From: a virus
IMG/VR virus record: IMGVR_UViG_3300034071_000801
Span: 47,405 to 111,404 of that record
Length of the DNA stretch: 64,000 nucleotides
Strand: one strand, 5' to 3'
The notes beneath the pieces were generated by a model. The model searched no databases and was not told where the DNA came from. It saw only the letters and a list, made by a program, of their open reading frames with translations. Positions within the stretch are counted from its first letter, which is position 1. Each line of letters opens with the position of its first letter. Positions 1-64,000 of the stretch are shown piece after piece. Made by a program: the position numbers and the translations under genes.

Positions 1-15
1 TTAAATCTTTTGATG

Positions 16-645
16 TCATATGTCAGTTCCTCCTTGTGGTTTTTGTGGTGCTACATTCACTGCAGCTCCATCATTAATTAATTCAATATAAGCTTCGAAA
101 GCTCTTTGGTTTAGATAGGTGACACTATTTTGCATGAATGTCATTCTATTACTATTGGTATCAATAGAACTTTCTTTCTTCTGTAAGAGTTCATAATTAA
201 GAGCACCTATCAGCTGTGCAGCTGTATATTCTCCTTCTAATAATATCTTATCAAATTTAAGTCTACATTCATCTTTACCCTTCCTAATAGATCTAGTACC
301 TGTAAACTTCTTATTCTTATACTCAAATGAATCAGTACCTGGATAAGTCTTCCACCATTCTTCAAAGTCTGTTGTAGCAGGCTTTCTTCTTATTATCTTT
401 GCAGTGCTCTTAGCATCTACAAATTCTAATAAATCTTTGCCTATTAATGTGAGCTTTTCATCATCTTTTGTTATAAGCCCTTTTCTTACTAAAGATTGAT
501 AGACAGAATCAATCTTCATACTTCCCTCACATAATGGAGAAATATCATATTGTTCGTCTATCAACTTTAATAAGAATATAACATCTAGATTATAACCTCT
601 CTTGATGAGCTCCTCGAATTGTTGAGGTTCTATGTTTATTTTCAT
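16..645 (-). CDS. Putative replication-associated protein, DnaD/replisome-organizer-like
   Basis: 209 aa. The N-terminal ~75 residues look like a helical/winged-helix segment (LVRKGLITKDDEKLTLIGKDLL resembles the end of a wHTH). A middle motif FEEWWKTYPG followed by a basic stretch (SIRKGKDECRLKFDKIL) recalls the F-W-x-x-YP...K motif in C-terminal parts of phage replisome-organizer/DnaD-type proteins. It lies at the downstream end of the minus-strand run that includes the DNA polymerase, and its start overlaps the 3' end of the next upstream gene. The replication role is inferred from one short motif and position; it could be another DNA-binding protein. Confidence 0.6.
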   Translation of the reverse strand: MKINIEPQQFEELIKRGYNLDVIFLLKLIDEQYDISPLCEGSMKIDSVYQSLVRKGLITKDDEKLTLIGKDLLEFVDAKSTAKIIRRKPATTDFEEWWKTYPGTDSFEYKNKKFTGTRSIRKGKDECRLKFDKILLEGEYTAAQLIGALNYELLQKKESSIDTNSNRMTFMQNSVTYLNQRAFEAYIELINDGAAVNVAPQKPQGGTDI

Positions 646-796
646 CTTTTGGTTTTATCACTTTAATTATTGCAGGCTTTCTACTCTTGGCTTTATGTTC
701 TGCTTCCCATTTATGCCATGAATCAACTATATCTCTTTCTCTTTCAAAAGCATATATGTGATCATTGGGATACTCATAATCCTCAAACCAATTCAT
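590..796 (-). CDS. Hypothetical protein, 68 aa
   Basis: Small charged protein; acidic/aromatic N-terminus (MNWFEDYEYPNDH) and a Lys/Arg-rich C-terminal half. No family recognised. Its ATG overlaps the stop of the upstream gene (TAATG), implying translational coupling, and its 3' end overlaps the start of the next gene by 56 nt in another frame. That overlap is long enough that the C-terminal end should be treated with some caution. Confidence 0.6.
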   Translation of the reverse strand: MNWFEDYEYPNDHIYAFERERDIVDSWHKWEAEHKAKSRKPAIIKVIKPKDENKHRTSTIRGAHQERL

Positions 797-1059
797 TATT
801 CAACAGTTTTTCTTGGTCTTCCAACAGGTCTTTTAGCAACAGGTGTTGCAGATTCTGCAAGAGTTGATTTCTTCTTCTTGTTGTAATACTTCTTCTTCTT
901 CTTAGGTTTCTCCACTTCAGTAACAACAAATGTCACTTTTCTAGGTTGAAATAAAGGCGTATCCTCTTCTTCTTTAATTTCTGGTGCATTCTTGTATGCA
1001 AAATACAATGATAATATTGCTATAACAGCAATTGCTCCAATGATAATAGATAATTCCAT
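796..1059 (-). CDS. Membrane-anchored protein with C-terminal AT-hook
   Basis: 87 aa. Residues 2-22 (MELSIIIGAIAVIAILSLYF...) form a single hydrophobic helix. An acidic patch and a Lys-rich stretch (PKKKKKYYNKKKK) follow. The C-terminus carries KRPVGRPRK, a good match to the AT-hook (RPxGRPRK) that binds the minor groove of AT-rich DNA. Together these would tether AT-rich phage DNA to the inner membrane, but that is inference. The start is preceded by ATCTTAACAATT, a diverged version of the TCCTTAATAA element seen before other minus-strand genes. It is coupled by TAATG overlap to the downstream gene. Confidence 0.75.
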   Translation of the reverse strand: MELSIIIGAIAVIAILSLYFAYKNAPEIKEEEDTPLFQPRKVTFVVTEVEKPKKKKKYYNKKKKSTLAESATPVAKRPVGRPRKTVE

Positions 1060-1064
1060 AATTG

Positions 1065-1322
1065 TTAAGATTTAATTCGCAATCCAAACTGAAGTGTGAA
1101 CCACCCAAATGTTTGTTCTGCTTTTGATTTGTTAAATTTAAAGATTTTTTTCATTAAAGGAATAGCATATGCTTTGAATTCCTCATGCTCAGCTGGAGTC
1201 ATTGTCCAGTTAAAGAACCACATATCATCAGATAGTGTATCCTCTAGGGTCTTACCAACCATATTTAGTTGGTATTCAACTAAATGTTTAGAGATGTTCT
1301 CACGATTGATTTTAGCTTTCAT
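1065..1322 (-). CDS. Hypothetical protein, 85 aa
   Basis: Soluble, mixed-charge protein with several aromatic residues (DDMWFFNWTMTPAEHEEF). No domain recognised. It directly follows the DNA polymerase gene, whose stop overlaps its ATG, so it is probably co-translated with the polymerase and may belong to replication. Confidence 0.7.
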   Translation of the reverse strand: MKAKINRENISKHLVEYQLNMVGKTLEDTLSDDMWFFNWTMTPAEHEEFKAYAIPLMKKIFKFNKSKAEQTFGWFTLQFGLRIKS

Positions 1323-3286
1323 TAGAATAAATTTAATTGATTAGGTATAAATACCGTTTTTACTCTTCTGCCTTCAGTTTTAATCTTTAAGACTAATCTG
1401 TTAGCTTTTTCAATGTAGTAATCATAATTGACATTATCAACTTTACTACCTTTTGGTAAGAAATTACAAACTTTACATACCCACTCACCAGCTTCTACTT
1501 GACTTATTGCAGCAGCTCTGGTTTGACACTCTGGATTCTTAATCTTAAAGATCTTATCTCCTTCATTGGATACATAATAGCGTATGAGTTTATCATACAC
1601 TGTCTTCTCACCAGTTGACCTATTGGTCCCTTCATAGTGAAAACTCCTACTAGCTTTCTGTCTTAAGCAAAAATCATAAAGATTAGTGTGAGCACGAATT
1701 GTATGCTCAACAGGAGTACCATGTACAAAATAACTTTCAAGAGCAATAGGTATGATCCTAGCTGATTTGTTTTTATGTAATTCAAAATCAGTAAGGAAAT
1801 CACCTTTTTTCTTAATCTCTCCATTGGTCATAATTGCTAAATAGTCATTCACTGTACTAAAGATAATCTTGGAATAGTCTGTTCTCTCCAACTCATATTG
1901 AGTGATGTCACACCACCATGCATTGATTTCATGCATCAAAGGAATCATGTCTTTCTTAATCTTGATGGTTACACCATCCGTATTAGCAGAGATCACATGT
2001 ATGCCATTGGTTTCATATTTTTCAATAAGCATCATCAAGCTAAGCTCACCAGTAATTGTGGTGAACATAGTTAACTGCCTATCATATATCCAATTCTGCA
2101 TATCAGATGACTTACCATATACAGAGTTAACTGCAAGTTTAAGTGCTCCAACAATTCCTTTAATCTTCTTATCCTTCTTTGCAAAGGGTTTAAGCTCCAA
2201 TCTTTTATCAAACATCTGTTTGTATCCCCGAAGGAATTCCTTACCTAAATGGGCAGGAAACTTACCATTGTTGATAATGATAGCAGGATAATAACTAGAC
2301 ACATCCCAATCAATTATCTCATAGTCTTCATCAGCTTCGAAGATCTTAGGACCATTCTCTGTGTGAAGACCACCTTTCATAAAAGAATACACATTTCCGT
2401 GGAAATCTATATGCTCTTTGAAATCATCTTGCAGACCAAGCTGCATTTTATTAATCTTCTTTAAGAAGTCTTTTAGTTGTGGAGTTTCAAACTTTACATA
2501 CTTAGCAATGCAATTCTTTACATCAATGCTTTTTCTGAAATATCCTTTCTTAGGAAGTTCTCTGTATGTAATTCCTTTCTCTGAACAATAATACTTCTTA
2601 ATCATTTCATCCCCTATCTTAGAGTCTGAATAGTTCATACAAGGGATACCAAATTCAGCTTCAATATCTTGTCTCAGCTCTATTTGATTATTCCCTTTAT
2701 ACAGTGGATGATCTGTATCACCCATAGTTATCTTGTAGAATTCATAAGTTGCATCTACATCATTATAACAATAGTCAATGGTCATCTCCACTTCTTCTTT
2801 TGTCATATTAATTTTGGTATGATGTATAGGCATTTCTTCTATATTCTCAAGATCCATCTCAAACTCTAGTCTTTTAAGACTCACCATTCGATTCTTATTA
2901 TCATAGTGGTGTATCTTGAACAGATCTAATTGTTTGAGGCTTAATTCATGCTCTCTGTACTCAGGGAACACATCATAGTTAGCATCATGAATAACATCAG
3001 CAGCTTTCTGTGCTATTCTTGCACATATTTCTAAATTGCTTAACTCATGCCACTTATCGTAGTTTCTCAAGATCCATTCAACAACTTGACTGTCAAAGCG
3101 TAGATTATTATATCCTACCCAATAAGCATCAGCATGTTCTTCTGTATATCTAACGAATTTATCTAATTGATTCTTCCATTTAGACACTTGAAAGCTCTTA
3201 CCAGCTTTACCAGGCACCATACATACAACTAAGAATAGTTCTTGCATGGTCTCTATGTCATAAATTATTACGTCTTTGTTGTTCAT
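1322..3286 (-). CDS. DNA polymerase, family B, with 3'-5' exonuclease
   Basis: 654 aa replicative DNA polymerase. The proofreading exonuclease is intact: Exo I YDIET (D10, E12), Exo II YNNLRFD (D65) and Exo III Y172xxxD176. The polymerase domain shows motif A DVSSYYP (D328), motif B KLAVNSVYG (about 383-391) and motif C ANTDGV (about 434-439). In motif C the usual first Asp of D-T-D is Asn (N435) while the essential second Asp (D437) is kept. The length is close to small phage polymerases. No primase or helicase is visible in the window, so they probably lie outside it. The start is preceded by AAATAAGATTAC, similar to the region before the next upstream gene. The family assignment is secure; whether synthesis is protein-primed cannot be judged. 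Confidence 0.95.
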   Translation of the reverse strand: MNNKDVIIYDIETMQELFLVVCMVPGKAGKSFQVSKWKNQLDKFVRYTEEHADAYWVGYNNLRFDSQVVEWILRNYDKWHELSNLEICARIAQKAADVIHDANYDVFPEYREHELSLKQLDLFKIHHYDNKNRMVSLKRLEFEMDLENIEEMPIHHTKINMTKEEVEMTIDYCYNDVDATYEFYKITMGDTDHPLYKGNNQIELRQDIEAEFGIPCMNYSDSKIGDEMIKKYYCSEKGITYRELPKKGYFRKSIDVKNCIAKYVKFETPQLKDFLKKINKMQLGLQDDFKEHIDFHGNVYSFMKGGLHTENGPKIFEADEDYEIIDWDVSSYYPAIIINNGKFPAHLGKEFLRGYKQMFDKRLELKPFAKKDKKIKGIVGALKLAVNSVYGKSSDMQNWIYDRQLTMFTTITGELSLMMLIEKYETNGIHVISANTDGVTIKIKKDMIPLMHEINAWWCDITQYELERTDYSKIIFSTVNDYLAIMTNGEIKKKGDFLTDFELHKNKSARIIPIALESYFVHGTPVEHTIRAHTNLYDFCLRQKASRSFHYEGTNRSTGEKTVYDKLIRYYVSNEGDKIFKIKNPECQTRAAAISQVEAGEWVCKVCNFLPKGSKVDNVNYDYYIEKANRLVLKIKTEGRRVKTVFIPNQLNLF

Positions 3287-3314
3287 GTAATCTTATTTTA
3301 ATTTAAAAATTAAT

Positions 3315-3734
3315 TTATATTTTTTTAATTAAATTATTTACCAATTGCCATTCATGTTTGGTTGCTGATAATTTTTTACATAATGAATGTAAAGCATTTA
3401 AAGCATCGTCAACCCTTTGTTTTTTTGTATTGGAATTAGTTGTTGGTGTAATTGGTAATTTATCTGTTAAATCCCATTCTATTACAAGTCTGTCAGTAAC
3501 CCTACATTTTCTTTCTGATTTTTCGTAAACTACTCCTAAATCTCTTAATTGAGATAGTAATTTCCAAGCGTGTTTGACTTGAATTTGATTTTGGTCAATG
3601 TAGCTTTGTAGTTCTCCAGCAGTACAAGGCGAAGAATAAAGCATAGCATCTAATGTTCTTAATCTTAATTTTGAAAGTAATCCTTCTGCTTTAATTTGAT
3701 TGTAACAGTTAATGGAAGTTGTTCTTGTTCCCAT
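3315..3734 (-). CDS. Winged-helix DNA-binding protein
   Basis: 139 aa. Residues ~20-75 read as a winged helix-turn-helix: LRTLDAMLYSSPCTAGELQSYI, then QVKHAWKLLSQLRDLGVVYE, then a basic wing (KSERKCRVTDR). The C-terminal 50 residues are helical and basic. A transcriptional regulator or replication accessory role would fit; no specific family recognised. It lies just upstream of the polymerase gene, and both starts share an AAATAAGATTA sequence at -12 to -1. Confidence 0.75.
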   Translation of the reverse strand: MGTRTTSINCYNQIKAEGLLSKLRLRTLDAMLYSSPCTAGELQSYIDQNQIQVKHAWKLLSQLRDLGVVYEKSERKCRVTDRLVIEWDLTDKLPITPTTNSNTKKQRVDDALNALHSLCKKLSATKHEWQLVNNLIKKI

Positions 3735-3765
3735 AATCTTATTTGTTTTTAAATTATTTCTTCTT

Positions 3766-3963
3766 TCATTCTCTCGTTGTGTTTTTATGATCTCTCCAAT
3801 CTAACCAAAATCCTATTCCTACAATGATGTTCATACCAAATGAGGCAAGAATTTCTGTTATGTCTTCATAGATGTTAATAGATAGGTGGATATGTCCTAC
3901 CATCCAAAAAGGCATAGCAAGATTATTCGATATCCACCTAACTAAATAATTTATAAATTTCAT
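3766..3963 (-). CDS. Small membrane protein, 65 aa
   Basis: Two hydrophobic stretches (about LAMPFWMVGHIHLSI and ILASFGMNIIVGIGFWL) and a charged C-terminus (DWRDHKNTTRE). Probably an inner-membrane protein. No family recognised; neighbours are unrelated small early genes. Confidence 0.65.
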   Translation of the reverse strand: MKFINYLVRWISNNLAMPFWMVGHIHLSINIYEDITEILASFGMNIIVGIGFWLDWRDHKNTTRE

Positions 3964-4010
3964 AGCCTACAAAGATAATTAAAAATGTTATATTATTCTA
4001 ACAATTTTAA

Positions 4011-4259
4011 TTAGACTGGTTTTAATTTACGATTGATAAATTCTCTTACTACCATTCTTGTGATATGTGGTATTCTTTTTGCTTCCAATTCATAATTGAT
4101 AATGTTCTCATACTCAGTCTTACTGATTGAATACATTATACCATTTTTACTACTTGGATTCTCTGATTTAAGAATGACAGATTGTGATTTCACTTTCTTA
4201 ATTATAAAATCTGCCACCTTTCTCTCGTGTGTGTGTTTATTTGCTACTGATAATTCCAT
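4011..4259 (-). CDS. Hypothetical basic protein, 82 aa
   Basis: I take the ATG at 4259 (MELSVANKH). The longer frame would begin inside the upstream gene, and the 4259 start has an A-rich leader (GAAATTTAAAT) two nucleotides beyond that gene's stop. The protein is Lys/Arg-rich and helical, with KTEYENIINYELEAKRIP in the middle. No family recognised. Confidence 0.65.
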   Translation of the reverse strand: MELSVANKHTHERKVADFIIKKVKSQSVILKSENPSSKNGIMYSISKTEYENIINYELEAKRIPHITRMVVREFINRKLKPV

Positions 4260-4261
4260 AT

Positions 4262-4741
4262 TTAAATTTCTTCTAATCCATCGTTTAATGTTACATCCCA
4301 ATCTTCTAGATCATCATCTTCTTGAAGAAAAGATAATATAACTTTATCTTCAATTAATGTTGGTTCTAATCCTTCTTCTTCATCATCTATATCAATAGAT
4401 AAGAATCCTTGTTCTTCTCTTAATACAAAATTAATATCATCTAATGTAATGTCTCTTAATTCATCAGTATCAGGACCATCATCCCACCAACCAATTTGAT
4501 CTTGATTTATTACTACTACTTCTGGATGATATTTTGTATAACTATCAATGATGATGATTAGTTCTACTGGTGCACCATTCTTGCTCATGAACTCATCCAT
4601 GTCTTCAGGAACTTCTTCAAGCTCCCATAGTTCAACATATGGTTCAATTACACCTACAGATATTCTGTTGACAAAGAGCATACCCTCCTCTAATTCAAGA
4701 GGAAGATAGCTTTTTAATGCAATTTCTGCTGTATACCACAT
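4262..4741 (-). CDS. Hypothetical acidic protein, 159 aa
   Basis: Very acidic throughout (runs such as DIDDEEEGLEP and LQEDDDLEDWD) with hydrophobic beta-like segments in the first half (VELIIIIDSYTKYHPEVVVIN). No domain recognised. Its ATG overlaps the stop of the upstream gene (TAATG). Acidic early phage proteins are often DNA mimics or host-enzyme inhibitors, but nothing here proves that. Confidence 0.7.
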   Translation of the reverse strand: MWYTAEIALKSYLPLELEEGMLFVNRISVGVIEPYVELWELEEVPEDMDEFMSKNGAPVELIIIIDSYTKYHPEVVVINQDQIGWWDDGPDTDELRDITLDDINFVLREEQGFLSIDIDDEEEGLEPTLIEDKVILSFLQEDDDLEDWDVTLNDGLEEI

Positions 4742-5097
4742 TAGAACTCTCTCTTAGGTGCTGGTTCTGTAATTTGATATACACCATGTGAACTAGATAG
4801 TCTTAAAAGAATATGAAGCTGTTCAGCTTCTAAATAGTTTATCTCTTTCTTTGAGTTAATACCAATTAGCTCTATACCATTACCTGTGTCTACTAGCTGC
4901 ATAGCAACTGTTTTTCTTACATTCTCAGCCCATTCAATATAATCACTAAAATATAGTGTATGAACTGTAGCTTGTGGTGTAGCATCTAGTTTATGATAAT
5001 CATATTCATGTTTACCATTGATATAGATTTCTTCTCTGTATAACACATCACTTGTGTTATCAATTACATCTTGTATTTCTTTCTTTAATGTTGCCAT
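4741..5097 (-). CDS. Hypothetical protein, 118 aa
   Basis: Mixed alpha/beta composition, no motif recognised. It is part of the closely packed small-gene series 4262-7941, separated by 1-3 nt or overlapping, which suggests one transcript. The start is preceded by AAACAAACAATAAC, the A-rich leader typical of Bacteroidota-type translation starts. Confidence 0.7.
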   Translation of the reverse strand: MATLKKEIQDVIDNTSDVLYREEIYINGKHEYDYHKLDATPQATVHTLYFSDYIEWAENVRKTVAMQLVDTGNGIELIGINSKKEINYLEAEQLHILLRLSSSHGVYQITEPAPKREF

Positions 5098-5098
5098 G

Positions 5099-5398
5099 TT
5101 ATTGTTTGTTTACTAAGTTTAACGCTATTTGATGTCCTTCAAGAGCATCTTCATAAGATGTATATCTATCTTGATATTGGTCATGTTCTCCTCCAAATAT
5201 CATAGTTTCCCATAATACAGGAATATCACTATCCCAAGCATGATCAAGACCAAGAAACACTGTTGATATAAATATATCACCAATATGTTCTTGTTTTACT
5301 GCTTTTCTCTCTGGATTCTTCTCTAACCATTCTGCTGCTTCCATAATTGAAACAGATTTTACAGGTTTATTGTTCTCGTCTAATATATACCAAGCCAT
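5099..5398 (-). CDS. Hypothetical protein, 99 aa
   Basis: Begins MAWYILDENNKPVKSVSIMEAAEWLEKN; Trp- and acid-rich. The IFGGEHDQYQDRYTSYEDALEGH segment resembles small phage proteins of unknown function that contain a helical YEDALEGH ending. No function assigned. Confidence 0.7.
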   Translation of the reverse strand: MAWYILDENNKPVKSVSIMEAAEWLEKNPERKAVKQEHIGDIFISTVFLGLDHAWDSDIPVLWETMIFGGEHDQYQDRYTSYEDALEGHQIALNLVNKQ

Positions 5399-5400
5399 AA

Positions 5401-5706
5401 CTATTGAAATAAAGCTGTAGGTGCTCCTACGTTATACATTAACATTACATAAAATCTTATACAATGAATATTGATATCATCTGCTCTACCAAATGCTTCA
5501 GCAAGATCATTATTAACCACTGCTTGAGCAAAACTACCACCTGGATAACCTACACTCCATTTAGTACATAATATACTTGTACCAATATCAATAATGTGAT
5601 CTTTTTGTGAAATTTTTAGAAATAAAGCTAAATACTTATCTGCATATTTGTCAAAATAGTCAGAAACCACTGCTCTGACTATTTCTTGTTGTTGTTCTGG
5701 ATTCAT
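5401..5706 (-). CDS. Hypothetical protein, 101 aa
   Basis: Helical N-terminus (MNPEQQQEIVRAVVSDYFDKYADKYLALFLKI) followed by a mixed region. No family recognised. A copy of the TCCTTAATAA element (5731-5740, reverse strand) lies 24 nt upstream of the start, inside the preceding gene. It overlaps that gene by 4 nt. Confidence 0.7.
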   Translation of the reverse strand: MNPEQQQEIVRAVVSDYFDKYADKYLALFLKISQKDHIIDIGTSILCTKWSVGYPGGSFAQAVVNNDLAEAFGRADDINIHCIRFYVMLMYNVGAPTALFQ

Positions 5707-5969
5707 AATTCTGATGTTAATTTTTTAATGTTATTAAGGATTTGTTCAATTGTTAATTCTTCTTCTACTACTAGATGTTTAAGTGATTCAGGATATGGAT
5801 AATTATAACTTCTACCATCAGGAAATCTTATTTGAGTTACATTATGATCTTGAAATGTTATTTTTCCAACAACACCTTCATATGGTTGCATATGAGGCAT
5901 ATAAGTTGGATAACCACTAAACTTAAAGCCTTTCATTTCTTTTCCTATAAGTGAATCTTTATCTTCCAT
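5703..5969 (-). CDS. Hypothetical protein, paralogue of the adjacent 98-aa protein
   Basis: 88 aa. It shares its plan with the neighbour at 5973-6269: an N-terminal IGKE motif, a central beta region around a G-x-V/I segment, a YP motif, then LTIEQILNNIKKLTSEL at the C-terminus (LTIDDLLNTMKMLTSKI in the paralogue). The pair looks like a tandem duplication. Function unknown. Confidence 0.7.
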   Translation of the reverse strand: MEDKDSLIGKEMKGFKFSGYPTYMPHMQPYEGVVGKITFQDHNVTQIRFPDGRSYNYPYPESLKHLVVEEELTIEQILNNIKKLTSEL

Positions 5970-5972
5970 GAT

Positions 5973-6269
5973 TTATATTTTTGACGTTAGCATCTTCATA
6001 GTGTTTAGAAGATCATCAATTGTTAAATTCTCAAGCTCTTTTGCTTCTAATTGCTCAATGATACCTGCTACAGGATAATGTGATGTCTCTTTTTTACCAA
6101 TTGGTAAAGTGATTTCTACAAGAGCAAATTGTGGATAAGAAGAATTTATATTTAGAACAATAGCATTTTTACCACATAATTGTTTATGAGTATTTGAGTA
6201 TGATAGTAAGTTTTCACTTTTAAACTCAAAACATTCTATCTCTTTACCGATTATATCTTTAGCTTCCAT
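5973..6269 (-). CDS. Hypothetical protein, paralogue of the adjacent 88-aa protein
   Basis: 98 aa. The IGKE...F.F start, the HYP motif and the LTIDDLLNTMKMLTS ending match the downstream gene at 5703-5969. Three nucleotides separate the genes. The two are diverged, so the duplication is not recent. No known family recognised. Confidence 0.7.
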   Translation of the reverse strand: MEAKDIIGKEIECFEFKSENLLSYSNTHKQLCGKNAIVLNINSSYPQFALVEITLPIGKKETSHYPVAGIIEQLEAKELENLTIDDLLNTMKMLTSKI

Positions 6270-6271
6270 AA

Positions 6272-6505
6272 TTAATATCCTGCTAATTTAGATATGGCAC
6301 CTTCATTACTCAATACATAAGCAAGATCGTCTTCTTGTTTAGGTGTAAGAGTTTTGATTGTAGAGATCAAATTGATTCTACTGTAGGTGATGTCTTCACC
6401 ATATAAGTTTACAAGATTGCTTCCAATCTCTTTTATCTTATTGTAATTAAATACTGTTACAGGTTCACCTTGGTCATCCTGCCATTTTCCGTTGATTATA
6501 CGCAT
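6272..6505 (-). CDS. Hypothetical protein, 77 aa
   Basis: Small soluble protein with no recognised motif; C-terminal half LTPKQEDDLAYVLSNEGAISKL. A TCCTTAATAA-like sequence (CCCTTAACAAAT) lies about 20 nt upstream of the ATG. Part of the close-packed early series. Confidence 0.65.
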   Translation of the reverse strand: MRIINGKWQDDQGEPVTVFNYNKIKEIGSNLVNLYGEDITYSRINLISTIKTLTPKQEDDLAYVLSNEGAISKLAGY

Positions 6506-6510
6506 AATTT

Positions 6511-6747
6511 CTATTTTATATTTGTTAAGGGATAAGAGTTTAAGATGGAATCTTTATCAATTACTTTTTTTACAAGCATTGATGAATCATTTCCTCTATA
6601 TGTTTTTTTAGTTTTAGCTTTTTCAACAGCTTCTTTCAAAGCTGCTTCTACATGTAGTTTTGCAAATTCAATCAACGCTAAGTGATGATTAACAGGACTA
6701 TGTGTATGTTTGAATTTCATAAAAAATTCTTCTGCTGTTGGTATCAT
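6511..6747 (-). CDS. Hypothetical protein, 78 aa
   Basis: Begins MIPTAEEFFMKFKHTHSP and continues with a helix rich in Ala/Glu/Lys (LHVEAALKEAVEKAKTKK). This layout occurs in many small phage proteins of unknown role. No function assigned. Confidence 0.65.
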   Translation of the reverse strand: MIPTAEEFFMKFKHTHSPVNHHLALIEFAKLHVEAALKEAVEKAKTKKTYRGNDSSMLVKKVIDKDSILNSYPLTNIK

Positions 6748-6752
6748 AACTT

Positions 6753-6992
6753 TTAGTCTTTTTGATTTTCTATAACTTTCTCTATAATTTCATCATATAT
6801 GGCATCACTAATCAAATCAATGATCTCACTGCCATCTACTTGTACTGATTCTAATTCAAACTCAGCATCGTATCCTGGATAACCTTCCATATTACCATCA
6901 TACATTTCTCTTGGTTCTTCTGGATGATATGTTCCACTCACTGTTACATATACACCACCTACGGTGATACCTATTTCTATTTCTTTACTCAT
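6753..6992 (-). CDS. Hypothetical acidic protein, 79 aa
   Basis: N-terminal beta strands (IEIGITVGGVYVTVSGTY), an acidic middle (EEPREMYDGNMEGYPGYDAEFELE) and a C-terminal acidic helix. This type of small protein is common in phages but its function is unknown to me. Its ATG overlaps the upstream stop (ATGA). Confidence 0.7.
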   Translation of the reverse strand: MSKEIEIGITVGGVYVTVSGTYHPEEPREMYDGNMEGYPGYDAEFELESVQVDGSEIIDLISDAIYDEIIEKVIENQKD

Positions 6993-7198
6993 TTGTTTTT
7001 TAAATTATACCATTTTTGATTCTCTTTTTGTATCTCATAACGTTTAACATATTCCATTTTAACATTTGTTTCAACAGATACATCACGTATAACAGCTCTT
7101 AATAGTTTCTTGATGTTGTCTACACCTCCAAATCTTTCTATTTCATTTGGAGATACTTTTATATCAAGTTGTCTTGATTTTACATCTGAAGGTTTCAT
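6989..7198 (-). CDS. Hypothetical protein, 69 aa
   Basis: I place the start at ATG 7198 (MKPSDVKSRQLD). The longer frame would start inside the upstream gene, and 7198 sits one nucleotide after that gene's stop with an A-rich leader. The protein is basic: KVSPNEIERFGGVDNIKKLLRAVIRD reads as a short helical domain. No family recognised. Confidence 0.65.
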   Translation of the reverse strand: MKPSDVKSRQLDIKVSPNEIERFGGVDNIKKLLRAVIRDVSVETNVKMEYVKRYEIQKENQKWYNLKNK

Positions 7199-7199
7199 C

Positions 7200-7565
7200 T
7201 TATTTCTTTTTAAATTGTTCAAACCATTGGTTAAAATCTTCATTACTTAATGTTTCATATTTAGAAAGTATTCTAACTACATCTAATTGACTATAACTTC
7301 TTTCTTGTTGCTTATTATGTCCATATTTCTCAATAAGTCTTATTGCTGAAGCATCTGATTTTGCAAGTAATAAAAATTTTATATCTTCCAACAACGCTTC
7401 TTCAAGAGTGGTTTCTTGTTTAGGTTTCTTTTCTAGTGATTCCATTAGTTTAAGTTTACATTTTTGACATTGTAATGCATCTATAAATCCTGTAGAGATA
7501 ATAGTTCTACATGTATGACAGAGAGTTGCCCCTCTGCCATTATTAAACTTGTGTATAGGTTTCAT
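7200..7565 (-). CDS. Zinc-ribbon protein, 121 aa
   Basis: Start chosen at ATG 7565 (MKPIHKFN), which follows the upstream stop and has the leader TTTCACAAATAAT; an earlier in-frame ATG would lie inside the upstream gene. The N-terminal 35 residues hold two Cys pairs (CHTC and CQKC), a probable structural zinc site. The C-terminal part is helical and charged, ending FNQWFEQFKKK. Probably a small nucleic-acid- or protein-binding factor; no specific family recognised. Confidence 0.7.
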   Translation of the reverse strand: MKPIHKFNNGRGATLCHTCRTIISTGFIDALQCQKCKLKLMESLEKKPKQETTLEEALLEDIKFLLLAKSDASAIRLIEKYGHNKQQERSYSQLDVVRILSKYETLSNEDFNQWFEQFKKK

Positions 7566-7566
7566 A

Positions 7567-7941
7567 TTATTTGTGAAATTCAATTAAATATCCTTCGAAT
7601 ATAATAAGTCTAAGACATGTATCATCATCAAATAGTTGTAATGTAATACTCACACCATCTGTATCAACACATTCAATCATTTGAAATCCATCTCCATTTA
7701 CTGTTTTACCATCTTTGGCACCAGTAATTTGATGTAGCCTTTTAATCTTACCACTGGTGTAGTAGATTACAATGTCTTTCACATTATCAGCATTGAATAC
7801 AACAGTGATTTCTGATTGTACCCATGGTTGTAATACACCTTTCTCTTTAGTAATATAAGAGGTGTATTTCTTAACAAATGTATCTTGTGCAGATACTGTT
7901 ATGCTCAATGTTAGTAGAGCTCCTAATAATAGTTTTTTCAT
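7567..7941 (-). CDS. Secreted or periplasmic protein with signal peptide, 124 aa
   Basis: The N-terminus (MKKLLLGALLTLSITVSAQ) is a clear Sec signal peptide with likely cleavage after SAQ. The mature ~105 residues are beta-rich (ITVVFNADNVKDIVIYYTSGKIKRLHQI). An exported product encoded among early genes could act on the host envelope, for example in superinfection exclusion, but no domain supports a specific role. Confidence 0.75.
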   Translation of the reverse strand: MKKLLLGALLTLSITVSAQDTFVKKYTSYITKEKGVLQPWVQSEITVVFNADNVKDIVIYYTSGKIKRLHQITGAKDGKTVNGDGFQMIECVDTDGVSITLQLFDDDTCLRLIIFEGYLIEFHK

Positions 7942-7944
7942 AAT

Positions 7945-8064
7945 CTATTTATTTACAGATTTAGGTGTACACACATGTCCATCACTCCATTTGATTCCTG
8001 GAGGTGGTGTTGTTTCTGATGAGCTGTATTTTGTACCACACTCACTACATTCAAATTTATTCAT
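7945..8064 (-). CDS. Tiny zinc-ribbon protein, 39 aa
   Basis: Read directly from the sequence: ATG at 8064, TAG at 7945-7947. It begins MNKFECSECGTKY and contains DGHVC near the end, giving a CxxC plus HxC zinc-site pattern with a Pro-rich loop between. Its start overlaps the 3' end of the upstream membrane-protein gene by 8 nt. Role unknown. Confidence 0.6.
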   Translation of the reverse strand: MNKFECSECGTKYSSSETTPPPGIKWSDGHVCTPKSVNK

Positions 8065-8245
8065 CTGATGCTAAAAATAATGTTATTATAAAAGATATAA
8101 ACATATAACCTCTAACTACTCCCCATTCAATATTCACTGGAAGAATGCTCCATGTTATAAAACATGCTATTAGATATATAAATAAACAAATAGCCAATGG
8201 TAGTGTTATAAAAAATCCTAAATAAATACTACAAAACTTTTTCAT
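8057..8245 (-). CDS. Small membrane protein, 62 aa
   Basis: Two strongly hydrophobic segments (GFFITLPLAICLFIYLIACFITW and GYMFISFIITLFL) separated by a short loop. Probably an inner-membrane protein. No holin-specific feature beyond size and topology; location in the early region argues against a lysis role. Confidence 0.65.
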   Translation of the reverse strand: MKKFCSIYLGFFITLPLAICLFIYLIACFITWSILPVNIEWGVVRGYMFISFIITLFLASDE

Positions 8246-8310
8246 AATTTCTTTTGTTAATGATTAAACAATTAGGCTCCTGCTATTACACAAGAGCCCT
8301 TTTGCCCTCC
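8246..8310 (-). other. Short intergenic hairpin
   Basis: Between the genes at 8245 and 8311 the minus strand reads GGCTC...GAGCC with a loop of about 14 nt. It is not followed by a U-tract, so it is a weak terminator at best or a processing site. Confidence 0.35.
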
Positions 8311-8457
8311 TTAATAACCCAACTGATGAAGTTGGTTTATATTGGCTTCTACAATATACACACCCTGTGATATTGTACATGCAAACGCTATACTCATTGC
8401 GAATGCTAATTGTCTGAACTGATAAAACTCAGTTGGTTTCATTTGAATTGTTTTCAT
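8311..8457 (-). CDS. Small hydrophobic peptide, 48 aa
   Basis: Read directly: ATG at 8457, TAA at 8311-8313. The protein begins MKTIQMKPTEFYQF and has one hydrophobic segment (LAFAMSIAFACTISQGVYIV), consistent with a single-pass membrane peptide. The start is preceded by an exact TCCTTAATAA element (8467-8476). It lies directly downstream of the terminator that closes the stable-RNA locus, so it is probably transcribed from its own promoter. Confidence 0.6.
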   Translation of the reverse strand: MKTIQMKPTEFYQFRQLAFAMSIAFACTISQGVYIVEANINQLHQLGY

Positions 8458-8466
8458 TGTTATTTA

Positions 8467-8476
8467 TTATTAAGGA
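8467..8476 (-). promoter_or_regulatory. TCCTTAATAA element
   Basis: Exact 10-mer 9 nt upstream of the ATG at 8457. It is one of six exact copies located upstream of minus-strand starts (others at 5731, 12852, 13925, 14919, 15708). It does not resemble a Shine-Dalgarno sequence or the TAnnTTTG promoter. Confidence 0.4.
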
Positions 8477-8490
8477 TTAATACATAATAA

Positions 8491-8519
8491 GAAAAGCCCC
8501 TATGTTAATAGAGGCTTTA
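8491..8519 (-). terminator. Rho-independent terminator of the tmRNA/tRNA locus
   Basis: On the minus strand AAAGCCTCTAT, a short loop, then ATAGGGGCTTTT: an 11-bp stem with one mismatch and a U-run, 159 nt downstream of the tRNA-like gene. It would end transcription of the stable-RNA cluster. Confidence 0.75.
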
Positions 8520-8677
8520 ATAGGACCTTCTCCCTTGGGAGATGTCAATTGTTGAGATTAGGAACATTTCTTCCCTATAAGTACTCAACTCCTTCTCTGC
8601 GTGGAAAGGACTTAACATTCGTGATGTGCAAACTATCCAATGTCTGTTACTGTGCTATTTGCGTCAAGTAACTGCTG
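8520..8677 (-). other. Structured trailer between the tRNA-like gene and terminator
   Basis: No ORF or canonical tRNA. On the minus strand there is a GTTGAG/CTCAAC helix closing an AGGGAA/TTCCT hairpin, then TCTCCC/GGGAGA, and GTTAC/GTAAC close to the tRNA 3' end. It may be a processed 3' trailer or a separate small RNA. Confidence 0.4.
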
Positions 8678-8746
8678 TGATTGAGACAGGATTCGAACCT
8701 GTGTGTAAGGATATATGTCCATCGCATACCATTCTGCCACTCAATC
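8678..8746 (-). tRNA. tRNA-like gene, identity unresolved
   Basis: 69 nt, beginning 3 nt after the tmRNA discriminator base. The acceptor stem GATTGAG/CTCAATC is perfect (7 bp), the T-arm ACAGG-TTCGAAT-CCTGT is perfect, and the D-arm GCA...TGC encloses AATGGT. The discriminator is A and CCA is not encoded. The anticodon arm is abnormal: ATGGACATATATCCTTA gives at best three good pairs and no U33 in a 7-nt loop, so I cannot name the amino acid. It may be a degenerate tRNA, one with an unusual anticodon arm, or a tRNA mimic. Confidence 0.6.
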
Positions 8747-8767
8747 TAGTGGAGGTGGGGAGATTCG

Positions 8768-9469
8768 CATTTTGTTAATAACTTGTTGTCACATTATTTG
8801 CATATGTCTAGGACATGTTGTAGATTTACACCATATCTTAAATTCTTTATCATGACACTACAATACCTTTCTGGATTCTTTGATGCTGATGGTTCAATAT
8901 CAATGAGTAAAAGTTCTAAAAACGATACTTACAAATGTATCAAAATAGATTTTACTAATACTTACATAACAATTCTTGAAGAGATTCAAAAATACTTGTT
9001 AAATGAGCATGGTATTAAAACACATATATCAAAAAAAGCAATTAGAAAAGAAAACCATAATATTGGTTATTCTTTATCTTGTAATAGTAATCAAACTTGT
9101 TTGAAACTTTGTAAACTTATAGATTCTCATCATCCTAAGAAGTTACATCGTATAAATACAATTTTGAAATATCATGATGCAGTTACCATAAGAAATGGTA
9201 AATACACAGATAAACAAGCTACAAGAAGATTAGCCTACGAGAGACTATTCTTTCTTCCTACATTTCTGTAGGGATCGGACTATATCATCATCTGTTCTAG
9301 ATGTTGCTTACTGTGGGCTCACCGTAGTGTCCCTAGTCTCTGAACCTTCTCACTTCTTCCAGTGAGCTTGGCTGCTGATTGGCATATTACCCTCGCAGGT
9401 GTAACTTAGCGTTCCAGCAATTCAAGCAATTTTTAATTATACATCCCTGTATAATGAGTCCAATTTCCA
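8768..9469 (-). mobile_element. Group I intron in the tmRNA T-loop
   Basis: 702 nt on the minus strand. P1: exon GAGUU (9474-9470) pairs with internal guide GACUC (9460-9456), giving the diagnostic U·G at the 5' splice site with a 9-nt loop. Core signatures follow: AATCAGCAGCCAAGC (P3-P6 region), GGTTCAGAGACTAG (5' P7) and GATGATATAGTCCG (3' P7). Next is a P9 hairpin CCTACA-GAAA-TGTAGG. The intron ends in G (8768, omega-G). The P9 extension holds a LAGLIDADG endonuclease gene on the opposite strand. The intron is therefore probably self-splicing and mobile. Confidence 0.85.
8852..9271 (+). CDS. LAGLIDADG homing endonuclease, antisense within the intron
   Basis: 139 aa from the ATG at 8852 (MTLQYLSGFFDADGSISM). 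An ATG at 8783 would add 23 residues without a recognisable domain and would nearly abut the exon. The LAGLIDADG motif is YLSGFFDADGS at residues 5-15, with the catalytic acidic residue. Only one motif is present, so the enzyme would act as a homodimer like I-CreI. The C-terminal part (HHPKKLHRINTILKY...) is basic. The gene is on the strand opposite the tmRNA and intron, and its last codons overlap the P9 hairpin. It would cut intron-less tmRNA genes near the T-loop. Confidence 0.85.
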   Translation: MTLQYLSGFFDADGSISMSKSSKNDTYKCIKIDFTNTYITILEEIQKYLLNEHGIKTHISKKAIRKENHNIGYSLSCNSNQTCLKLCKLIDSHHPKKLHRINTILKYHDAVTIRNGKYTDKQATRRLAYERLFFLPTFL

Positions 9470-9781
9470 AACTCCCGTGTTGCTTACTTCAAAAATACAA
9501 TTTTATACAGCTTATTTAGGGTCAAGCTAGGCTTAACGTTCCCACCACTCTATTTAATCTAATAGAGAAATCTTGAGGTAATTTAGGCTGCTAAACCAAC
9601 GATTACATCCTCATTCAATAATGAGAATACTTTGTTCATGTTAGCTTCGATTTGTGCGTTTGCTCCTAGAGCCACTACACGACTTGTGTTTTTGCCATTT
9701 AAAATAATTCACCTTAGTTTACAGTTATCTCTCTGGCTGAATTGTATAATCTATAATAACCAGTCAATTCCAGTCACCCCC

Positions 9782-10420
9782 ATTTCCCTCGTGTGAGGGC
9801 ATGTATCAATTGTTGTGTTGTTGACCAATGATCAACTTGTATTAGCACCCATCATTATAGCCTTGCAAGTTAGCCCTCGCTGCTTACTTAATGATTAGGG
9901 TCACGTAGTTAATAATACAGTTTGCAGACTGTTAAAGTATAAAATTACAAAAATTACACTTATTAACTACTTGCTTGGAACTCATTTGTGTTGTGACAAA
10001 GTGGCTTAAAAGCTTAGTCCAATCTCTTTCCTTTCTCAAGGGAACAACACATCTACCATTACTGATAGTATCTTTATGTAATGTTTAGTATTTACACTGT
10101 ATTTAAGCACAGGATTATTTCATTACAAAGGTATTCAATGTTTAGCCTGTTTGAGAGTTTATTCATTGCAACTCACAAGTGTTCCCTAACATCAGAGACC
10201 AATCCTACAAGTTTAATGTGTGTGGATGTAGGACCACATTCTTTTGTATCACTCTAGTGAGTTTAAAACTCATAATATGCATAATATAGGTAAGTTCAAT
10301 GATACGCAGCACATACATTGACTATTTAAACTGCTATGTGGCGTTTATAGTCCCCAGTGATTATACAATATCCCTGCAAATATAATCTACAGGGAGTAAC
10401 AAAACAAATAATTAATCAAA
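9782..10420 (-). ncRNA. Candidate large structured RNA upstream of tmRNA
   Basis: 639 nt without a convincing ORF, between the vWA-gene stop and the tmRNA. Minus-strand helices I can pair include two H-type pseudoknots: CCCTG/CAGGG with GATTATA/TATAATC (10359-10394), and TGTGG/CCACA with TCCTACA/TGTAGGA. GNRA-capped hairpins CTATCA-GTAA-TGGTAG and CTT-GAGA-AAG follow. An 11-bp helix GTAGTTAATAA/TTATTAACTAC closes a three-way junction, a long ATCATTA/TAATGAT helix is extended by ACCC/GGGT, and GTTGA/TCAAC and CCCTC-ACAC-GAGGG complete the set. Size, pseudoknots, tetraloops and position beside tmRNA/tRNA recall the ornate phage RNAs ROOL and GOLLD. I cannot confirm membership from memory. Confidence 0.65.
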
Positions 10421-11812
10421 TTATAATTTAATTTGTTGTTCACCTACACCTTTAGCATAGCTGAACACTTCCAATTCTTCTGTCACCTTAATCTGTTTAC
10501 CATCTGTCTCAAGACAAAGATCTCTCAACTCATCACTAAATTGCATTAATGATATGGCATTCACTTTATAAGGAAACTTCTCTGTGTTGATATCATCTTG
10601 ACCATCATTGATGATTAAGATCTCTGGCTTCTCTTCTGATAAATCAATATCAAGATTGTGAAGCTTACGATCAGCTATCTCTTTAGCTACATAATTAACC
10701 ATATCACCAATTTCTGTTCCTCCACCATTAGGATCATTAGAGAATGTTTGCCAAAATGCAATTACATCTTCTCTATCCTTTATGTGTTTGAACTCTAAGT
10801 CTTCTGGATTATGTACAAAATAACTAAAGAACACTTCAGCTTCACCTCTCATAACATACTTGAATCTGTCTATTAATATAGCATTTACCCAAATCTGTTT
10901 CTCTTCTTCATTCATACTACCAGAATAATCTAATAGAATGATAATCTTCTGAATCTGCTCTTTTCTATCAACAGGAACATTCACTGTTAAGTCTTTAGTT
11001 AAGAATTTAGTTCTGAAATTAGGAAACATCTTCTGATATAATGGCATCATGTGTATTTGAGCATAATCTCTCATAATCATTGTTGCATATTGATCAGAAT
11101 TAGCCACTATCTTCTCAGATATCTCTTTCTCCACCTTAAACTCATTACCAAACTTACCAACAAGAGATATATGATTCATAATCTCCATCTTCTTATCCTT
11201 GCTTAGTTCATTTAGATCTAATTGTTCATTGATATCTGGATCAGAATAAAGACTTCTATCAAAATCAAATGTTTTTGTTGGATCCACTTCATCATCTTCA
11301 TCATTATCATCTTTTTCTTTACCAGATGATTCTTTAAGCTTCAGATAGATAGCAATAGCTTGTTCAAGAGGTGTAAATCCTGGAACATATTGTTCATATA
11401 CAGCATCAAGCAAAGGTTTCTTCTTTAGATATTCTCCTTTGTCTTCATCAGATAAATTATCTACATCTTTATACTTATCAGCTATATATTCTGTTTCATC
11501 AATCATCTTGAAATAGCACACACGTGCTAACTCTTTGATCAAATCAATAGATGCTTGCTTCTTAACACCTCTCACCTTAGCTTTGATGTCTTTAGCACTT
11601 GGTGTTAGATAATTGACTGGATCTTTAACAAATAGATCTTCATCATTATCTTCATATGATACAACAAATGAGAAATTAGACCAAGAACTCTTGGACCATC
11701 CACTACCACCATATTTACTTTTCCAGCCTCCACTACTCTTCTTAGGAGTATAGGAAGGGGCATAATAATCACCGTAGTAATCATCATACCCATTATCCCA
11801 TAAACTTGCCAT
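10421..11812 (-). CDS. von Willebrand factor A (MIDAS) protein, MoxR partner
   Basis: 463 aa. The N-terminal ~60 residues are Tyr/Gly/Ser-rich and probably disordered; a helical, acidic middle follows (KEKDDNDEDDEVD at ~165-177). The C-terminal vWA domain has a complete MIDAS: DYSGS (D295, S297, S299), T366 in GGGTEIG, and D403 in INDGQDD. Its ATG overlaps the stop of the MoxR-type ATPase gene. MoxR/vWA pairs act as metal-dependent chaperones that remodel or activate partner proteins (RavA-ViaA, CoxD-CoxE, NorQ-NorD). The phage target is unknown. Confidence 0.9.
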   Translation of the reverse strand: MASLWDNGYDDYYGDYYAPSYTPKKSSGGWKSKYGGSGWSKSSWSNFSFVVSYEDNDEDLFVKDPVNYLTPSAKDIKAKVRGVKKQASIDLIKELARVCYFKMIDETEYIADKYKDVDNLSDEDKGEYLKKKPLLDAVYEQYVPGFTPLEQAIAIYLKLKESSGKEKDDNDEDDEVDPTKTFDFDRSLYSDPDINEQLDLNELSKDKKMEIMNHISLVGKFGNEFKVEKEISEKIVANSDQYATMIMRDYAQIHMMPLYQKMFPNFRTKFLTKDLTVNVPVDRKEQIQKIIILLDYSGSMNEEEKQIWVNAILIDRFKYVMRGEAEVFFSYFVHNPEDLEFKHIKDREDVIAFWQTFSNDPNGGGTEIGDMVNYVAKEIADRKLHNLDIDLSEEKPEILIINDGQDDINTEKFPYKVNAISLMQFSDELRDLCLETDGKQIKVTEELEVFSYAKGVGEQQIKL

Positions 11813-13128
11813 TATATGAATGAAGCAATTTGAAGGTTCTTAGCAAACTTATCCATAGCTTGTGTAGCAGCTTTCACTAATTGTGAATGTATTTGTGCAA
11901 TATCATCACTCACTGCTAATCCTTTGATGTCTGTCAATTGTTTAGTAAGATCACCAAGAGCATCTCTGTACATCTTCTCATCATCTCTAGATACCAATGG
12001 TAAATGAGTTAGAGTTTCAATACTGAATGTAAGAGATGCAGATAAATCTCTGAACTTAATTGTAGCCTCAAACTTCTTAATAGCTTCAGCTATCAATGAT
12101 GGTTTCTTAGAGAACTCAGCAATAAAGCTTAATGATTCTGGTCCACATTGGTCATACACTTGATATGCTGTTACAGCTACACGTGGACTAATTGTAATAC
12201 CATTCTTTGCATACTCTTGTAACAAATAAGGAATCACTGGATCCACATTGTCTACACCAAACTTACTTTCTAGTAATTTGTTGTAGCTGATCTCTGTGTA
12301 ATTATCCCAGATAACATTCAATTCAAGAGGAAATCTTTCCATCAATGCTTTCAATGACATATTCTTTGAGAATTCATCACGAGTTCTATTAGTACAACAG
12401 ATGATGAATTTAGTCTCAATAGGAAATATCTGTGTACCATTTCTAAATGTACCACTTGATAATATATCCTTTAATTGCTCTAAGATGAAATCAGGAGCAT
12501 CAAACATCTCTTCGAATATAACAAAAGGATGATTCATAAATGAATTCTCTACAAGATATTCTATTTTACCTGTCTTCTCAAACATAGGTATATCAAGACC
12601 ACCAAACAATCTATCTGTTGTCATACCTGTACCCATTGTAATAACATAAGGTTCAATACCTTTTGATTTTAGAAAATCAAGTGTCATTTCTGATTTACCA
12701 TGTCCTCCTGGACCATATAAAACTACATTTTTACCTGTTTGAAACCCTACATTAAGGACATTTACTGTTTTGTCCATAAATACGAACTTCTCTGCTACTG
12801 GATTTGCTTTTGCTGATTTCTTTACTTGTGTTGCCATTGTTTTTTCTTTTGTTATTAAGGAATTGTTTAATTTAATTTGTTCTAATACTTCTTCTATGTT
12901 TACTTCTTCTATTTCTTTGATGATACAATTGTTTGATCGGAACACCCAACCATTTATTTCAAATGTATCATCTCTCTCAATGTATTTAATGAATTTATCA
13001 GGAACCTCTTGTTCCATATAATCATTCATATCACCACCTTCAGCCCATTCATCTGGTATATCATATTCATCATTCCAAAGACCATCATCTTTAAACTCTT
13101 GTTCACTTTTAAATCTATATTTACTCAT
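11812..13128 (-). CDS. MoxR-family AAA+ ATPase
   Basis: 438 aa from ATG 13128 (MSKYRFKSEQEF). An upstream in-frame ATG at 13152 lies inside a terminator hairpin, so I prefer 13128. The AAA+ core begins about residue 100: Walker A GPGGHGKS, Walker B HPFVIFEEM, sensor 1 IICCTNRTRDE, and an arginine-finger candidate in MERFPLELNV. The first ~97 residues are an extra acidic domain absent from ordinary MoxR proteins. An internal ATG at 12837 (MATQVKKSAKAN) is preceded by an exact TCCTTAATAA element and could start a core-only isoform of 341 aa. It is coupled by overlap to the vWA gene. Confidence 0.9.
   Translation of the reverse strand: MSKYRFKSEQEFKDDGLWNDEYDIPDEWAEGGDMNDYMEQEVPDKFIKYIERDDTFEINGWVFRSNNCIIKEIEEVNIEEVLEQIKLNNSLITKEKTMATQVKKSAKANPVAEKFVFMDKTVNVLNVGFQTGKNVVLYGPGGHGKSEMTLDFLKSKGIEPYVITMGTGMTTDRLFGGLDIPMFEKTGKIEYLVENSFMNHPFVIFEEMFDAPDFILEQLKDILSSGTFRNGTQIFPIETKFIICCTNRTRDEFSKNMSLKALMERFPLELNVIWDNYTEISYNKLLESKFGVDNVDPVIPYLLQEYAKNGITISPRVAVTAYQVYDQCGPESLSFIAEFSKKPSLIAEAIKKFEATIKFRDLSASLTFSIETLTHLPLVSRDDEKMYRDALGDLTKQLTDIKGLAVSDDIAQIHSQLVKAATQAMDKFAKNLQIASFI
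12852..12861 (-). promoter_or_regulatory. TCCTTAATAA element inside the MoxR gene
   Basis: Exact copy 14 nt upstream of the internal ATG at 12837, inside the open frame of the longer protein. It marks a possible second transcript or translation start for the ATPase core. Confidence 0.35.
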
Positions 13129-13142
13129 AGCTTTGATATAAA

Positions 13143-13163
13143 AGAGAGCCATTACAGCTCTCT
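13143..13163 (-). terminator. Terminator between the 92-aa gene and the MoxR gene
   Basis: Perfect 7-bp inverted repeat AGAGAGC/GCTCTCT with a 7-nt loop. On the minus strand the distal arm runs into TTTT, so it reads as a Rho-independent terminator just after the stop of the upstream gene. It contains the ATG at 13152. Confidence 0.6.
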
Positions 13164-13169
13164 TGTTAG

Positions 13170-13448
13170 TTATTCATTAATGATGTCAATTGGATAATCT
13201 TCATCATCATTTTCTTCTTCAGATCCACTAATGATATCAAACATATCACCTATGTCTCTCAACTTTTCACCTAAATGTTTAGCAAGATTCTTGAGAGCTT
13301 CTGTAGTTAGACTATCTAACCATTCTTGTTGCTTCTCTTGTGTACAATCTTCAAACACTGTAGGTTGTCTTCTCTTATCACCTGGAAGTGTATCAAATAT
13401 ATACACACCAGATAGATTTCTTCTTGTTGGACTAGTCATCATCACCAT
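13170..13448 (-). CDS. Hypothetical protein of the MoxR-vWA cluster, 92 aa
   Basis: Helical protein with an acidic C-terminus (ISGSEEENDDEDYPIDIINE); the middle reads QEKQQEWLDSLTTEALKNLAKHLGEKLRDIGDMFDI. It overlaps the upstream 163-aa gene by 17 nt in a different frame. Position suggests it is an adaptor or substrate for the MoxR/vWA pair; no family recognised. Confidence 0.7.
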   Translation of the reverse strand: MVMMTSPTRRNLSGVYIFDTLPGDKRRQPTVFEDCTQEKQQEWLDSLTTEALKNLAKHLGEKLRDIGDMFDIISGSEEENDDEDYPIDIINE

Positions 13449-13923
13449 CTCCTTCTTCTTCTTGCTGTTTTCTAGCTAAGTCTTTAAGGAAATTACCAAG
13501 TTCTGGTGGTAATGAATCACCATCAATTGGATCACCTGCACTACGACCTTCTGTAAGTTGATCAAGCATCTCTTTGATGTGAGGTGGAAGATCATCACCA
13601 TCTAATTTAATAGATTTAACTGAATCTTTCATACGCTCAAATTTATCTTTTAAACTATCTGCAAATCCATCTAGTTTATCTTGTAAATAGAATGATGACA
13701 TCACAACTAATTGAGAATAGCTAAATTCATTAGCACATGTCTCTACCAATAAACTTGGTGACATATCATCTTTTACTTCTTTGTTCTCATCAAAGACGAA
13801 CTCTTTTAATGTACTTGCAATTTGATCTTGTAGATCAGTCATGTAAGCATCTGTTACACCAATTGCATTGTTAAGCTTTTTTTGACCATGGTCAAAGGTG
13901 AAAATACTTGTTTGTGTACTCAT
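13432..13923 (-). CDS. Hypothetical acidic protein of the MoxR-vWA cluster, 163 aa
   Basis: Begins MSTQTSIFTFDHGQKKLNNAIG. The body is helical, with two SLPPE/DLPPH-type Pro motifs (LDGDDLPPHIKEML and DGDSLPPELGNFL) that look like a short internal repeat. The C-terminal tail is acidic (QQEEEGDGDDD). Preceded directly by an exact TCCTTAATAA element. Probably the first gene of the four-gene chaperone-like cluster. Confidence 0.75.
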   Translation of the reverse strand: MSTQTSIFTFDHGQKKLNNAIGVTDAYMTDLQDQIASTLKEFVFDENKEVKDDMSPSLLVETCANEFSYSQLVVMSSFYLQDKLDGFADSLKDKFERMKDSVKSIKLDGDDLPPHIKEMLDQLTEGRSAGDPIDGDSLPPELGNFLKDLARKQQEEEGDGDDD

Positions 13924-13924
13924 G

Positions 13925-13934
13925 TTATTAAGGA
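13925..13934 (-). promoter_or_regulatory. TCCTTAATAA element
   Basis: Exact copy with one base (C) between it and the ATG at 13923. With so short a gap it could mark a near-leaderless transcript start, if it is a promoter. Confidence 0.4.
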
Positions 13935-13943
13935 TTTAATTGA

Positions 13944-14099
13944 TTACTGGTTTATTGTTTGTCTAATGTCTATTGTTCTTTCTCTTATAATTCCATTTCT
14001 GAAATTATATATCACTTCTACGATTAATCTCTTAGCTTTAATTGCTTTAAATCTATCTGTTGATGCTACTAATGTACCTTTGTTCACTCTAGGTCTCAT
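13944..14099 (-). CDS. Small basic protein, 51 aa
   Basis: Read directly: ATG 14097-14099 overlapping the upstream TGA (ATGA), stop TAA at 13944-13946. Begins MRPRVNKGTLVASTDRFKAIKAKR; strongly basic with a beta-prone middle (LIVEVIYNFRNG). Possibly nucleic-acid-binding; no family recognised. Confidence 0.6.
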   Translation of the reverse strand: MRPRVNKGTLVASTDRFKAIKAKRLIVEVIYNFRNGIIRERTIDIRQTINQ

Positions 14100-14332
14100 A
14101 AAACAAGTTTTAATATTGATGTTATTAGATTAAATGCTACTAATGAATAGAAACATATCTTAAGAACTCTATTCTCTTTCTTATAGAGAGTGATTAATCT
14201 ATCAGCTATGCGTAGCCTTTCATCTTTAAGCTTAATCAGCTCATCAGCTGTTTGTAATGCTTGTTGTTGCATATCTATCAATTCATTCATTGATTGTAAT
14301 GCATCTTCTAAATTTCTTTCTTTAATTGCCAT
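14096..14332 (-). CDS. Coiled-coil protein with C-terminal membrane anchor, 78 aa
   Basis: Residues 5-55 are heptad-rich (LEDALQSMNELIDMQQQALQTADELIKL...), a likely coiled coil. The C-terminus is a single hydrophobic helix (ICFYSLVAFNLITSILKLVL). Topology resembles small tail-anchored or spanin-like proteins, but there is no lipobox and no lysis neighbour, so the role is open. Confidence 0.7.
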   Translation of the reverse strand: MAIKERNLEDALQSMNELIDMQQQALQTADELIKLKDERLRIADRLITLYKKENRVLKICFYSLVAFNLITSILKLVL

Positions 14333-14351
14333 TGTTATTTGATTTAATTGA

Positions 14352-14510
14352 TTATTTATTTGAGATCATCATACCAATAAGAATTGGTAATGTAAAAGGA
14401 CTTAATAAAAATATTACCCATTCTTTTGATGTAATTGTATCAACTGATTCATTTGCTTGAATCATCATACCTAGCATAACTAGGTATGATATAATAATAT
14501 ATGTTGTCAT
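14352..14510 (-). CDS. Small two-helix membrane protein, 52 aa
   Basis: Read directly: ATG 14508-14510 overlapping the upstream TGA, stop TAA 14352-14354. Two hydrophobic segments (TTYIIISYLVMLGMMI and WVIFLLSPFTLPILIGMMI) separated by a polar loop. Probably inner-membrane; no family recognised. Confidence 0.6.
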   Translation of the reverse strand: MTTYIIISYLVMLGMMIQANESVDTITSKEWVIFLLSPFTLPILIGMMISNK

Positions 14511-14701
14511 CATAATCCAATAAGATTATCAAAACAACTCTCTAACAAGAATGTTAGTTGTTGTCTTTCATGAAACAATATGTCTTGTTGCTCTTCAATC
14601 ACATGTATGTTTGTATCATCATGTGCATCTCTTAGACTATCTAATGCATGTATTTCATTCTTGATAGTCTGTAACCTTTGTTCAATGATTTCTGTTCTCA
14701 T
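14510..14701 (-). CDS. Hypothetical protein, 63 aa
   Basis: Helical, charged and probably coiled-coil (IEQRLQTIKNEIHALDSLRDAHDD). Overlaps the following membrane-protein start by one base and follows a two-helix membrane-protein gene by 2 nt, so the three genes probably work or at least translate together. Confidence 0.65.
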   Translation of the reverse strand: MRTEIIEQRLQTIKNEIHALDSLRDAHDDTNIHVIEEQQDILFHERQQLTFLLESCFDNLIGL

Positions 14702-14703
14702 AT

Positions 14704-14910
14704 TTAATAGTTGTTAAGTTTTTCTTCAAGATCACATCCTACAATAACACTTGGTATCCAACCAAATATCATCATACATATTAATGTTCCAACATTTGTG
14801 TAACATTCTTTTAATGACATATCAGATAATAAATATCCAATAAGACTCATAAGAGTCCATGTAGCAATAAGCGTAGCTATTATAGCTAACATAATTTTTG
14901 TTGATTTCAT
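14704..14910 (-). CDS. Small two-helix membrane protein, 68 aa
   Basis: Two hydrophobic helices (IMLAIIATLIATWTLMSLIGYLL and VGTLICMMIFGWIPSVIVG). The start has a TCCTTAATAA element (14919-14928) 8 nt upstream. No family recognised. Confidence 0.65.
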   Translation of the reverse strand: MKSTKIMLAIIATLIATWTLMSLIGYLLSDMSLKECYTNVGTLICMMIFGWIPSVIVGCDLEEKLNNY

Positions 14911-14918
14911 TTTATTTG

Positions 14919-14928
14919 TTATTAAGGA
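14919..14928 (-). promoter_or_regulatory. TCCTTAATAA element
   Basis: Exact copy 8 nt upstream of the ATG at 14910. The adjacent 14911-15036 stretch has no ORF, so here the element is genuinely intergenic. Confidence 0.45.
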
Positions 14929-15036
14929 GTTTGTATTGTAAAATCATTTGTAGTTATTCATAGCGAAAATGACCCCTCATTTGTTGTTTGAAGGTATATA
15001 TGTACTACATCCTACTGTTCTAGGACTGTAAATGAT

Positions 15037-15249
15037 TTAGAATTTCCAATGTTCTTCAAAATCTGGTGTATAACCAGTCTTATCTACTAATGGTCTAGAC
15101 TTATCTATTAACCATCTCACTTTATATCTACCAAGCTTATCTTGTTTGATTGTCTGTAAACATCTATCACCAAGAACAGCTTTAAAGCCTTCAGCACTCT
15201 TTAGACTGTTGAAGACTCGTGTAGCATATCTTTGTTCTTTATTCTTCAT
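15037..15249 (-). CDS. Hypothetical basic protein, 70 aa
   Basis: Basic protein (MKNKEQRYATRVFNSLKSAEGFKAVLGD). Its start overlaps the 3' end of the acidic upstream gene by 11 nt. No family recognised; the downstream 126 nt hold only a TCCTA/TAGGA hairpin. Confidence 0.65.
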   Translation of the reverse strand: MKNKEQRYATRVFNSLKSAEGFKAVLGDRCLQTIKQDKLGRYKVRWLIDKSRPLVDKTGYTPDFEEHWKF

Positions 15250-15706
15250 AATATAATGGTGACATATCTAGTTTAAATATTCTTCTCTGCCATATTATTC
15301 TAAATGCTTCTATTTCATCAGATGTAAACCACATACTGTCTGTATGTAATACATTTTTACCAATCCACCAAGAGAAATGATAATGCTTGTTATACATATC
15401 ACTAATTTCTTCGTGTTTATACATAGCAAGTTCACTATGATAATCTTCTAATGGATCATAATAGAACTCATCATCATTATCACTATCATCATAATAATCA
15501 TCATCGTAATCATTATATTCAACTATTATTGGACTATATTGATCAAAGACTTCTTCTTCTAATATATAATAATGATCTATACCATCATAGTTTATAAGAT
15601 CATCTAAATATCTATCTGCATCTTCTCTATGAAGAAACATCTTTCTATTGTGTGGAGCATAATAGTCATCATTATAATGCTTCCAATGTGCTGTAAATAT
15701 ATTCAT
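15239..15706 (-). CDS. Hypothetical acidic protein, 155 aa
   Basis: Start chosen at ATG 15706 (MNIFTAHWKHYNDDYY), directly preceded by an exact TCCTTAATAA element. A longer frame would need a TTG start. The middle is extremely Asp/Tyr-rich (NDYDDDYYDDSDNDDEFYYD), typical of DNA-mimic or anti-restriction proteins, although no family match can be claimed. Confidence 0.7.
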   Translation of the reverse strand: MNIFTAHWKHYNDDYYAPHNRKMFLHREDADRYLDDLINYDGIDHYYILEEEVFDQYSPIIVEYNDYDDDYYDDSDNDDEFYYDPLEDYHSELAMYKHEEISDMYNKHYHFSWWIGKNVLHTDSMWFTSDEIEAFRIIWQRRIFKLDMSPLYYEE

Positions 15707-15707
15707 A

Positions 15708-15717
15708 TTATTAAGGA
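15708..15717 (-). promoter_or_regulatory. TCCTTAATAA element
   Basis: Exact copy one base upstream of the ATG at 15706. It supports this start over the upstream TTG. Confidence 0.4.
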
Positions 15718-15806
15718 GTTTTAAAATTATATAAACAATCAATTATAGCAAACTTCCTATTGCTCTTCTATTATTGTACCACAGTATTGGTAATTGATTG
15801 TTATTT

Positions 15807-15828
15807 AAAAAGGCCCGTAGAAGAGCCT
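15807..15828 (-). terminator. Terminator after the 43-aa gene
   Basis: Minus strand AGGCTC, a short loop, then GGGCCT followed by TTTTT. It sits 8 nt beyond the stop of the small gene at 15836, so it is a good Rho-independent terminator. Confidence 0.65.
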
Positions 15829-15835
15829 ATAATTA

Positions 15836-15967
15836 TTATTCTATATAAGAAGAAAGTTTATCTCTAAGTAATAACATATCTTCTGATTCATTACCTGATT
15901 CAAACATATATACTCTTATTGTATATAATAACTCTTGTATCTCTTCCTTGGTTAGTTCTACTACCAT
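15836..15967 (-). CDS. Small acidic protein, 43 aa
   Basis: Read directly: ATG 15965-15967, TAA 15836-15838. Begins MVVELTKEEIQELLYTIRVY and ends MLLLRDKLSSYIE. The arrangement of two short helices resembles small phage proteins of unknown function. Followed by a clear terminator, which supports it as a real gene. Confidence 0.6.
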   Translation of the reverse strand: MVVELTKEEIQELLYTIRVYMFESGNESEDMLLLRDKLSSYIE

Positions 15968-16063
15968 AATGCTATATTTATTGGTTATGTTCGTTGATTA
16001 TTATGTTTATTATTTATGCTCTATTATTGTGTCTATGTCTCCACTGCTATGTTTTTATTGTCA

Positions 16064-16214
16064 CATAAAACTTTTTACGAGGGAGAAATAAACTTTTTAC
16101 TCCTATATATATAGGTGTAGTCTATTTCTTTAGGTTTCCCACCCAAATGTTCTATGAACCCACCCTTATATATATAATGTATAAACTTTTTACTACGGAG
16201 AAATAAACTTTTAA
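16064..16214. repeat. Imperfect direct repeat pair with AAACTTTTTAC cores
   Basis: A ~35-nt unit occurs at 16064-16099 and again at 16181-16214. Each is AAACTTTTTAC, 3-4 nt, GGAGAAATAAACTTTT. Between them lie two TATATATA stretches. No gene fits the 15968-16258 interval. The repeats could be binding sites for a replication or transcription factor. Confidence 0.5.
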
Positions 16215-16222
16215 TATAATAA

Positions 16223-16244
16223 CAAGCCCAAATTAATGGGCTTG
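16223..16244 (-). terminator. Terminator after the 171-aa gene
   Basis: CAAGCCCA-AATTAA-TGGGCTTG, a perfect 8-bp stem, followed on the minus strand by TTATTATATT. It lies 15 nt beyond the gene's stop codon. Confidence 0.7.
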
Positions 16245-16258
16245 CTATTGCATTGCTA

Positions 16259-16774
16259 TTAAACAGCAATGAGGTCTTCGAAATTGATTGCTCTTTTAGC
16301 AACTTCTTTCTTAAGCATATCGTCTGTGATATTAGTTCTTGTGCTTGACATGTCTGTTGCACCTGTGAAACCAATAGAATAAAGAACCAATTGTTTTTCC
16401 TCTCCTGTTTCTTCGTCTATTACCATGTAAGGCTGACCAAAGTTTGCGTCATTCTCGTCTGTAATAGTTTGAGGAAGTTCAAGGATTGGTAATGTAGCAA
16501 CATTCTCCAATCTTTCTTTCAACTCGCTTGCTGAAGATGATTCACGCAACCAATCTCCTACAGGTTTAGAACAATTAACGTATTCATAATCTCCTGCTTT
16601 ATTAACAAGTTTGATAGAAACTTTCTTTAACACTTTAACACCATTAACAATGGTGCCTTTGAAATTCTTTTCGCTTGCTAATTCGTGGTAACCGTCTTTA
16701 CCTACAAATTCTGCAACTGTACCAATAGTTGCCAATGTGCTTACTCTTTCTGAAGCTTTTTTAAATTTTAACAT
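16259..16774 (-). CDS. Conserved-looking protein of unknown function, 171 aa
   Basis: Soluble alpha/beta protein starting MLKFKKASERVSTLATIGTV. It has a basic/beta N-terminal half (GTIVNGVKVLKKVSIKLVNKAGDYEYVNCS) and an acidic C-terminal half. Codon use is more C/G-rich than its neighbours (GTTCTT, TCGAAG), as in strongly expressed genes such as the capsid gene, and it has its own upstream region and terminator. A single-stranded-DNA-binding or other abundant early protein is possible; I do not recognise the family. Confidence 0.75.
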   Translation of the reverse strand: MLKFKKASERVSTLATIGTVAEFVGKDGYHELASEKNFKGTIVNGVKVLKKVSIKLVNKAGDYEYVNCSKPVGDWLRESSSASELKERLENVATLPILELPQTITDENDANFGQPYMVIDEETGEEKQLVLYSIGFTGATDMSSTRTNITDDMLKKEVAKRAINFEDLIAV

Positions 16775-16817
16775 GATTTCTGTATTTTAATTATTAATTT
16801 ATAATGAGTTATTTACT

Positions 16818-16880
16818 CCGAATGTAAAAAGGGTTTTGGGATGGAATCCCAAATAGGGTATTGATGGAATCAATAACGTC
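16818..16880 (-). promoter_or_regulatory. Promoter-like region with twin triloop hairpins
   Basis: Two perfect inverted repeats share the same GGA spacer: TTTGGGAT-GGA-ATCCCAAA (16835-16853) and TATTGAT-GGA-ATCAATA (16859-16875). On the minus strand TACATTCG, one mismatch from TAnnTTTG, lies just downstream, with TTTG 23 nt before it. The region could be an operator-controlled promoter for the 171-aa gene or an attenuator. Confidence 0.45.
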
Positions 16881-16882
16881 TG

Positions 16883-17110
16883 TTACAACGCTATTAATTC
16901 CATAAGATTATTATTATAAGTTTGAAAGGTTATTAAGCCTGATTCAAACACCACGATTCCTGTAACCATTTGTCTATTGTTATTAACAACAGCTCTGAAT
17001 GGTAATTCAGGAATCTCCAATCCTAATGGATGTGAGTATTCAACACCATTGATGTCAAACAATCTGTTTGCGTGATTAGGATCACGATCATAAATCTCAA
17101 CTATCTTCAT
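16883..17110 (-). CDS. Hypothetical protein, 75 aa
   Basis: Begins MKIVEIYDRDPNHANRLFDING; beta-rich, with VVFESGLITFQTYNN near the C-terminus. First minus-strand gene left of the divergent region, so it is probably expressed early. No family recognised. Confidence 0.7.
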   Translation of the reverse strand: MKIVEIYDRDPNHANRLFDINGVEYSHPLGLEIPELPFRAVVNNNRQMVTGIVVFESGLITFQTYNNNLMELIAL

Positions 17111-17614
17111 AGTGATAAGTATTAAAGATTAATAATAATAATAATTCTTTTTGATTAGATTACATTCTACTTTAGAACATTGCTGTTCACAGGAATCTGA
17201 TACCTGCTAATCAAAAAGAATAAAGATAAGAATGACTGACTACCATTCTGTGTACCGTTGAGCAGGTTGAAGCTATCTGTGTTTTTCTTCAGCAGACAAA
17301 GGTTGCATTTTGGATTGCAACTACCATTGAGTATCAATGGGGGAATACCCCAACCACTCAATTTGTAATGGGGGTTTTGATTTGGAGTGGTCAACACCAG
17401 CACACACATGGGGGGTATTCATATTTTGAAAAAAAAATTTAAAAAAAATTTGGTGGCTAAGCAAAATATGTTATACCTTTGGGGTGGTGGTTGGGCGAGG
17501 TTATCTAGTACAGCTATATAGAAAAACTTCATAATATAGCATTGCAAAATAAAAAAGTATACATTGTATGTGTTTATTGTATATCTTTGTCATATGATTA
17601 GATAAAACTACATT
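17111..17614. other. Divergent intergenic region, hairpin-rich; possible origin or regulatory RNA
   Basis: About 500 nt separating the leftward and rightward gene sets. It holds a perfect 15-bp inverted repeat ATTCTTTTTGATTAG/CTAATCAAAAAGAAT (17144-17158, 17207-17221). Hairpins GTTGCA/TGCAAC (17302-17321), CCATTGA-GTA-TCAATGG (17324-17340), GGGG-AATA-CCCC and ACCACTC/GAGTGGT (17353-17391) follow, then A/T tracts near 17430-17450. I see no convincing gene. Position fits a control region or replication origin. Confidence 0.5.
17582..17589 (+). promoter_or_regulatory. Bacteroidota-type -7 element of the late region
   Basis: TATCTTTG matches TAnnTTTG, 26 nt upstream of the first rightward gene. 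No clear TTTG lies 19-21 nt further upstream, so it may need an activator. The leader AACTACATTATG resembles those before the genes at 24471 and 27653. Confidence 0.45.
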
Positions 17615-18013
17615 ATGAAACCAATGATTATACAAAAACTGAAGAAGAATGTTTCTACAGACATTCAATTAGCTGAGAAGTATTATAGTATACTATCAGC
17701 TATTAACAATCTTCATCTAACAGAAAGAGAAATTCAATTGATATCTTTTACAGCTATTAAAGGGAACATTACATATGCTAATGTAAGAGAAGAATTCTGC
17801 AGAACATATAATAGTACATCTCCTTCTATCAACAACATCATCTCCAAGTTAAAGCGATTAGGTATATTTATTAAGGAGAATGGAAAGGTGAAGGTGAATC
17901 CAATCATTGTTATAGATTTCAACAAGGATTTAACATTAGAAATAAAACTAGTACATGAAGAAGCCAATATCAATGTCAGTGAAGGAGTGGATCATCAAGA
18001 GGATGGCAATTAA
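17615..18013 (+). CDS. Winged-helix DNA-binding protein, crAss-like late-region leader
   Basis: 132 aa. LTEREIQLISFTAIKGNITYANVREEF followed by SINNIISKLKRLGIFIKENGKVKV is a winged helix-turn-helix at residues ~35-90. The C-terminal tail is acidic. It is the first gene of the rightward block and overlaps the IHF-like gene. In crAss-like phages a wHTH gene of this kind commonly accompanies the IHF-type genes. Probably a transcription regulator of the late region or a packaging-site binder. Confidence 0.8.
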   Translation: MKPMIIQKLKKNVSTDIQLAEKYYSILSAINNLHLTEREIQLISFTAIKGNITYANVREEFCRTYNSTSPSINNIISKLKRLGIFIKENGKVKVNPIIVIDFNKDLTLEIKLVHEEANINVSEGVDHQEDGN

Positions 18014-18317
18014 CATGGTTATATCAGAGAAGATAATTGATCAAGTCATAAATCATCAGTTTGATTCTGCCAATGATGCTCTTAACACAAATGAAAGTGT
18101 AGAGATTTCTGGATTTGGGAAGTTCTTCTTTAATGCAAAAAAAGCCAATACACATTATAATAAGTTGCTACAGATAAGACAAGCTTATGAGAATACATTA
18201 GCTGATCAATCTATTACAGATAAGAAAAGACATTCTACAGAATTAAGAATGATAACAGTGTTAAATGATATCAAAATATTAAAACCAAAAATCAATGAGC
18301 CTAAGTCAGATATATGA
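17955..18317 (+). CDS. IHF/HU-like DNA-architectural protein
   Basis: 120 aa. The N-terminus MKKPISMSVKEWIIKRMAINM precedes an HU/IHF-type core: EKIIDQVINHQFDSANDAL, then VEISGFGKFFF (the SGFGxF strand signature). A helical C-terminal extension follows. Such IHF-like proteins are a recurring gene in crAss-like phages next to the structural module. It would bend DNA for packaging or transcription. It overlaps the upstream gene by 59 nt; the start is kept because the KPISMSV segment is typical of the family as I recall it. Confidence 0.85.
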   Translation: MKKPISMSVKEWIIKRMAINMVISEKIIDQVINHQFDSANDALNTNESVEISGFGKFFFNAKKANTHYNKLLQIRQAYENTLADQSITDKKRHSTELRMITVLNDIKILKPKINEPKSDI

Positions 18318-18567
18318 AGGATGGAAGAATCATCTTCTTCCTGAAGAGAGAACAAAAGCTTTTATAGAACATGTTAGCAATGAAAGACTTGCTATATGCG
18401 AAGCATGTGAAGAACATTCTTCTAAACATAAGCATATGAGAATAGATGTACATTGTCATAATTGTGGATGTACATTATCAGCAAAAACTAAATGTTTAAC
18501 TTGTGAATGTCCATTGAAGAAATGGATGGCTACAGAAATACCAACAGAAGATGTTAAGACTACGTAA
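18295..18567 (+). CDS. Zinc-ribbon protein, 90 aa
   Basis: Three Cys clusters (CEAC, CHNCGC, CLTCEC) around residues 35-73 make a double-cysteine zinc ribbon of the type common in tailed phages near terminase genes (DUF6171-like as I recall). It overlaps both neighbours by a few codons. Nucleic-acid or protein binding is likely; exact role unknown. Confidence 0.75.
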   Translation: MSLSQIYEGWKNHLLPEERTKAFIEHVSNERLAICEACEEHSSKHKHMRIDVHCHNCGCTLSAKTKCLTCECPLKKWMATEIPTEDVKTT

Positions 18568-18841
18568 AATACCATTGCAGCCCCTTATTGAAATCTTACA
18601 AGATCTTTATGATAGTGGAGCAGATTTTATTGATTTGTCAGGAGAGCAGAGTGATGAAGGTGATGCACCAAAAGACACTATACAGATTACAATCAAACCT
18701 GAATATATGCTACATGATGAAAGGGATGATAACGATGATGATGAAGAAGACCAGAATATAGAAATAGATTATTCTGATGATGATGTTCCAAGCACTATCA
18801 GAAAGAGTCTTTCTGAAGATGATATAAATGATCTTATATAA
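18551..18841 (+). CDS. Acidic hypothetical protein, 96 aa
   Basis: N-terminal helix (LRKIPLQPLIEILQDLYDSGADFIDL), then strongly acidic (HDERDDNDDDEEDQNIEIDYSDDD). Overlaps the zinc-ribbon gene upstream, and its stop overlaps the next ATG. Conserved position before terminase suggests a packaging or assembly accessory; not recognised. Confidence 0.7.
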   Translation: MLRLRKIPLQPLIEILQDLYDSGADFIDLSGEQSDEGDAPKDTIQITIKPEYMLHDERDDNDDDEEDQNIEIDYSDDDVPSTIRKSLSEDDINDLI

Positions 18842-19107
18842 TGGCAGCAATAAACTACTATAATCAAATCATTCAGACATTAAAACGTTTGAGAAAATCC
18901 CATACTACATACAATATGGGAAGACATATTTCTACAGCTATTGATGGCAGTGAATTATGGGGAGTGTCTGATAAAGAATTGTTTCTTTCTTTACAGAGAT
19001 ATGAGACAAGCCTTGATATGGATGTTGATCATAATGAAGAAGAAATAGAAGCCATTATAAAAGATGGCATGAATTTGGAGAGATTATTTGAAGAGGAGGA
19101 AGACTAA
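18841..19107 (+). CDS. Hypothetical protein, 88 aa
   Basis: Helical protein starting MAAINYYNQIIQTLKRLRKSH, acidic at the C-terminus. Start overlaps the preceding stop. Part of the pre-terminase cluster; no family recognised. Confidence 0.7.
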   Translation: MAAINYYNQIIQTLKRLRKSHTTYNMGRHISTAIDGSELWGVSDKELFLSLQRYETSLDMDVDHNEEEIEAIIKDGMNLERLFEEEED

Positions 19108-19117
19108 AACATACACA

Positions 19118-19450
19118 ATGGCAATAAAGAAAACTACATATATAAATACAGAACTTGATTGGGCTGAAGAACAATTATCAAGCTGGAAACAATACGTTGA
19201 TTTAAATCCTTTACATACATTAGAGGATAGAATCAAATGGAAAGAAACAAAAGCTGGTGGTGCTATGCCTATGGTGATTGCATCTATTGAAGCACAAGGG
19301 AAGTTTGTACAAGAGACAATGAAAAACTATCTAGCTTTATTAGAACAAGTTGAGAAGCTACGTGAAAAAGAAGAAGCAAAGGTGGTGCCTGTAAGAGGTG
19401 GTGTTGAGCTTGGTAGTATGGCAGAAGATTTCTTAAAGGGTAGAAGATAA
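19118..19450 (+). CDS. Candidate terminase small subunit
   Basis: 110 aa from ATG 19118 (MAIKKTTYIN), chosen because it lies beyond the upstream stop and has an A-rich leader; an earlier in-frame ATG sits inside the upstream gene. Highly helical, with a coiled-coil region (QGKFVQETMKNYLALLEQVEKLREKEEAK). Its stop overlaps the TerL start. TerS assignment rests on position, size and helicity only. Confidence 0.55.
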   Translation: MAIKKTTYINTELDWAEEQLSSWKQYVDLNPLHTLEDRIKWKETKAGGAMPMVIASIEAQGKFVQETMKNYLALLEQVEKLREKEEAKVVPVRGGVELGSMAEDFLKGRR

Positions 19451-21480
19451 TGATGATCGATGGCTTACAGAGTATTGAATACGGAGATTGGTTTATCAAT
19501 CAAAAGAGAGTTCCATCAAAGGATTCAGAAGAGTATAAAGCATTTTATGCTTTTCATAAACAACTATGTATTGATGGCTGTACAATGGGAGGAGTATATA
19601 TTAACCCTTTTCTATATTGGCATTTAAACTTCTGGAATACAGAGGTGGATATTATAGATGAGCGTGGAAGGATTAATCAGAAATATGCTAATCCATATCT
19701 ACGTGATAATGAGTGGATTATAACAAATGAAATAGATAGAGCACACAACGAAAAGAAAGGCCTAGTAATATTAGGCATTCGTCGTTTAGCTAAGTCAGTA
19801 ATTGAGAGTTCCTACATAGGTCATGGGGCAACATTCGATGAGAATTCCCAGAACATTATAGCAGGATTGAATGCTCCCGATATAAAGCTTATCACAGATA
19901 AGATTGACAAAGGATTAAACTTCCTACCTGAAGCCTGGAGATGGCAGAGAGTAGAAGACAACTGGAAAAACCAAGTTACATTAGGGATCAAGACAAAAGC
20001 AGGAGAGCGAATCCCCTTTTCTCAGATCCTTATTCGTAACTTAGATGGTGGTAATAATGAAGAGGCTATTGCAGGTACAAAACCTAGAAGGCTTATTATT
20101 GATGAGATAGGTAAGGGTAATTTCCTCAGAGGATTACAAGCTGCTACACCAGGTTTTACTACACCATTTGGTTGGGGATGTTCGCCTATACTTACAGGTA
20201 CAGGTGGAGATATGCAAAACTTTATGGATGCAAAAAGCTTAATGTTTGATGTAGCCAATTTCAACTTCCTAGAATATAATAGTGCAAAGGATGATCAAAG
20301 AATCCATGGACTATTCATTTCTCATAAGTATAGAATGGAAGCTAAAGAAGATTCTACATTAGGAGCCTATCTTGAACAACCAGCAGAATCAGAATTACAT
20401 AATGTAAAGATGCTAGTTTCTAATGAAGAGAAAGCAGATAAGATTACAAATGATAACCTTGACAGATTAAAGAAAGCTGGTGATAGACTAGCTTATTTAA
20501 AAGAGAAGATGTATTACCCACAAGAAGTGGATGATATATTCTTAAATGAGGATACGAACATATTTGATATTGAAGCATCTAAACGTCAGAAAGCCAGACT
20601 ATTAGCACAAGAAAGAACAGGAACTCCTGTTGTTTTATATGATGATGGTGATGGTGTAAAACATGAGTTTACAGATAAGGTGCCTATATCAAACTTCCCA
20701 CTTAAGAATAGTGATAACAAAGAAGCTCCTGTAGTAATATATGAGTTTCCTGTTGATAGTCCTCCATATGGATTATATGTTGCAGGGATTGACCCTTATA
20801 GACAAGGAAAATCTGCATACTCAAGCTCATTAGGATCTGTATACATATACAAACGTATGCATGCTATATCAGGAGAGAAGTATCAAGATATGTTTGTAGC
20901 TAGTTATTGTGCTAGGCCAGAGAAGAAAGAAACATGGGAAGAACAAGCTAGGTACTTAATCAAGTATTATAATGCTAGAGCTCTATGTGAGAATGATGAA
21001 ATATCTTTTATTGACTACATGATAGCCAAAGGAGATGCTCACTATCTAGAGAGACAACCAGATTGGTTAAAGGAAATAGTTCCAAACACCACTGTTAGAA
21101 GGGATTACGGAATACACAGATCTTCTGAGAAAATACGAGACTTTCTTCATGGATGTCTTAAGAAGTATACAGAAGAAGTGATACATACAGAGAAGGATGA
21201 AGATGGAAACATTAAATCTGAGACAAAAGGTATGGCCAAGATATTTGATCCTGTTCTTCTTGAAGAGATGATCCAATATAATGAATCAGGCAACTTTGAT
21301 AGAATCATTGCAGCTGAGTTAGCAATAGCTTTAGCAATGAAACTAGATCCTATTATGGGAAAAATAGGAGGAGAGCCAGATGTAAGAATACAATCAATGT
21401 TCAAGAAGAACAAAAAGAATACTCTGTTTACAGAAAGCAGATCAATGTTTAACACACCAAAAAATAAAATGTTTAGATAA
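19450..21480 (+). CDS. Terminase large subunit (TerL)
   Basis: 676 aa packaging motor. The ATPase domain has a divergent Walker A GIRRLAKS (109-116), Walker B RRLIIDEIG (D218, E219) and a coupling region after it. The C-terminal RNase-H-like nuclease shows GLYVAGIDPYRQGKS (D448), CENDEISF and a late acidic cluster NFDRIIAAELAIALAMKLD. Translocates DNA through the portal and cuts it at the end of packaging. A second ATG lies three bases downstream (19453); either could be used. Confidence 0.92.
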   Translation: MMIDGLQSIEYGDWFINQKRVPSKDSEEYKAFYAFHKQLCIDGCTMGGVYINPFLYWHLNFWNTEVDIIDERGRINQKYANPYLRDNEWIITNEIDRAHNEKKGLVILGIRRLAKSVIESSYIGHGATFDENSQNIIAGLNAPDIKLITDKIDKGLNFLPEAWRWQRVEDNWKNQVTLGIKTKAGERIPFSQILIRNLDGGNNEEAIAGTKPRRLIIDEIGKGNFLRGLQAATPGFTTPFGWGCSPILTGTGGDMQNFMDAKSLMFDVANFNFLEYNSAKDDQRIHGLFISHKYRMEAKEDSTLGAYLEQPAESELHNVKMLVSNEEKADKITNDNLDRLKKAGDRLAYLKEKMYYPQEVDDIFLNEDTNIFDIEASKRQKARLLAQERTGTPVVLYDDGDGVKHEFTDKVPISNFPLKNSDNKEAPVVIYEFPVDSPPYGLYVAGIDPYRQGKSAYSSSLGSVYIYKRMHAISGEKYQDMFVASYCARPEKKETWEEQARYLIKYYNARALCENDEISFIDYMIAKGDAHYLERQPDWLKEIVPNTTVRRDYGIHRSSEKIRDFLHGCLKKYTEEVIHTEKDEDGNIKSETKGMAKIFDPVLLEEMIQYNESGNFDRIIAAELAIALAMKLDPIMGKIGGEPDVRIQSMFKKNKKNTLFTESRSMFNTPKNKMFR

Positions 21481-21481
21481 C

Positions 21482-21727
21482 ATGGCAACAAAAAAATATT
21501 GGAAAGAACAATATGACTCAGTCATTAAAACTCATCATAAGTATAATGCAAAAGGTTATAGTTATAGAGAATTTTCAGAGTTTACAGATAAAGATAAAAA
21601 AGGATTATTAAGTTATTACACTACACAAAGTTTATTATCTTCAATAGAAGATGATGAAATGTTTAAAGTGGATTTACATATAATACCTTGTCCAGATTCT
21701 GAGTTATGTAATTTTTTACAATCATAA
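21482..21727 (+). CDS. Hypothetical protein between TerL and portal, 81 aa
   Basis: Lys/Tyr-rich start (MATKKYWKEQYDSVIKTHHKYNAKGYSYREF), acidic end. Located one base after the TerL stop. Possibly a packaging or head-completion accessory; no family recognised. Confidence 0.65.
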   Translation: MATKKYWKEQYDSVIKTHHKYNAKGYSYREFSEFTDKDKKGLLSYYTTQSLLSSIEDDEMFKVDLHIIPCPDSELCNFLQS

Positions 21728-21741
21728 TTAAATAAAATATA

Positions 21742-24327
21742 ATGGCAATAATTAGATATACAAAAGATGCTACTATTAGGTATGCATACTTAAACATCTT
21801 CCCTGATCAGTTTAAGACAGATAAGGAAAAACAAGATGAGAGTTGGATTAAGAATACGATGGATTATTTCTCCAATAAAGCATATGCTGAGTATATAAAG
21901 AACAGAGACACCTTTGTTCCTAATTACGATCTTATGAAAGGAATCCTTCGTATGGAAGATTTCTATCAAGAACCAGAAGTGAGAAGCTTTACAGATGTAC
22001 TTACAGGAGATTTAGAACTTCCTGCTTATGTAAAGATGTATTCGATTATCACCACTCCTGTTAATGAGCTCGTTGGTGAAATATCAAAGAGACCTGATAC
22101 ATTTAGAGTGAAGGCATTTGATGATGATAGTAAAGCAGAAGAGCTTCAGTTTAAAACAGATACATTACAAGAATATGTAATCAATCAAGTTAAGCAACAA
22201 TTAACTGAGAAAGCTGCAATGCAAGGACAAGAAATTGATCCAGAGCAATTGCAGCAAATGACAATGGAACAGGTTAAGGATGAGCTAGATAGCTATACAT
22301 CTGTTGCAGAGAAATGGGCTAACCATGTTCTTACATGTCAGAAAGCTGAGTTTGTACTTAAAGAAAAAAGTGAAGATGCATTTAGAGATCTTTTAATATC
22401 TGCTAGAGAATTCTATCACATATATGAAGACAATTCAAAACTTGGATTTAATATTGAAGTGGCTAATCCAAAGAATACATGGTTCTTAAGTACACCAGAT
22501 AGAAAATATATATCAGATCCATCAGGTAGAGCACAAGGAGCATATGCTGCTGGTACTGTGCAAGTTATGGAATTATCTGAAATTATTGAAGCTATTCCAG
22601 ATCTTACAAAAGAAGAAATAGATCACCTTAGATCATCTTTACAAGATTATGGATTGATTAATGTTAGAGAATCAAACCTTGGTAATCCAGATGCTGTTCC
22701 AGGACAAGACTCTGTTATGTATGATACATTTGATCCACTTGTTCTACAGACACGTATGATTATTGAATCAGAGATGAAAGAAAATAATGATGGCTTAAAA
22801 GATTTCTTGGGTCTTACTAATAATGTAAGTTCATTTGGTTATAAGTATGTTGTTGTAAGAAGCTATTGGATATCTAAAAAGAAAATTGGTAAGTTGATTT
22901 ATATAGATGAAATGGGTAATGAGCAATCTACACTTGTTGATGAATCATATAAATCAGGTACTATACCTACACAACAATCATTAGAGTGGGGATGGATTAA
23001 TGAATGGTATCAAGGAACAAAGATTGGTCCAGATATCTATCATATCAAACCATTCAAGTTATTAAATTATTGTCCTATAATAGGTACAACATATGAGGTG
23101 AAGAATACAGAAGCAAAAAGCTTAGTAGATCTTATGAAACCTTTCCAAGTGATTTATAATGTATGTATGAACCAATTATACAAACTACTTGAGAAAGAAG
23201 TTGGTAAGGTTCAACTTATGTCATTAAGACATGTTCCTATTCCTAAAGATGGAGATGCACAAGATGCTCTTGATATCTGGGAAATGGAAGCACGTAACAG
23301 AGGAGTGGTATTTATTGATGATAGTCCTGAAAACCTAAAGAGTCCTAGTTCATTTAATCAATTTACAGCTCTTGATCTTACACGTACACAAGAGATACAA
23401 TCTAGATATACATTAGCTCAACAAGTCAAACTTGAATGCTGGGAACTTGTAGGAATGTCTAAACAACGTATGGGAAGTGTATCTGCTTCTGAAAGTGCAA
23501 CAGGAACTAATACTGCGATGCAGCAGAGCTATTCTCAAACAGAGCCTCTTTTTGTAGCTCACGAGTATGTGCTTGGACAGCTGTATCAAAGTATTATAGA
23601 TGCTGCTCTTTATGTAGAATCATCAAAACCTCAGTCTACGCTTTCATACGTGACCTCTGAGGGACAATCTGCGTTTGTACAAGTGAATGGGTCAGATCTT
23701 AAATTTCGTGACTTAAAAGTGTTCCTAACAAACAGACCAGAAGATACGCAAATGTTTAATGAACTTAGACAATTATCTCAAGCTATTATTCAAAATGGTG
23801 GCACACTTTATGATGTAATAGAATTGTATTCTACTAAGTCTCAAAGAGAACTTAAGAAGGTATTTAAAGATCTTAGAGATAGACAAATTGCTCAACAAGA
23901 TCAACAACAACAACTTGCTCAGCAACAACAAGAAGCTCAACAACAACAAGCACAAGCTCAACAACAGTTCCTTATCCAACAACACCAAGAGCAATTGGCT
24001 CATGATGATTACCAAAAAGAACTTGATAGATTATCTAAAGAAAAGATTGCTATTATACAAGCTACAGGATTTGGTAATGTTGAATCAGAAGATACAAACG
24101 CAAATGCTATTCCTGATATAATGGAAATGAGTAGATTAGCTCATGACCAAGATAAAGCCACTAAAGATTATGGATTAAAGATGGCTGATATTCAATCTAA
24201 GAATAAAGAGAATAGTGATAAAATGTCTATAGAAAAAGAGAAACTTCAAGTGACTAGAGAAAATATGGCAAACGATCTTGCTGTTGCTAAAGAGAATGCT
24301 AAAGGCAGAAATAACAAAAAAGGTTAG
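21742..24327 (+). CDS. Portal protein
   Basis: 861 aa. Size, position and sequence style match crAss-like portal proteins: N-terminal region with DYFSNKAYAEYIKNRDTF, a central helical core (SAREFYHIYEDNSKLGFNIEV; PFKLLNYCPIIGTTYEVKN) and the segment QQVKLECWELVGMSKQRMGSVSASESATG before a C-terminal barrel-like region. Residues ~715-755 are a Gln-rich coiled coil (QQQQLAQQQQEAQQQQAQAQ), and the last ~60 residues are charged and helical. Forms the dodecameric DNA channel. Ends TAG next to a terminator. Confidence 0.88.
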   Translation: MAIIRYTKDATIRYAYLNIFPDQFKTDKEKQDESWIKNTMDYFSNKAYAEYIKNRDTFVPNYDLMKGILRMEDFYQEPEVRSFTDVLTGDLELPAYVKMYSIITTPVNELVGEISKRPDTFRVKAFDDDSKAEELQFKTDTLQEYVINQVKQQLTEKAAMQGQEIDPEQLQQMTMEQVKDELDSYTSVAEKWANHVLTCQKAEFVLKEKSEDAFRDLLISAREFYHIYEDNSKLGFNIEVANPKNTWFLSTPDRKYISDPSGRAQGAYAAGTVQVMELSEIIEAIPDLTKEEIDHLRSSLQDYGLINVRESNLGNPDAVPGQDSVMYDTFDPLVLQTRMIIESEMKENNDGLKDFLGLTNNVSSFGYKYVVVRSYWISKKKIGKLIYIDEMGNEQSTLVDESYKSGTIPTQQSLEWGWINEWYQGTKIGPDIYHIKPFKLLNYCPIIGTTYEVKNTEAKSLVDLMKPFQVIYNVCMNQLYKLLEKEVGKVQLMSLRHVPIPKDGDAQDALDIWEMEARNRGVVFIDDSPENLKSPSSFNQFTALDLTRTQEIQSRYTLAQQVKLECWELVGMSKQRMGSVSASESATGTNTAMQQSYSQTEPLFVAHEYVLGQLYQSIIDAALYVESSKPQSTLSYVTSEGQSAFVQVNGSDLKFRDLKVFLTNRPEDTQMFNELRQLSQAIIQNGGTLYDVIELYSTKSQRELKKVFKDLRDRQIAQQDQQQQLAQQQQEAQQQQAQAQQQFLIQQHQEQLAHDDYQKELDRLSKEKIAIIQATGFGNVESEDTNANAIPDIMEMSRLAHDQDKATKDYGLKMADIQSKNKENSDKMSIEKEKLQVTRENMANDLAVAKENAKGRNNKKG

Positions 24328-24334
24328 AAAACTT

Positions 24335-24356
24335 CTCCTCTTCGGAGGAGGATTTT
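24335..24356 (+). terminator. UUCG-capped terminator after portal
   Basis: CTCCTC-TTCG-GAGGAG followed by GATTTTAT, starting 8 nt after the portal stop. A stable tetraloop hairpin; it separates portal from the capsid transcription unit, which has its own promoter. Confidence 0.75.
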
Positions 24357-24406
24357 ATATTAATGCTATATTATCAAGAAAATTGGATCACATTGATACA
24401 TAACTC

Positions 24407-24437
24407 TTTGATATTAGAAACTCTTATTATACTTTTA
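24407..24437 (+). promoter_or_regulatory. Host-type promoter for the capsid operon
   Basis: TTTG (24407-24410), 19 nt, TACTTTTA (24430-24437): a good fit to the Bacteroidota housekeeping promoter TTTG-N19-21-TAnnTTTG. It sits between a terminator and the ATG at 24471, with an A-rich leader, and would give a separate high-level capsid transcript. Confidence 0.7.
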
Positions 24438-24470
24438 CATAAATAAAACCAAACACAAATACAACTACAT

Positions 24471-25739
24471 ATGGCTGATAATTTAGATATAAGCAACTTT
24501 AGTATCCAAGATACTATGGAAATGGGAATGGGTAATCAAGAATTACTTCAGGGATTATTTGAACCTGAGACTGCTTCTAGCAATCCAGAAGATGTCACTG
24601 CAATTATTAAAGATGCAGATTCTCCTGCTGCACCTGCTACACCAGCAACTCCTAAAGGAAAGGACATTGTTCCTCCTAAGAGTGTTGATGGTAAAACAGA
24701 TGAAGAAAAACAAGAAGGGCAATCATTGATTGCTGATTTCTTTAGTGATGGTGATGATGATGATGATGACACACCTGCTCCAGTATCAAAACCTGCAAAA
24801 GCTGCAAGTGATGATACCACTGATGAAGATAATAGTGATGATGAACCACAAGGAACACAATTCACTGCTCTTGCAAATGATCTTTACAAACTAGGTGTAT
24901 TTACATCTGAGGATGATGATGAGCAAGGACCAGTAACCACTGCAGAAGAATTTCTAGAAAGATTCAATGATGAAAAGAAAAAAGGTGCTAGTGAAATAGT
25001 ACAAAACTTCATTGGACAATTTGGAGAAGACTATCAAGAAGCTTTTGATGCCATATTTGTAAAAGGAGTTAATCCAAAAGATTACTTCACTACATATAAC
25101 AATGTTGTTGGATTTGCTGAGATGGATCTTTCTGATGAGAACAATCAAGAAAGAATAATGAAGCAAGCATTGACTAATCAAGGATTTGAGCCAGATGATG
25201 TAGAAACAGAAATCGAAAGACTTAAAAACTACGGTGATTTAGAAAGTGTTGCAACAAAACATCATAAAGTATTAGTTAAAAAAGAAGCAGCTAAGTTACA
25301 AGACTTAGAAGCTAAGTCTGAATCTGAGTTAAGACAAAAAGCTCAAATCAGAAATCAATATATAGATAACGTGCAAACCATCTTACAAGATAAGGTGAAA
25401 GCAAAAGAGTTTGATGGTATTCCAATCAATCCAAAATTAGCAACAGAACTACAAGACTTCTTATTAGTTGATAAGTGGAAAACTCCAACAGGAGAAACCT
25501 TGACTGATTTTGATCGTGCTATTTTAGATCTTAAAAGACCAGAGAATCATGCACAAAAAGTTAAGGTGGGGCTTATTCTTAAAATGTTAGAAAAAGATCC
25601 TACATTATCAACTATACAAAGAACAGGCGTTACAAAGAAATCTAATGAACTGTTTGGAGAAGTTGCAAGACAAGTATCAAAAGCTAAAACAGCTGGACCT
25701 ACTACTGGTGGTGCTAATTCAAAATCATGGTTCTTATAA
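24471..25739 (+). CDS. Putative scaffold or head-assembly protein
   Basis: 422 aa, immediately upstream of the major capsid gene. The first ~150 residues are low-complexity and acidic (SDGDDDDDDTPAP; Ala/Pro-rich linkers). The rest is helical and charged (EEFLERFNDEKKKGASEIVQNF; KEAAKLQDLEAKSESELRQKAQ). This composition and position are typical of scaffolding proteins. No protease motif seen. Assignment is inferred. Confidence 0.65.
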   Translation: MADNLDISNFSIQDTMEMGMGNQELLQGLFEPETASSNPEDVTAIIKDADSPAAPATPATPKGKDIVPPKSVDGKTDEEKQEGQSLIADFFSDGDDDDDDTPAPVSKPAKAASDDTTDEDNSDDEPQGTQFTALANDLYKLGVFTSEDDDEQGPVTTAEEFLERFNDEKKKGASEIVQNFIGQFGEDYQEAFDAIFVKGVNPKDYFTTYNNVVGFAEMDLSDENNQERIMKQALTNQGFEPDDVETEIERLKNYGDLESVATKHHKVLVKKEAAKLQDLEAKSESELRQKAQIRNQYIDNVQTILQDKVKAKEFDGIPINPKLATELQDFLLVDKWKTPTGETLTDFDRAILDLKRPENHAQKVKVGLILKMLEKDPTLSTIQRTGVTKKSNELFGEVARQVSKAKTAGPTTGGANSKSWFL

Positions 25740-25772
25740 CAAACAATAAATAATTAATAAAAACGAATAACA

Positions 25773-27335
25773 ATGGCAATTCAAACAATTCCTGGGTTAA
25801 CTGGTTTTACTTATGCTCGTGTAGCGTCTATGGACAAACGTGCAGTAGGAAAACTAACAGACTCTAACCACTTAGAGAGTTTTCACTCTACTGAGCCTGC
25901 AGACTATGATAAAAAAATCATCAGTCTTTATACACAGAGCTCACTTTACAGTAATGACTTCTTAGACATGATCAACAAAAGCACACCTTATTACATCGAT
26001 AATAATAGTGATGCATGGAAATGGCAAGTAGCAGTTCCTTACAAATTCCCAAAAATTATTGACATTCCTTCTACTACACAAGATTTAATTGATCTTGGTA
26101 AAACAGGTATTGATGGTCAAGAGTTCCAATTAGTATTAGATACTAACGAGTTCTCTAAAAACGCTATCATCTCTGTAGGTACACGTCAATATGGTCCACG
26201 TTTCTACGTGATCAAAGATCCATTACCTTGGAATATGGGATACTTGTATTCATTTACATTAGTAACTGATAATCCACAAGTTGATTTTGTTAATCCTGTA
26301 TTCTTACAATATGGTGTAGAACTAGAATTAGTTGATGCAGCTATTGGTGAGTTTGATCAAGACTTATTAGGTCTTCCAAGATTAGGTGAGCAAATCACAA
26401 TGTTTGAATCATTAGGTTCTGCATATGGATATGAGCACAAAATCACAGAATGGGCTGATGACAAAATGATGAGAGATGCTTCTGGTAAACCATTAGACAT
26501 CTTGGTATATGCTCCACAAAGACGTAACCAATTACCACTTACACGTAATGATGTTAAATGGGAACCGTTTATTGAATTCTGGATGCGTAAATCAATGATT
26601 GAATTGAAAGTTAAACGTATGATCTGGGCTAAACCAGGTACAGTTAAATCTGGAGGTTCTAAACAAGAATTGAAAAGAACATCTGCTGGTGTATACCACA
26701 GAATGCGTAACAATGGAAACTTGGTACAATATAATAGAGGTGAATTCTCTGCTAACTTGATCCGTTCTGTATTTGGAGATTTATTCTACAGAAGAGTGGA
26801 TGTGAAAGATAGAAGTGTAAAAATGTATACTAATGAAGCTGGATTCGATGTATTCCAACAAGCTTTAAAAACAGATGCATTAAATTCAGGTCTTACTTTC
26901 ATGGCTGATTCTGGAAACAGATACATGCAAGGTGAAGGACAACATATCACTTACAACTTTGCATTTGATGCAATGGTAACTCGTGAGACTGGTAGAGTTG
27001 AATTGATTCACTTAAAAGAATTAGATTTACCACAATCTAACTTAGAGTTTGGACAAAACAAAAAATCTACTCCTGTATTTATGGTGTTTGATGTTTCTCC
27101 AATGTCTGATGGTTCAATGGTAAACAACATTAGAGAAGTACGTATGAAAGGTGCTCCTTCTATGACTTGGGGTTATATTGATGGAACTCGTCATCACTTA
27201 GGTTTTGCTAAATCTCAAGGTATGTCAAGTGCTAATAAATTCCCAGGATACGAAATCTGGATGAAAGACAGATGTGATGTATTTATTGAAGATTTGTCTA
27301 GAACTGTGTTGATTGAGGAAATGCCACAATTCTAA
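25773..27335 (+). CDS. Major capsid protein
   Basis: 520 aa, length and sequence style of crAss-like HK97-fold capsid proteins. Starts MAIQTIPGLTGFTYARVASMDKRAVGKLTDSNHL. Central region FPKIIDIPSTTQDLIDLGKTGIDGQEFQLVLDTNEF and C-terminal GYIDGTRHHLGFAKSQGM are characteristic. Codon choice is richer in C-ending codons than in neighbours, as expected for a very abundant protein. Preceded by AATAAAAACGAATAACA, an A-rich initiation region. Confidence 0.9.
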   Translation: MAIQTIPGLTGFTYARVASMDKRAVGKLTDSNHLESFHSTEPADYDKKIISLYTQSSLYSNDFLDMINKSTPYYIDNNSDAWKWQVAVPYKFPKIIDIPSTTQDLIDLGKTGIDGQEFQLVLDTNEFSKNAIISVGTRQYGPRFYVIKDPLPWNMGYLYSFTLVTDNPQVDFVNPVFLQYGVELELVDAAIGEFDQDLLGLPRLGEQITMFESLGSAYGYEHKITEWADDKMMRDASGKPLDILVYAPQRRNQLPLTRNDVKWEPFIEFWMRKSMIELKVKRMIWAKPGTVKSGGSKQELKRTSAGVYHRMRNNGNLVQYNRGEFSANLIRSVFGDLFYRRVDVKDRSVKMYTNEAGFDVFQQALKTDALNSGLTFMADSGNRYMQGEGQHITYNFAFDAMVTRETGRVELIHLKELDLPQSNLEFGQNKKSTPVFMVFDVSPMSDGSMVNNIREVRMKGAPSMTWGYIDGTRHHLGFAKSQGMSSANKFPGYEIWMKDRCDVFIEDLSRTVLIEEMPQF

Positions 27336-27397
27336 TAATGAAATTGAAGAAGTAATGCTTACCATAAGAACAGCATACTTCTCTTTTTTCCGAGAAA

Positions 27398-27432
27398 AAT
27401 CCCCTCACCTCCTCTCCCTCCCAGAGGGGATT
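27398..27432 (+). terminator. Hairpin after the major capsid gene
   Basis: AATCCCCTC and GAGGGGATT form a perfect 9-bp stem with a 17-nt loop, preceded by a TTCTC/GAGAA hairpin. There is no U-tract after it, so it may be a partial terminator or an RNase-processing or mRNA-stabilising structure. Confidence 0.45.
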
Positions 27433-27444
27433 GATCTCAAACTT

Positions 27445-27540
27445 ACTTAGTCAAGCCTCTTGCATAGCAACGTAACTAAGTGTCAGAGTGTTGAAATGGA
27501 TAGTATCCATGTTCAGGTTCCTTCGGTGGAACCACTCTAC
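27445..27540 (+). ncRNA. Structured RNA segment upstream of tRNA-fMet
   Basis: ACTTAGT (27445-27451) pairs perfectly with ACTAAGT (27475-27481). Then AGAGT/ACTCT (27485, 27534) closes a junction containing ATGGATA/TATCCAT and GGTTCC-TTCGGT-GGAACC. It is not a canonical tRNA. It may be a small RNA or a processing leader for the tRNA. Confidence 0.4.
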
Positions 27541-27544
27541 AAAT

Positions 27545-27618
27545 CGTGTGATGGAGAAGTTGGTTATCTCGTCTGGCTCATAACCAGAAGGTCATAGGTT
27601 CGAGTCCTATTCACGCAA
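27545..27618 (+). tRNA. tRNA-Met (CAU), initiator-type
   Basis: 74 nt. Acceptor CGTGTGA/TCACGCA has a C1·A72 mismatch, the hallmark of bacterial initiator tRNA. D-arm GAGA...TCTC; anticodon arm CTGG-CTCATAA-CCAG with the initiator-like GCTCATAACC; variable loop AGGTC; T-arm ATAGG-TTCGAGT-CCTAT; discriminator A. CCA is not encoded (ACAA follows). The anticodon stem has two of the three G-C pairs usual for initiators. It lies in the late operon between the capsid gene and the next structural gene. Confidence 0.88.
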
Positions 27619-27652
27619 CAAATTAAAACCAATTATTAAATTTAACTACATT

Positions 27653-28624
27653 ATGGGTAAGACAGGCAAAATTTCTACTATTAAGAGAGACTATACGAAT
27701 AGTGCTCAACTTCAAACAATGGATAGTGGACTATCACAAAAAGGAATGACAAGAATCCCTGGAACAGGAGTATTCAAATATCCTTATAAAGAATTAGATG
27801 GTAAGTACAGAACAGGATTAGATGAGAATGCTACGTACATTAAAAGAATCCAAGATCCTTTAGAAAAAGAATTAGAGATTGAAAGAGTGAGAGCTCTTAA
27901 AATAAAACTTGAGAATGAAATAGGTGATATTGATTTAGGACCTCGTTCACAATTCTGGAACTATGGTTTATCAACTTCTACAGATGATCAAACACACGTA
28001 CAAGTAGTTAAACTATTAGATGGTGATAACTATTTTGATCTATCAAATGCTTTTCAAGAAATAGCTTTTTCATGGTTAAGAGTTCATCCAACAATTGCAA
28101 GTTCATATCAAGCTTGGGAAAGAGGTGAGTTCGCAGCAGATACACAATTTTATGTTGTAGATGATGAAATTGAAAATGCAGTGATCTTTAAGAAAAAACA
28201 ATTGATCAATAAAGCTATTGTTAAGTTTGATTCTATGAGTCCTGAGAAGAAGAAAAAAGTTGCAAGACTTTTAGGTCTTCCAGTAACAGAAGAAACAAAA
28301 GAAGAAGTGGTTTATAACTTAGTAGATAATGTATTGAAACAAACAGAATTCAAGAATGGTAAATATTCAGGATTGAGTCCAGTTGAAGTGTTCAATAGAT
28401 TTGCAGATATGAAAGAAGCCTTACTCCATATAAAAGATTTAGTAAAACAAGCTGTAGCACATTCAGTTTATAGAATCAAACCAAACGGTAAGATTTATGA
28501 AGGTGAATTTGAAATAGCTAAAGATGAGGAAGATTTAATTAGATTCCTAGCTGATGATGATAACCAAGATGAGTTATTAGTATTAGAAGGTAAATTGAAA
28601 ACTAAAAAGCTAGCTGCTGTATAA
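27653..28624 (+). CDS. Conserved crAss-like structural protein, 323 aa
   Basis: Begins MGKTGKISTIKRDYTNSAQ with a Gly/Arg-rich head (GTGVFKYPYKELDGKYRTGLD). The rest is helical (DPLEKELEIERVRALKIKLENEIGD). A similar gene follows the capsid gene in crAss-like genomes, and it is likely a virion or head-assembly component. Role not established from sequence; the leader resembles that of the gene at 17615 (ACTACATTATG). Confidence 0.7.
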   Translation: MGKTGKISTIKRDYTNSAQLQTMDSGLSQKGMTRIPGTGVFKYPYKELDGKYRTGLDENATYIKRIQDPLEKELEIERVRALKIKLENEIGDIDLGPRSQFWNYGLSTSTDDQTHVQVVKLLDGDNYFDLSNAFQEIAFSWLRVHPTIASSYQAWERGEFAADTQFYVVDDEIENAVIFKKKQLINKAIVKFDSMSPEKKKKVARLLGLPVTEETKEEVVYNLVDNVLKQTEFKNGKYSGLSPVEVFNRFADMKEALLHIKDLVKQAVAHSVYRIKPNGKIYEGEFEIAKDEEDLIRFLADDDNQDELLVLEGKLKTKKLAAV

Positions 28625-28652
28625 GTAGCTAGTTTTAAAAATATAAAAGCAT

Positions 28653-29384
28653 ATGATCCCAGTAGATAGTTTATTGTATAAGATTGATCAGAAACTAAAT
28701 AAACTAGCCACAAATGATCATCAAAAAATACAGTTAGAGGATAAAATCTTAGCTTTGAATGAGGCTCAGATTAAGTTGATAAAACAAAAAGTTGATGGTA
28801 TTAGTGTAACTAGTGGATTAGGAATGGATGCATTTAAAAAACGTTATGAAGACTTACAGAGTCTTGTAATGAATTATAATCACCAACCCTTAACATTAAC
28901 ATTAAAGGATGCTGATTTAAATCAATGGGCTGCTAATATTCATTTACTTGAACCTAAGTATATGTTCTATGTTGACAGCTACGCATTAGCTGATAAAGGT
29001 AGATGTAAAGATAGAAAGATATGGATTAATCGAGATCTTGCTAAACATGGCGATCTTCAATTCATATTAAATAATGATCATTATAAACCTTCATTTGAAT
29101 ATCAAGAAACATTTAACTTCTTAGCATCAGATGAAATAAGTATATTCACCGATGGTACATTTACACCTAAGAATATACAGATAATGTACATGAGATATCC
29201 AGTGTATATAAATAAGACAGGATATATTATGTTAGATGGGCAACCATCATATGATGCTGATTGTGAATTAGAAACATATCTAGAAGATGAACTTTTAGAT
29301 CTTACAGTTCAGAATCTAGCAATGTATACTGAGAATGCTGCAGCAGTACAAAGTGCTCAGTTCAGAATACAAACAAACGAATAA
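28653..29384 (+). CDS. Conserved structural protein, probably connector/ring type, 243 aa
   Basis: Begins MIPVDSLLYKIDQKLNKLAT. The N-terminal half is helical; the C-terminal half is beta-rich (PKYMFYVDSYALADKGRCKDRKIWINRDL; PKNIQIMYMRYPVYINKTGY) and ends in a helix with LEDELLDLTVQNLAMYTENA. This layout fits head-tail connector adaptor proteins. Inferred from position and fold-like features only. Confidence 0.65.
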   Translation: MIPVDSLLYKIDQKLNKLATNDHQKIQLEDKILALNEAQIKLIKQKVDGISVTSGLGMDAFKKRYEDLQSLVMNYNHQPLTLTLKDADLNQWAANIHLLEPKYMFYVDSYALADKGRCKDRKIWINRDLAKHGDLQFILNNDHYKPSFEYQETFNFLASDEISIFTDGTFTPKNIQIMYMRYPVYINKTGYIMLDGQPSYDADCELETYLEDELLDLTVQNLAMYTENAAAVQSAQFRIQTNE

Positions 29385-29409
29385 TTTTTTAACATTTAAA
29401 TAAATAAAA

Positions 29410-30603
29410 ATGGCTGATTTTTCATTAACCACGCTCTTCGTGGTTCCAGTAGGGCAAACTGCACTCCCTAGCTCTGGCTCAACACAAAACTTGACTGCAG
29501 GACAAGTTGGAATTTTTAATAATTTGTATGCTACGGTAACTAGCTCAACTATTAATAACTTCCCTTATTTTTACGTTGCCCAAGGTAGAACAAACACTTA
29601 TTTGCAAGGATCTAAAAGATCTGATAGAATTGCAGGTGGTTCATCAGTTCTTACAGGAAATGTACAAACAATTAGACCTAATGGTTCTAATGTAACAGAA
29701 TGGTATAAAGTAACAGGATGCCCAACAGCTGCTAACCAAATTACTGATGTAACTGATTTCACTGTACAATGTGGAGAAGTTATTACATTAACTTTGCGTG
29801 CTCACTCTTCTTATATTGATACATTGTATTTCAATGGTTTCACTAGATCAGTAACTATTCAAGCTCCTTGTTGTAACTGTGATAGTAACCCATGTGCTGA
29901 TGTAAGTACATCTACTATCATTGATGAATTAATTTATCAATTGAATTTGAAAGCTCCAGGAAACAACCCTGATAACATTTCATTCTCTACATTCTATACA
30001 TTTGAAAATGTAGGTGGAACTATTTTACGTATTACAGGAAAACCATTGACTATCTATGGACAACCTTGTGATGTAGCTGCATTCCCTTTTGAATATGACA
30101 GAATGTCTTTCAGAACATTTGTATATGCTGGTCCAGCTACTACTGCTGACTTTATTGTTGCAGATGCTTGTAACTTTGTTGCTCAACCAATCATCACTCA
30201 ACGTGCTTCTTATGCTACTGGTACATCTGCAGAAATTGCTCAATTAGAGAAAAATTTCTATAGCTACCAAGCTGGTTACTTGAAACACCTTTACAGAATG
30301 AATGGATATAACGAGAACTTTGAGACTTGGGTATCTAGTGGTGTTACATATGATACATACTACATTAAATTTAATGAGTATGATAAATCTGCATACCAAT
30401 GGGGTGATTACATTCAAGAAGATTCAACTGTAATCATTGCTGCTCCAAACTCTTTAACAAGTGGTATTGCTGCTGCAATTGAAACTGTTTTAGAAGCTGC
30501 TTTAGGAACTGTATTAGATAACAATGCTTGTATTACAACTACAACTACTACATCTAGTGCTCCTGCATCTACTACTACTACAACTTCTACAAACATTCCT
30601 TAA
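29410..30603 (+). CDS. Virion surface/head auxiliary protein with poly-Thr tail
   Basis: 397 aa. Beta-rich throughout (FSLTTLFVVPVGQTALPSSG; VTLTLRAHS). A CCNCDSNPC cluster lies at ~155 and a C-terminal domain spans about 290-385. It ends in a Thr/Ser tail (TTTTTTSSAPASTTTTTSTNIP). Position after the capsid and connector genes suggests a head-decoration or tail-tube-region protein. The tail is shared in style with the next six genes. Confidence 0.65.
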   Translation: MADFSLTTLFVVPVGQTALPSSGSTQNLTAGQVGIFNNLYATVTSSTINNFPYFYVAQGRTNTYLQGSKRSDRIAGGSSVLTGNVQTIRPNGSNVTEWYKVTGCPTAANQITDVTDFTVQCGEVITLTLRAHSSYIDTLYFNGFTRSVTIQAPCCNCDSNPCADVSTSTIIDELIYQLNLKAPGNNPDNISFSTFYTFENVGGTILRITGKPLTIYGQPCDVAAFPFEYDRMSFRTFVYAGPATTADFIVADACNFVAQPIITQRASYATGTSAEIAQLEKNFYSYQAGYLKHLYRMNGYNENFETWVSSGVTYDTYYIKFNEYDKSAYQWGDYIQEDSTVIIAAPNSLTSGIAAAIETVLEAALGTVLDNNACITTTTTTSSAPASTTTTTSTNIP

Positions 30604-30639
30604 GAATACGAAGAAGTAATAAATATTATTAAATAACCT

Positions 30640-30685
30640 ATGCCAGGGGAAAGAGGATATCACTCATATTCCTCTGGCATATTTA
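30640..30685 (+). terminator. Long-stem terminator
   Basis: ATGCCAGGGGAA pairs with TTCCTCTGGCAT (one mismatch), with further pairing inside, followed by ATTTATTAAA. It lies between the 397-aa and 187-aa genes; probably tunes expression of the downstream adhesin-like genes. Confidence 0.65.
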
Positions 30686-30695
30686 TTAAAAAAAC

Positions 30696-31259
30696 ATGGC
30701 AAACTTACAATTAGATATATTAGTAGTCCCTACTTACGATGTTAATACTCTTGGTGTTGCAGATGCTTCTGTATATCCTACCAATCCTCCAGTGGTCTCA
30801 GCACCATCTATTGAGATTGATATTCCAGGATTCGGAATCAAAATACTACCTTTTGTTCCTAACCAATTAAATGTATTTACATCATCTAATTTAGGAATTA
30901 CAGAACCTGGTTGTAATCAACCACTTCCTGATGGAGTATACAGATTAAAATATTCTGTAGCTCCTGCATATGCAAATTATGTAGAAAAGACTATAATACG
31001 TGTTGAGAGACTTCAAGAGAAGTTTGACAGTGCTTTCCTCCAATTAAATATGATGGAGTGTGATAGGGCCCTTAAAACGCAATCTAGCGTACAATTAAAT
31101 ACAATCAACTTCTTTATCCAAGGAGCTATTGCAGCAGCTAATAACTGTGCAGAATATGAATCAAATACATTATATGCTCAAGCAGATAATATGTTAAACG
31201 GTTTTCTTAAATCTAACTGTGGTTGTTCTGGTAACAACTACCAAATAAACTTTTATTAA
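30696..31259 (+). CDS. Structural protein of unknown role, 187 aa
   Basis: Begins MANLQLDILVVPTYDVNTLGV; beta-rich N-terminal half (IEIDIPGFGIKILPFVPNQLN), helical C-terminal half ending in CGCSGNNYQINFY. It precedes a tiny Cys-rich gene and a Thr-tailed gene. Likely a virion protein of the fibre/collar region; not recognised. Confidence 0.65.
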   Translation: MANLQLDILVVPTYDVNTLGVADASVYPTNPPVVSAPSIEIDIPGFGIKILPFVPNQLNVFTSSNLGITEPGCNQPLPDGVYRLKYSVAPAYANYVEKTIIRVERLQEKFDSAFLQLNMMECDRALKTQSSVQLNTINFFIQGAIAAANNCAEYESNTLYAQADNMLNGFLKSNCGCSGNNYQINFY

Positions 31260-31261
31260 TT

Positions 31262-31357
31262 ATGGCACAATGTTCAGAATGCGGAGCTAAAGTGGGGTGT
31301 GGCTGTCAATTGACCAATGGAATGTGTGCACACTGTGCATCCAAAGTAAACAAATAA
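31262..31357 (+). CDS. Tiny Cys-rich zinc-binding protein, 31 aa
   Basis: Read directly: ATG 31262, TAA 31355-31357. Begins MAQCSECGAKVGCGCQ and ends MCAHCASKVNK: seven Cys in a CxxC...CxC...CxxC arrangement that would hold one or two zinc ions. Located 3 nt after the preceding stop within the structural operon, so it is surely translated with it. Confidence 0.65.
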   Translation: MAQCSECGAKVGCGCQLTNGMCAHCASKVNK

Positions 31358-31366
31358 ATTGTTATT

Positions 31367-31735
31367 ATGTTATCACCTAGACTAACTAATTGTCCAGAAT
31401 GTGCAAACATTCCTTCTTTACTTAAAAAAATAGATTGCAAGTTAGCAGAGCTTGGTAATAGTTTGTACAACAATGTTTCATACATGTTGAACAATCCTAT
31501 ACCTGCTGGTGATATTCTTCAATTAATAGGGTATAGAAGAATACTACAGTATAAATATATAAACCCTAATTACGTTCATAGATACTCAGTCAATATGATT
31601 GCTAGTAGAGTGATACGACTTACAGTGGGATGTGTTAGCAAATGTAATACTCCAGAACCTTGTTTAGAGGTTCCTTGTAATATTACAGTAGTACCAAATC
31701 CTACAACCACTACAACAACAACAACAATAGATTAA
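31367..31735 (+). CDS. Structural protein with C-terminal poly-Thr tail, 122 aa
   Basis: Starts MLSPRLTNCPECANIPSLLKKIDCK with a CPEC motif, then helical and beta segments (VNMIASRVIRLTVGCVSKC). It ends in PNPTTTTTTTTID. The frame stops just after the Thr tract, which looks like a truncated modular fibre protein. Role unknown. Confidence 0.65.
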   Translation: MLSPRLTNCPECANIPSLLKKIDCKLAELGNSLYNNVSYMLNNPIPAGDILQLIGYRRILQYKYINPNYVHRYSVNMIASRVIRLTVGCVSKCNTPEPCLEVPCNITVVPNPTTTTTTTTID

Positions 31736-31754
31736 ACCTTTTAAAATAAAAACT

Positions 31755-32858
31755 ATGTCCAATTGCACAAATTGTTTCAACGGATGTACAGAGATTGTCT
31801 CTGACAGATGTGTCAAATATACAGGAATAGATGTTCCTGCTTTAGGAATTCAAACAGGTGATACATTATCTTCTGTAGAACAATCACTCACTACATATCT
31901 TGTATCTGTATTAGATGGATCTGGAGTGAAGATAGATCTTACTAGTATTGATATATGCACGGTTGTACAAAAATATCTTCCTGTATGTTCAACTTGTACA
32001 GACATATCAATTGCAGATATATCAAAAGCTCTTATTCAAGCTGCTTGCGATTTACAAGAACAAATTGATGGTATTATAGTAGAACTTAATATATTAAATG
32101 CTGATTATAATATTGGATGTTTAACAGGTGTTACAGCTTCTTCAAATACACATGCTATTGTGCAAGCTGTCATAACTAAAGTTTGTTCATTAGGAGTTGA
32201 TTTAATAGCTCTTGCATTAGATCTTGATACAAACTATGTAAAGATTGCTGATCTAAATGGATATATTGCAGCTTATTTAGCTAGTATTGGAACAAGTACA
32301 AAGTATTATAATAGAATGGTTCCTTATGCTGTAGTTGAATACTACGGTGCTATAGCAGGAAACTTTGATGGTACAGGTGCTGGTCTTGTTTCAGGTAATT
32401 GGGAAAAGATATATCTTTGTAATGGATTAAATGGAACACCAGATAAAAGAGGTGTTGTAGGTGTAGGAACAACAGATGGTACTATGTTAGGAGGAGCTAT
32501 GCCTCCTCAAACTTCACCAGGTGGATTTAATCCAACATATACATTAAATAGTACAGGAAGTACAACAAATCAAACTTCACTTCTATTAACTCAAATACCT
32601 AGTCATACACACGTAGCTACAGTAACATTAACAGATCCTGGACATACACATACATATAAATATACAAATGATGTAACTAGTAGTGGACCTGCAGCAATTG
32701 AAGATGGTGTAGTTACAGATGCTACTGCTACAGGAGCAATTAATTCTAATACAACAGGTATTACAGTGACAGTAGCAAATGCTTCACAAGGTGGTGGAGG
32801 AGCTCACTCAAATGTTCAAGTTGGACGTGGATGTTATTATATTCAATACAGACCTTAA
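31755..32858 (+). CDS. Short tail fibre / collar-domain protein
   Basis: 367 aa. The N-terminal ~190 residues are Cys-rich and helical (SNCTNCFNGCTEIVSDRCVKYTG; DISKALIQAACDLQEQIDG). The C-terminal ~180 residues form a phage tail-collar domain: YYGAIAGNFD, NGTPDKRGVVGVG, LTQIPSHTHVATVT and DPGHTHTY with paired HxH motifs that bind metal ions in related fibre tips. It ends GRGCYYIQYRP. Probably a receptor-binding or baseplate-proximal fibre. Confidence 0.8.
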   Translation: MSNCTNCFNGCTEIVSDRCVKYTGIDVPALGIQTGDTLSSVEQSLTTYLVSVLDGSGVKIDLTSIDICTVVQKYLPVCSTCTDISIADISKALIQAACDLQEQIDGIIVELNILNADYNIGCLTGVTASSNTHAIVQAVITKVCSLGVDLIALALDLDTNYVKIADLNGYIAAYLASIGTSTKYYNRMVPYAVVEYYGAIAGNFDGTGAGLVSGNWEKIYLCNGLNGTPDKRGVVGVGTTDGTMLGGAMPPQTSPGGFNPTYTLNSTGSTTNQTSLLLTQIPSHTHVATVTLTDPGHTHTYKYTNDVTSSGPAAIEDGVVTDATATGAINSNTTGITVTVANASQGGGGAHSNVQVGRGCYYIQYRP

Positions 32859-32871
32859 TAAATAAATAAAA

Positions 32872-34080
32872 ATGGCATATCCATATTTACCAGTAAATCC
32901 TTGCTGTACAGATGTAGTTATAAATGATGTTTGTGGATGTAGTTCTACAATCACTAATAGTGGTTGTAATACTAATGATCCATGTTCAACACATTTAACT
33001 GCTTCTAGTACTATTGTTTATAATGGTCCTGCATTAACATGCACAACAGCTGAACCATGTGATACACTTAATGTAGTATTACAAAAGATTGATGAGATTA
33101 TATGTAATCTACTTAGTCAAATAAATTCATTAACTATTCAAGTAAATAATATTACTAATCAGTTAATAAATATTAATAGTAACATATCAACTATATATGA
33201 TACATTAGATGTATGTTGTGTTGTTACAACTACAACTACTACTACAGTAAATATACCTTGTGAAAGTTTCTTATTAACAAATACAGGAATAGACCCATTA
33301 GCTATCATTATAACTGATTGTATTACAGGATTAGAAGAAGCAATTGTTTTATTACCAGGAGATACAAATATCTGTGTTGAAACAGATAGTTCATTAATTC
33401 TTCCTGGAACAGTTATAGCTACACCAACAGGTCCTTGTAATACTACTACAACTACTACAAGTAGTTCTTCAACTACAACAACAACTACCACTTTTCCTTG
33501 TGAATGTCTTACATTTACTAATACAGATAATAGTGCAGTAGATCATAATATTTCATATAACGATTGTATTGGTGAACTTATTGATACTACAATCTCTGCA
33601 AATGAAATAATAAAAGTTTGTGGATGTTGTGGTTTTGCAGATAGCCCATTAGTAACTATATCAATAGGAGCTAATTGTATTGGTGGATTATGTCCTACCA
33701 CTACAACTACTACTACAATTGCACCTACAACAACTACTACTACTACAGCGTATAGTAACCCTTGTACATGTATGAACGTAACTATTTCTCAAACAGATTT
33801 AGATGATGCTACAGGAAATACACCTGCACCAGGAAAAGCTGATAATACAGTTTACTTAACTACTACTAAAGGTGCTGGATGTGATGGATCTGAGATAGCT
33901 GCTGAATACACTGTAGCAGGACCTACTGTTGATGGATTTTGTATAAAAACAAGTGACTTAAGTAGCATTGCATTATTCTATTATAAAAATAATGTTCCTG
34001 TATATTTCCCAGCTACAGATAGTGTATACACTATTCTATATACTACTTGTACAACATTTGGTGATTGTAATCCTGTATAA
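32872..34080 (+). CDS. Modular Cys-rich protein with poly-Thr linkers, 402 aa
   Basis: The N-terminal ~120 residues end in a coiled coil (VVLQKIDEIICNLLSQINSLTIQVNNI) and a CC motif. Small Cys-containing beta modules follow, separated by Thr/Ser tracts at ~118-125, ~187-206 and ~277-297. A final ~100-residue domain (CTCMNVTISQTDLDDATG...) ends the protein. Looks like a bead-on-string surface fibre. The N-terminal coiled-coil part is paralogous to the next gene. Confidence 0.7.
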   Translation: MAYPYLPVNPCCTDVVINDVCGCSSTITNSGCNTNDPCSTHLTASSTIVYNGPALTCTTAEPCDTLNVVLQKIDEIICNLLSQINSLTIQVNNITNQLININSNISTIYDTLDVCCVVTTTTTTTVNIPCESFLLTNTGIDPLAIIITDCITGLEEAIVLLPGDTNICVETDSSLILPGTVIATPTGPCNTTTTTTSSSSTTTTTTTFPCECLTFTNTDNSAVDHNISYNDCIGELIDTTISANEIIKVCGCCGFADSPLVTISIGANCIGGLCPTTTTTTTIAPTTTTTTTAYSNPCTCMNVTISQTDLDDATGNTPAPGKADNTVYLTTTKGAGCDGSEIAAEYTVAGPTVDGFCIKTSDLSSIALFYYKNNVPVYFPATDSVYTILYTTCTTFGDCNPV

Positions 34081-34091
34081 AATAAATAAAA

Positions 34092-34388
34092 ATGGCAAAT
34101 TGTCCTGAAATAAATAATATAACAATAATAGGAACGAGTGCTGTCATTTATGATAGTACTCCTCTTCCTTGTACAGGTGTAAATAATAATGATGATCTCA
34201 ATACTATTCTTTCTAAATTTGATGAAGTTATATGTAATGTAACATCTAGTGTATCTACACTAACAGAAGAAATTACAAATATTACAGAAGATGTAATGCT
34301 TATTGTAGAAGATTTATTAATTATAAATAATCAACTTAATATATGTTGTCCAACAACTACTACTACTTCTACAACATTAATAACTTAA
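34092..34388 (+). CDS. Truncated-looking paralogue of the preceding protein, 98 aa
   Basis: Same order as the start of the 402-aa protein: NNDDLNTILSKFDEVICN, a coiled-coil segment, LNICC, then TTTTTSTTLIT. It stops right after the Thr tract, as if downstream modules were lost or are swapped in by recombination. Probably a virion-surface component. Confidence 0.65.
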   Translation: MANCPEINNITIIGTSAVIYDSTPLPCTGVNNNDDLNTILSKFDEVICNVTSSVSTLTEEITNITEDVMLIVEDLLIINNQLNICCPTTTTTSTTLIT

Positions 34389-34398
34389 AATTAAACCA

Positions 34399-34902
34399 AT
34401 GACAGTATTAATAACATTAACAACAGCTGGAGCTGACTCAGGTCCATTTAATCTTTATTCAAATTTAGATGGGTACACCTCAGCATTTGAATCAGGAGTT
34501 TCTAAAGCTTCTTTATTAGCAGGATATGCTTCTGCATTAGTTCCTGATTACACAACTACTATAAGAATTAAATCAAATGGTAATTGTGTTAATTATATTG
34601 ACATTAACTTATATGGTACAACTACTACCACTACAACTTCTTCCCCTTTCTATCGTTGTATTAGATTAGATGGATGTGATGGATTTGGCTATAGAGATGT
34701 AGTTTATAATGCTTTATTTGAAACAGTTGGTCAAGTGTTCCAATATTATATATATACTGATCCAAGTGTTCTTCATTGTGGTACAGTTATAGATAATAAT
34801 GTAACATCAATTGCAGATTCATCTATTGTAAATATTACTCCAACTACTTGTGGTAATACAACTTATTGTGAGATTCCAAATCCAACTCCAAGTTTACCGT
34901 AA
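34399..34902 (+). CDS. Two-module surface protein with poly-Thr linker, 167 aa
   Basis: Module 1 (residues 1-72) contains TTAGADSGPFNLYSN, a SKASLLAGY segment and IRIKSNGNCVNYIDINL. A close relative forms the N-terminus of the protein at 43701. A TTTTTTTSS linker leads to a second Cys-containing module (YRCIRLDGCDGFGYRDVVYN). Ends the transcription unit before a double terminator. Likely adhesin-like. Confidence 0.65.
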   Translation: MTVLITLTTAGADSGPFNLYSNLDGYTSAFESGVSKASLLAGYASALVPDYTTTIRIKSNGNCVNYIDINLYGTTTTTTTSSPFYRCIRLDGCDGFGYRDVVYNALFETVGQVFQYYIYTDPSVLHCGTVIDNNVTSIADSSIVNITPTTCGNTTYCEIPNPTPSLP

Positions 34903-34912
34903 CTTAATAAAA

Positions 34913-34970
34913 AACCTTAGTTTGTTGGTTTTCTAAGGTTTCTCCCTGGGCATTTGTCTGGGGAGTTTTT
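34913..34970 (+). terminator. Tandem terminators after the adhesin-like cluster
   Basis: First hairpin AACCTTAG/CTAAGGTT (34913-34940) followed by TTTCT. Second hairpin CTCCC/GGGAG (34942-34965) followed by TTTTTATTTT. The second is a strong Rho-independent terminator. Confidence 0.8.
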
Positions 34971-34975
34971 ATTTT

Positions 34976-35052
34976 ATAACTAATTTAGTTATAAAGAATT
35001 ACAGCTCTAACTAAAATTATTTGGAATATATAAAAACTATTGTTTATCTTTA
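34976..35052 (+). promoter_or_regulatory. Host-type promoter with upstream element
   Basis: TTTG (35020-35023), 21 nt, TATCTTTA (35045-35052) fits the Bacteroidota promoter. A 27-nt element at 34976-35002 (contains ATAACTAATTT and ATAAAGAATTAC) lies 17 nt upstream of TTTG. The same element, 25 of 27 identical and at the same spacing, precedes the promoter at 50887. Confidence 0.7.
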
Positions 35053-35080
35053 CGATATTTTTTAACTAATATGAATACAT

Positions 35081-36313
35081 ATGTCTGAAAATCAAAGCTT
35101 GTTACATAGATTAGAAGAGTTATTAAGGCAAAAGAAAAGTAAAAAGTTCTATGCAGAGAAACTAGGAATAAGTGAATTTGAAGTGAATGATCTTCTAAAA
35201 GAGCTGAGAGAAAAAGATGATGTTGATGATATGCTTGTAGGAATTGCTACTAAATTCATGGAAGAATCTAGAAAAGTGAATGTTGAAAAAGGAACAATAG
35301 AAAGTACTGTCACTAGTGCATTCGAACCTAAAGATGATCTTGAGTTAGCTAAGCTACATAAGATAAACCTAGATAAATACGTCATTACCAATTATTGGTC
35401 TAAGATGTTACCAAGTGGAAGTTTTACTTCCTCAGTCTTTTCAAAAAGAAAAGAAGCAAAAGATTACTCTCCTGAAGACTTTGCTAAGTTTTTAGAAAAC
35501 TACAAACCAACTAATGTATCAATCATCAAAGAAGATCGTACTACTGATAAAGATTATGTAGACGTAGAAATATCTTTATCTGATTTTCATTTAGCTAAAA
35601 GATGTGTAGATGGTGATAATGATCCAAAGACAAGAGCTTTAAGATATTTCAATGTGGCTCAATCTTTGATCTGTAAAGTGAAAGCTAATTACAATATAAA
35701 TACTGTTGTACTTCCTATATCAAATGATTTCTTCCATACTGATAACTACCAACACCAAACTACACAGGGTACACCACAAGATACTATAATGGATTACCAT
35801 TCAGAGTATGAATTAGGGTTTTCTGTTCTTGTAGATACAATTAATATGTTGAGACAGTATGCTAGCGATGTAACTGTTGTACTTGTACAAGGTAATCATG
35901 ATAGAACTAAATCCTTTTACTTAGCACATGCATTAGATGTATATTTTCAAGATGCTATGGATGTAGATTTTATCAGAGAACATTCAGTTATCAAAGCTAA
36001 GGTGTTAGGTAATACATTTATTGGATGGCACCATGGTAATTGTAAATTAGATGATCTTCCTTTATTGTTTGCTACACATCCTGAATATAGTCATTTCTTT
36101 GGTAATGCTAAATACAGAGAGATACACACAGGAGATAAACATCACTACATGGCTAAAGAAGTCAAAGGTGTAAGAATACAACAAATGCCTAGCTTGTCTG
36201 GTACAGACAGATGGCACTTAGATAATAATTACGTACACTCAGTACGTGCAGCTCTTGCTCTAGTTTATGATTATAAGCTAGGTAAAATAGCAGAGTTCGA
36301 AACTCGAATATAA
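35081..36313 (+). CDS. Calcineurin-like metallophosphoesterase
   Basis: 410 aa. The N-terminal ~45 residues look like an HTH (KKSKKFYAEKLGISEFEVNDLLKEL). The catalytic domain shows SDFHLAKR (D-x-H, ~186), SNDFFHTDN in place of GDxxD, GNHDRTKS (~289), GWHHGN and HTGDKHH as the final metal-binding motif. A nuclease or phosphodiesterase activity, possibly in DNA processing, would fit. It starts the transcription unit that includes the ring and muzzle genes, an unusual place for an enzyme. Confidence 0.8.
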   Translation: MSENQSLLHRLEELLRQKKSKKFYAEKLGISEFEVNDLLKELREKDDVDDMLVGIATKFMEESRKVNVEKGTIESTVTSAFEPKDDLELAKLHKINLDKYVITNYWSKMLPSGSFTSSVFSKRKEAKDYSPEDFAKFLENYKPTNVSIIKEDRTTDKDYVDVEISLSDFHLAKRCVDGDNDPKTRALRYFNVAQSLICKVKANYNINTVVLPISNDFFHTDNYQHQTTQGTPQDTIMDYHSEYELGFSVLVDTINMLRQYASDVTVVLVQGNHDRTKSFYLAHALDVYFQDAMDVDFIREHSVIKAKVLGNTFIGWHHGNCKLDDLPLLFATHPEYSHFFGNAKYREIHTGDKHHYMAKEVKGVRIQQMPSLSGTDRWHLDNNYVHSVRAALALVYDYKLGKIAEFETRI

Positions 36314-36315
36314 TT

Positions 36316-37044
36316 ATGGCAACATTAAGAAAATTAGTATCAGATGTTAGAAGTGTCCACAAGATACTTTCTACAGATAGTCTTATTACAGATAGAGCAA
36401 TTGCTTCTGAGATAAGAAACAACTCCTTGTTATTAATCAAGAGAGAAACCAATCTTAGAAAGCTTTGGGCTACTGATACACTATTTACCACTATCCCTTG
36501 TTTAGAGATGATAGAAGTATCTATTTCTGAATGTTGTGATTATGTTGATCCTTGTTCTATAGCTAGAACTAAATTTAAACTCCCACGTATATCAGAAGGT
36601 AATTACCAATATGTTATTCAAGGAGTTTATTCTATTAATGCCATGAGTGGTAAAGGAAAGAAGTTAAAAGAAATAACTGTCAATCGATATATAAATCTGT
36701 TAACTCTTCCTGTAATTAAGAATCAAGAATACTTCTGGATATCTAATGGATATCTATATGTAAACAATCCTTTACTTAAAGCAATTAGATTTGTAGCTTT
36801 CTTTGAAGAAGATGTAACTAATGATATCATGTATCCTGAATGTGGATGTGGTACACCAGAATACACCACTGATGAGATATGTAAGAATCCTTTAGATAAA
36901 GAATTTGCTCTTCCTGGATACTTAGAACAACAAGTGTTACAACTTACCTCACAGAAACTATTATCTACTTATTTTAATATTAAAACAGATACTAGTCAAG
37001 AAGGAATAGATGGTCAAGCTCCTAACTCAAAACCAACTAATTAA
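36316..37044 (+). CDS. Head-tail connector / ring protein, crAss-like
   Basis: 242 aa. Begins MATLRKLVSDVRSVHKILSTDSLITDRAIASEIRNNSLLLIKRETN-type sequence; NLRKLWATDTLFTTIPCLEM is a recurrent segment in crAss-like structural proteins as I recall. Beta-rich C-terminal half with CGCGTPEY. Probably part of the ring stack below the portal. Confidence 0.7.
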   Translation: MATLRKLVSDVRSVHKILSTDSLITDRAIASEIRNNSLLLIKRETNLRKLWATDTLFTTIPCLEMIEVSISECCDYVDPCSIARTKFKLPRISEGNYQYVIQGVYSINAMSGKGKKLKEITVNRYINLLTLPVIKNQEYFWISNGYLYVNNPLLKAIRFVAFFEEDVTNDIMYPECGCGTPEYTTDEICKNPLDKEFALPGYLEQQVLQLTSQKLLSTYFNIKTDTSQEGIDGQAPNSKPTN

Positions 37045-37523
37045 TGAGGACAAAGGTTGATTGGAGAAGCTCTAGTAAAGATAACTATAATCAGTTTTGC
37101 AAAAAACATCAATCTGTAAAATTAACTTTTGATGAATGGAGGAATATATTATACACCTACAATGAATCATTTAAAGAATATATTTTAGAGACTGGTGAGA
37201 AAGCAAAGCTTCCTTATGGATTTGGAGAATTCTCTATCAACAAGAAGAAAAGAAAAAGATTAAAAAATAACATAGATGGTAAAGAATTCATTAATCTACC
37301 AATCGATTGGCAAAAAACTAAAGAGAAAGGAAAAGTTATTTATAACTTTAATTATCATACGGAAGGTTATTTTTTTGGTTGGATGTGGTTTAAACCCACA
37401 GCACGTTTTAAAAATTCTGACTTTTGGTATTTCAAACCTTCTAGGTTAACATCAAGACTTCTATCACACTACTTAAAGACCAACGACAAGTATCAACACA
37501 TCTATAATGAATGGAAAAAATAA
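37044..37523 (+). CDS. Conserved basic protein, 159 aa
   Basis: Basic and aromatic (DWRSSSKDNYNQFCKKH; FSINKKKRKRLKNN; YHTEGYFFGWMWFKP). ATG overlaps the upstream stop (TAATG). A similar basic protein sits among crAss-like connector genes. A DNA- or RNA-contacting virion or assembly role is possible; not established. Confidence 0.7.
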   Translation: MRTKVDWRSSSKDNYNQFCKKHQSVKLTFDEWRNILYTYNESFKEYILETGEKAKLPYGFGEFSINKKKRKRLKNNIDGKEFINLPIDWQKTKEKGKVIYNFNYHTEGYFFGWMWFKPTARFKNSDFWYFKPSRLTSRLLSHYLKTNDKYQHIYNEWKK

Positions 37524-37526
37524 ATT

Positions 37527-38501
37527 ATGTCGTACTACTATAAATATGCTTTCATAAGCCCAGAACCTGTCTACTCAACTGTTAAAGAAGAATTAAAATC
37601 TTATTTTGATACAGGTGCTGTAGATGATCTTTTATTTCCTACTTACTTAGACAAAGCTCTAAAGAAGTTAGGAAGAACTACTTATGTGATTACTGATGAA
37701 GTTTTATTTGTTGAAGACTTCCAAGCAAGACTTCCTGATAACTTTTATGCTGTTAGAGAAGCTTGGATGACTACAGAGGTGGCTGGATTCCCTTATCAAT
37801 CAGCTAATTCATTTTATTCACAAGCAGCTTCAGCTACTACAATTCAAGTGGCACCATTAACTATTGGAGGAACTCCTTGTAATAAACCTGGATGTCAAAC
37901 ACCACAATGTGATGGTACATGTATGCCTGTACTTGTACAAGCTGTATATAAGACAAACAATAGTGTAGCCAGAGGATTTACTCATGACTATTTACTTAAG
38001 CCTGGAAACATCTCTGCAAGACAAAACTGTGGAGTGGAATATACAAACAATTGGGAATTCTATTCAGAAGCTCCACCTATTCATCAATTCACTCCTGGCT
38101 CTGCTAGTTATGATTCATTTGATATACGAGATAATAAGTTTGTAACCAATTTTAGAAATGGTGTAGTACATTTAATATTTTATGCTACAGAGTATGATGA
38201 GATAGGAAATCAATTAATTCCTGATAATTATCGTATAAGAGAATATGTAGAAGCATTCCTTAAGTTTAAGATATTTGAGACTCTTACTAATCAAACTAAT
38301 GATGAAACTTTTAATCAGTTACAGCAGAAGTTGATGTATCATAAACAAGCATATGAAGAAGCTTTCATCATGGCTAGTATTGAAATTAAGAAACAAACTC
38401 CTTGGGAGAAACAAAGAAGAATCAAAAATGATCTTAATAGATTTAATATGTATGAACTTCCTAACAGAACTAATAGAGCTGGAAGAAGACGTAATAATTA
38501 A
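37527..38501 (+). CDS. Ring/tail-tube type structural protein, 324 aa
   Basis: Begins MSYYYKYAFISPEPVYSTVKEEL, with DFQARLPDNFYAVREAWMTTEV, a Cys-rich insertion (CNKPGCQTPQCDGTCMP), a beta region, and a long basic C-terminal helix (KKQTPWEKQRRIKNDLNRFNM). Sits between ring and muzzle genes, where crAss-like phages encode tail-tube or ring proteins. Confidence 0.7.
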   Translation: MSYYYKYAFISPEPVYSTVKEELKSYFDTGAVDDLLFPTYLDKALKKLGRTTYVITDEVLFVEDFQARLPDNFYAVREAWMTTEVAGFPYQSANSFYSQAASATTIQVAPLTIGGTPCNKPGCQTPQCDGTCMPVLVQAVYKTNNSVARGFTHDYLLKPGNISARQNCGVEYTNNWEFYSEAPPIHQFTPGSASYDSFDIRDNKFVTNFRNGVVHLIFYATEYDEIGNQLIPDNYRIREYVEAFLKFKIFETLTNQTNDETFNQLQQKLMYHKQAYEEAFIMASIEIKKQTPWEKQRRIKNDLNRFNMYELPNRTNRAGRRRNN

Positions 38502-38506
38502 TAATT

Positions 38507-41500
38507 ATGGCAGAAGAGCAACAACAAGGTAATATTAGACAAGAGTATAATAATGGTACTGTTGGTTTAAATATGGATCAAACTTTGAACCAGATTAAAC
38601 CAGGTACATTAACTTATGCCTTAAATGCTGCTTTAGAAAACTTTGATTCTAGTTCTGTTAATTATCAGAATGAACAAGGTAATGAATTATGTGTTACATT
38701 TCCTAAAGGATATATATTAATTGGTACACATTTTATTAATGAGCAAAACAAACATATATTCTACATAACCAATCCTGATACAAATGGTAGTCAGATTGGA
38801 TATATGGATAACAATGATTGTATCTATCATATATTAGTTAGTGCATCATGTCTTAACTTCAACATCAATAATCCTATACATAAAACTGTACATAAGATTA
38901 CAAATTGTACAACAGAGATATATTGGACAGATGGATTAAATCCAAGAAGATATTTAGATATTAATAATATACCAAAACTATTACAAATAGGTAGTACGCT
39001 TTGTGATCCAATATACACTGATGAGTTAGATTGTAATCAACTTAAATTACAACCAAACTTTAGTATTCCACAAATTGCTGTAACAGATATTACTACAGGA
39101 GGAGAACTTGTTGCTGGTACATACCAATTTGCTGCTCAGTATTCTGATGCTTCTGGTAATCCTTATACATCATATTATTCTGTTACTAATCCTACACCTA
39201 TTGCAGATCCTTTCATAACAACAGTTAATTATAATTATACTGTTGGAAAATCTATTGTTCTTAGTCTATCTGAATTAGATATATCAGGACAATATCAATA
39301 TTTCAATTTAGCTGTTATTAAAACAGTTAATGGAATAACTTCTGTAGAATTAGTAGGAACATATTTTATTGAACAAGCTAATGATCAAATTACTTATACA
39401 GGTCAAAATAAAACTCAGATAAGATTAACTATCAATGATATATTTGAGAAGTTTCCTTACTACGATATAGCACAAGATCTTACATCTGTACAAGATATTC
39501 TTGTATGGGATAATCTTACATCCATAGATAGAATTAACTATCAAAGTATTGCTTCTGGTATAAATCTATTATGGGAAACATATAAGATTCCTGCTAATGA
39601 AAACTATGCTGATGAATTAAATGCTACAAACTTACGTGGATATCTACGTGATGAAGTGTATGCTATTGAAATTGTATTCTTATTAAAAAATGGAAAGCAA
39701 ACAGATGGGTTTCATATTCCTGGAAGAGTAAAAGGAATTATTGAAAACACAACTCCAGATGTAGTTGATACAGATCCTGATTTCATTGGGCAACCAGAAC
39801 CAGGTACAAACTATAGTCCTTATTGGAAAATATATAATACAGCAAGTGTTCTTGGTACTGCTCCAGAATATTCACCAGATCCTACATACAAAGGACCATA
39901 TCAATTTGGTGAATTTGCTTATTGGGAATCTACAGATGAATATCCTTGTAATGTAGATGTATGGGGTGATCTCGCTGGTCAACCAATTAGACATCATAAG
40001 TTTCCAGATATCCTTGTTAGTCCAATGTTTGAATCAAAACTATTCTCTAGTCCTGGAGCAATGGTAATGGGTAATGATGCTGTATTCCCTATTGGAATCA
40101 AAATAAATAATGATGAGATAAAAAGTCTTATCAGTGTATCTAATCTAACTACTGAACAAAAAGATGATATAGTTGGATACAAAATAGTAAGAGGAGATAG
40201 AGGAACAAATAAATCTATTGTAGCAAAAGGTATATTAAGAAATGTAGGAACATATGAAAGAGAAAAACAACAATATTTCTATCCAAACTATCCATACAAT
40301 GATCTTCATCAAGATCCTTTCTTAAATCAAACTAATAATGCTTGGACACAATTGTGTGAGCCATTTGTTGTAACTATAACATTCTTAGATTCAGATCCTA
40401 ATGGAGGACCTAGTTATGCAGAAATAGAATACACTAGTTGTAACAATGATAAAATAACAACAGAGAAATTATATAATGTAGGAACTTATCCAATTTGTGC
40501 TATAACCAAACCTATTATCAAAGCTGGTAAAGGTACTTCTGCATATGGTAATTATGAGATATGGAGAATTGCTTCTACTGGTAATGCTTTTCAATTTTGT
40601 GCTGGATGGAAAGCTCAATGGACAGATGAGTTTGGAGAGATAAAAGAAGAATGGGTAGAAGGTTGGCCAACTAATTCTAGTTATACAATTCATGTAAAAC
40701 TTGGAACAGAACCTATATGTATTGATAATTGTGATTCATGTGGACAAAGACGTGATTTTATAGAAATTGTAAATGCTACAAATCAATGTAAGGTACCTAT
40801 ACCACAACCTCCAATATCAGATAATGATTCATACAGACAAATATTTAATTCACCTGAAACATCTTTTGGACAACCATTCTTAGGAGCTATTCTTAAATTA
40901 GAGAATGTAATATTTGGTGGAGGTAAAGGACATTTTGTTCAAGTGAAAGGTAATGCAAAATATAAACTTCTTACAAAAGAAGCACAAGAAGATGCACTTA
41001 AATCTGCACAAGAAGTTGGATCTTTAAGTGTAGGATTTAATGCTACAGCAATGTTTACTGTATACCAAGCATATTTAACAATATATGTAAATGGTATTAC
41101 AAGAAGAAACTATGCTCAATCATTTAACTCTATAGCTGATTATAACTATTCAGAATCTATTCCTAATGATCTTGGTGTTAAACAAAGAAACTTAGATATA
41201 AAAAGATATTTAATTCCTGGAGTTGAATCTGTAGGAGATATACATCCTGTTAATAATTATAGAAGAGAATCTTCAGTTTATTTAAGAACATCACTTTTTA
41301 GAGAAGATGGTGTTACACCAGTACCAGCAATACCATTTCCTAGTAATAGTCCTAATATGCTTATAGGAGGATCTCCTAAAATTACAGATTATTCAAGATT
41401 TACTATTGGAAGTACAACAGCATGTTCTTCTCCTGAGAAAGAACAAGACTTACGTGCAGTTTCTTATTATGCTTCATTAAAAAATCAATTTGTAAATCAA

Positions 41501-43699
41501 TGGGGACAATTATATTCCTATGAAACAATTGATACAGGATTCCAAAGAAGTATTAACTCAGTAGGATCTGATGTAGTATTTGGTGGAGATACATTCATTT
41601 CTCGTTTTGCATTTAAAACTAAGCTTCCATTCTTTATTGATAATAGAGTGAATGCTCCTGATGATAGTGATATATTCTATGATGAGATTGGTAATATAGC
41701 TTATCCAAAATACTGGCATTCTGCTAGATCTATACTAAGTGACTACACTGTTACAGCTGGTGCAACAGGTGTATTAACAAATATCATATCATACAAAGCA
41801 CATAACTTTGATTGTCCTAATAGTCAATTACCTGCTCCTCCAGAATCTAATCCTAATAGAACATATTATGATGGATACTTTTATCTATTTGCATATGGTG
41901 TGCCTAACTTCTATTGTGAGAGTTCTTACAATACAGATCTTAGACAAGCCTTTAATAATAGAGAAGGAGATTTCTGGCCACATGTAAGTACTAACATTCC
42001 TGATGATTGGGTACAAGAAGATTTTGTATCTATAGCAAATGACAATACATATACATACAATGTAACTTTTTCTAAACAGAATAAAGAAAATACATTTACA
42101 CATCTTCCTCCAGATTGGACAGCTCAATTGTGTTATACATATTATCCATTTAGAGCTATATATTCTGATTCACAAAATATTGATTCAGATAATAAAGTGA
42201 ATAGTTGGTTAACGTATAGAGCAATTTCATATTTTGATTTTCCTCAAAACTTTGGAGATCTTACATCATTAGATGGTATTCAGAATAGAGCTATATTAGC
42301 TAGGTTTGAGAATAAGAGTTTAATGTATAATAATCTTCTTACAATTGATACAAGTAATCCACAAGCTGCATATGTAGGTAACCCAACATTATTTAAAGGT
42401 GCTCCTCCAATTGACTTTGCGGAAACAGATCTTGGATATGTAGGAAGTCAGAATAAGTTCTTATTGAAAATACCACAAGGACAAATAACTGTAGATGCTA
42501 AGAGAGGACAAGTGTTTTTAATCTCTGGTACTGAGTCTGTAGATTTATCTGCATTTGGTTCTGGGATGAATAGATTCTTTACAGATCATTTAGCTTTTGA
42601 AATTCTTAGATATTATCCAAATGTAGATACAGATAATAACTTTACAGGTATAGGATTACATGGTGTATATGATAGTAAGTTTGATAGAGTTATTATATCA
42701 AAGCTTGATTATATTCCATTAGATAGTAATATTAAATATGATGCTACACTAAGAGAATTCTATATTGAAGAAATTGTAAATGAACTTACATTTAGAACAC
42801 AAGTGTATTTGACAGATCCAGATTATTTCTGTAATAAGTCTTGGACACTTTCATATAATGTAAATACTAAAACATGGATATCATTTCATAGTTACATTCC
42901 TAATTTCTATATAGCTGAAAACAATTTCTTCTATTCAGGAATTAATGGATGTTGTGAAGACTTTGATTTAGTTGCAGGAGAAATAGTTCCTACACCTAGT
43001 ACAACTACTACTACATCTAGTAGCACATCATCAACTACAACAACCAGTACTACTGTGGCTCCTTTAGATTGTACATTAGTTGGAACAGTAGTTCTAACAA
43101 ATTGTACACTTCAAGGAACAGCAGTAGTTACAGTACCTCCAGTTCCACCACCTTGTACAAGACCTACTACATTGAATACATATACATTAATTACAGGATA
43201 TAATATAATAGCTCCACCTTCAACTGTTGTTTCAACAGGAAGTCAAGTGAACGCATGTGCTGCTATAGCATATGTAACAACACATTCAGATTTTACATAT
43301 ACATCAATTCAAGGAGAAGCATTTATTCTTTCTGTAGGTCAAACTATATATGCAAGTAATGGTACAAATGATTGTTCAGTAATACCTGATGGTTGGTATT
43401 TTACAGATGAAAGTGCACATACAACAACAAATGTATATCATGTTGTATCAGGAATAATTACTCAAATAGTAACATGTGTTCCTACTACAACTACTACCAC
43501 TACATTTTCTTGTACATCTTACACTATTAGTAAATCTACAGTAGGTGTAGTTTCAGTAACATATACAGATTGTACAGGTGTAGTTACAAGTGCAAGTGTT
43601 GGTGAAGTAGGAGGAGGACCTTCATTCACAACATTCTGTGCAAGATGTTGTATATCTACTCCACCAGAAGTAACATTAACTAATAACGGACCTTGTTAA
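38507..43699 (+). CDS. Muzzle / tail-stabilization protein with appended Thr-linked modules
   Basis: 1730 aa. The start of the protein (QEYNNGTVGLNMDQTLNQIK, then PGTLTYALNAALENFDSSS) and NQKHIFYITNP-type beta-propeller-like repeats match the large crAss-like tail stabilization or muzzle protein that plugs the tail tube, as I recall it. From residue ~1500 the protein changes character: PTPSTTTTTSSSTSSTTTTSTTVAP, a Cys-containing module, VPTTTTTTTFSC and a final module ending VTLTNNGPC. The appended modules probably face outwards and may bind host glycans. Confidence 0.8.
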   Translation: MAEEQQQGNIRQEYNNGTVGLNMDQTLNQIKPGTLTYALNAALENFDSSSVNYQNEQGNELCVTFPKGYILIGTHFINEQNKHIFYITNPDTNGSQIGYMDNNDCIYHILVSASCLNFNINNPIHKTVHKITNCTTEIYWTDGLNPRRYLDINNIPKLLQIGSTLCDPIYTDELDCNQLKLQPNFSIPQIAVTDITTGGELVAGTYQFAAQYSDASGNPYTSYYSVTNPTPIADPFITTVNYNYTVGKSIVLSLSELDISGQYQYFNLAVIKTVNGITSVELVGTYFIEQANDQITYTGQNKTQIRLTINDIFEKFPYYDIAQDLTSVQDILVWDNLTSIDRINYQSIASGINLLWETYKIPANENYADELNATNLRGYLRDEVYAIEIVFLLKNGKQTDGFHIPGRVKGIIENTTPDVVDTDPDFIGQPEPGTNYSPYWKIYNTASVLGTAPEYSPDPTYKGPYQFGEFAYWESTDEYPCNVDVWGDLAGQPIRHHKFPDILVSPMFESKLFSSPGAMVMGNDAVFPIGIKINNDEIKSLISVSNLTTEQKDDIVGYKIVRGDRGTNKSIVAKGILRNVGTYEREKQQYFYPNYPYNDLHQDPFLNQTNNAWTQLCEPFVVTITFLDSDPNGGPSYAEIEYTSCNNDKITTEKLYNVGTYPICAITKPIIKAGKGTSAYGNYEIWRIASTGNAFQFCAGWKAQWTDEFGEIKEEWVEGWPTNSSYTIHVKLGTEPICIDNCDSCGQRRDFIEIVNATNQCKVPIPQPPISDNDSYRQIFNSPETSFGQPFLGAILKLENVIFGGGKGHFVQVKGNAKYKLLTKEAQEDALKSAQEVGSLSVGFNATAMFTVYQAYLTIYVNGITRRNYAQSFNSIADYNYSESIPNDLGVKQRNLDIKRYLIPGVESVGDIHPVNNYRRESSVYLRTSLFREDGVTPVPAIPFPSNSPNMLIGGSPKITDYSRFTIGSTTACSSPEKEQDLRAVSYYASLKNQFVNQWGQLYSYETIDTGFQRSINSVGSDVVFGGDTFISRFAFKTKLPFFIDNRVNAPDDSDIFYDEIGNIAYPKYWHSARSILSDYTVTAGATGVLTNIISYKAHNFDCPNSQLPAPPESNPNRTYYDGYFYLFAYGVPNFYCESSYNTDLRQAFNNREGDFWPHVSTNIPDDWVQEDFVSIANDNTYTYNVTFSKQNKENTFTHLPPDWTAQLCYTYYPFRAIYSDSQNIDSDNKVNSWLTYRAISYFDFPQNFGDLTSLDGIQNRAILARFENKSLMYNNLLTIDTSNPQAAYVGNPTLFKGAPPIDFAETDLGYVGSQNKFLLKIPQGQITVDAKRGQVFLISGTESVDLSAFGSGMNRFFTDHLAFEILRYYPNVDTDNNFTGIGLHGVYDSKFDRVIISKLDYIPLDSNIKYDATLREFYIEEIVNELTFRTQVYLTDPDYFCNKSWTLSYNVNTKTWISFHSYIPNFYIAENNFFYSGINGCCEDFDLVAGEIVPTPSTTTTTSSSTSSTTTTSTTVAPLDCTLVGTVVLTNCTLQGTAVVTVPPVPPPCTRPTTLNTYTLITGYNIIAPPSTVVSTGSQVNACAAIAYVTTHSDFTYTSIQGEAFILSVGQTIYASNGTNDCSVIPDGWYFTDESAHTTTNVYHVVSGIITQIVTCVPTTTTTTTFSCTSYTISKSTVGVVSVTYTDCTGVVTSASVGEVGGGPSFTTFCARCCISTPPEVTLTNNGPC

Positions 43700-43700
43700 C

Positions 43701-44567
43701 ATGTCAAAAACTATAACCATAAAATTAACAAAAGCTGGACCAACTGCTGGACCATTCACTATCTATGACCAATTTGGAAATATCATAGCAGAGAATATTC
43801 CTAAGAAAACTCTTATTGCTGGTATTAGTTATATTGTAAATGATGATGTTACAATAATTACAATTAAATCTGTAGGAAATTGTACAGTGGAAAAGACTAT
43901 AAATCTTGCTCCTATCACTACGGAACAATATGCAAATATTCAATTCTCACAAACTACAACAGCTTGTGTATGGAGACATTTAACTAACATAAGATTGTAT
44001 AATGAGTTCTATGGAGTGATACAACCATACATCATTGAGTATCCTTTTGCATATCAATTCCAAGATGAAATCCTTCAGAATGTAAAAGATTATACAAAAG
44101 CATATGAATATATTCCTATACTGGATGGTGTATTTAATTATAACACAAGAATAGAAACAAATGATAAATGGTTTAACAAAGCTATTCTATATAATGGACA
44201 ACAGAGCTCTGGTATTCTTGAGCTTGTGGCTAAGCCTCTTAATAACTTAAAAGCTTACATGCAATATCCTATTCTTAATACTGAGAGTAAAACTATCACA
44301 TACACTAAGAGTGATAACTTCTATCAGTATAATACATTCTGGGCTACAGAAATAAGTTCTCAGATTCCATTATTTAGAACAACTTGTGAGAGTCTTTCTA
44401 TAGATAAGGTGGTGAATCAAGCTAATATGGATTATGGTCCTAGAAGCTTTAAGAAAGCCACGCTAAGAGCAAAAGAATTAAAAGTGAGACATATCTTAGA
44501 CAACAGTAATACAACGCATCTAGTAAGCCAATTCATATTAACTCCTGCACAAATATCTTATAAGTAA
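43701..44567 (+). CDS. Tail-region structural protein, 288 aa
   Basis: The N-terminal ~70 residues (LTKAGPTAGPFTIYD...IAG...ITIKSVGNCTVEKTINL) are the same module as in the protein at 34399. The remaining ~215 residues are a different domain, rich in Tyr/Asn (FNYNTRIETNDKWFNKAILYNGQQSSGILELV), ending in a basic helix. Directly follows the muzzle gene and overlaps the next start. Probably virion tail. Confidence 0.7.
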   Translation: MSKTITIKLTKAGPTAGPFTIYDQFGNIIAENIPKKTLIAGISYIVNDDVTIITIKSVGNCTVEKTINLAPITTEQYANIQFSQTTTACVWRHLTNIRLYNEFYGVIQPYIIEYPFAYQFQDEILQNVKDYTKAYEYIPILDGVFNYNTRIETNDKWFNKAILYNGQQSSGILELVAKPLNNLKAYMQYPILNTESKTITYTKSDNFYQYNTFWATEISSQIPLFRTTCESLSIDKVVNQANMDYGPRSFKKATLRAKELKVRHILDNSNTTHLVSQFILTPAQISYK

Positions 44568-46423
44568 TGGCTAGTAAAGTAAAATGCACATGTGGATGGT
44601 CATGGGACAAATCTGATTCTAGTAAGAAAGATATGTACATATGTCATGAGTGTGGTAGAGATAATTCTAACAACATGAAGAATGGTGGTTGGTTAGATAA
44701 TTATAATGATTCACAAGCTTCTGCTCCTGAAGGAATGGAAGGAGATGGATTCTCTAATGTAGGTAGAAACTATTCTCCTGCATGGGGTGGGCAGTTTCAG
44801 AATGGTGGTAAAGCACCTAAGTATGTAGAATCAAAAAATGATCCTAGATATAAAGCTTATCATGATAGTCTTTCTTTACATAATGAATCTATTAATGATT
44901 TAAATCTTTTAAAAAAAATGAAAAGTTCTGGAAAGGCCATTGATTTTTTAGAAAGTAGATTTGAATCTGGAGAACCTAGAAAAAATAATGAGTACCCTTT
45001 ATCGAAAAAAGGAGAAAAATCTTTTAATTCTTTAAAAAAATTAAATAAAAAAGAACCACAACCAGCATACAAAAAAATTGAATATGATGGTTTATTTGGA
45101 TTAGGATCAACTATAAATACTCCTGTATATAAAAAACCACAACAACAAGTAATAGTAAAACCTACTACAACTAAACAAACTAAACAAACTAAAAAATCTG
45201 GAATAAGAGAAGTAACAAAAAGCGAATTTAGTGAAATAAGTAATCAAAGTCCTTTAGTCAAAGTAGAAGGAGATGATTTTTATTCTAATGATCTTGGAGA
45301 TAAAGTAGTTATAGTAGAAAAAAGAAAACCTGTAAAAGAAATACAAAATAATCTACAGCCAGCAGGATTAGTACAAGGTGATTTTAATATAGATGCTAAT
45401 GCAGAAATACATCCAGAAGTAAGACGTGCTAAATCTTGGAAGTATAATACAAGAGAAGGTAGAAGTGAAGAATCAGGATATATAAATTCTCCAGAAGATA
45501 TGGATTATTATACTAGACTGAAAGATTTTTATCAAACAGGTGCTGGAAAAGGTTTAGGGAATAAAGTGGAGATTACACCAAGCTATCAAATGGGTGGATC
45601 TGTCTATCCAGTTAATTATGTTCCTCAAGCACAAGAAGGTAAACAATTAACTTTTCTACAACCTACTAGTGATAAACTACCAGAAGGTTATAGAATTCCT
45701 TATTCTGATCCTAGTAGTGAAAGAGCTATGTCTATAGGTGGAGAAAATGGAGAACCATCTTATTTAATTCCTAGTTTTAAATATGGTAAACCATTAAATG
45801 ATCCAATGGGAGAATTTAGAAAAACAGGTGAACATTTAGGTGGTCCATTTAAAACATGGCAAGATGCTGATAAGTGGGAGAATGAAACTAGACATCCAGC
45901 AGTTGAGAAAGGAGAAAATATAATGTTTCCTCAAGAACAATTTGCAATGGGTGGTTCTATACCAGGAGCTGTAGGTTTCTCATATGCACGTACACAAGGT
46001 GCTGCTCCTAGTAATGGTCCATATGCAAAGAAAACAATGGCTAGTGCACAGAATGGTAAAGAGATGAAATACTATCAGAATGGATTAGATTGGCAACCTA
46101 AAAGTATTAGTAGAAATGGTTCTATTATTAAAGATGATAGAGGGCAATGGGATCATCCAGGAGAGATAACAGAAATCAATTCTAATGATATAACAATGGA
46201 AGGAGTTCCTTATGATGTACTTGGTATATCTGATACAGGAGATACAAAACTAATGAAGCCAGGGAAGAACTATAAGTTCAAAGGAAAGAAGGTTACAGAA
46301 TATCCTATGGCTAAGAATGGAATGAGACAAGAACAGAAGAGTTTGCAGAATCTAGATAATCTAACTAACTTTACCAATTACAATAAACCACAACCAGGAG
46401 GCTGGCTAAACAAATACAATTAA
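44567..46423 (+). CDS. Zinc-ribbon virion/cargo-type protein, 618 aa
   Basis: The N-terminus KCTCGWSW...YICHECGR is a zinc ribbon. The rest is low in hydrophobic core, with recurring Gly-Gly/Asn-Gly motifs: MKNGGWLDNYN, FQNGGKAP, QMGGSVYPVNYVPQAQ, AMGGSIPGAVG, PGGWLNKYN. The segment with SERAMSIGGENGEPSYLIPSFKYG is frequent in large phages of Bacteroidota as I recall it. Probably an ejected or capsid-internal protein; function unproven. Confidence 0.7.
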   Translation: MASKVKCTCGWSWDKSDSSKKDMYICHECGRDNSNNMKNGGWLDNYNDSQASAPEGMEGDGFSNVGRNYSPAWGGQFQNGGKAPKYVESKNDPRYKAYHDSLSLHNESINDLNLLKKMKSSGKAIDFLESRFESGEPRKNNEYPLSKKGEKSFNSLKKLNKKEPQPAYKKIEYDGLFGLGSTINTPVYKKPQQQVIVKPTTTKQTKQTKKSGIREVTKSEFSEISNQSPLVKVEGDDFYSNDLGDKVVIVEKRKPVKEIQNNLQPAGLVQGDFNIDANAEIHPEVRRAKSWKYNTREGRSEESGYINSPEDMDYYTRLKDFYQTGAGKGLGNKVEITPSYQMGGSVYPVNYVPQAQEGKQLTFLQPTSDKLPEGYRIPYSDPSSERAMSIGGENGEPSYLIPSFKYGKPLNDPMGEFRKTGEHLGGPFKTWQDADKWENETRHPAVEKGENIMFPQEQFAMGGSIPGAVGFSYARTQGAAPSNGPYAKKTMASAQNGKEMKYYQNGLDWQPKSISRNGSIIKDDRGQWDHPGEITEINSNDITMEGVPYDVLGISDTGDTKLMKPGKNYKFKGKKVTEYPMAKNGMRQEQKSLQNLDNLTNFTNYNKPQPGGWLNKYN

Positions 46424-46424
46424 T

Positions 46425-49400
46425 ATGAAAGCACAAATTTTAAAAATAGCAGGTGTTAAAACTGAGAAAGAGTTTTACAAGAAATATAAAACAGAAGCAG
46501 ACTTCATGAAGGTGCATGGTAAAGCTTTTAAAAAAGCTCAAATGGGTACTGTTATTAGTGGTAGTGGTGATAAACTATCAAATCCTAAACTAATCAACTT
46601 ACAGAATATGTATGATGAAGCAGATATGGATGTTACTGGTATGACAGATGAGATGAGACAAAAACAAGCTGCTGCTTTACAATCTTCTCAAGCTCCTGCT
46701 CCTAGTAGCGGAGGTGGAGGTGGTGGAGGAGATATGTTTGGTTCTATATTTAAAATGTTAGGTGGAGCTGGTGGTGGAGCTGGTGGTGAAGCTTCTGGAG
46801 GAGGTATGGGTGAAATGGCTTCTGCATTAGCTAAATATGGAGCTGATATTCCTAGAGCACAAACTGGTTGGAATGGAGCAGGATCAACAAACTATGGGCA
46901 ACCTCAACAACCTTATTATGGTCCTGCATCACAGCAACCAGTTCAAAGTGTAGGAAGTTTACAACCTGCTGGAAATACTCCATCTGGACAAAATTTAAAT
47001 CAACTTAATCCATTACCTACATCTCAACAGTTAAATGCTCAACCTGGACAAGAAGAAGGTATAATGGATACTATTGCAAAGAAAGCAGGACCAGTAGGTC
47101 AACTATATGGTAGCTATCAAGCATTAAGAGGAGAGAGAAGAGCTAGAAAAGCAGCTGAACAACAAAAGGCTGTAAGTGATATTACATTAAAAGCATCACA
47201 AACTAGACCAGAACAAATACAAAGAAAGTATGTAAGACCAGAAGATATACAAAATACTGGTGAAGAGTTCTTTCCTATATATGGTGTAGGAACTAATCCC
47301 CTTGCTAGAAATGGTAGATATATTCATAAAGCACAAGATGGTACAATTGAAACTCCTGAAGTAGATGCAGTACCTACTGATTGGTATGAAGAAGGAATGG
47401 ATAAAGATACTTATTATGGATTTAAGAAACAACTTGATGATGCTGGATATACATCTATAGCAAAACCACAATCTGTAAACATTGGAGAGATGCAGGATAT
47501 AACTGAAGCTCAACCACAATATAATCAACTGTCAGATCAACAATCATCTGAATTTATGGAAACATATAACAGAGATCAAGGTAACTCAACTTCATCATTT
47601 GATTCTAACTCTGCTAGAGATAACTGGGTTCAGAAAACAGGACTTCCATGGAGTGAAGCTAAAAGACTTGGTTATACATCAGGATCTGCAAAAGATAACA
47701 CAAAACTATTAGGTGAATTAAATGATCCTAGATTTAAAAAAGAAAATTTAAGAACAGTTCCTTCTAAAAATAGTTCTAACTCACGTACTCCAGTACAACA
47801 TAGAGAAACTCCTTCAGGAAGACTTACACCTATTAAACCGCAATCATACGCAGAAGCTATGAAAGGTAAACCTAAATACTCAGGTAATCAAGGAAATATA
47901 GGAACACCAGATGAAGGAAATATGATTACTAGACTTGGAGAACGTTTAGCTAATCCACTACAAACATTTGGAGAATATATTAAATATGGAGAATTACCTT
48001 CAAAAGGTTTTTCTAAGTATAGTAAAAATGCTTTTGATCAAGTATTAGGACTTAAAAATCCAGCTTATTGGGCAAATGCTGTAGGTAATGCTTCAGACTA
48101 TGCAAGTGAAGGAGAATATAGGAAAGCAGTGATTGAAGCTGCAGATGCACTTCCTGCTTTAGGTAAACTTAAATATGTTAAAAATGTACCATTTGCTAAA
48201 GGACTTCCAGCAGCAAAAGAGTTTATTAAAAGAGCTGGTTACTTAGGAGAAGGTGCTAAAAGAATATCAGGACCTGCTTCTAAACAATTAGGACAAGCTA
48301 CACCAAAACTATTACAAGAAGGATTTACACCTAATTTTGTAATGTATAAAAATGGTGGTGGTATAGGTGGTAATCCTACAGAGATACAAAACACTTATGG
48401 TAATGGTAACTCTATATATGATGATCTTGGATATGAACCATTAACTGATCCAAACCAAGTTAAATCTTTTTATCATGGTGGAAGATTACATAGTATGCAA
48501 GATGGTGGAGGAACTCCATGGGGACAAATTGGAGAAGTAGGTAGTCAAGTTGCTGGTCAAGCTTCGGGAGGACCTAATGCTGGTGGTGATATTGGTGGTC
48601 AACTTGGTGGTACATTAGGAGAAGCAGCTGGTAATGCTATTGCTCCAGGTATAGGTGGTCCAATTGGTAAAGCTATAGGACAAGTTGGTGGAACACTTGC
48701 TGGAGGATTTTTAGATACTAATCCAAAAGCTATAAAAAGAAATCAAGCTGCTACAAGAAGAAATATACAAACAATGGCTCTTAATTCTGGGTTCCAAGGA
48801 ATACAAGGGCAGAATGCTTCTTATGTAAGAGATGGTGGTGATATTCCTAACTATGAAGATGGTGGATACATGAATCCAGAATATAATCCACAAGTGATTA
48901 CAATGTTTGGAGATCATGATTCTCAAGACTTTGCTGACTATGCTCACAAAGATGAATTTAGAGCTGGTGGACATTTAAAAGCATACACACCTCCTAGTGA
49001 AAGAGCTATGGAAACATATGAGAATGGTGGAGGAGTTAAGTCTTATGGATTAGGTGGAGAGTTACAAACACATTGGGGTGGAGGAGCTGAAACTATGTCA
49101 TACAATCCTTACTTACCAGGTACAGGAGAAACAGTTATGTTTAGAGGTAAGAGTCATGAGGAGTATTCTCCTAATGGAGAAACAGGAATAGGTGTTACAT
49201 ATGGTGGTAATCCAGTAGAAGTTGAAAGAGGAGAACCTATGGTTGAATTAGAAGAAGGTGGTACAGTGGATCCTCAAACAGGAGAAGTACAAAAGTCTGG
49301 TGTAGTATTTGGTAACTTAAAAATACCTAATCAATATATAGATATGTTAGGAGATAAATCTGCTAAGGGTAAGAAGTTTAAAAACTATGTAGCTGATCTT

Positions 49401-50846
49401 TCTAAAACAGAAGCTAAACAAAATAAACTTATAGAGAAATCAACTAATGAGTTAGATGCATTTACACCAATTACATCATTTGATAAATTAAAACTTACAG
49501 CATTACAAGCTAACATACAAGGAGCTAATATGAAACTTAAAGATATAGCTGATAAAAAAATAAATGCAGCTTCTCTTCAAAATGCTATCAATGATACAGC
49601 AGAAGAACATGGATTAGTTGCAGATGATCTTGCAAGAGGTAAAGTGAAAATAGATAAAAAAGCTAATCAGCAATATGCTAAATTTGGTGGTAATTTTAAA
49701 AAAGCACAAGATGGATATAAAACAATAGGTATTAAACCAGGAACTATAGATTATAATCCTATTGGACAAACATCAGGTGGAGATTTATGGAAAGATGAAA
49801 CTACATATGAAAATGTATGGAAACCAAAAGTATATTCTGCATTTAATGATCCAAGAAGAGCTGAAGAGCTTATTAAAAATATTGAGAATTATAAAGGTCA
49901 AGATGCTTCAGATGTACAAGCTGCAATTGCAAAAGGTAAAACTCCTGAAGAGAAGAAAGCTATTGCAATTAGATTAGCTACAGATAAAAAAGTTGGACCT
50001 TTTCATGAGATTATGAATCAAGTTATTGATTATAAACTACCTACTACTACACCAACAACAACTAAAACTATATTACCAAACAATCTTCCTTTAGAACTTC
50101 CAAAAGAAAAAGGTGCAGATTGGATGAATATTATTAATGCTGCTATCCCTTATTTAAGACCTTCAGATCAAGAAGCTCTTGATATGGAACAGTTATATCC
50201 AGAGATGTATGCAATGTCTTCTAATCAATTAGAACCAGTTCCTGCACAAGGATATCAACCTGATCTTGGTGTTCCTTATGATATATCATTACAAGATCAA
50301 TTGAATGCTAACCAAGCAGATTATAGATCTATGCAAAGAATGGTAGGATATAATCCAGCAGCTCAAGCTAATCTAAATGCTCAGAAGTATCAAGCTAACC
50401 AACAAGTGTTAGGTAATCAATTTAGAGCTAACCAAGAGATGAAAGATAAAGTGTATGGTGAGAATAGAAATATTCTAAACCAAGCTAAACTTACTAACCT
50501 TGGTATTTATGATAAGCAATATGAAAGACAAGCTCAAGCTTTATCTAATACTAAAGCTACAACACAAGCTGCTCTTAATTCTATTGCTGATAAGTATGCT
50601 AAGAATAAACTTGAGAACAGAACATTAGGTGTATATGAGAACATGTATAATTATAGATATGATGATCAAGGAAGAGCTATTAATATGAACCCACTTGCAC
50701 AATTCAATACAGAAGGAAGAGCAAATGTTGGTAGTCCTAAAAATGTTGCTCCTGAAGGATACGAATATGAAACTATTTTAAAGAAGAAGAAAGAAAAAGA
50801 TGTTGCTAAAAATGGTTCAATCGTAAAATCTTATAAAAATATATAA
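46425..50846 (+). CDS. Large Gly-rich cargo-type virion protein, 1473 aa
   Basis: Starts MKAQILKIAGVKTEKEFYKKYKTEADFMKVHGKAF. It has Gly tracts (SSGGGGGGGDMFG; GGAGGGAGGEASGGG; a Gly/Ala hydrophobic region around 740-790 that could insert in membrane) and repeated xGG or AQxG motifs every few dozen residues. Long helical segments at the C-terminus are rich in Ala/Gln/Asn. Follows the zinc-ribbon protein and shares its motifs, so the two probably act together as internal or ejected proteins preceding the RNA polymerase. Confidence 0.7.
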   Translation: MKAQILKIAGVKTEKEFYKKYKTEADFMKVHGKAFKKAQMGTVISGSGDKLSNPKLINLQNMYDEADMDVTGMTDEMRQKQAAALQSSQAPAPSSGGGGGGGDMFGSIFKMLGGAGGGAGGEASGGGMGEMASALAKYGADIPRAQTGWNGAGSTNYGQPQQPYYGPASQQPVQSVGSLQPAGNTPSGQNLNQLNPLPTSQQLNAQPGQEEGIMDTIAKKAGPVGQLYGSYQALRGERRARKAAEQQKAVSDITLKASQTRPEQIQRKYVRPEDIQNTGEEFFPIYGVGTNPLARNGRYIHKAQDGTIETPEVDAVPTDWYEEGMDKDTYYGFKKQLDDAGYTSIAKPQSVNIGEMQDITEAQPQYNQLSDQQSSEFMETYNRDQGNSTSSFDSNSARDNWVQKTGLPWSEAKRLGYTSGSAKDNTKLLGELNDPRFKKENLRTVPSKNSSNSRTPVQHRETPSGRLTPIKPQSYAEAMKGKPKYSGNQGNIGTPDEGNMITRLGERLANPLQTFGEYIKYGELPSKGFSKYSKNAFDQVLGLKNPAYWANAVGNASDYASEGEYRKAVIEAADALPALGKLKYVKNVPFAKGLPAAKEFIKRAGYLGEGAKRISGPASKQLGQATPKLLQEGFTPNFVMYKNGGGIGGNPTEIQNTYGNGNSIYDDLGYEPLTDPNQVKSFYHGGRLHSMQDGGGTPWGQIGEVGSQVAGQASGGPNAGGDIGGQLGGTLGEAAGNAIAPGIGGPIGKAIGQVGGTLAGGFLDTNPKAIKRNQAATRRNIQTMALNSGFQGIQGQNASYVRDGGDIPNYEDGGYMNPEYNPQVITMFGDHDSQDFADYAHKDEFRAGGHLKAYTPPSERAMETYENGGGVKSYGLGGELQTHWGGGAETMSYNPYLPGTGETVMFRGKSHEEYSPNGETGIGVTYGGNPVEVERGEPMVELEEGGTVDPQTGEVQKSGVVFGNLKIPNQYIDMLGDKSAKGKKFKNYVADLSKTEAKQNKLIEKSTNELDAFTPITSFDKLKLTALQANIQGANMKLKDIADKKINAASLQNAINDTAEEHGLVADDLARGKVKIDKKANQQYAKFGGNFKKAQDGYKTIGIKPGTIDYNPIGQTSGGDLWKDETTYENVWKPKVYSAFNDPRRAEELIKNIENYKGQDASDVQAAIAKGKTPEEKKAIAIRLATDKKVGPFHEIMNQVIDYKLPTTTPTTTKTILPNNLPLELPKEKGADWMNIINAAIPYLRPSDQEALDMEQLYPEMYAMSSNQLEPVPAQGYQPDLGVPYDISLQDQLNANQADYRSMQRMVGYNPAAQANLNAQKYQANQQVLGNQFRANQEMKDKVYGENRNILNQAKLTNLGIYDKQYERQAQALSNTKATTQAALNSIADKYAKNKLENRTLGVYENMYNYRYDDQGRAINMNPLAQFNTEGRANVGSPKNVAPEGYEYETILKKKKEKDVAKNGSIVKSYKNI

Positions 50847-50918
50847 CTAATTTGATTATAAAGAATTACCAGAATTGATTATTAATTTTGGTAATTCTAA
50901 TAATTCATATTACATTTG
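50843..50918 (+). promoter_or_regulatory. Host-type promoter with upstream element and overlapping hairpin
   Basis: TTTG (50887-50890), 20 nt, TACATTTG (50911-50918): an excellent Bacteroidota promoter. The upstream element (50843-50869) overlaps the preceding stop and matches 34976-35002 at 25 of 27 positions with the same 17-nt gap to TTTG. A perfect 10-bp inverted repeat AGAATTACCA/TGGTAATTCT (50862-50871, 50889-50898) overlaps the -33 box, suggesting an operator or a terminator for the upstream gene. Confidence 0.75.
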
Positions 50919-50956
50919 CTAATCTACATACATAGTATGTAAAATATAAAAATAAC

Positions 50957-53647
50957 ATGGCCTCATATACTGACAAAATTCCAACATTTAATCCTTATGT
51001 ATCACAATTACCTGTAGAGGCAATGGTGAAAGTTGGTATGCAAAAACAACAACAATATGAACAAGGTGTAGAAAAAATACAAACTACAATTGATAATATT
51101 GCAGGAATGGATGTTGCTAGTGAGTTAGATAAAAAATATCTACAATCTAAACTTAATGCTCTTGGTAACAATCTTAAAAATGTTGCTGCTGGAGATTTTT
51201 CAAATTTCCAATTAGTTAATTCTGTTAATGGAATGACTAATCAAATAGCAAAAGATGAAAATGTAATTAATGCTGTAAGTTCTACTGCTAGAATAAGACA
51301 AGAACAAAAAATATTAAATCAAGCTGAGAAAGAAGGAAAATCATCTGTTCAAAATAGAGCTAAGTTTGAAGAAGGTGTTAGTAAATATATCAATAAAACA
51401 GATATAAAAGAATCATATAATGGTAAATATACTCAGTATACAGATATAGATAAAAAACTTAGAGAAGTAGCTGATAAAATACATGAAGTAGATAACTCTA
51501 TTGAGAATCCATATAAAAGAGACAATGCTGGTAATACACTTTATTTTGATTCAAGAGGTAATGCTTCATTAGATCCTTCAAAAGGTGTTGCTAAAATAGA
51601 TGATGCAATGCTTTCTATAAAAGTTAAAGGTAAGCCTGCAGAGAAAATTTTATCTAACTTCTACAGTTCTTTAAATGAAAATGATAAAGAACAATTAGGT
51701 ATAGATGCTTGGTATCATTATAGAGGAAAAACAGCAGATACATTTAAAACAGATGCTACACAAAATTATAATGATTCAAGAGAGTTGTTATCAAAAAAGG
51801 TTATACAATTAAATTTAGATTTAACTACTAAACCTAATTTAACCACTGCAGATAAAAATAAACTTCAAGCAGATATAAATACTGCTAATAAAATATTAAC
51901 AGATGGTTCTCTTGAAAAAAGTTTAGCCACTGAAATTGAACAAATTGATTCTAATGAAGATATTGAACAATATAAATATAAACTTTATACACAAAAAACT
52001 TTAACTAATTTAGCTAAAGATGTGTCTTGGCAAAGTTATGAGCAGGAGTATAAAACTAATCCGTATTTTCAAGCAGACATGCAGAAAAAACAGTTACAGT
52101 TTTCATATGACAATGCTGCAAGAGATCAAAGAAATCAAGATAGAGCATTCAATTGGGGAGTAACTAAATTTTATGCTGAACAAACATTAGCAGCAGCTAA
52201 ACTTAAAGGAGGACTTGCTACAGGTAATATACCAGTTACAGATCAAGCAATTGCTACAGATATCGATAAGCCAGATGCAGGAAAATTAAATGCAGAGATA
52301 TTAGGTATAGGTGGAGAAAGAACAAAAGGTGGTGTAGTTATAGTACCTGGTCAAATTGATAATCTTACTACTAAATATTTAGATAAGGTGACTAATCCTT
52401 CTTTAGGTACAAACCAACAAAAAGCAACATATCTAGATTACTTAGCAAGAGAGTATGCTCAAGATCCATCTAAGTTAGTTAAGAGTTTAGGTAATCCTAA
52501 TTTAGCTAAATACTTAGAACAAAGAAGAGCACTTGAAATTACATTAGGACAAAAACAATCTTTATATAAAGCTACAAAAGATGCATCAAGTATATTTGAT
52601 AAACAACAACAAGATATACTTAAACAAGAAGGTGGTGTAAATGATTCTAAAGGAAGAACTTTATATACATCAACTGAGTTATATAACTTTTCAAAAAATG
52701 CTGAAACTTTTCTTGTTACAACTGGAGGTGGTGGAGGTGCAACTGGAGGTGGTGGTATAGGTACAACATCACTAGATGTTAATGGATTGATGAAAGCAAC
52801 TAAAGGTACTAAAAATGAACCATTAGCAAGAGCTTATATACACAATTATTTAGGTAAAGACTTAACTTCAACAGAAAAAGTATTACTTAATAGAGCACAT
52901 TTAATCAAACAAAAATATGATCCTCAATTACATAAGATAGAACAAGATAAAAGAAACTTTGAATCAGAGTTTTTAGCTAAGAGAATGCCTGAGAGACAAA
53001 TGCAAGTTGGAACTATTGATTATAAAAACAATAAAGGTGATGAAACTCTTGTTGATCAAATAATTGGAAACAAATTACGTGAATATCAGACCCTTGGACA
53101 AGTAGATGTTCAAAAATGGGGAGATTTTTCACCATCAACATTATCTAAAATTAGAGAAGATAAAAATGCTTCATATACAATAGAGAAAAAATATGATGGG
53201 TCTGCTAATTTGGTTGTAACAAGTGGAGAAGATAAACAAATTATTCCTATTACAGCTCAAGAGTTATCTACATACTCTTCAAAGATTGCACAAAGTAATC
53301 CTTGGAATGATATTAAGTCAGAAGTGTTTGCATCAGCTGCACACACAACTAATTTAATAGGAGGTAATGATAGTTCAGCTGCAACAAATGCACGTTTAAG
53401 TGGATACAATGCTCCTAGTTTAGCGAATACAGCATTAGCCCCTTTAGTTAGATTTGATGTTGAAGGATCTGCTGATAATGATGGTGGACCAAATGATAGT
53501 TACATTCTTAGAATGTACGCACAAAATAATGGAATATGGCAAACTGGATATATTGGAAATGAATTTTCTAGTCTTGCTACTGTTCAGGAACAAATGAAAA
53601 ACATTGGTCCTGGAACTGTTTCTGATTTTTTAAAAACCTATAAATAA
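50957..53647 (+). CDS. Cargo-type virion protein, 896 aa
   Basis: Starts MASYTDKIPTFNPYVSQLPVEAMVKVGMQKQQQYEQGVEKI; almost entirely helical and soluble, with KKYLQSKLNALGNNLKNVAAGDFSNFQLVNS near the N-terminus, a Gly-rich hinge (TTGGGGGATGGGGIGTTS) around 595 and a mixed C-terminal domain. The N-terminal pattern recurs in crAss-like proteins encoded next to the virion RNA polymerase. Probably ejected with the DNA. Driven by its own host-type promoter. Confidence 0.72.
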   Translation: MASYTDKIPTFNPYVSQLPVEAMVKVGMQKQQQYEQGVEKIQTTIDNIAGMDVASELDKKYLQSKLNALGNNLKNVAAGDFSNFQLVNSVNGMTNQIAKDENVINAVSSTARIRQEQKILNQAEKEGKSSVQNRAKFEEGVSKYINKTDIKESYNGKYTQYTDIDKKLREVADKIHEVDNSIENPYKRDNAGNTLYFDSRGNASLDPSKGVAKIDDAMLSIKVKGKPAEKILSNFYSSLNENDKEQLGIDAWYHYRGKTADTFKTDATQNYNDSRELLSKKVIQLNLDLTTKPNLTTADKNKLQADINTANKILTDGSLEKSLATEIEQIDSNEDIEQYKYKLYTQKTLTNLAKDVSWQSYEQEYKTNPYFQADMQKKQLQFSYDNAARDQRNQDRAFNWGVTKFYAEQTLAAAKLKGGLATGNIPVTDQAIATDIDKPDAGKLNAEILGIGGERTKGGVVIVPGQIDNLTTKYLDKVTNPSLGTNQQKATYLDYLAREYAQDPSKLVKSLGNPNLAKYLEQRRALEITLGQKQSLYKATKDASSIFDKQQQDILKQEGGVNDSKGRTLYTSTELYNFSKNAETFLVTTGGGGGATGGGGIGTTSLDVNGLMKATKGTKNEPLARAYIHNYLGKDLTSTEKVLLNRAHLIKQKYDPQLHKIEQDKRNFESEFLAKRMPERQMQVGTIDYKNNKGDETLVDQIIGNKLREYQTLGQVDVQKWGDFSPSTLSKIREDKNASYTIEKKYDGSANLVVTSGEDKQIIPITAQELSTYSSKIAQSNPWNDIKSEVFASAAHTTNLIGGNDSSAATNARLSGYNAPSLANTALAPLVRFDVEGSADNDGGPNDSYILRMYAQNNGIWQTGYIGNEFSSLATVQEQMKNIGPGTVSDFLKTYK

Positions 53648-53656
53648 AATAATAGT

Positions 53657-56600
53657 ATGCCAATTTTTGACAACGAACTTATAGATAATACATCTGATAG
53701 AGAAATTAGATTACCACAAGCACCATTAGGATCTCCTGTTACAAGAGAGATAAATACTGACATGGGAGGAAACTGGGGTAATAGTAATAGAAATAAAGTT
53801 GAAATGGGTTTAAGCCTAGATGAACTTGCTAATGTACAAGCTCCAACTCAAACATCTTTTGATAAACCTTTTAGTTCTGTAAGTGCAAAAACATTATTAG
53901 ATAATAAACGTTATCCTATGTATGAAAGAGATGTAGATCTTGAAAACATATATGGATTACAACAATCATGGTATACTAAATTAGGACATAGTCTTGTTAA
54001 AGCTGGAGTTACAGCTGCTGGTACATTTGCACAATCTCTTACAGATATTCCTAATACAATATCAGCTCTTAAGAATGGTAGTATGGCTGATCTTTCTGGT
54101 AATCCAGATGGATATGAAGGAAGTATAGATAATTGGATTAAGAACTTTGAAGATATTCTTCCTAACTATATGACTAGAGAGGAAAAAGAACATCCTTATT
54201 TAGCTATGATTCCTTTTGCTCCAGGGTCTGCAAACTTTTGGGGAGAATCAGTTATTAAGAATCTTGGATTTACAGCTGGTGCTATTGCAGGAGCAGTGGT
54301 ACAAGATGCTGCAATTGGTGCTGTTACAGAAGGTGTAGGAGCAGTTCCATTACTTGCTAATCAAATAGGTAAAACTGCTTTATGGATTAATAAACTTGCA
54401 GGAGGAACTAATAAAGTTGAATCTGTTTTAGATTTAGCAAGAACATTAGGTAAAACTGAAAAACAACTTTTAAAAATACAACAACTAGGAAACATAGCTC
54501 AATCTCAGAAAGTATTAAATGGTGCACGTTATGGTATCATTAGTTGGGGATCTGCACAAACAGAAGCTGGTGTTGAAGCTAGAGATGGATATAGACATGT
54601 TAAAGAACAATTAATTCAAGAGTATAGAGATAAGAACTTTGGTGAAGAACCTATAGGACAATCTCTTCAAGAAATTGAAGACTATTCTACTAATGCTATG
54701 AATACTAGATTTGGTATTAACATGGCATTGTTAACTGTATCTAATGCTGTACAATTTGATAACTTATTTAAATCTTTTACTACAGCTCAAAAAGGAGTTA
54801 CAGGAAGTCTTACAAGAGGTATAGGTGAATCTGGTAAGGTGGGTCTTAAAGAAGGAAGTATTGATGTATTTGAAAAGAAAGCTGTAACAGGTGCAAAAGA
54901 TAGAGTTTGGGATTTTGTTAAACCTAAACTTCCTAATATATTATCTGAAGGTGTATACGAAGAAGGTGGACAATATGCTGCTGAAAAAGGAACCTATGAT
55001 TATTATACAAGAAAATATAAAAACCTTAACAATCCAGTTAAGAAACAAAACTGGGATGATTTAAATGAAATTGTTAGTTCAACTACTTATGGTTTATCTG
55101 AACAATTTAATAGTACAGAAGGTATTAATAATATGATTGTCGGTGGACTTACTGCTATGTTAATAGGAGGAGGACAATCAATATATGATAGAGCAAAAGG
55201 ACAAGGTCAAGATGCTAGATTAAACTCTTCTGTTAGTATGCTTAACAGATATGGAATGACAGGTATTCTTTCTGATAAGTATGACAATACATTAAACTCT
55301 ATTGGTATAGCAAAAGAAATGAATGCTGCTGCAGAGAGTGGAGATATATTTAGATATAAAAATCTTAAGAATGATATGTTTTTCAATTTTGTACAATCAC
55401 GTATTCCTTCTGGAATGCATGATGTTACAATTGAACAATTAAGTATGTTGAAAGATCTTGATAAAGAAGATTTCCAAAAAACTTTTGGGATGGACTTTAA
55501 TTCATCTAACCAAAAAACTGTAAATGGATATGTAGATTCATTAATTGAAAAAGCTAATGATATTAATAAAACATCAGAAGCTATAAATGCTACATTTAAA
55601 AATCCATTCACTCCTTCTACAGATCCTAAAACTCCTGAAGCAGTATCTGAAAACTTTAATCATGACACTTTTGAAAGTTGGAAAACAGATCTTAACTACT
55701 ACGCATCAATTAAAGATGATGTAAATCATAGACTTGATTCTATACAAGATAAAGTATCACAAATAAATCCTCTTTTAGATAATGATACATTAGCTAGTAT
55801 AACTGATGCAGATTCATTAAAAGAATTATCTAGATCATACGAAGAAAGAGCTAATCAATTAAATAAAACAATAACTGAGTACACTACACCTGCTGATAAA
55901 AAAGCTACTAGAGAACAAGTAAAAGCATTACGTACACAGTCTGAAAAAATTAATCTTGCTTTGAATAGCAAATCTCTTGATTTAAAAACATTCCATTCAT
56001 TACTAAACTTTGAATTAAACAATCAAGATGGTAAGAAAGATGATGTTGTAGGTCTTGAGAATGCTTCAGAGCTGTATGTATATGGAGCTGATATTAATAA
56101 AAACAGTGAACATAAAAAAGCAGCAAGTGTAGCATTTGATAATCTTTCTACAGAAGAAGGATTTGATAAATATTTCAAACAAGCAAAAGATATTGCTGAT
56201 AATCAAGTTGCTGCTGAAGAAGCTGATAAAACTGTCACTGGTCCTACATTTGTTAATAGTGAAAAACAACAAGAGCCATTAGAAGTTAATAGAGAGTATG
56301 AAGTGAAAGCTACAAAGAAAGCTACTATTAATAAAATTGCTGAAGATAGATATGAAGTGGTAGCTCCTGATGGAACTTCTTCTTTCTATAAAACTGAAGA
56401 ACAAGCTAAAGAAGAAGCTAAAGATTTAACTGATGAGAATACTAACTTATCTAAGGTTAAAGTGTTAGCAACAAATGAAGATGGTACAGTTAAAGTGGAA
56501 GATGTTAATGGAGATATATTAAATATTGATCCTTCAAGATTACAAGGATATGCTAAAATAAAAACTCAAGAAGAGAAACTAGGTAAGGATAAAGAAGTGA

Positions 56601-59600
56601 TTGATGCAGAACAAGATAAATTAGAATTGTCTTCTGCAGATGTAGAAACTACTTTTGTTGAACCAGGTGAACATGTTGGTTCAGAAGATAAGAGAAAAGA
56701 TGTTGATATATTATTTCTTGCTACATCTAGTCCTTCTGAAGATACAGCTGGTGAATATGTAAATAACTTACCACATGTAAAAAGATCAAGAAAATTCTTA
56801 AATAATGCTAAGTTTTCTAAGAATAGAGGTGACATGAAAGTTATTATTGTCACTCCTAATAATGCAGAAGAATTAGGACTAGAAGGAATTGTACAGCTTT
56901 CATTTGATAAACAAATAGGAGACACTCTTACTGAAGATGAGACTAATGTTGAGATGGGTTTTATGGCTCAGGTATATATTGTACAAACACCTGAAGGAAA
57001 TTTCTTTGTTGATGAAAATGGTAATAAATTAAGTAAAGTTGGTGAAAAAAATCCTACTATACTAAATCATGTTATCTTTCAAACAATGACTTCTGCTAGT
57101 CTTTATACAGAAGGAGGATATGAGAAAGTTAGAGCTGGTCAAGAAAAAGAAGCTGAAAGAGCTCTTGAAGCTTATAAGATATTTAGAGAAGATGTATTTG
57201 CTCAAAAGGGATACACTCCTTATCCATTTGCTATATCAAGAGGAATACCTAGAAAAAATATAGTTAATGATGTATATGAAGATAATCATATGTCTGATAT
57301 ACTTGGTCCAGATGCAGAAGATATTATTGCTAATCATGATAACTTAATCACTGTAGTTACAACAGGTAAACATGAACACAATGGAGAGCTTTTAACTTTT
57401 GATAAAGGAACAACATTAATTCAATATGGTGATCTTTTAGATTTTGCAAACAATAAAAATGTTACAAACAAACAAGCAAATAATATATTTGCTGTAATAG
57501 ATGCATTAGCAAAAGACTTAATTGAAAAATCTAATAGTGGTAAACCTGTAAAATTAAACTATAACTATTCTAAATTTTTACAAAACGTTTTATATTGGAG
57601 ATCTAAAGCAGATACATCTACACCTAGTCAAATAGGTATAGATACTAATGCAATGGAATTTAGAATTGGTGATAAATCATTTCCACTATCTGCAATTCCT
57701 AATAGTAAAAAAGAAATAATAGATGCTCTACAAGATGCATTCATTACAATCAATAACAAGACATTAGCTGAAGGAACTTCTAAAAAGTTTACAGAATATG
57801 TTGTAGATAAAGATGGTGCTTTAAAACCTATTGTTTGGAAGAATTATCAATCATATTTATTATCTAGTAAAAATCCTGATGGTTCTTCTCGTTCAACAGA
57901 AGATACACCATTGATTACACATACAGCTAAACCAACAGAAAACAATAATGCATATAAACAAAAATATACATTTATAACAGATAAAAATATTCTTCCTTAT
58001 GATAGAGTTCCAGTTAAAGAAGAAACAGAAGAAGAGATCACTGTTGAAGAAGATGATGATATTGTTGGTGAATATAAATTAGATGGAGAAAAAGTTAATA
58101 CATCTAGTATTATAAATGCAGGTCCTATATCATTTACAGGAAAGATAATTAAAGCTAACGGTGAAAGTGTTGTTGAAGTAGAAATACTTGATAATGATAC
58201 TATTAAAAAACTTACTACAGATCGCCCATTAATAAATGCAATTGATGCTAACTTAACTGCTATTGCAAATAATCCAGTCACTGAATCTACTGTACCAGAT
58301 AATATAAAAGCAGCATTAGGTAAAGATCTTTTATTAGATGAAAAAGCAAAACTATTTGCTAATATAAGAGTTAGTAGAGAGATAACAGATTTAGCAAATG
58401 CTCCTAAACAAGAAGCTCCTAAAGCTAAAAAGAAAGAAGCTCCTAAACCTGAAAAAGTTGTTGAAACTGAGAAACAACTTTCTGTAATGAATAATTTAAA
58501 AGATAAATCTGGAGAACTATATATTCAATCAGATACAACAGATTCAATTAGTAATCATTATGAATTTATAATAAAGAATGGTAAAGTAGTAAGTGGTAGA
58601 TATAAAACTTATTTTCAAGGTGAATATAGAGATCGAAAAACTGATGATGATGTAAAAGATTCTGAAACTAAATTAAAAGAGTTATTAGAAAGACCATATA
58701 TATATAATGATTATCTTTCTAAATCTTCTGAGTTTACTGAAGAAGGAACTAATATAAAAACTTCATTAACTGAACTAGCTGCTTTGGGAAAAGCTCCAGT
58801 AGCAGAAGAAGTTTCTGATATAGAAGCTAAGAAAGCTGATATAGAAAAAAGAAGAAATGAGCAATTATCTAAAACATCTATTGCAGATGGAAATGGTTTT
58901 TCATATCCTGAAAGTACTAGAGCAAAAGAAATCAATGCTAAATATGATGCTGAGTTAGCTGCTTTAGAAGGAGCTAAAGAAGAAAAACCATTTAATTCTT
59001 CTTTTAAATTTAAAAGTAAAGAAGGTCCTTCTGAATTTAGAAGAACAGGTAAAGATGGTGGTGAAAGAATGACCAATGCTGAATTAGAGATATTCAAAGA
59101 ATGGCATGCTGAGAATGTTCCATTTATTCCTTTTGAAATATTAGAAAATATTATTGAAAGAGGAGATATAAAAGCATGGGGTGTATTTGAAGATGGTGTA
59201 GCTAAATTTGTTAGAGGTGGTCTTAAAGGAACAGAGTATCATGAAGTGTTTGAAGCTATATGGGCTGACTTCTTAACAGAAGAAGAGAAAAATAACTTAC
59301 TAACTGAATTTAAAAATAAAAAAGGAGAATTCACAGATAGACAATCTGGTAAAAAATATAGTTATTCAGATCCTTACCTATCTGATAAAATCATTAAAGA
59401 AAGAATAGCTGATGACTTTGCTGATTTTAGATTAGGTAAATTACCATCTATATCATTAGGGGAAGCTATACGTAAATTCTTTATGAAGATAGTAGATTTC
59501 TTCAAAGCATTTATTATCAATCCTTCATTGAAAAATGAATTGTTTAATGCAATTGATTCTGGTAAGTTTAAAGAAACAAAATTATCACAGAGAGCTAAAT

Positions 59601-62600
59601 CTATGGCTCCTGAATATAGAGCAATAGAAGGACTTACTGAGCAGCAAACCAATGAGTTTATACAAGACATGGTTGCTAATGTTAAACTTATTATTTTTAG
59701 AGAAGGAAGAAAAGATCTTTTATTTAATCCTGAGAAACTTACAGGACAAGAAGTGTTTACACAAGTTAGAGAAAAATATGAAGATCTTGGGGCAGTTGAA
59801 TCATTAGGTGAAAAAAGATACAATGAACTTGTTAAAAGATCTATTGAATTCTTAAGAACAACAGGTATAACATTCAATGCAGAAGAAGCTGTTTCTATAA
59901 ATAATGAAGATGCTAACAATAGAGAATATACACCAGATCCTTTTTCTGTAGATTGGAAAAAGCATTCTACAGGTGCACTTAAGTTTTTGTTATCTACATT
60001 AACTGAAAGAAAAGCATTGAATCAAACAAATGTAGAAAAAGGTAAAGAGTTAAAACCTGCTGAACAAAATCTTTCAGATATTGGAGGATTAAAACTTTTA
60101 AATTTCAATAGAGTGTTTGCTACATTGTTAGACAGACTTCATAATACAAATGATCCTGCTGAGTTTACTAATAAACTTATACAGCTTGCAAAAGAAGATT
60201 CAAACTATCTTCCTGTATTTGCAGCTTTAGGAGGAAATAGAGAAACGCATACATTTAATTTTGACTTATTTAAAGAGTCAGATTGGAGATTGTTTATTCA
60301 ATTCTTTAATACATTCACAAGACAAAAGCCTGAAGCATTAATTCAATATGTTTCTGAAGAAGGAGATGTATATACAGGAAATGCAAATATATTCACAGTA
60401 GTAAAACAAACTGTTGATTCTTGGGTAGATAACATGAAAGTGTTAGGTAAAGCTACTGGTGGATTAATAAACTATGACAAAGCTAATAAAGTTTATAAAA
60501 TAAATACAGTAGCAATTGCAGGTCTTCCTATTAAGAAATCTAATGATATGTTAGACTTTTTATCTAAGATAGGTATAGAGTTTTCTGCAGGAACTTATGA
60601 AGCATTAAGCGATAGAGAAACTATTATAAAAGGAAAGGTAACAACTGAGAAAAAATTATTTGTTGGTGCTGTTAATTCTATATATACACAATTAGGAAAG
60701 AATAATACATTAATGACATTTGATGCTAAGAGATTAGATATTGGTGGACCATTAAGAGTATTAGCAGGTCTTCATACTAAAGTGAATAATCCTAATCAAG
60801 ATTCTACATATTTTGGTGTAGAAGGACAACGTATTGGTTCATTCTCAGAAAACAATGCTCCTTCTTATTTTGAAAATACATTTAATGAATCTAAGACATT
60901 AGATGAGCTTTTGCAAAAAATGCCTCAATTAAATGATGTGTATTCTAGAGGAAGTGAAATATTAAAACCAGGTGGACTTTTCTTTGATAAATATAGAAAC
61001 AGAATTGCTGAACTTAAAGTGGAATATATTCAAGGAAGCAAGAATGAGAGTACTGGAAAAAATAAATCTACAGCTAAATTAGGACTTGGTGAGAGATTTG
61101 TCCAAGAGATAAATCAAAACATCAATGGTAAATACTATGTTCTTATTCCTGGTGATAGTTCAACAGAATGGATGATGAGCTTAGGTAATGTTATTTCTAT
61201 GGATGATGTTATCTCTGGTGATCATTGGGACAAGGTTCATAACATTTACAGTAATTATTTAATTGATGATATAAAACTAGCATTAGAAGATAGAAAACAA
61301 AATCTATATACAAGAGCTAAGTCTCAAGAACTTAGAATCATGAGAGATATTCTTCCTCAAGATATTGTTGAAGCTATTGAAAAAATGATTAAAGATGAAG
61401 ATTCATTTGATAAAATTGAAAAATACATTGATAAGAATAGAAATAAAATAGATAATGCTGTAACTTATTTCATAGAAGATCTATCAGAAGAAACATTTAA
61501 AACATTAGTTGAGTCTAATCAAATAGCAATGGTTGGAGAAGATGAATACTATCTTACTAAATTTGATACAGAGTTCTTAAAGAAATATAAATTAGATGGT
61601 AAAGTTACACGTGATGAAGCGATGAATCTTATAAACTTTGCTAATATCAACTATGAGATAAACAATCAAGAATACCACAAAGTATTATTTGGAGATCCTT
61701 ATCAGTTTAAAACTGAGAAAGGAAAACTAGATGAAACAAAACGTATTAAATCATTTTTATCTGGTAGAAGAAGAACTTTTGATACTCCTGAATACAATAA
61801 CTTCTTAAAAAGACAATATAACTCTGTAGGAGATATTAAGTTAGATGAGAAAGCTCCTGGTTATCATTCTTACAAATCATACACTAACACTATTACATTT
61901 AGTAATATAGACATTGTTGGTAGTGTTGCTATGATGCCAAATGTTCCAAATGAAATTAAAGAGGTGTATGCTAAAACAGATGAATCAGATGCAATGTCTT
62001 GGTTGATGGATAATACACATAAAGAAATTGCTTTAAAAGAAGGACAGTGGACTTCTCAAGCTGAAGCATTTCATCAATGGCACATGGCTTATACAAGAAG
62101 AGCATATGATGCTAGAGAAGATATTGAATGGACTTATGGTGACAACACTGAATTAAAAGCAAAAGATGCAGCATTATTAAAATTTGATATGCCTAAGCAT
62201 AAACTTGCTGTAAGAAAACCTATTATCTCTGGAAACAAAGCTGATAAAAAAGAAATAGATCTTGTATTAGATAAGACATCTCAAATGCCTTTGTACTATC
62301 ACATGGTAGAAGGAACTAGTTTACAAAAAATGTATGACAATATGTTCAAACAAAATATTGGATATAGTATTGTTGTATCTGGTAGAAAGGTAGGAGCACA
62401 AGATCTTCATAACGTATATGATGCTAATGGTGACTTTAACAATTCTGAATATGGAAAAAACAACATAGTTGAGGTTCCTTGGAAGATATATGGTACACAA
62501 GTAGAAACTATGTCTGAAGGAGAGAAAGTTCAAACAAGAGGCTCTCAGCTTACAAAATTATCTACTGTAGATCTTTATGAGAATGGTGAAGCAATTGGTG

Positions 62601-64000
62601 CAACTCCTGAAAGAAAAGAAGTAATTAAAAATGCTGTTGAAAGAAATACAAAAGTGTTAAATCTTTTAAATTTAAATGCATATAATGAGTTATTAAATAA
62701 AATTGGTGTTGTAGATCTTGGTGATGGATATGCTCTTGAAGATAATAAGAGAATATCTGAAACATTGATGTATGAGATGATGAGAAGAGATCTTTCTGAG
62801 AATGCTAAAGATACAATTCAATTAGATGATAATGGTGAGTTTCCTATGCCATTTGAAGCTTCTCCTTCATATTTCCAAATTAAAAGTATTTTATATTCAT
62901 TAGTTAATAAAGCATTAATATCTCCATCAATGAGTGGAGCTCCTCATGTACAAGCTCCTGTTACAATGTTTGAAAAAGCTACAGAAGGAAGAAGTCTTGC
63001 AAGAAAAACTGATGAAGGTTGGGTGAAGATTACTAAAGCTCAATATGCTGCTCTTACAGAAGAAGAAAAGAAGAGTGTGATGCTTACAGATGATACACTT
63101 AAATTCTATGAAGATGAAGATGGAAAACGCTATTGTGAAGTGATGCTCCCTCATTGGTTTAAAGATAAATTTGGAAAGAAAACTGATGAACAAATTCTTG
63201 AATATTTAAAAACAGATGAAGGTAAAAAGATATTAACTGGTATAGGATTTAGAATTCCTACACAAGCTTTATCTTCTGTTGAGGTGTTTAGAGTGAAAGG
63301 ATTCCTTCCACAATATATGGGAAGCACTGTAATAGTTCCTTCAGAGATTACTTCTAAAGCAGGATCGGATTTTGATATTGATAAGTTGAACATGTATCTT
63401 AAATCTATATACACTGATGTTAATGGTAATGTTAAATTAATTACATATAAAGGATCTGAACAAGCTACAAAAGCTTTTTATAGTAAAGTGTATGAAGATA
63501 CAATCCAAAAAGAAATTGATAAAATTGAAAAGTATGATGATTTTAGATCAACAACAATTGATGTATTAAGAATAATAGAATCAGCTAGTGAACAATCTGT
63601 TACAGACATTGGTTCATTAATGACTAATGATCAAATAGATTTTTATAATTATCATTCTAAACTTTTACAAAATATAATAGAACAAGCAGCTGAGAAAAAC
63701 TTAAGTCCTTCTGAATATATTGTTAATCAGCAAGAGAATTTAAATGCAAATAAAGATAAACTTTCATTGAATCAACTTAATCAACAATTAAAAAATGATT
63801 ATGCAAATACAATGTATAAGAAATCTCTTGAGAATGAATATTATGATTCATTAGAAGAACTTCTTACACTTAAAGAAAACTTTATCAAATTGATTACACC
63901 TGTTGATGATGCAGGATTAGAAAAAATGTCTGAGTTATTAGATAATAAAAGAGGATATACAGAATCAAAAATTAAAGGAAGACTTATTAATAGAAACTAC
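53657..64000 (+). CDS. Giant virion RNA polymerase-like protein (partial, 3' end outside window)
   Basis: An open frame of 3448 codons runs off the window. N-terminal region: MPIFDNELIDNTSDREIRLPQAP, then Ala/Gly-rich hydrophobic helices (~170-260) that may be membrane-active. A zincin-like motif TEYHEVFEAIWADFLTEEE (H1862, E1863) has Glu where the second His is expected. Near the right end GSDFDIDKLNMYL (D3238, D3240, D3242) follows PQYMGSTVIVPSEITSKA. A DFDID loop is the metal-binding catalytic signature of crAss-like virion RNA polymerases (phi14:2 gp66) as I recall. The motif lies about twice as far from the N-terminus as in that ~2200-aa enzyme, so other domains are fused upstream. It would be ejected to transcribe early genes. 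Confidence 0.8.
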   Translation, partial: MPIFDNELIDNTSDREIRLPQAPLGSPVTREINTDMGGNWGNSNRNKVEMGLSLDELANVQAPTQTSFDKPFSSVSAKTLLDNKRYPMYERDVDLENIYGLQQSWYTKLGHSLVKAGVTAAGTFAQSLTDIPNTISALKNGSMADLSGNPDGYEGSIDNWIKNFEDILPNYMTREEKEHPYLAMIPFAPGSANFWGESVIKNLGFTAGAIAGAVVQDAAIGAVTEGVGAVPLLANQIGKTALWINKLAGGTNKVESVLDLARTLGKTEKQLLKIQQLGNIAQSQKVLNGARYGIISWGSAQTEAGVEARDGYRHVKEQLIQEYRDKNFGEEPIGQSLQEIEDYSTNAMNTRFGINMALLTVSNAVQFDNLFKSFTTAQKGVTGSLTRGIGESGKVGLKEGSIDVFEKKAVTGAKDRVWDFVKPKLPNILSEGVYEEGGQYAAEKGTYDYYTRKYKNLNNPVKKQNWDDLNEIVSSTTYGLSEQFNSTEGINNMIVGGLTAMLIGGGQSIYDRAKGQGQDARLNSSVSMLNRYGMTGILSDKYDNTLNSIGIAKEMNAAAESGDIFRYKNLKNDMFFNFVQSRIPSGMHDVTIEQLSMLKDLDKEDFQKTFGMDFNSSNQKTVNGYVDSLIEKANDINKTSEAINATFKNPFTPSTDPKTPEAVSENFNHDTFESWKTDLNYYASIKDDVNHRLDSIQDKVSQINPLLDNDTLASITDADSLKELSRSYEERANQLNKTITEYTTPADKKATREQVKALRTQSEKINLALNSKSLDLKTFHSLLNFELNNQDGKKDDVVGLENASELYVYGADINKNSEHKKAASVAFDNLSTEEGFDKYFKQAKDIADNQVAAEEADKTVTGPTFVNSEKQQEPLEVNREYEVKATKKATINKIAEDRYEVVAPDGTSSFYKTEEQAKEEAKDLTDENTNLSKVKVLATNEDGTVKVEDVNGDILNIDPSRLQGYAKIKTQEEKLGKDKEVIDAEQDKLELSSADVETTFVEPGEHVGSEDKRKDVDILFLATSSPSEDTAGEYVNNLPHVKRSRKFLNNAKFSKNRGDMKVIIVTPNNAEELGLEGIVQLSFDKQIGDTLTEDETNVEMGFMAQVYIVQTPEGNFFVDENGNKLSKVGEKNPTILNHVIFQTMTSASLYTEGGYEKVRAGQEKEAERALEAYKIFREDVFAQKGYTPYPFAISRGIPRKNIVNDVYEDNHMSDILGPDAEDIIANHDNLITVVTTGKHEHNGELLTFDKGTTLIQYGDLLDFANNKNVTNKQANNIFAVIDALAKDLIEKSNSGKPVKLNYNYSKFLQNVLYWRSKADTSTPSQIGIDTNAMEFRIGDKSFPLSAIPNSKKEIIDALQDAFITINNKTLAEGTSKKFTEYVVDKDGALKPIVWKNYQSYLLSSKNPDGSSRSTEDTPLITHTAKPTENNNAYKQKYTFITDKNILPYDRVPVKEETEEEITVEEDDDIVGEYKLDGEKVNTSSIINAGPISFTGKIIKANGESVVEVEILDNDTIKKLTTDRPLINAIDANLTAIANNPVTESTVPDNIKAALGKDLLLDEKAKLFANIRVSREITDLANAPKQEAPKAKKKEAPKPEKVVETEKQLSVMNNLKDKSGELYIQSDTTDSISNHYEFIIKNGKVVSGRYKTYFQGEYRDRKTDDDVKDSETKLKELLERPYIYNDYLSKSSEFTEEGTNIKTSLTELAALGKAPVAEEVSDIEAKKADIEKRRNEQLSKTSIADGNGFSYPESTRAKEINAKYDAELAALEGAKEEKPFNSSFKFKSKEGPSEFRRTGKDGGERMTNAELEIFKEWHAENVPFIPFEILENIIERGDIKAWGVFEDGVAKFVRGGLKGTEYHEVFEAIWADFLTEEEKNNLLTEFKNKKGEFTDRQSGKKYSYSDPYLSDKIIKERIADDFADFRLGKLPSISLGEAIRKFFMKIVDFFKAFIINPSLKNELFNAIDSGKFKETKLSQRAKSMAPEYRAIEGLTEQQTNEFIQDMVANVKLIIFREGRKDLLFNPEKLTGQEVFTQVREKYEDLGAVESLGEKRYNELVKRSIEFLRTTGITFNAEEAVSINNEDANNREYTPDPFSVDWKKHSTGALKFLLSTLTERKALNQTNVEKGKELKPAEQNLSDIGGLKLLNFNRVFATLLDRLHNTNDPAEFTNKLIQLAKEDSNYLPVFAALGGNRETHTFNFDLFKESDWRLFIQFFNTFTRQKPEALIQYVSEEGDVYTGNANIFTVVKQTVDSWVDNMKVLGKATGGLINYDKANKVYKINTVAIAGLPIKKSNDMLDFLSKIGIEFSAGTYEALSDRETIIKGKVTTEKKLFVGAVNSIYTQLGKNNTLMTFDAKRLDIGGPLRVLAGLHTKVNNPNQDSTYFGVEGQRIGSFSENNAPSYFENTFNESKTLDELLQKMPQLNDVYSRGSEILKPGGLFFDKYRNRIAELKVEYIQGSKNESTGKNKSTAKLGLGERFVQEINQNINGKYYVLIPGDSSTEWMMSLGNVISMDDVISGDHWDKVHNIYSNYLIDDIKLALEDRKQNLYTRAKSQELRIMRDILPQDIVEAIEKMIKDEDSFDKIEKYIDKNRNKIDNAVTYFIEDLSEETFKTLVESNQIAMVGEDEYYLTKFDTEFLKKYKLDGKVTRDEAMNLINFANINYEINNQEYHKVLFGDPYQFKTEKGKLDETKRIKSFLSGRRRTFDTPEYNNFLKRQYNSVGDIKLDEKAPGYHSYKSYTNTITFSNIDIVGSVAMMPNVPNEIKEVYAKTDESDAMSWLMDNTHKEIALKEGQWTSQAEAFHQWHMAYTRRAYDAREDIEWTYGDNTELKAKDAALLKFDMPKHKLAVRKPIISGNKADKKEIDLVLDKTSQMPLYYHMVEGTSLQKMYDNMFKQNIGYSIVVSGRKVGAQDLHNVYDANGDFNNSEYGKNNIVEVPWKIYGTQVETMSEGEKVQTRGSQLTKLSTVDLYENGEAIGATPERKEVIKNAVERNTKVLNLLNLNAYNELLNKIGVVDLGDGYALEDNKRISETLMYEMMRRDLSENAKDTIQLDDNGEFPMPFEASPSYFQIKSILYSLVNKALISPSMSGAPHVQAPVTMFEKATEGRSLARKTDEGWVKITKAQYAALTEEEKKSVMLTDDTLKFYEDEDGKRYCEVMLPHWFKDKFGKKTDEQILEYLKTDEGKKILTGIGFRIPTQALSSVEVFRVKGFLPQYMGSTVIVPSEITSKAGSDFDIDKLNMYLKSIYTDVNGNVKLITYKGSEQATKAFYSKVYEDTIQKEIDKIEKYDDFRSTTIDVLRIIESASEQSVTDIGSLMTNDQIDFYNYHSKLLQNIIEQAAEKNLSPSEYIVNQQENLNANKDKLSLNQLNQQLKNDYANTMYKKSLENEYYDSLEELLTLKENFIKLITPVDDAGLEKMSELLDNKRGYTESKIKGRLINRNY

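What the first reader, a model, noticed from the sequence alone, without database searches (positions are those of the whole stretch)
53657..64000. Virion RNA polymerase fused into a protein of more than 3448 residues
The DFDID motif lies at residue 3238 and the frame is still open at the window end. If the polymerase part is about 2200 aa, some 2000 residues of other domains precede it in the same chain, among them hydrophobic Ala/Gly-rich helices and a zincin-like segment. Fusion would guarantee co-ejection of domains that other crAss-like phages may encode separately.
Basis: partly seen in the sequence, partly recalled or inferred. Interest (0 to 1): 0.62.

Follow-up and report, generated by a model that had tools for sequence, protein, structure and literature searches.

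The report
Giant virion polymerase with cysteine couplings
A crAss-like phage carries its RNA polymerase as one giant protein of about 4,900 residues, which is a known kind; what seems new is that across these phages the giant proteins that travel together almost always end and begin with a lone cysteine, as if clipped end to end, and some carry extra enzymes behind the polymerase.

Summary
ORF 53657-64000 is open and has DFDID at residue 3238. Sequence and fold match the crAss-like virion RNA polymerase 6VR4. The record breaks inside the gene; its other end carries the remaining 1,411 residues, so the chain is about 4,896 aa. Residues 1 to about 2000 are homologous to crAss001 gp47, a separate virion protein; the rest is the polymerase. 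Such giant fusions are already known in crAss-like phages.

Two features look new. (1) Behind the polymerase lies an exchangeable enzyme cassette: here NADAR plus an SF1 helicase; in relatives AlkB, SLOG or DUF7831. (2) Terminal cysteines: the 4,896-aa chain has two cysteines, one at 4895, and the next protein starts MAC. In 80 of 80 giants the last six residues hold a Cys, and 72 of 72 following ORFs start with one. In phages with separate genes (crAss001, phi14:2, DAC15), each gp47/RNAP/g65 boundary generally has a Cys on both sides; where genes are fused, that pair is gone. I read this as docking tails and heads locked by disulfides, so that cargo is ejected as one train. The pattern is shown; the bond is inferred. 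The zincin claim is not supported.

The parts
53657..64000 (+). ORF of the giant virion RNA polymerase, residues 1-3448 of about 4,896; continues at record positions 1-4236 (locus L002) after a gap of about 111 nt
53657..56266 (+). N-terminal domain (residues 1-870), homologous to crAss001 gp47 and Leptolyngbya phage Lbo-JY46 XAI97382
   Evidence: tblastn; HMM E 7e-59 to gp47 and 3e-67 to Lbo-JY46
56264..58336 (+). Middle domain (870-1560), confident alpha/beta model, no PDB match
   Evidence: BFVD match to a Virus NIOZ-UU157 protein E 3e-31
58334..59026 (+). Variable linker (1560-1790); some relatives carry a sub-threshold NADAR-like domain here
59024..59656 (+). HExx[E/H] domain (1790-2000), HEVFE at 59240-59254; homologous to the C-terminal domain of crAss001 gp47 (HEAFH); end of the gp47-type part
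   Evidence: HMM E 9e-17 to gp47; motif census
59654..61516 (+). N-terminal part of the polymerase (2000-2620)
61514..63556 (+). Two-barrel catalytic core (2620-3300); SGRKVG lysine at 62378-62395, DFDID at 63368-63382
63134..63136 (+). Cys3160, the only cysteine of the part inside the window; the other cysteine of the chain is the penultimate residue 4895, outside the window
63794..64000 (+). Start of the C-terminal polymerase part (3380-4150), which continues in L002 and is followed there by NADAR (L002 2041-2469), an SF1 helicase (from L002 2740), the tail ...KLKDCY and the next gene at L002 4236 (MACINPND)

Best explanation
[quoted passage not shown] It is fused at about residue 2000 to the gp47-type cargo protein and extended at the C-terminus by a NADAR domain and an SF1 helicase. 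In these phages gp47, the polymerase and the following g65-type protein form one ordered cargo train. Where two members are separate genes, the upstream one ends in a short tail with a cysteine and the downstream one begins with a short head with a cysteine at about position 3-5. Tail and head types are matched, so they most likely dock and are locked by a disulfide in the virion. In the window the first coupling has become a peptide bond and the second remains (Cys4895 to Cys3 of the 1,543-aa protein). The train would be ejected in order through the tail, the disulfide would be reduced in the host cytoplasm, and the accessory enzymes would act at once on incoming DNA or on host ADP-ribose signals. 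Shown: homology, fusion, cassettes, cysteine placement, tail/head matching. Inferred: docking, disulfide, co-ejection, enzyme roles.
For: Polymerase. Fusion at about 2000 against separate genes elsewhere. Cassette. C-terminal Cys in 80 of 80 giants, at least 24 unrelated tail types, median 2 Cys per 4,200 residues. Head Cys in 72 of 72 following ORFs and none in the first 30 residues of the giants. Same rule in separate-gene phages, with gp47 and the polymerase on opposite strands in crAss001, DAC15, cr128_1 and cr85_1. Both boundaries of split L122, and extra two-ended members (phi17:2 gp038, L027, L117) obey it. Tail/head matching 41 of 50 against 58 of 1,172. Disulfides occur elsewhere in crAss001 virions, and gp47, gp49 and gp50 are virion cargo by MS (PMC10172136).
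Against: No bond was observed. Tail and next head are DNA neighbours in most phages, so joint transfer alone could match them. N-terminal Cys is also common in fibre-like ORFs downstream (44 of 104) and not rare in the record (12 of 71). In crAss001, cr128_1 and bajarodcaudo virus 1 the polymerase's last Cys lies at -8 to -9 rather than in the last six residues; the annotated starts of crAss002 gp33 and the bajarodcaudo g65 lack the head Cys (possibly mis-set starts). N4 vRNAP has no cysteine at all, so the device is not general for giant polymerases.
Confidence: 0.55

Rival explanations
1. The terminal cysteines with their tails and heads are non-covalent docking or packaging elements (metal-bridged or buried thiols) that gather the cargo proteins during head assembly, without any disulfide.
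For: The placement rule and tail/head matching need only binding, not a bond; assembly happens in a reducing cytoplasm.
Against: What is kept is one Cys on each side within otherwise changing sequences, in chains almost free of other Cys, which suits a bond better than an interface; two Cys alone make a poor metal site.
Confidence: 0.3
2. Translational bypassing: the ribosome hops from the last Cys codon to the first Cys codon of the next gene, so the train is made as one chain.
For: Both sides have Cys codons and the genes nearly abut in the window's relatives.
Against: In crAss001, DAC15, cr128_1 and cr85_1 gp47 and the polymerase lie on opposite strands yet keep the cysteines. TGT/TGC choice on the two sides is independent (54/9/8/1).
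Confidence: 0.03
3. An ordinary giant fused polymerase; the terminal cysteines are inherited by descent and have no coupling role.
For: Giant fused polymerases are a described hallmark of crAss-like phages (PMC10136315, PMC10770324).
Against: At least 24 unrelated tail types all keep a Cys although Cys is otherwise nearly absent, and newly made ends such as both ends in split L122 carry it too.
Confidence: 0.12
4. For the cassette: NADAR serves mainly against soluble ADP-ribose signals of host immunity rather than repairing adducts on the incoming DNA.
For: PMC9503650 argues that phage NADAR mainly targets soluble derivatives; L071 joins cpYpsA-SLOG to NADAR.
Against: A phage NADAR removes ADP-ribose from guanine in DNA in vitro (PMC11125620), and its companions here, AlkB and an SF1 helicase, act on nucleic acids.
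Confidence: 0.45

Closest known systems
phi14:2 gp66 virion RNA polymerase (PDB 6VR4) with its neighbours g067 and g065
   Same: Same polymerase by sequence and fold; same gene order; same terminal cysteines at both boundaries.
   Different: Three separate genes; here the first two are one chain, with NADAR and helicase behind the polymerase.
crAss001 cargo proteins gp47, gp50 and gp49
   Same: gp47 corresponds to residues 1 to about 2000, gp50 to the polymerase; virion cargo by MS (PMC10172136).
   Different: Separate genes, gp47 on the opposite strand; HEAFH instead of HEVFE.
Giant fused crAss-like polymerases (Flavobacterium phage Fpv3 gp32, 4,287 aa; cr55_1, 4,551 aa; cr130_1, 5,801 aa)
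   Same: One giant chain with the polymerase in its C-terminal half; described as a hallmark, up to about 6,000 aa (PMC10136315).
   Different: Fpv3 and cr55_1 have no Pfam enzyme domain; cr130_1 has NADAR and DUF7831 instead of NADAR and helicase.
N4 vRNAP gp50 and P23-45 gp96
   Same: A virion polymerase inside a giant chain with ejection or tail domains (PMC12633501, PMC10770324).
   Different: N4 has a T7-like polymerase and no cysteine at all; P23-45 carries the polymerase at the N-terminus of its tape measure protein.
Polyvalent proteins (PMC5512222)
   Same: Large chains thought to be delivered with the DNA that gather host-modifying and nucleic-acid enzymes; ART-PolyVal just under its cut-off in two relatives.
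   Different: That text has no mention of NADAR, AlkB or crAss; here the chassis is a virion polymerase. PMC9503650 calls phage NADARs typically standalone.

Membership tests
crAss-like virion RNA polymerase (gp66 type) | DxDxD motif | tested here: met
   DFDID at 3238, invariant in relatives
crAss-like virion RNA polymerase (gp66 type) | Two-barrel fold in one chain | tested here: met
   Model of 2560-3448 matches 6vr4_A, E 2.7e-20; moderate model (pLDDT 67.7)
crAss-like virion RNA polymerase (gp66 type) | Packaged in the virion and transcribes early genes | not testable with these tools
   Known for relatives: phi14:2 g065-g067 by MS/MS annotation, crAss001 (PMC10172136)
crAss-like phages | TerL, portal and major head protein of the crAss-like kind, with a crAss-like virion gene order | tested here: met
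   PHROG matches; TerL nearest Lbo-JY46 40%, then phi4:1/phi17:2 31%
crAss-like phages | Placement in a named family of Crassvirales | tested here: inconclusive
   No close named relative; TerL nearest to phages outside the named families
Zincin metallopeptidase | HExxH zinc-binding motif | tested here: not met
   HEVFE in the window; 19 of 82 relatives have HExxH
Zincin metallopeptidase | Zincin fold | tested here: inconclusive
   No PDB match, but the model is weak in that region
NADAR | Pfam PF08719 above cut-off, catalytic Glu and Lys | tested here: met
   58.3 bits, cut-off 35.1; TVEGYYQASK has Glu and Lys at +7 (residues as in PMC11543638); His in the last-strand place, as in phage NADARs (PMC11125620), judged by eye
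SF1 helicase (Dda/RecD-like) | Walker A and B and motifs III, V, VI | tested here: met
   GYAGTGKT, DESSM, GDSYQL, TAHKSQGS, YTAITR; Pfam AAA_30 and UvrD_C_2
Polyvalent protein | Large multidomain chain with host-directed or nucleic-acid enzymes | tested here: met
Polyvalent protein | Delivered into the host with the DNA | not testable with these tools
   Inferred from virion MS of relatives (PMC10172136)
N4-type vRNAP | T7-like single-subunit polymerase | tested here: not met
   Core matches the two-barrel 6VR4; next best QDE-1, not significant

The most novel reading that the evidence does not exclude
Crass-like phages build their ejected cargo as a covalently coupled train. Each boundary between the giant cargo proteins carries a matched tail/head docking pair sealed by a single disulfide in chains otherwise nearly free of cysteine, and gene fusion is the permanent form of the same coupling. 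The polymerase is also a chassis on which counter-defence enzymes are swapped.
Probability: 0.5. Interest if true: 0.85.

Novelty: new variant of a known kind. Interest (0 to 1): 0.72.

Why it matters
How proteins of 2,000-6,000 residues are loaded, kept in order and pushed through a narrow phage tail is an open question, for crAss-like phages and for N4. A lone cysteine at nearly every cargo boundary gives a simple physical answer that one non-reducing gel can test. It would explain why the same domains are fused in some phages and separate in others, and it suggests a short tail for loading a protein as cargo. The swapped NADAR, AlkB and helicase modules would place counter-defence enzymes in the host at the first moment of infection, on the polymerase itself.

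Tried and rejected
Pfam and PHROGs on the 3,448-residue part gave nothing above noise: the polymerase is too divergent for these libraries. A zincin fold was sought and not found. A transmembrane segment is only borderline. An intein as the cause of the L005 insertion was rejected: it is an AlkB domain. Translational bypassing was rejected by strand arrangement and codon independence. A DNA-level cause of the C-terminal Cys (start signal of the next gene) was rejected: crAss001 and DAC15 gp47 end in Cys with no co-directed gene following. A terminal repeat joining the record ends was looked for and not found; a gap of 37 codons fits the relatives compared. A phage source of the AlkB module was not found. 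N4 vRNAP was checked for the cysteine tail and has none. Fpv3, cr55_1 and the C-terminal part of crAss002 gp33 show no Pfam domain. One shared ancestral cassette lost many times is possible for the WIN-type helicase (53-63% identical where the core is about 46-48%), but not for AlkB.

Full report
Observation. The ORF at 53657-64000 is open for 3,448 codons, with DFDID at residue 3238. The window lies at the end of a 111,404-base virus record. The start of the record is a 5'-open ORF of 1,411 codons. In the relatives compared it continues the same protein after a gap of 37 residues. The full chain is therefore about 4,896 aa, and the record was cut inside the gene with about 111 nt missing.

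Polymerase. phmmer against the PDB gives one hit, 6vr4_A (phi14:2 virion RNA polymerase), E 6.9e-19 over 2873-3333. HMMs from 26 relatives hit phi14:2 g066 (E 2e-42) and crAss001 gp50 (3e-30). DFDID and the lysine of SGRKVG are invariant. An AlphaFold2 model of residues 2560-3448 (pLDDT 67.7) has 6vr4_A as its only significant PDB match, E 2.7e-20.

Fusion. The first 870 residues match the N-terminus of crAss001 gp47 (E 7e-59), and residues 1790-2000 match its C-terminal domain (E 9e-17). The window's protein is thus a gp47 homologue joined at about residue 2000 to the polymerase. These are separate genes in crAss001, DAC15, cr128_1 and cr85_1 (gp47 on the opposite strand), and in cr111_1, Dulem virus 41 and phi14:2 (adjacent, same strand). 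The HExxH domain and the polymerase lie in one ORF in cr55_1, and in one ORF apart from a break at DFDID in cr108_1; Fpv3 also encodes one giant chain. In 79 of 87 distinct relatives of the window the chain is one ORF (median 4,211 aa among 73 complete-looking ones). Giant and fused polymerases are published (PMC10136315; PMC10770324), so this part is not new.

HExx[E/H] domain. It is HEVFE here. Among 82 relatives the last position is Glu in 62 and His in 19, and one lacks the motif. No fold match supports a zincin. Whether it binds metal is open.

Enzyme cassette. Behind the polymerase the window phage has NADAR (PF08719, 58.3 bits, cut-off 35.1) and an SF1 helicase (AAA_30, 106.5 bits) in the same frame. 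These are the only such matches in the record; helicase motifs and the NADAR Glu and Lys are intact. Relatives carry AlkB (L006, L007, L026), NADAR (L009, L032, L063), cpYpsA-SLOG plus NADAR (L071), helicase (L078, L082, L132, L133), DUF7831 with or without helicase (L083, L097), or AlkB plus NADAR plus helicase (L005, L103). ART-PolyVal lies just under its cut-off at the gp47/polymerase junction in L025 and L079. On a tree of 84 polymerase cores the helicase sits on 8 tips with 7 changes, NADAR 9 with 8, AlkB 5 with 4. AlkB was exchanged recently: fourfold-site identity is 82-87% between L005/L006/L007 and L026, while the core has 52-64%. NADAR is also fused to the polymerase in cr126_1 (product name 'DUF1768 domain-containing protein'), and in the recoded cr130_1 and cr272_1, where it falls just under Pfam's cut-off but is strong by the family HMM. 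PMC9503650 states that phage NADARs are typically standalone. No paper in the library was found that joins NADAR to a crAss-like polymerase.

Terminal cysteines. The 4,896-residue chain has two cysteines, 3160 and 4895 (the 37 missing residues were not seen). All 80 relatives with a true C-terminus (L028 excluded as truncated) have a Cys in the last six residues, 79 of them in the last five. There are at least 24 unrelated tail types and a median of 2 Cys per protein; in 20 of 68 it is the only one. The next ORF has a Cys in its first 12 residues in 72 of 72 cases, mostly at position 3-5; the giants have none in their own first 30. The same holds where the genes are separate: gp47-type proteins have no head Cys and one tail Cys, polymerases have both, g65-type proteins have a head Cys and no tail Cys (phi14:2, crAss001, DAC15, cr128_1, cr85_1, cr111_1, Dulem virus 41; in crAss001 and cr128_1 the polymerase's tail Cys is at -8 to -9). 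In crAss002 and cr107_1, where the polymerase gene is about 4,200 codons long and no separate g65 gene follows, the tail Cys is missing. In L122, where a window-type chain is split, both boundaries have the pair. Extra members (phi17:2 gp038, L027 534 aa, L117 421 aa) have both cysteines. Breaks inside the polymerase at the DFDID motif in cr108_1 and bajarodcaudo virus 1 have no pair, as expected if those are introns. Tail and head types are matched: in phage pairs with core identity under 45%, 41 of 50 with similar tails have similar heads, against 58 of 1,172 with dissimilar tails (shuffled mean 5.8, maximum 15).

Reading. The simplest account is that the cargo proteins are coupled end to end, by docking and probably a disulfide, and that gene fusion replaces a coupling. 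Disulfides are documented elsewhere in the crAss001 virion, and its cargo protein gp45 is thought to leave N-terminus first (PMC10172136). The bond itself is not shown. Cautions: tail and next head are neighbours in the DNA, so joint transfer alone could match them; N-terminal Cys is also common in fibre-like ORFs just downstream (44 of 104). The background in the record is 12 of 71 ORFs for head Cys and 4 of 71 for tail Cys. The library searches found no description of terminal cysteines in these proteins, but most subscription papers, including the 6VR4 paper, are not held.

Noticed in passing
59240-59254 and relatives: The HExx[E/H] motif has only Glu (62) or His (19) in its last place, never another residue, which looks like constrained switching rather than decay.
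   Followed up: partly
record end and start (window 64000; L002 1): The record is cut inside this gene; about 111 nt are missing between its two ends, and no terminal repeat was found.
   Followed up: yes
L040 (cr108_1) 23406-23700: The giant polymerase gene is broken exactly at the DFDID motif, with the rest in the next ORF 290 nt on; probably an intron.
   Followed up: partly
L139 (cr272_1) 5237-24397: A 6,386-aa giant polymerase with NADAR, DUF7831 and DUF1848 behind it, in a recoded genome.
   Followed up: partly
L083, L097, L136, L139: DUF7831, of unknown function, recurs on crAss-like virion polymerases, beside NADAR in two of them; it may be a further early effector.
   Followed up: no
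ORFs after the g65-type gene, e.g. L059 19537, L015 19863, L130 18866: Fibre-like proteins start MNxxCxAxPCPV or similar, suggesting cysteine attachment of tail fibres too.
   Followed up: no
window 38507-43699: The 1,730-aa virion structural protein in the place of the crAss001 muzzle protein also ends in Cys (TLTNNGPC).
   Followed up: no
L039 (Leptolyngbya phage Lbo-JY46): Nearest named relative by TerL and by the N-terminal domain; its 2,748-aa next protein has no detectable polymerase core yet starts MSNC, after a partner ending VNC.
   Followed up: partly
L103 10811-10813: A single in-frame TAA interrupts an otherwise complete giant polymerase; error or recoding.
   Followed up: no
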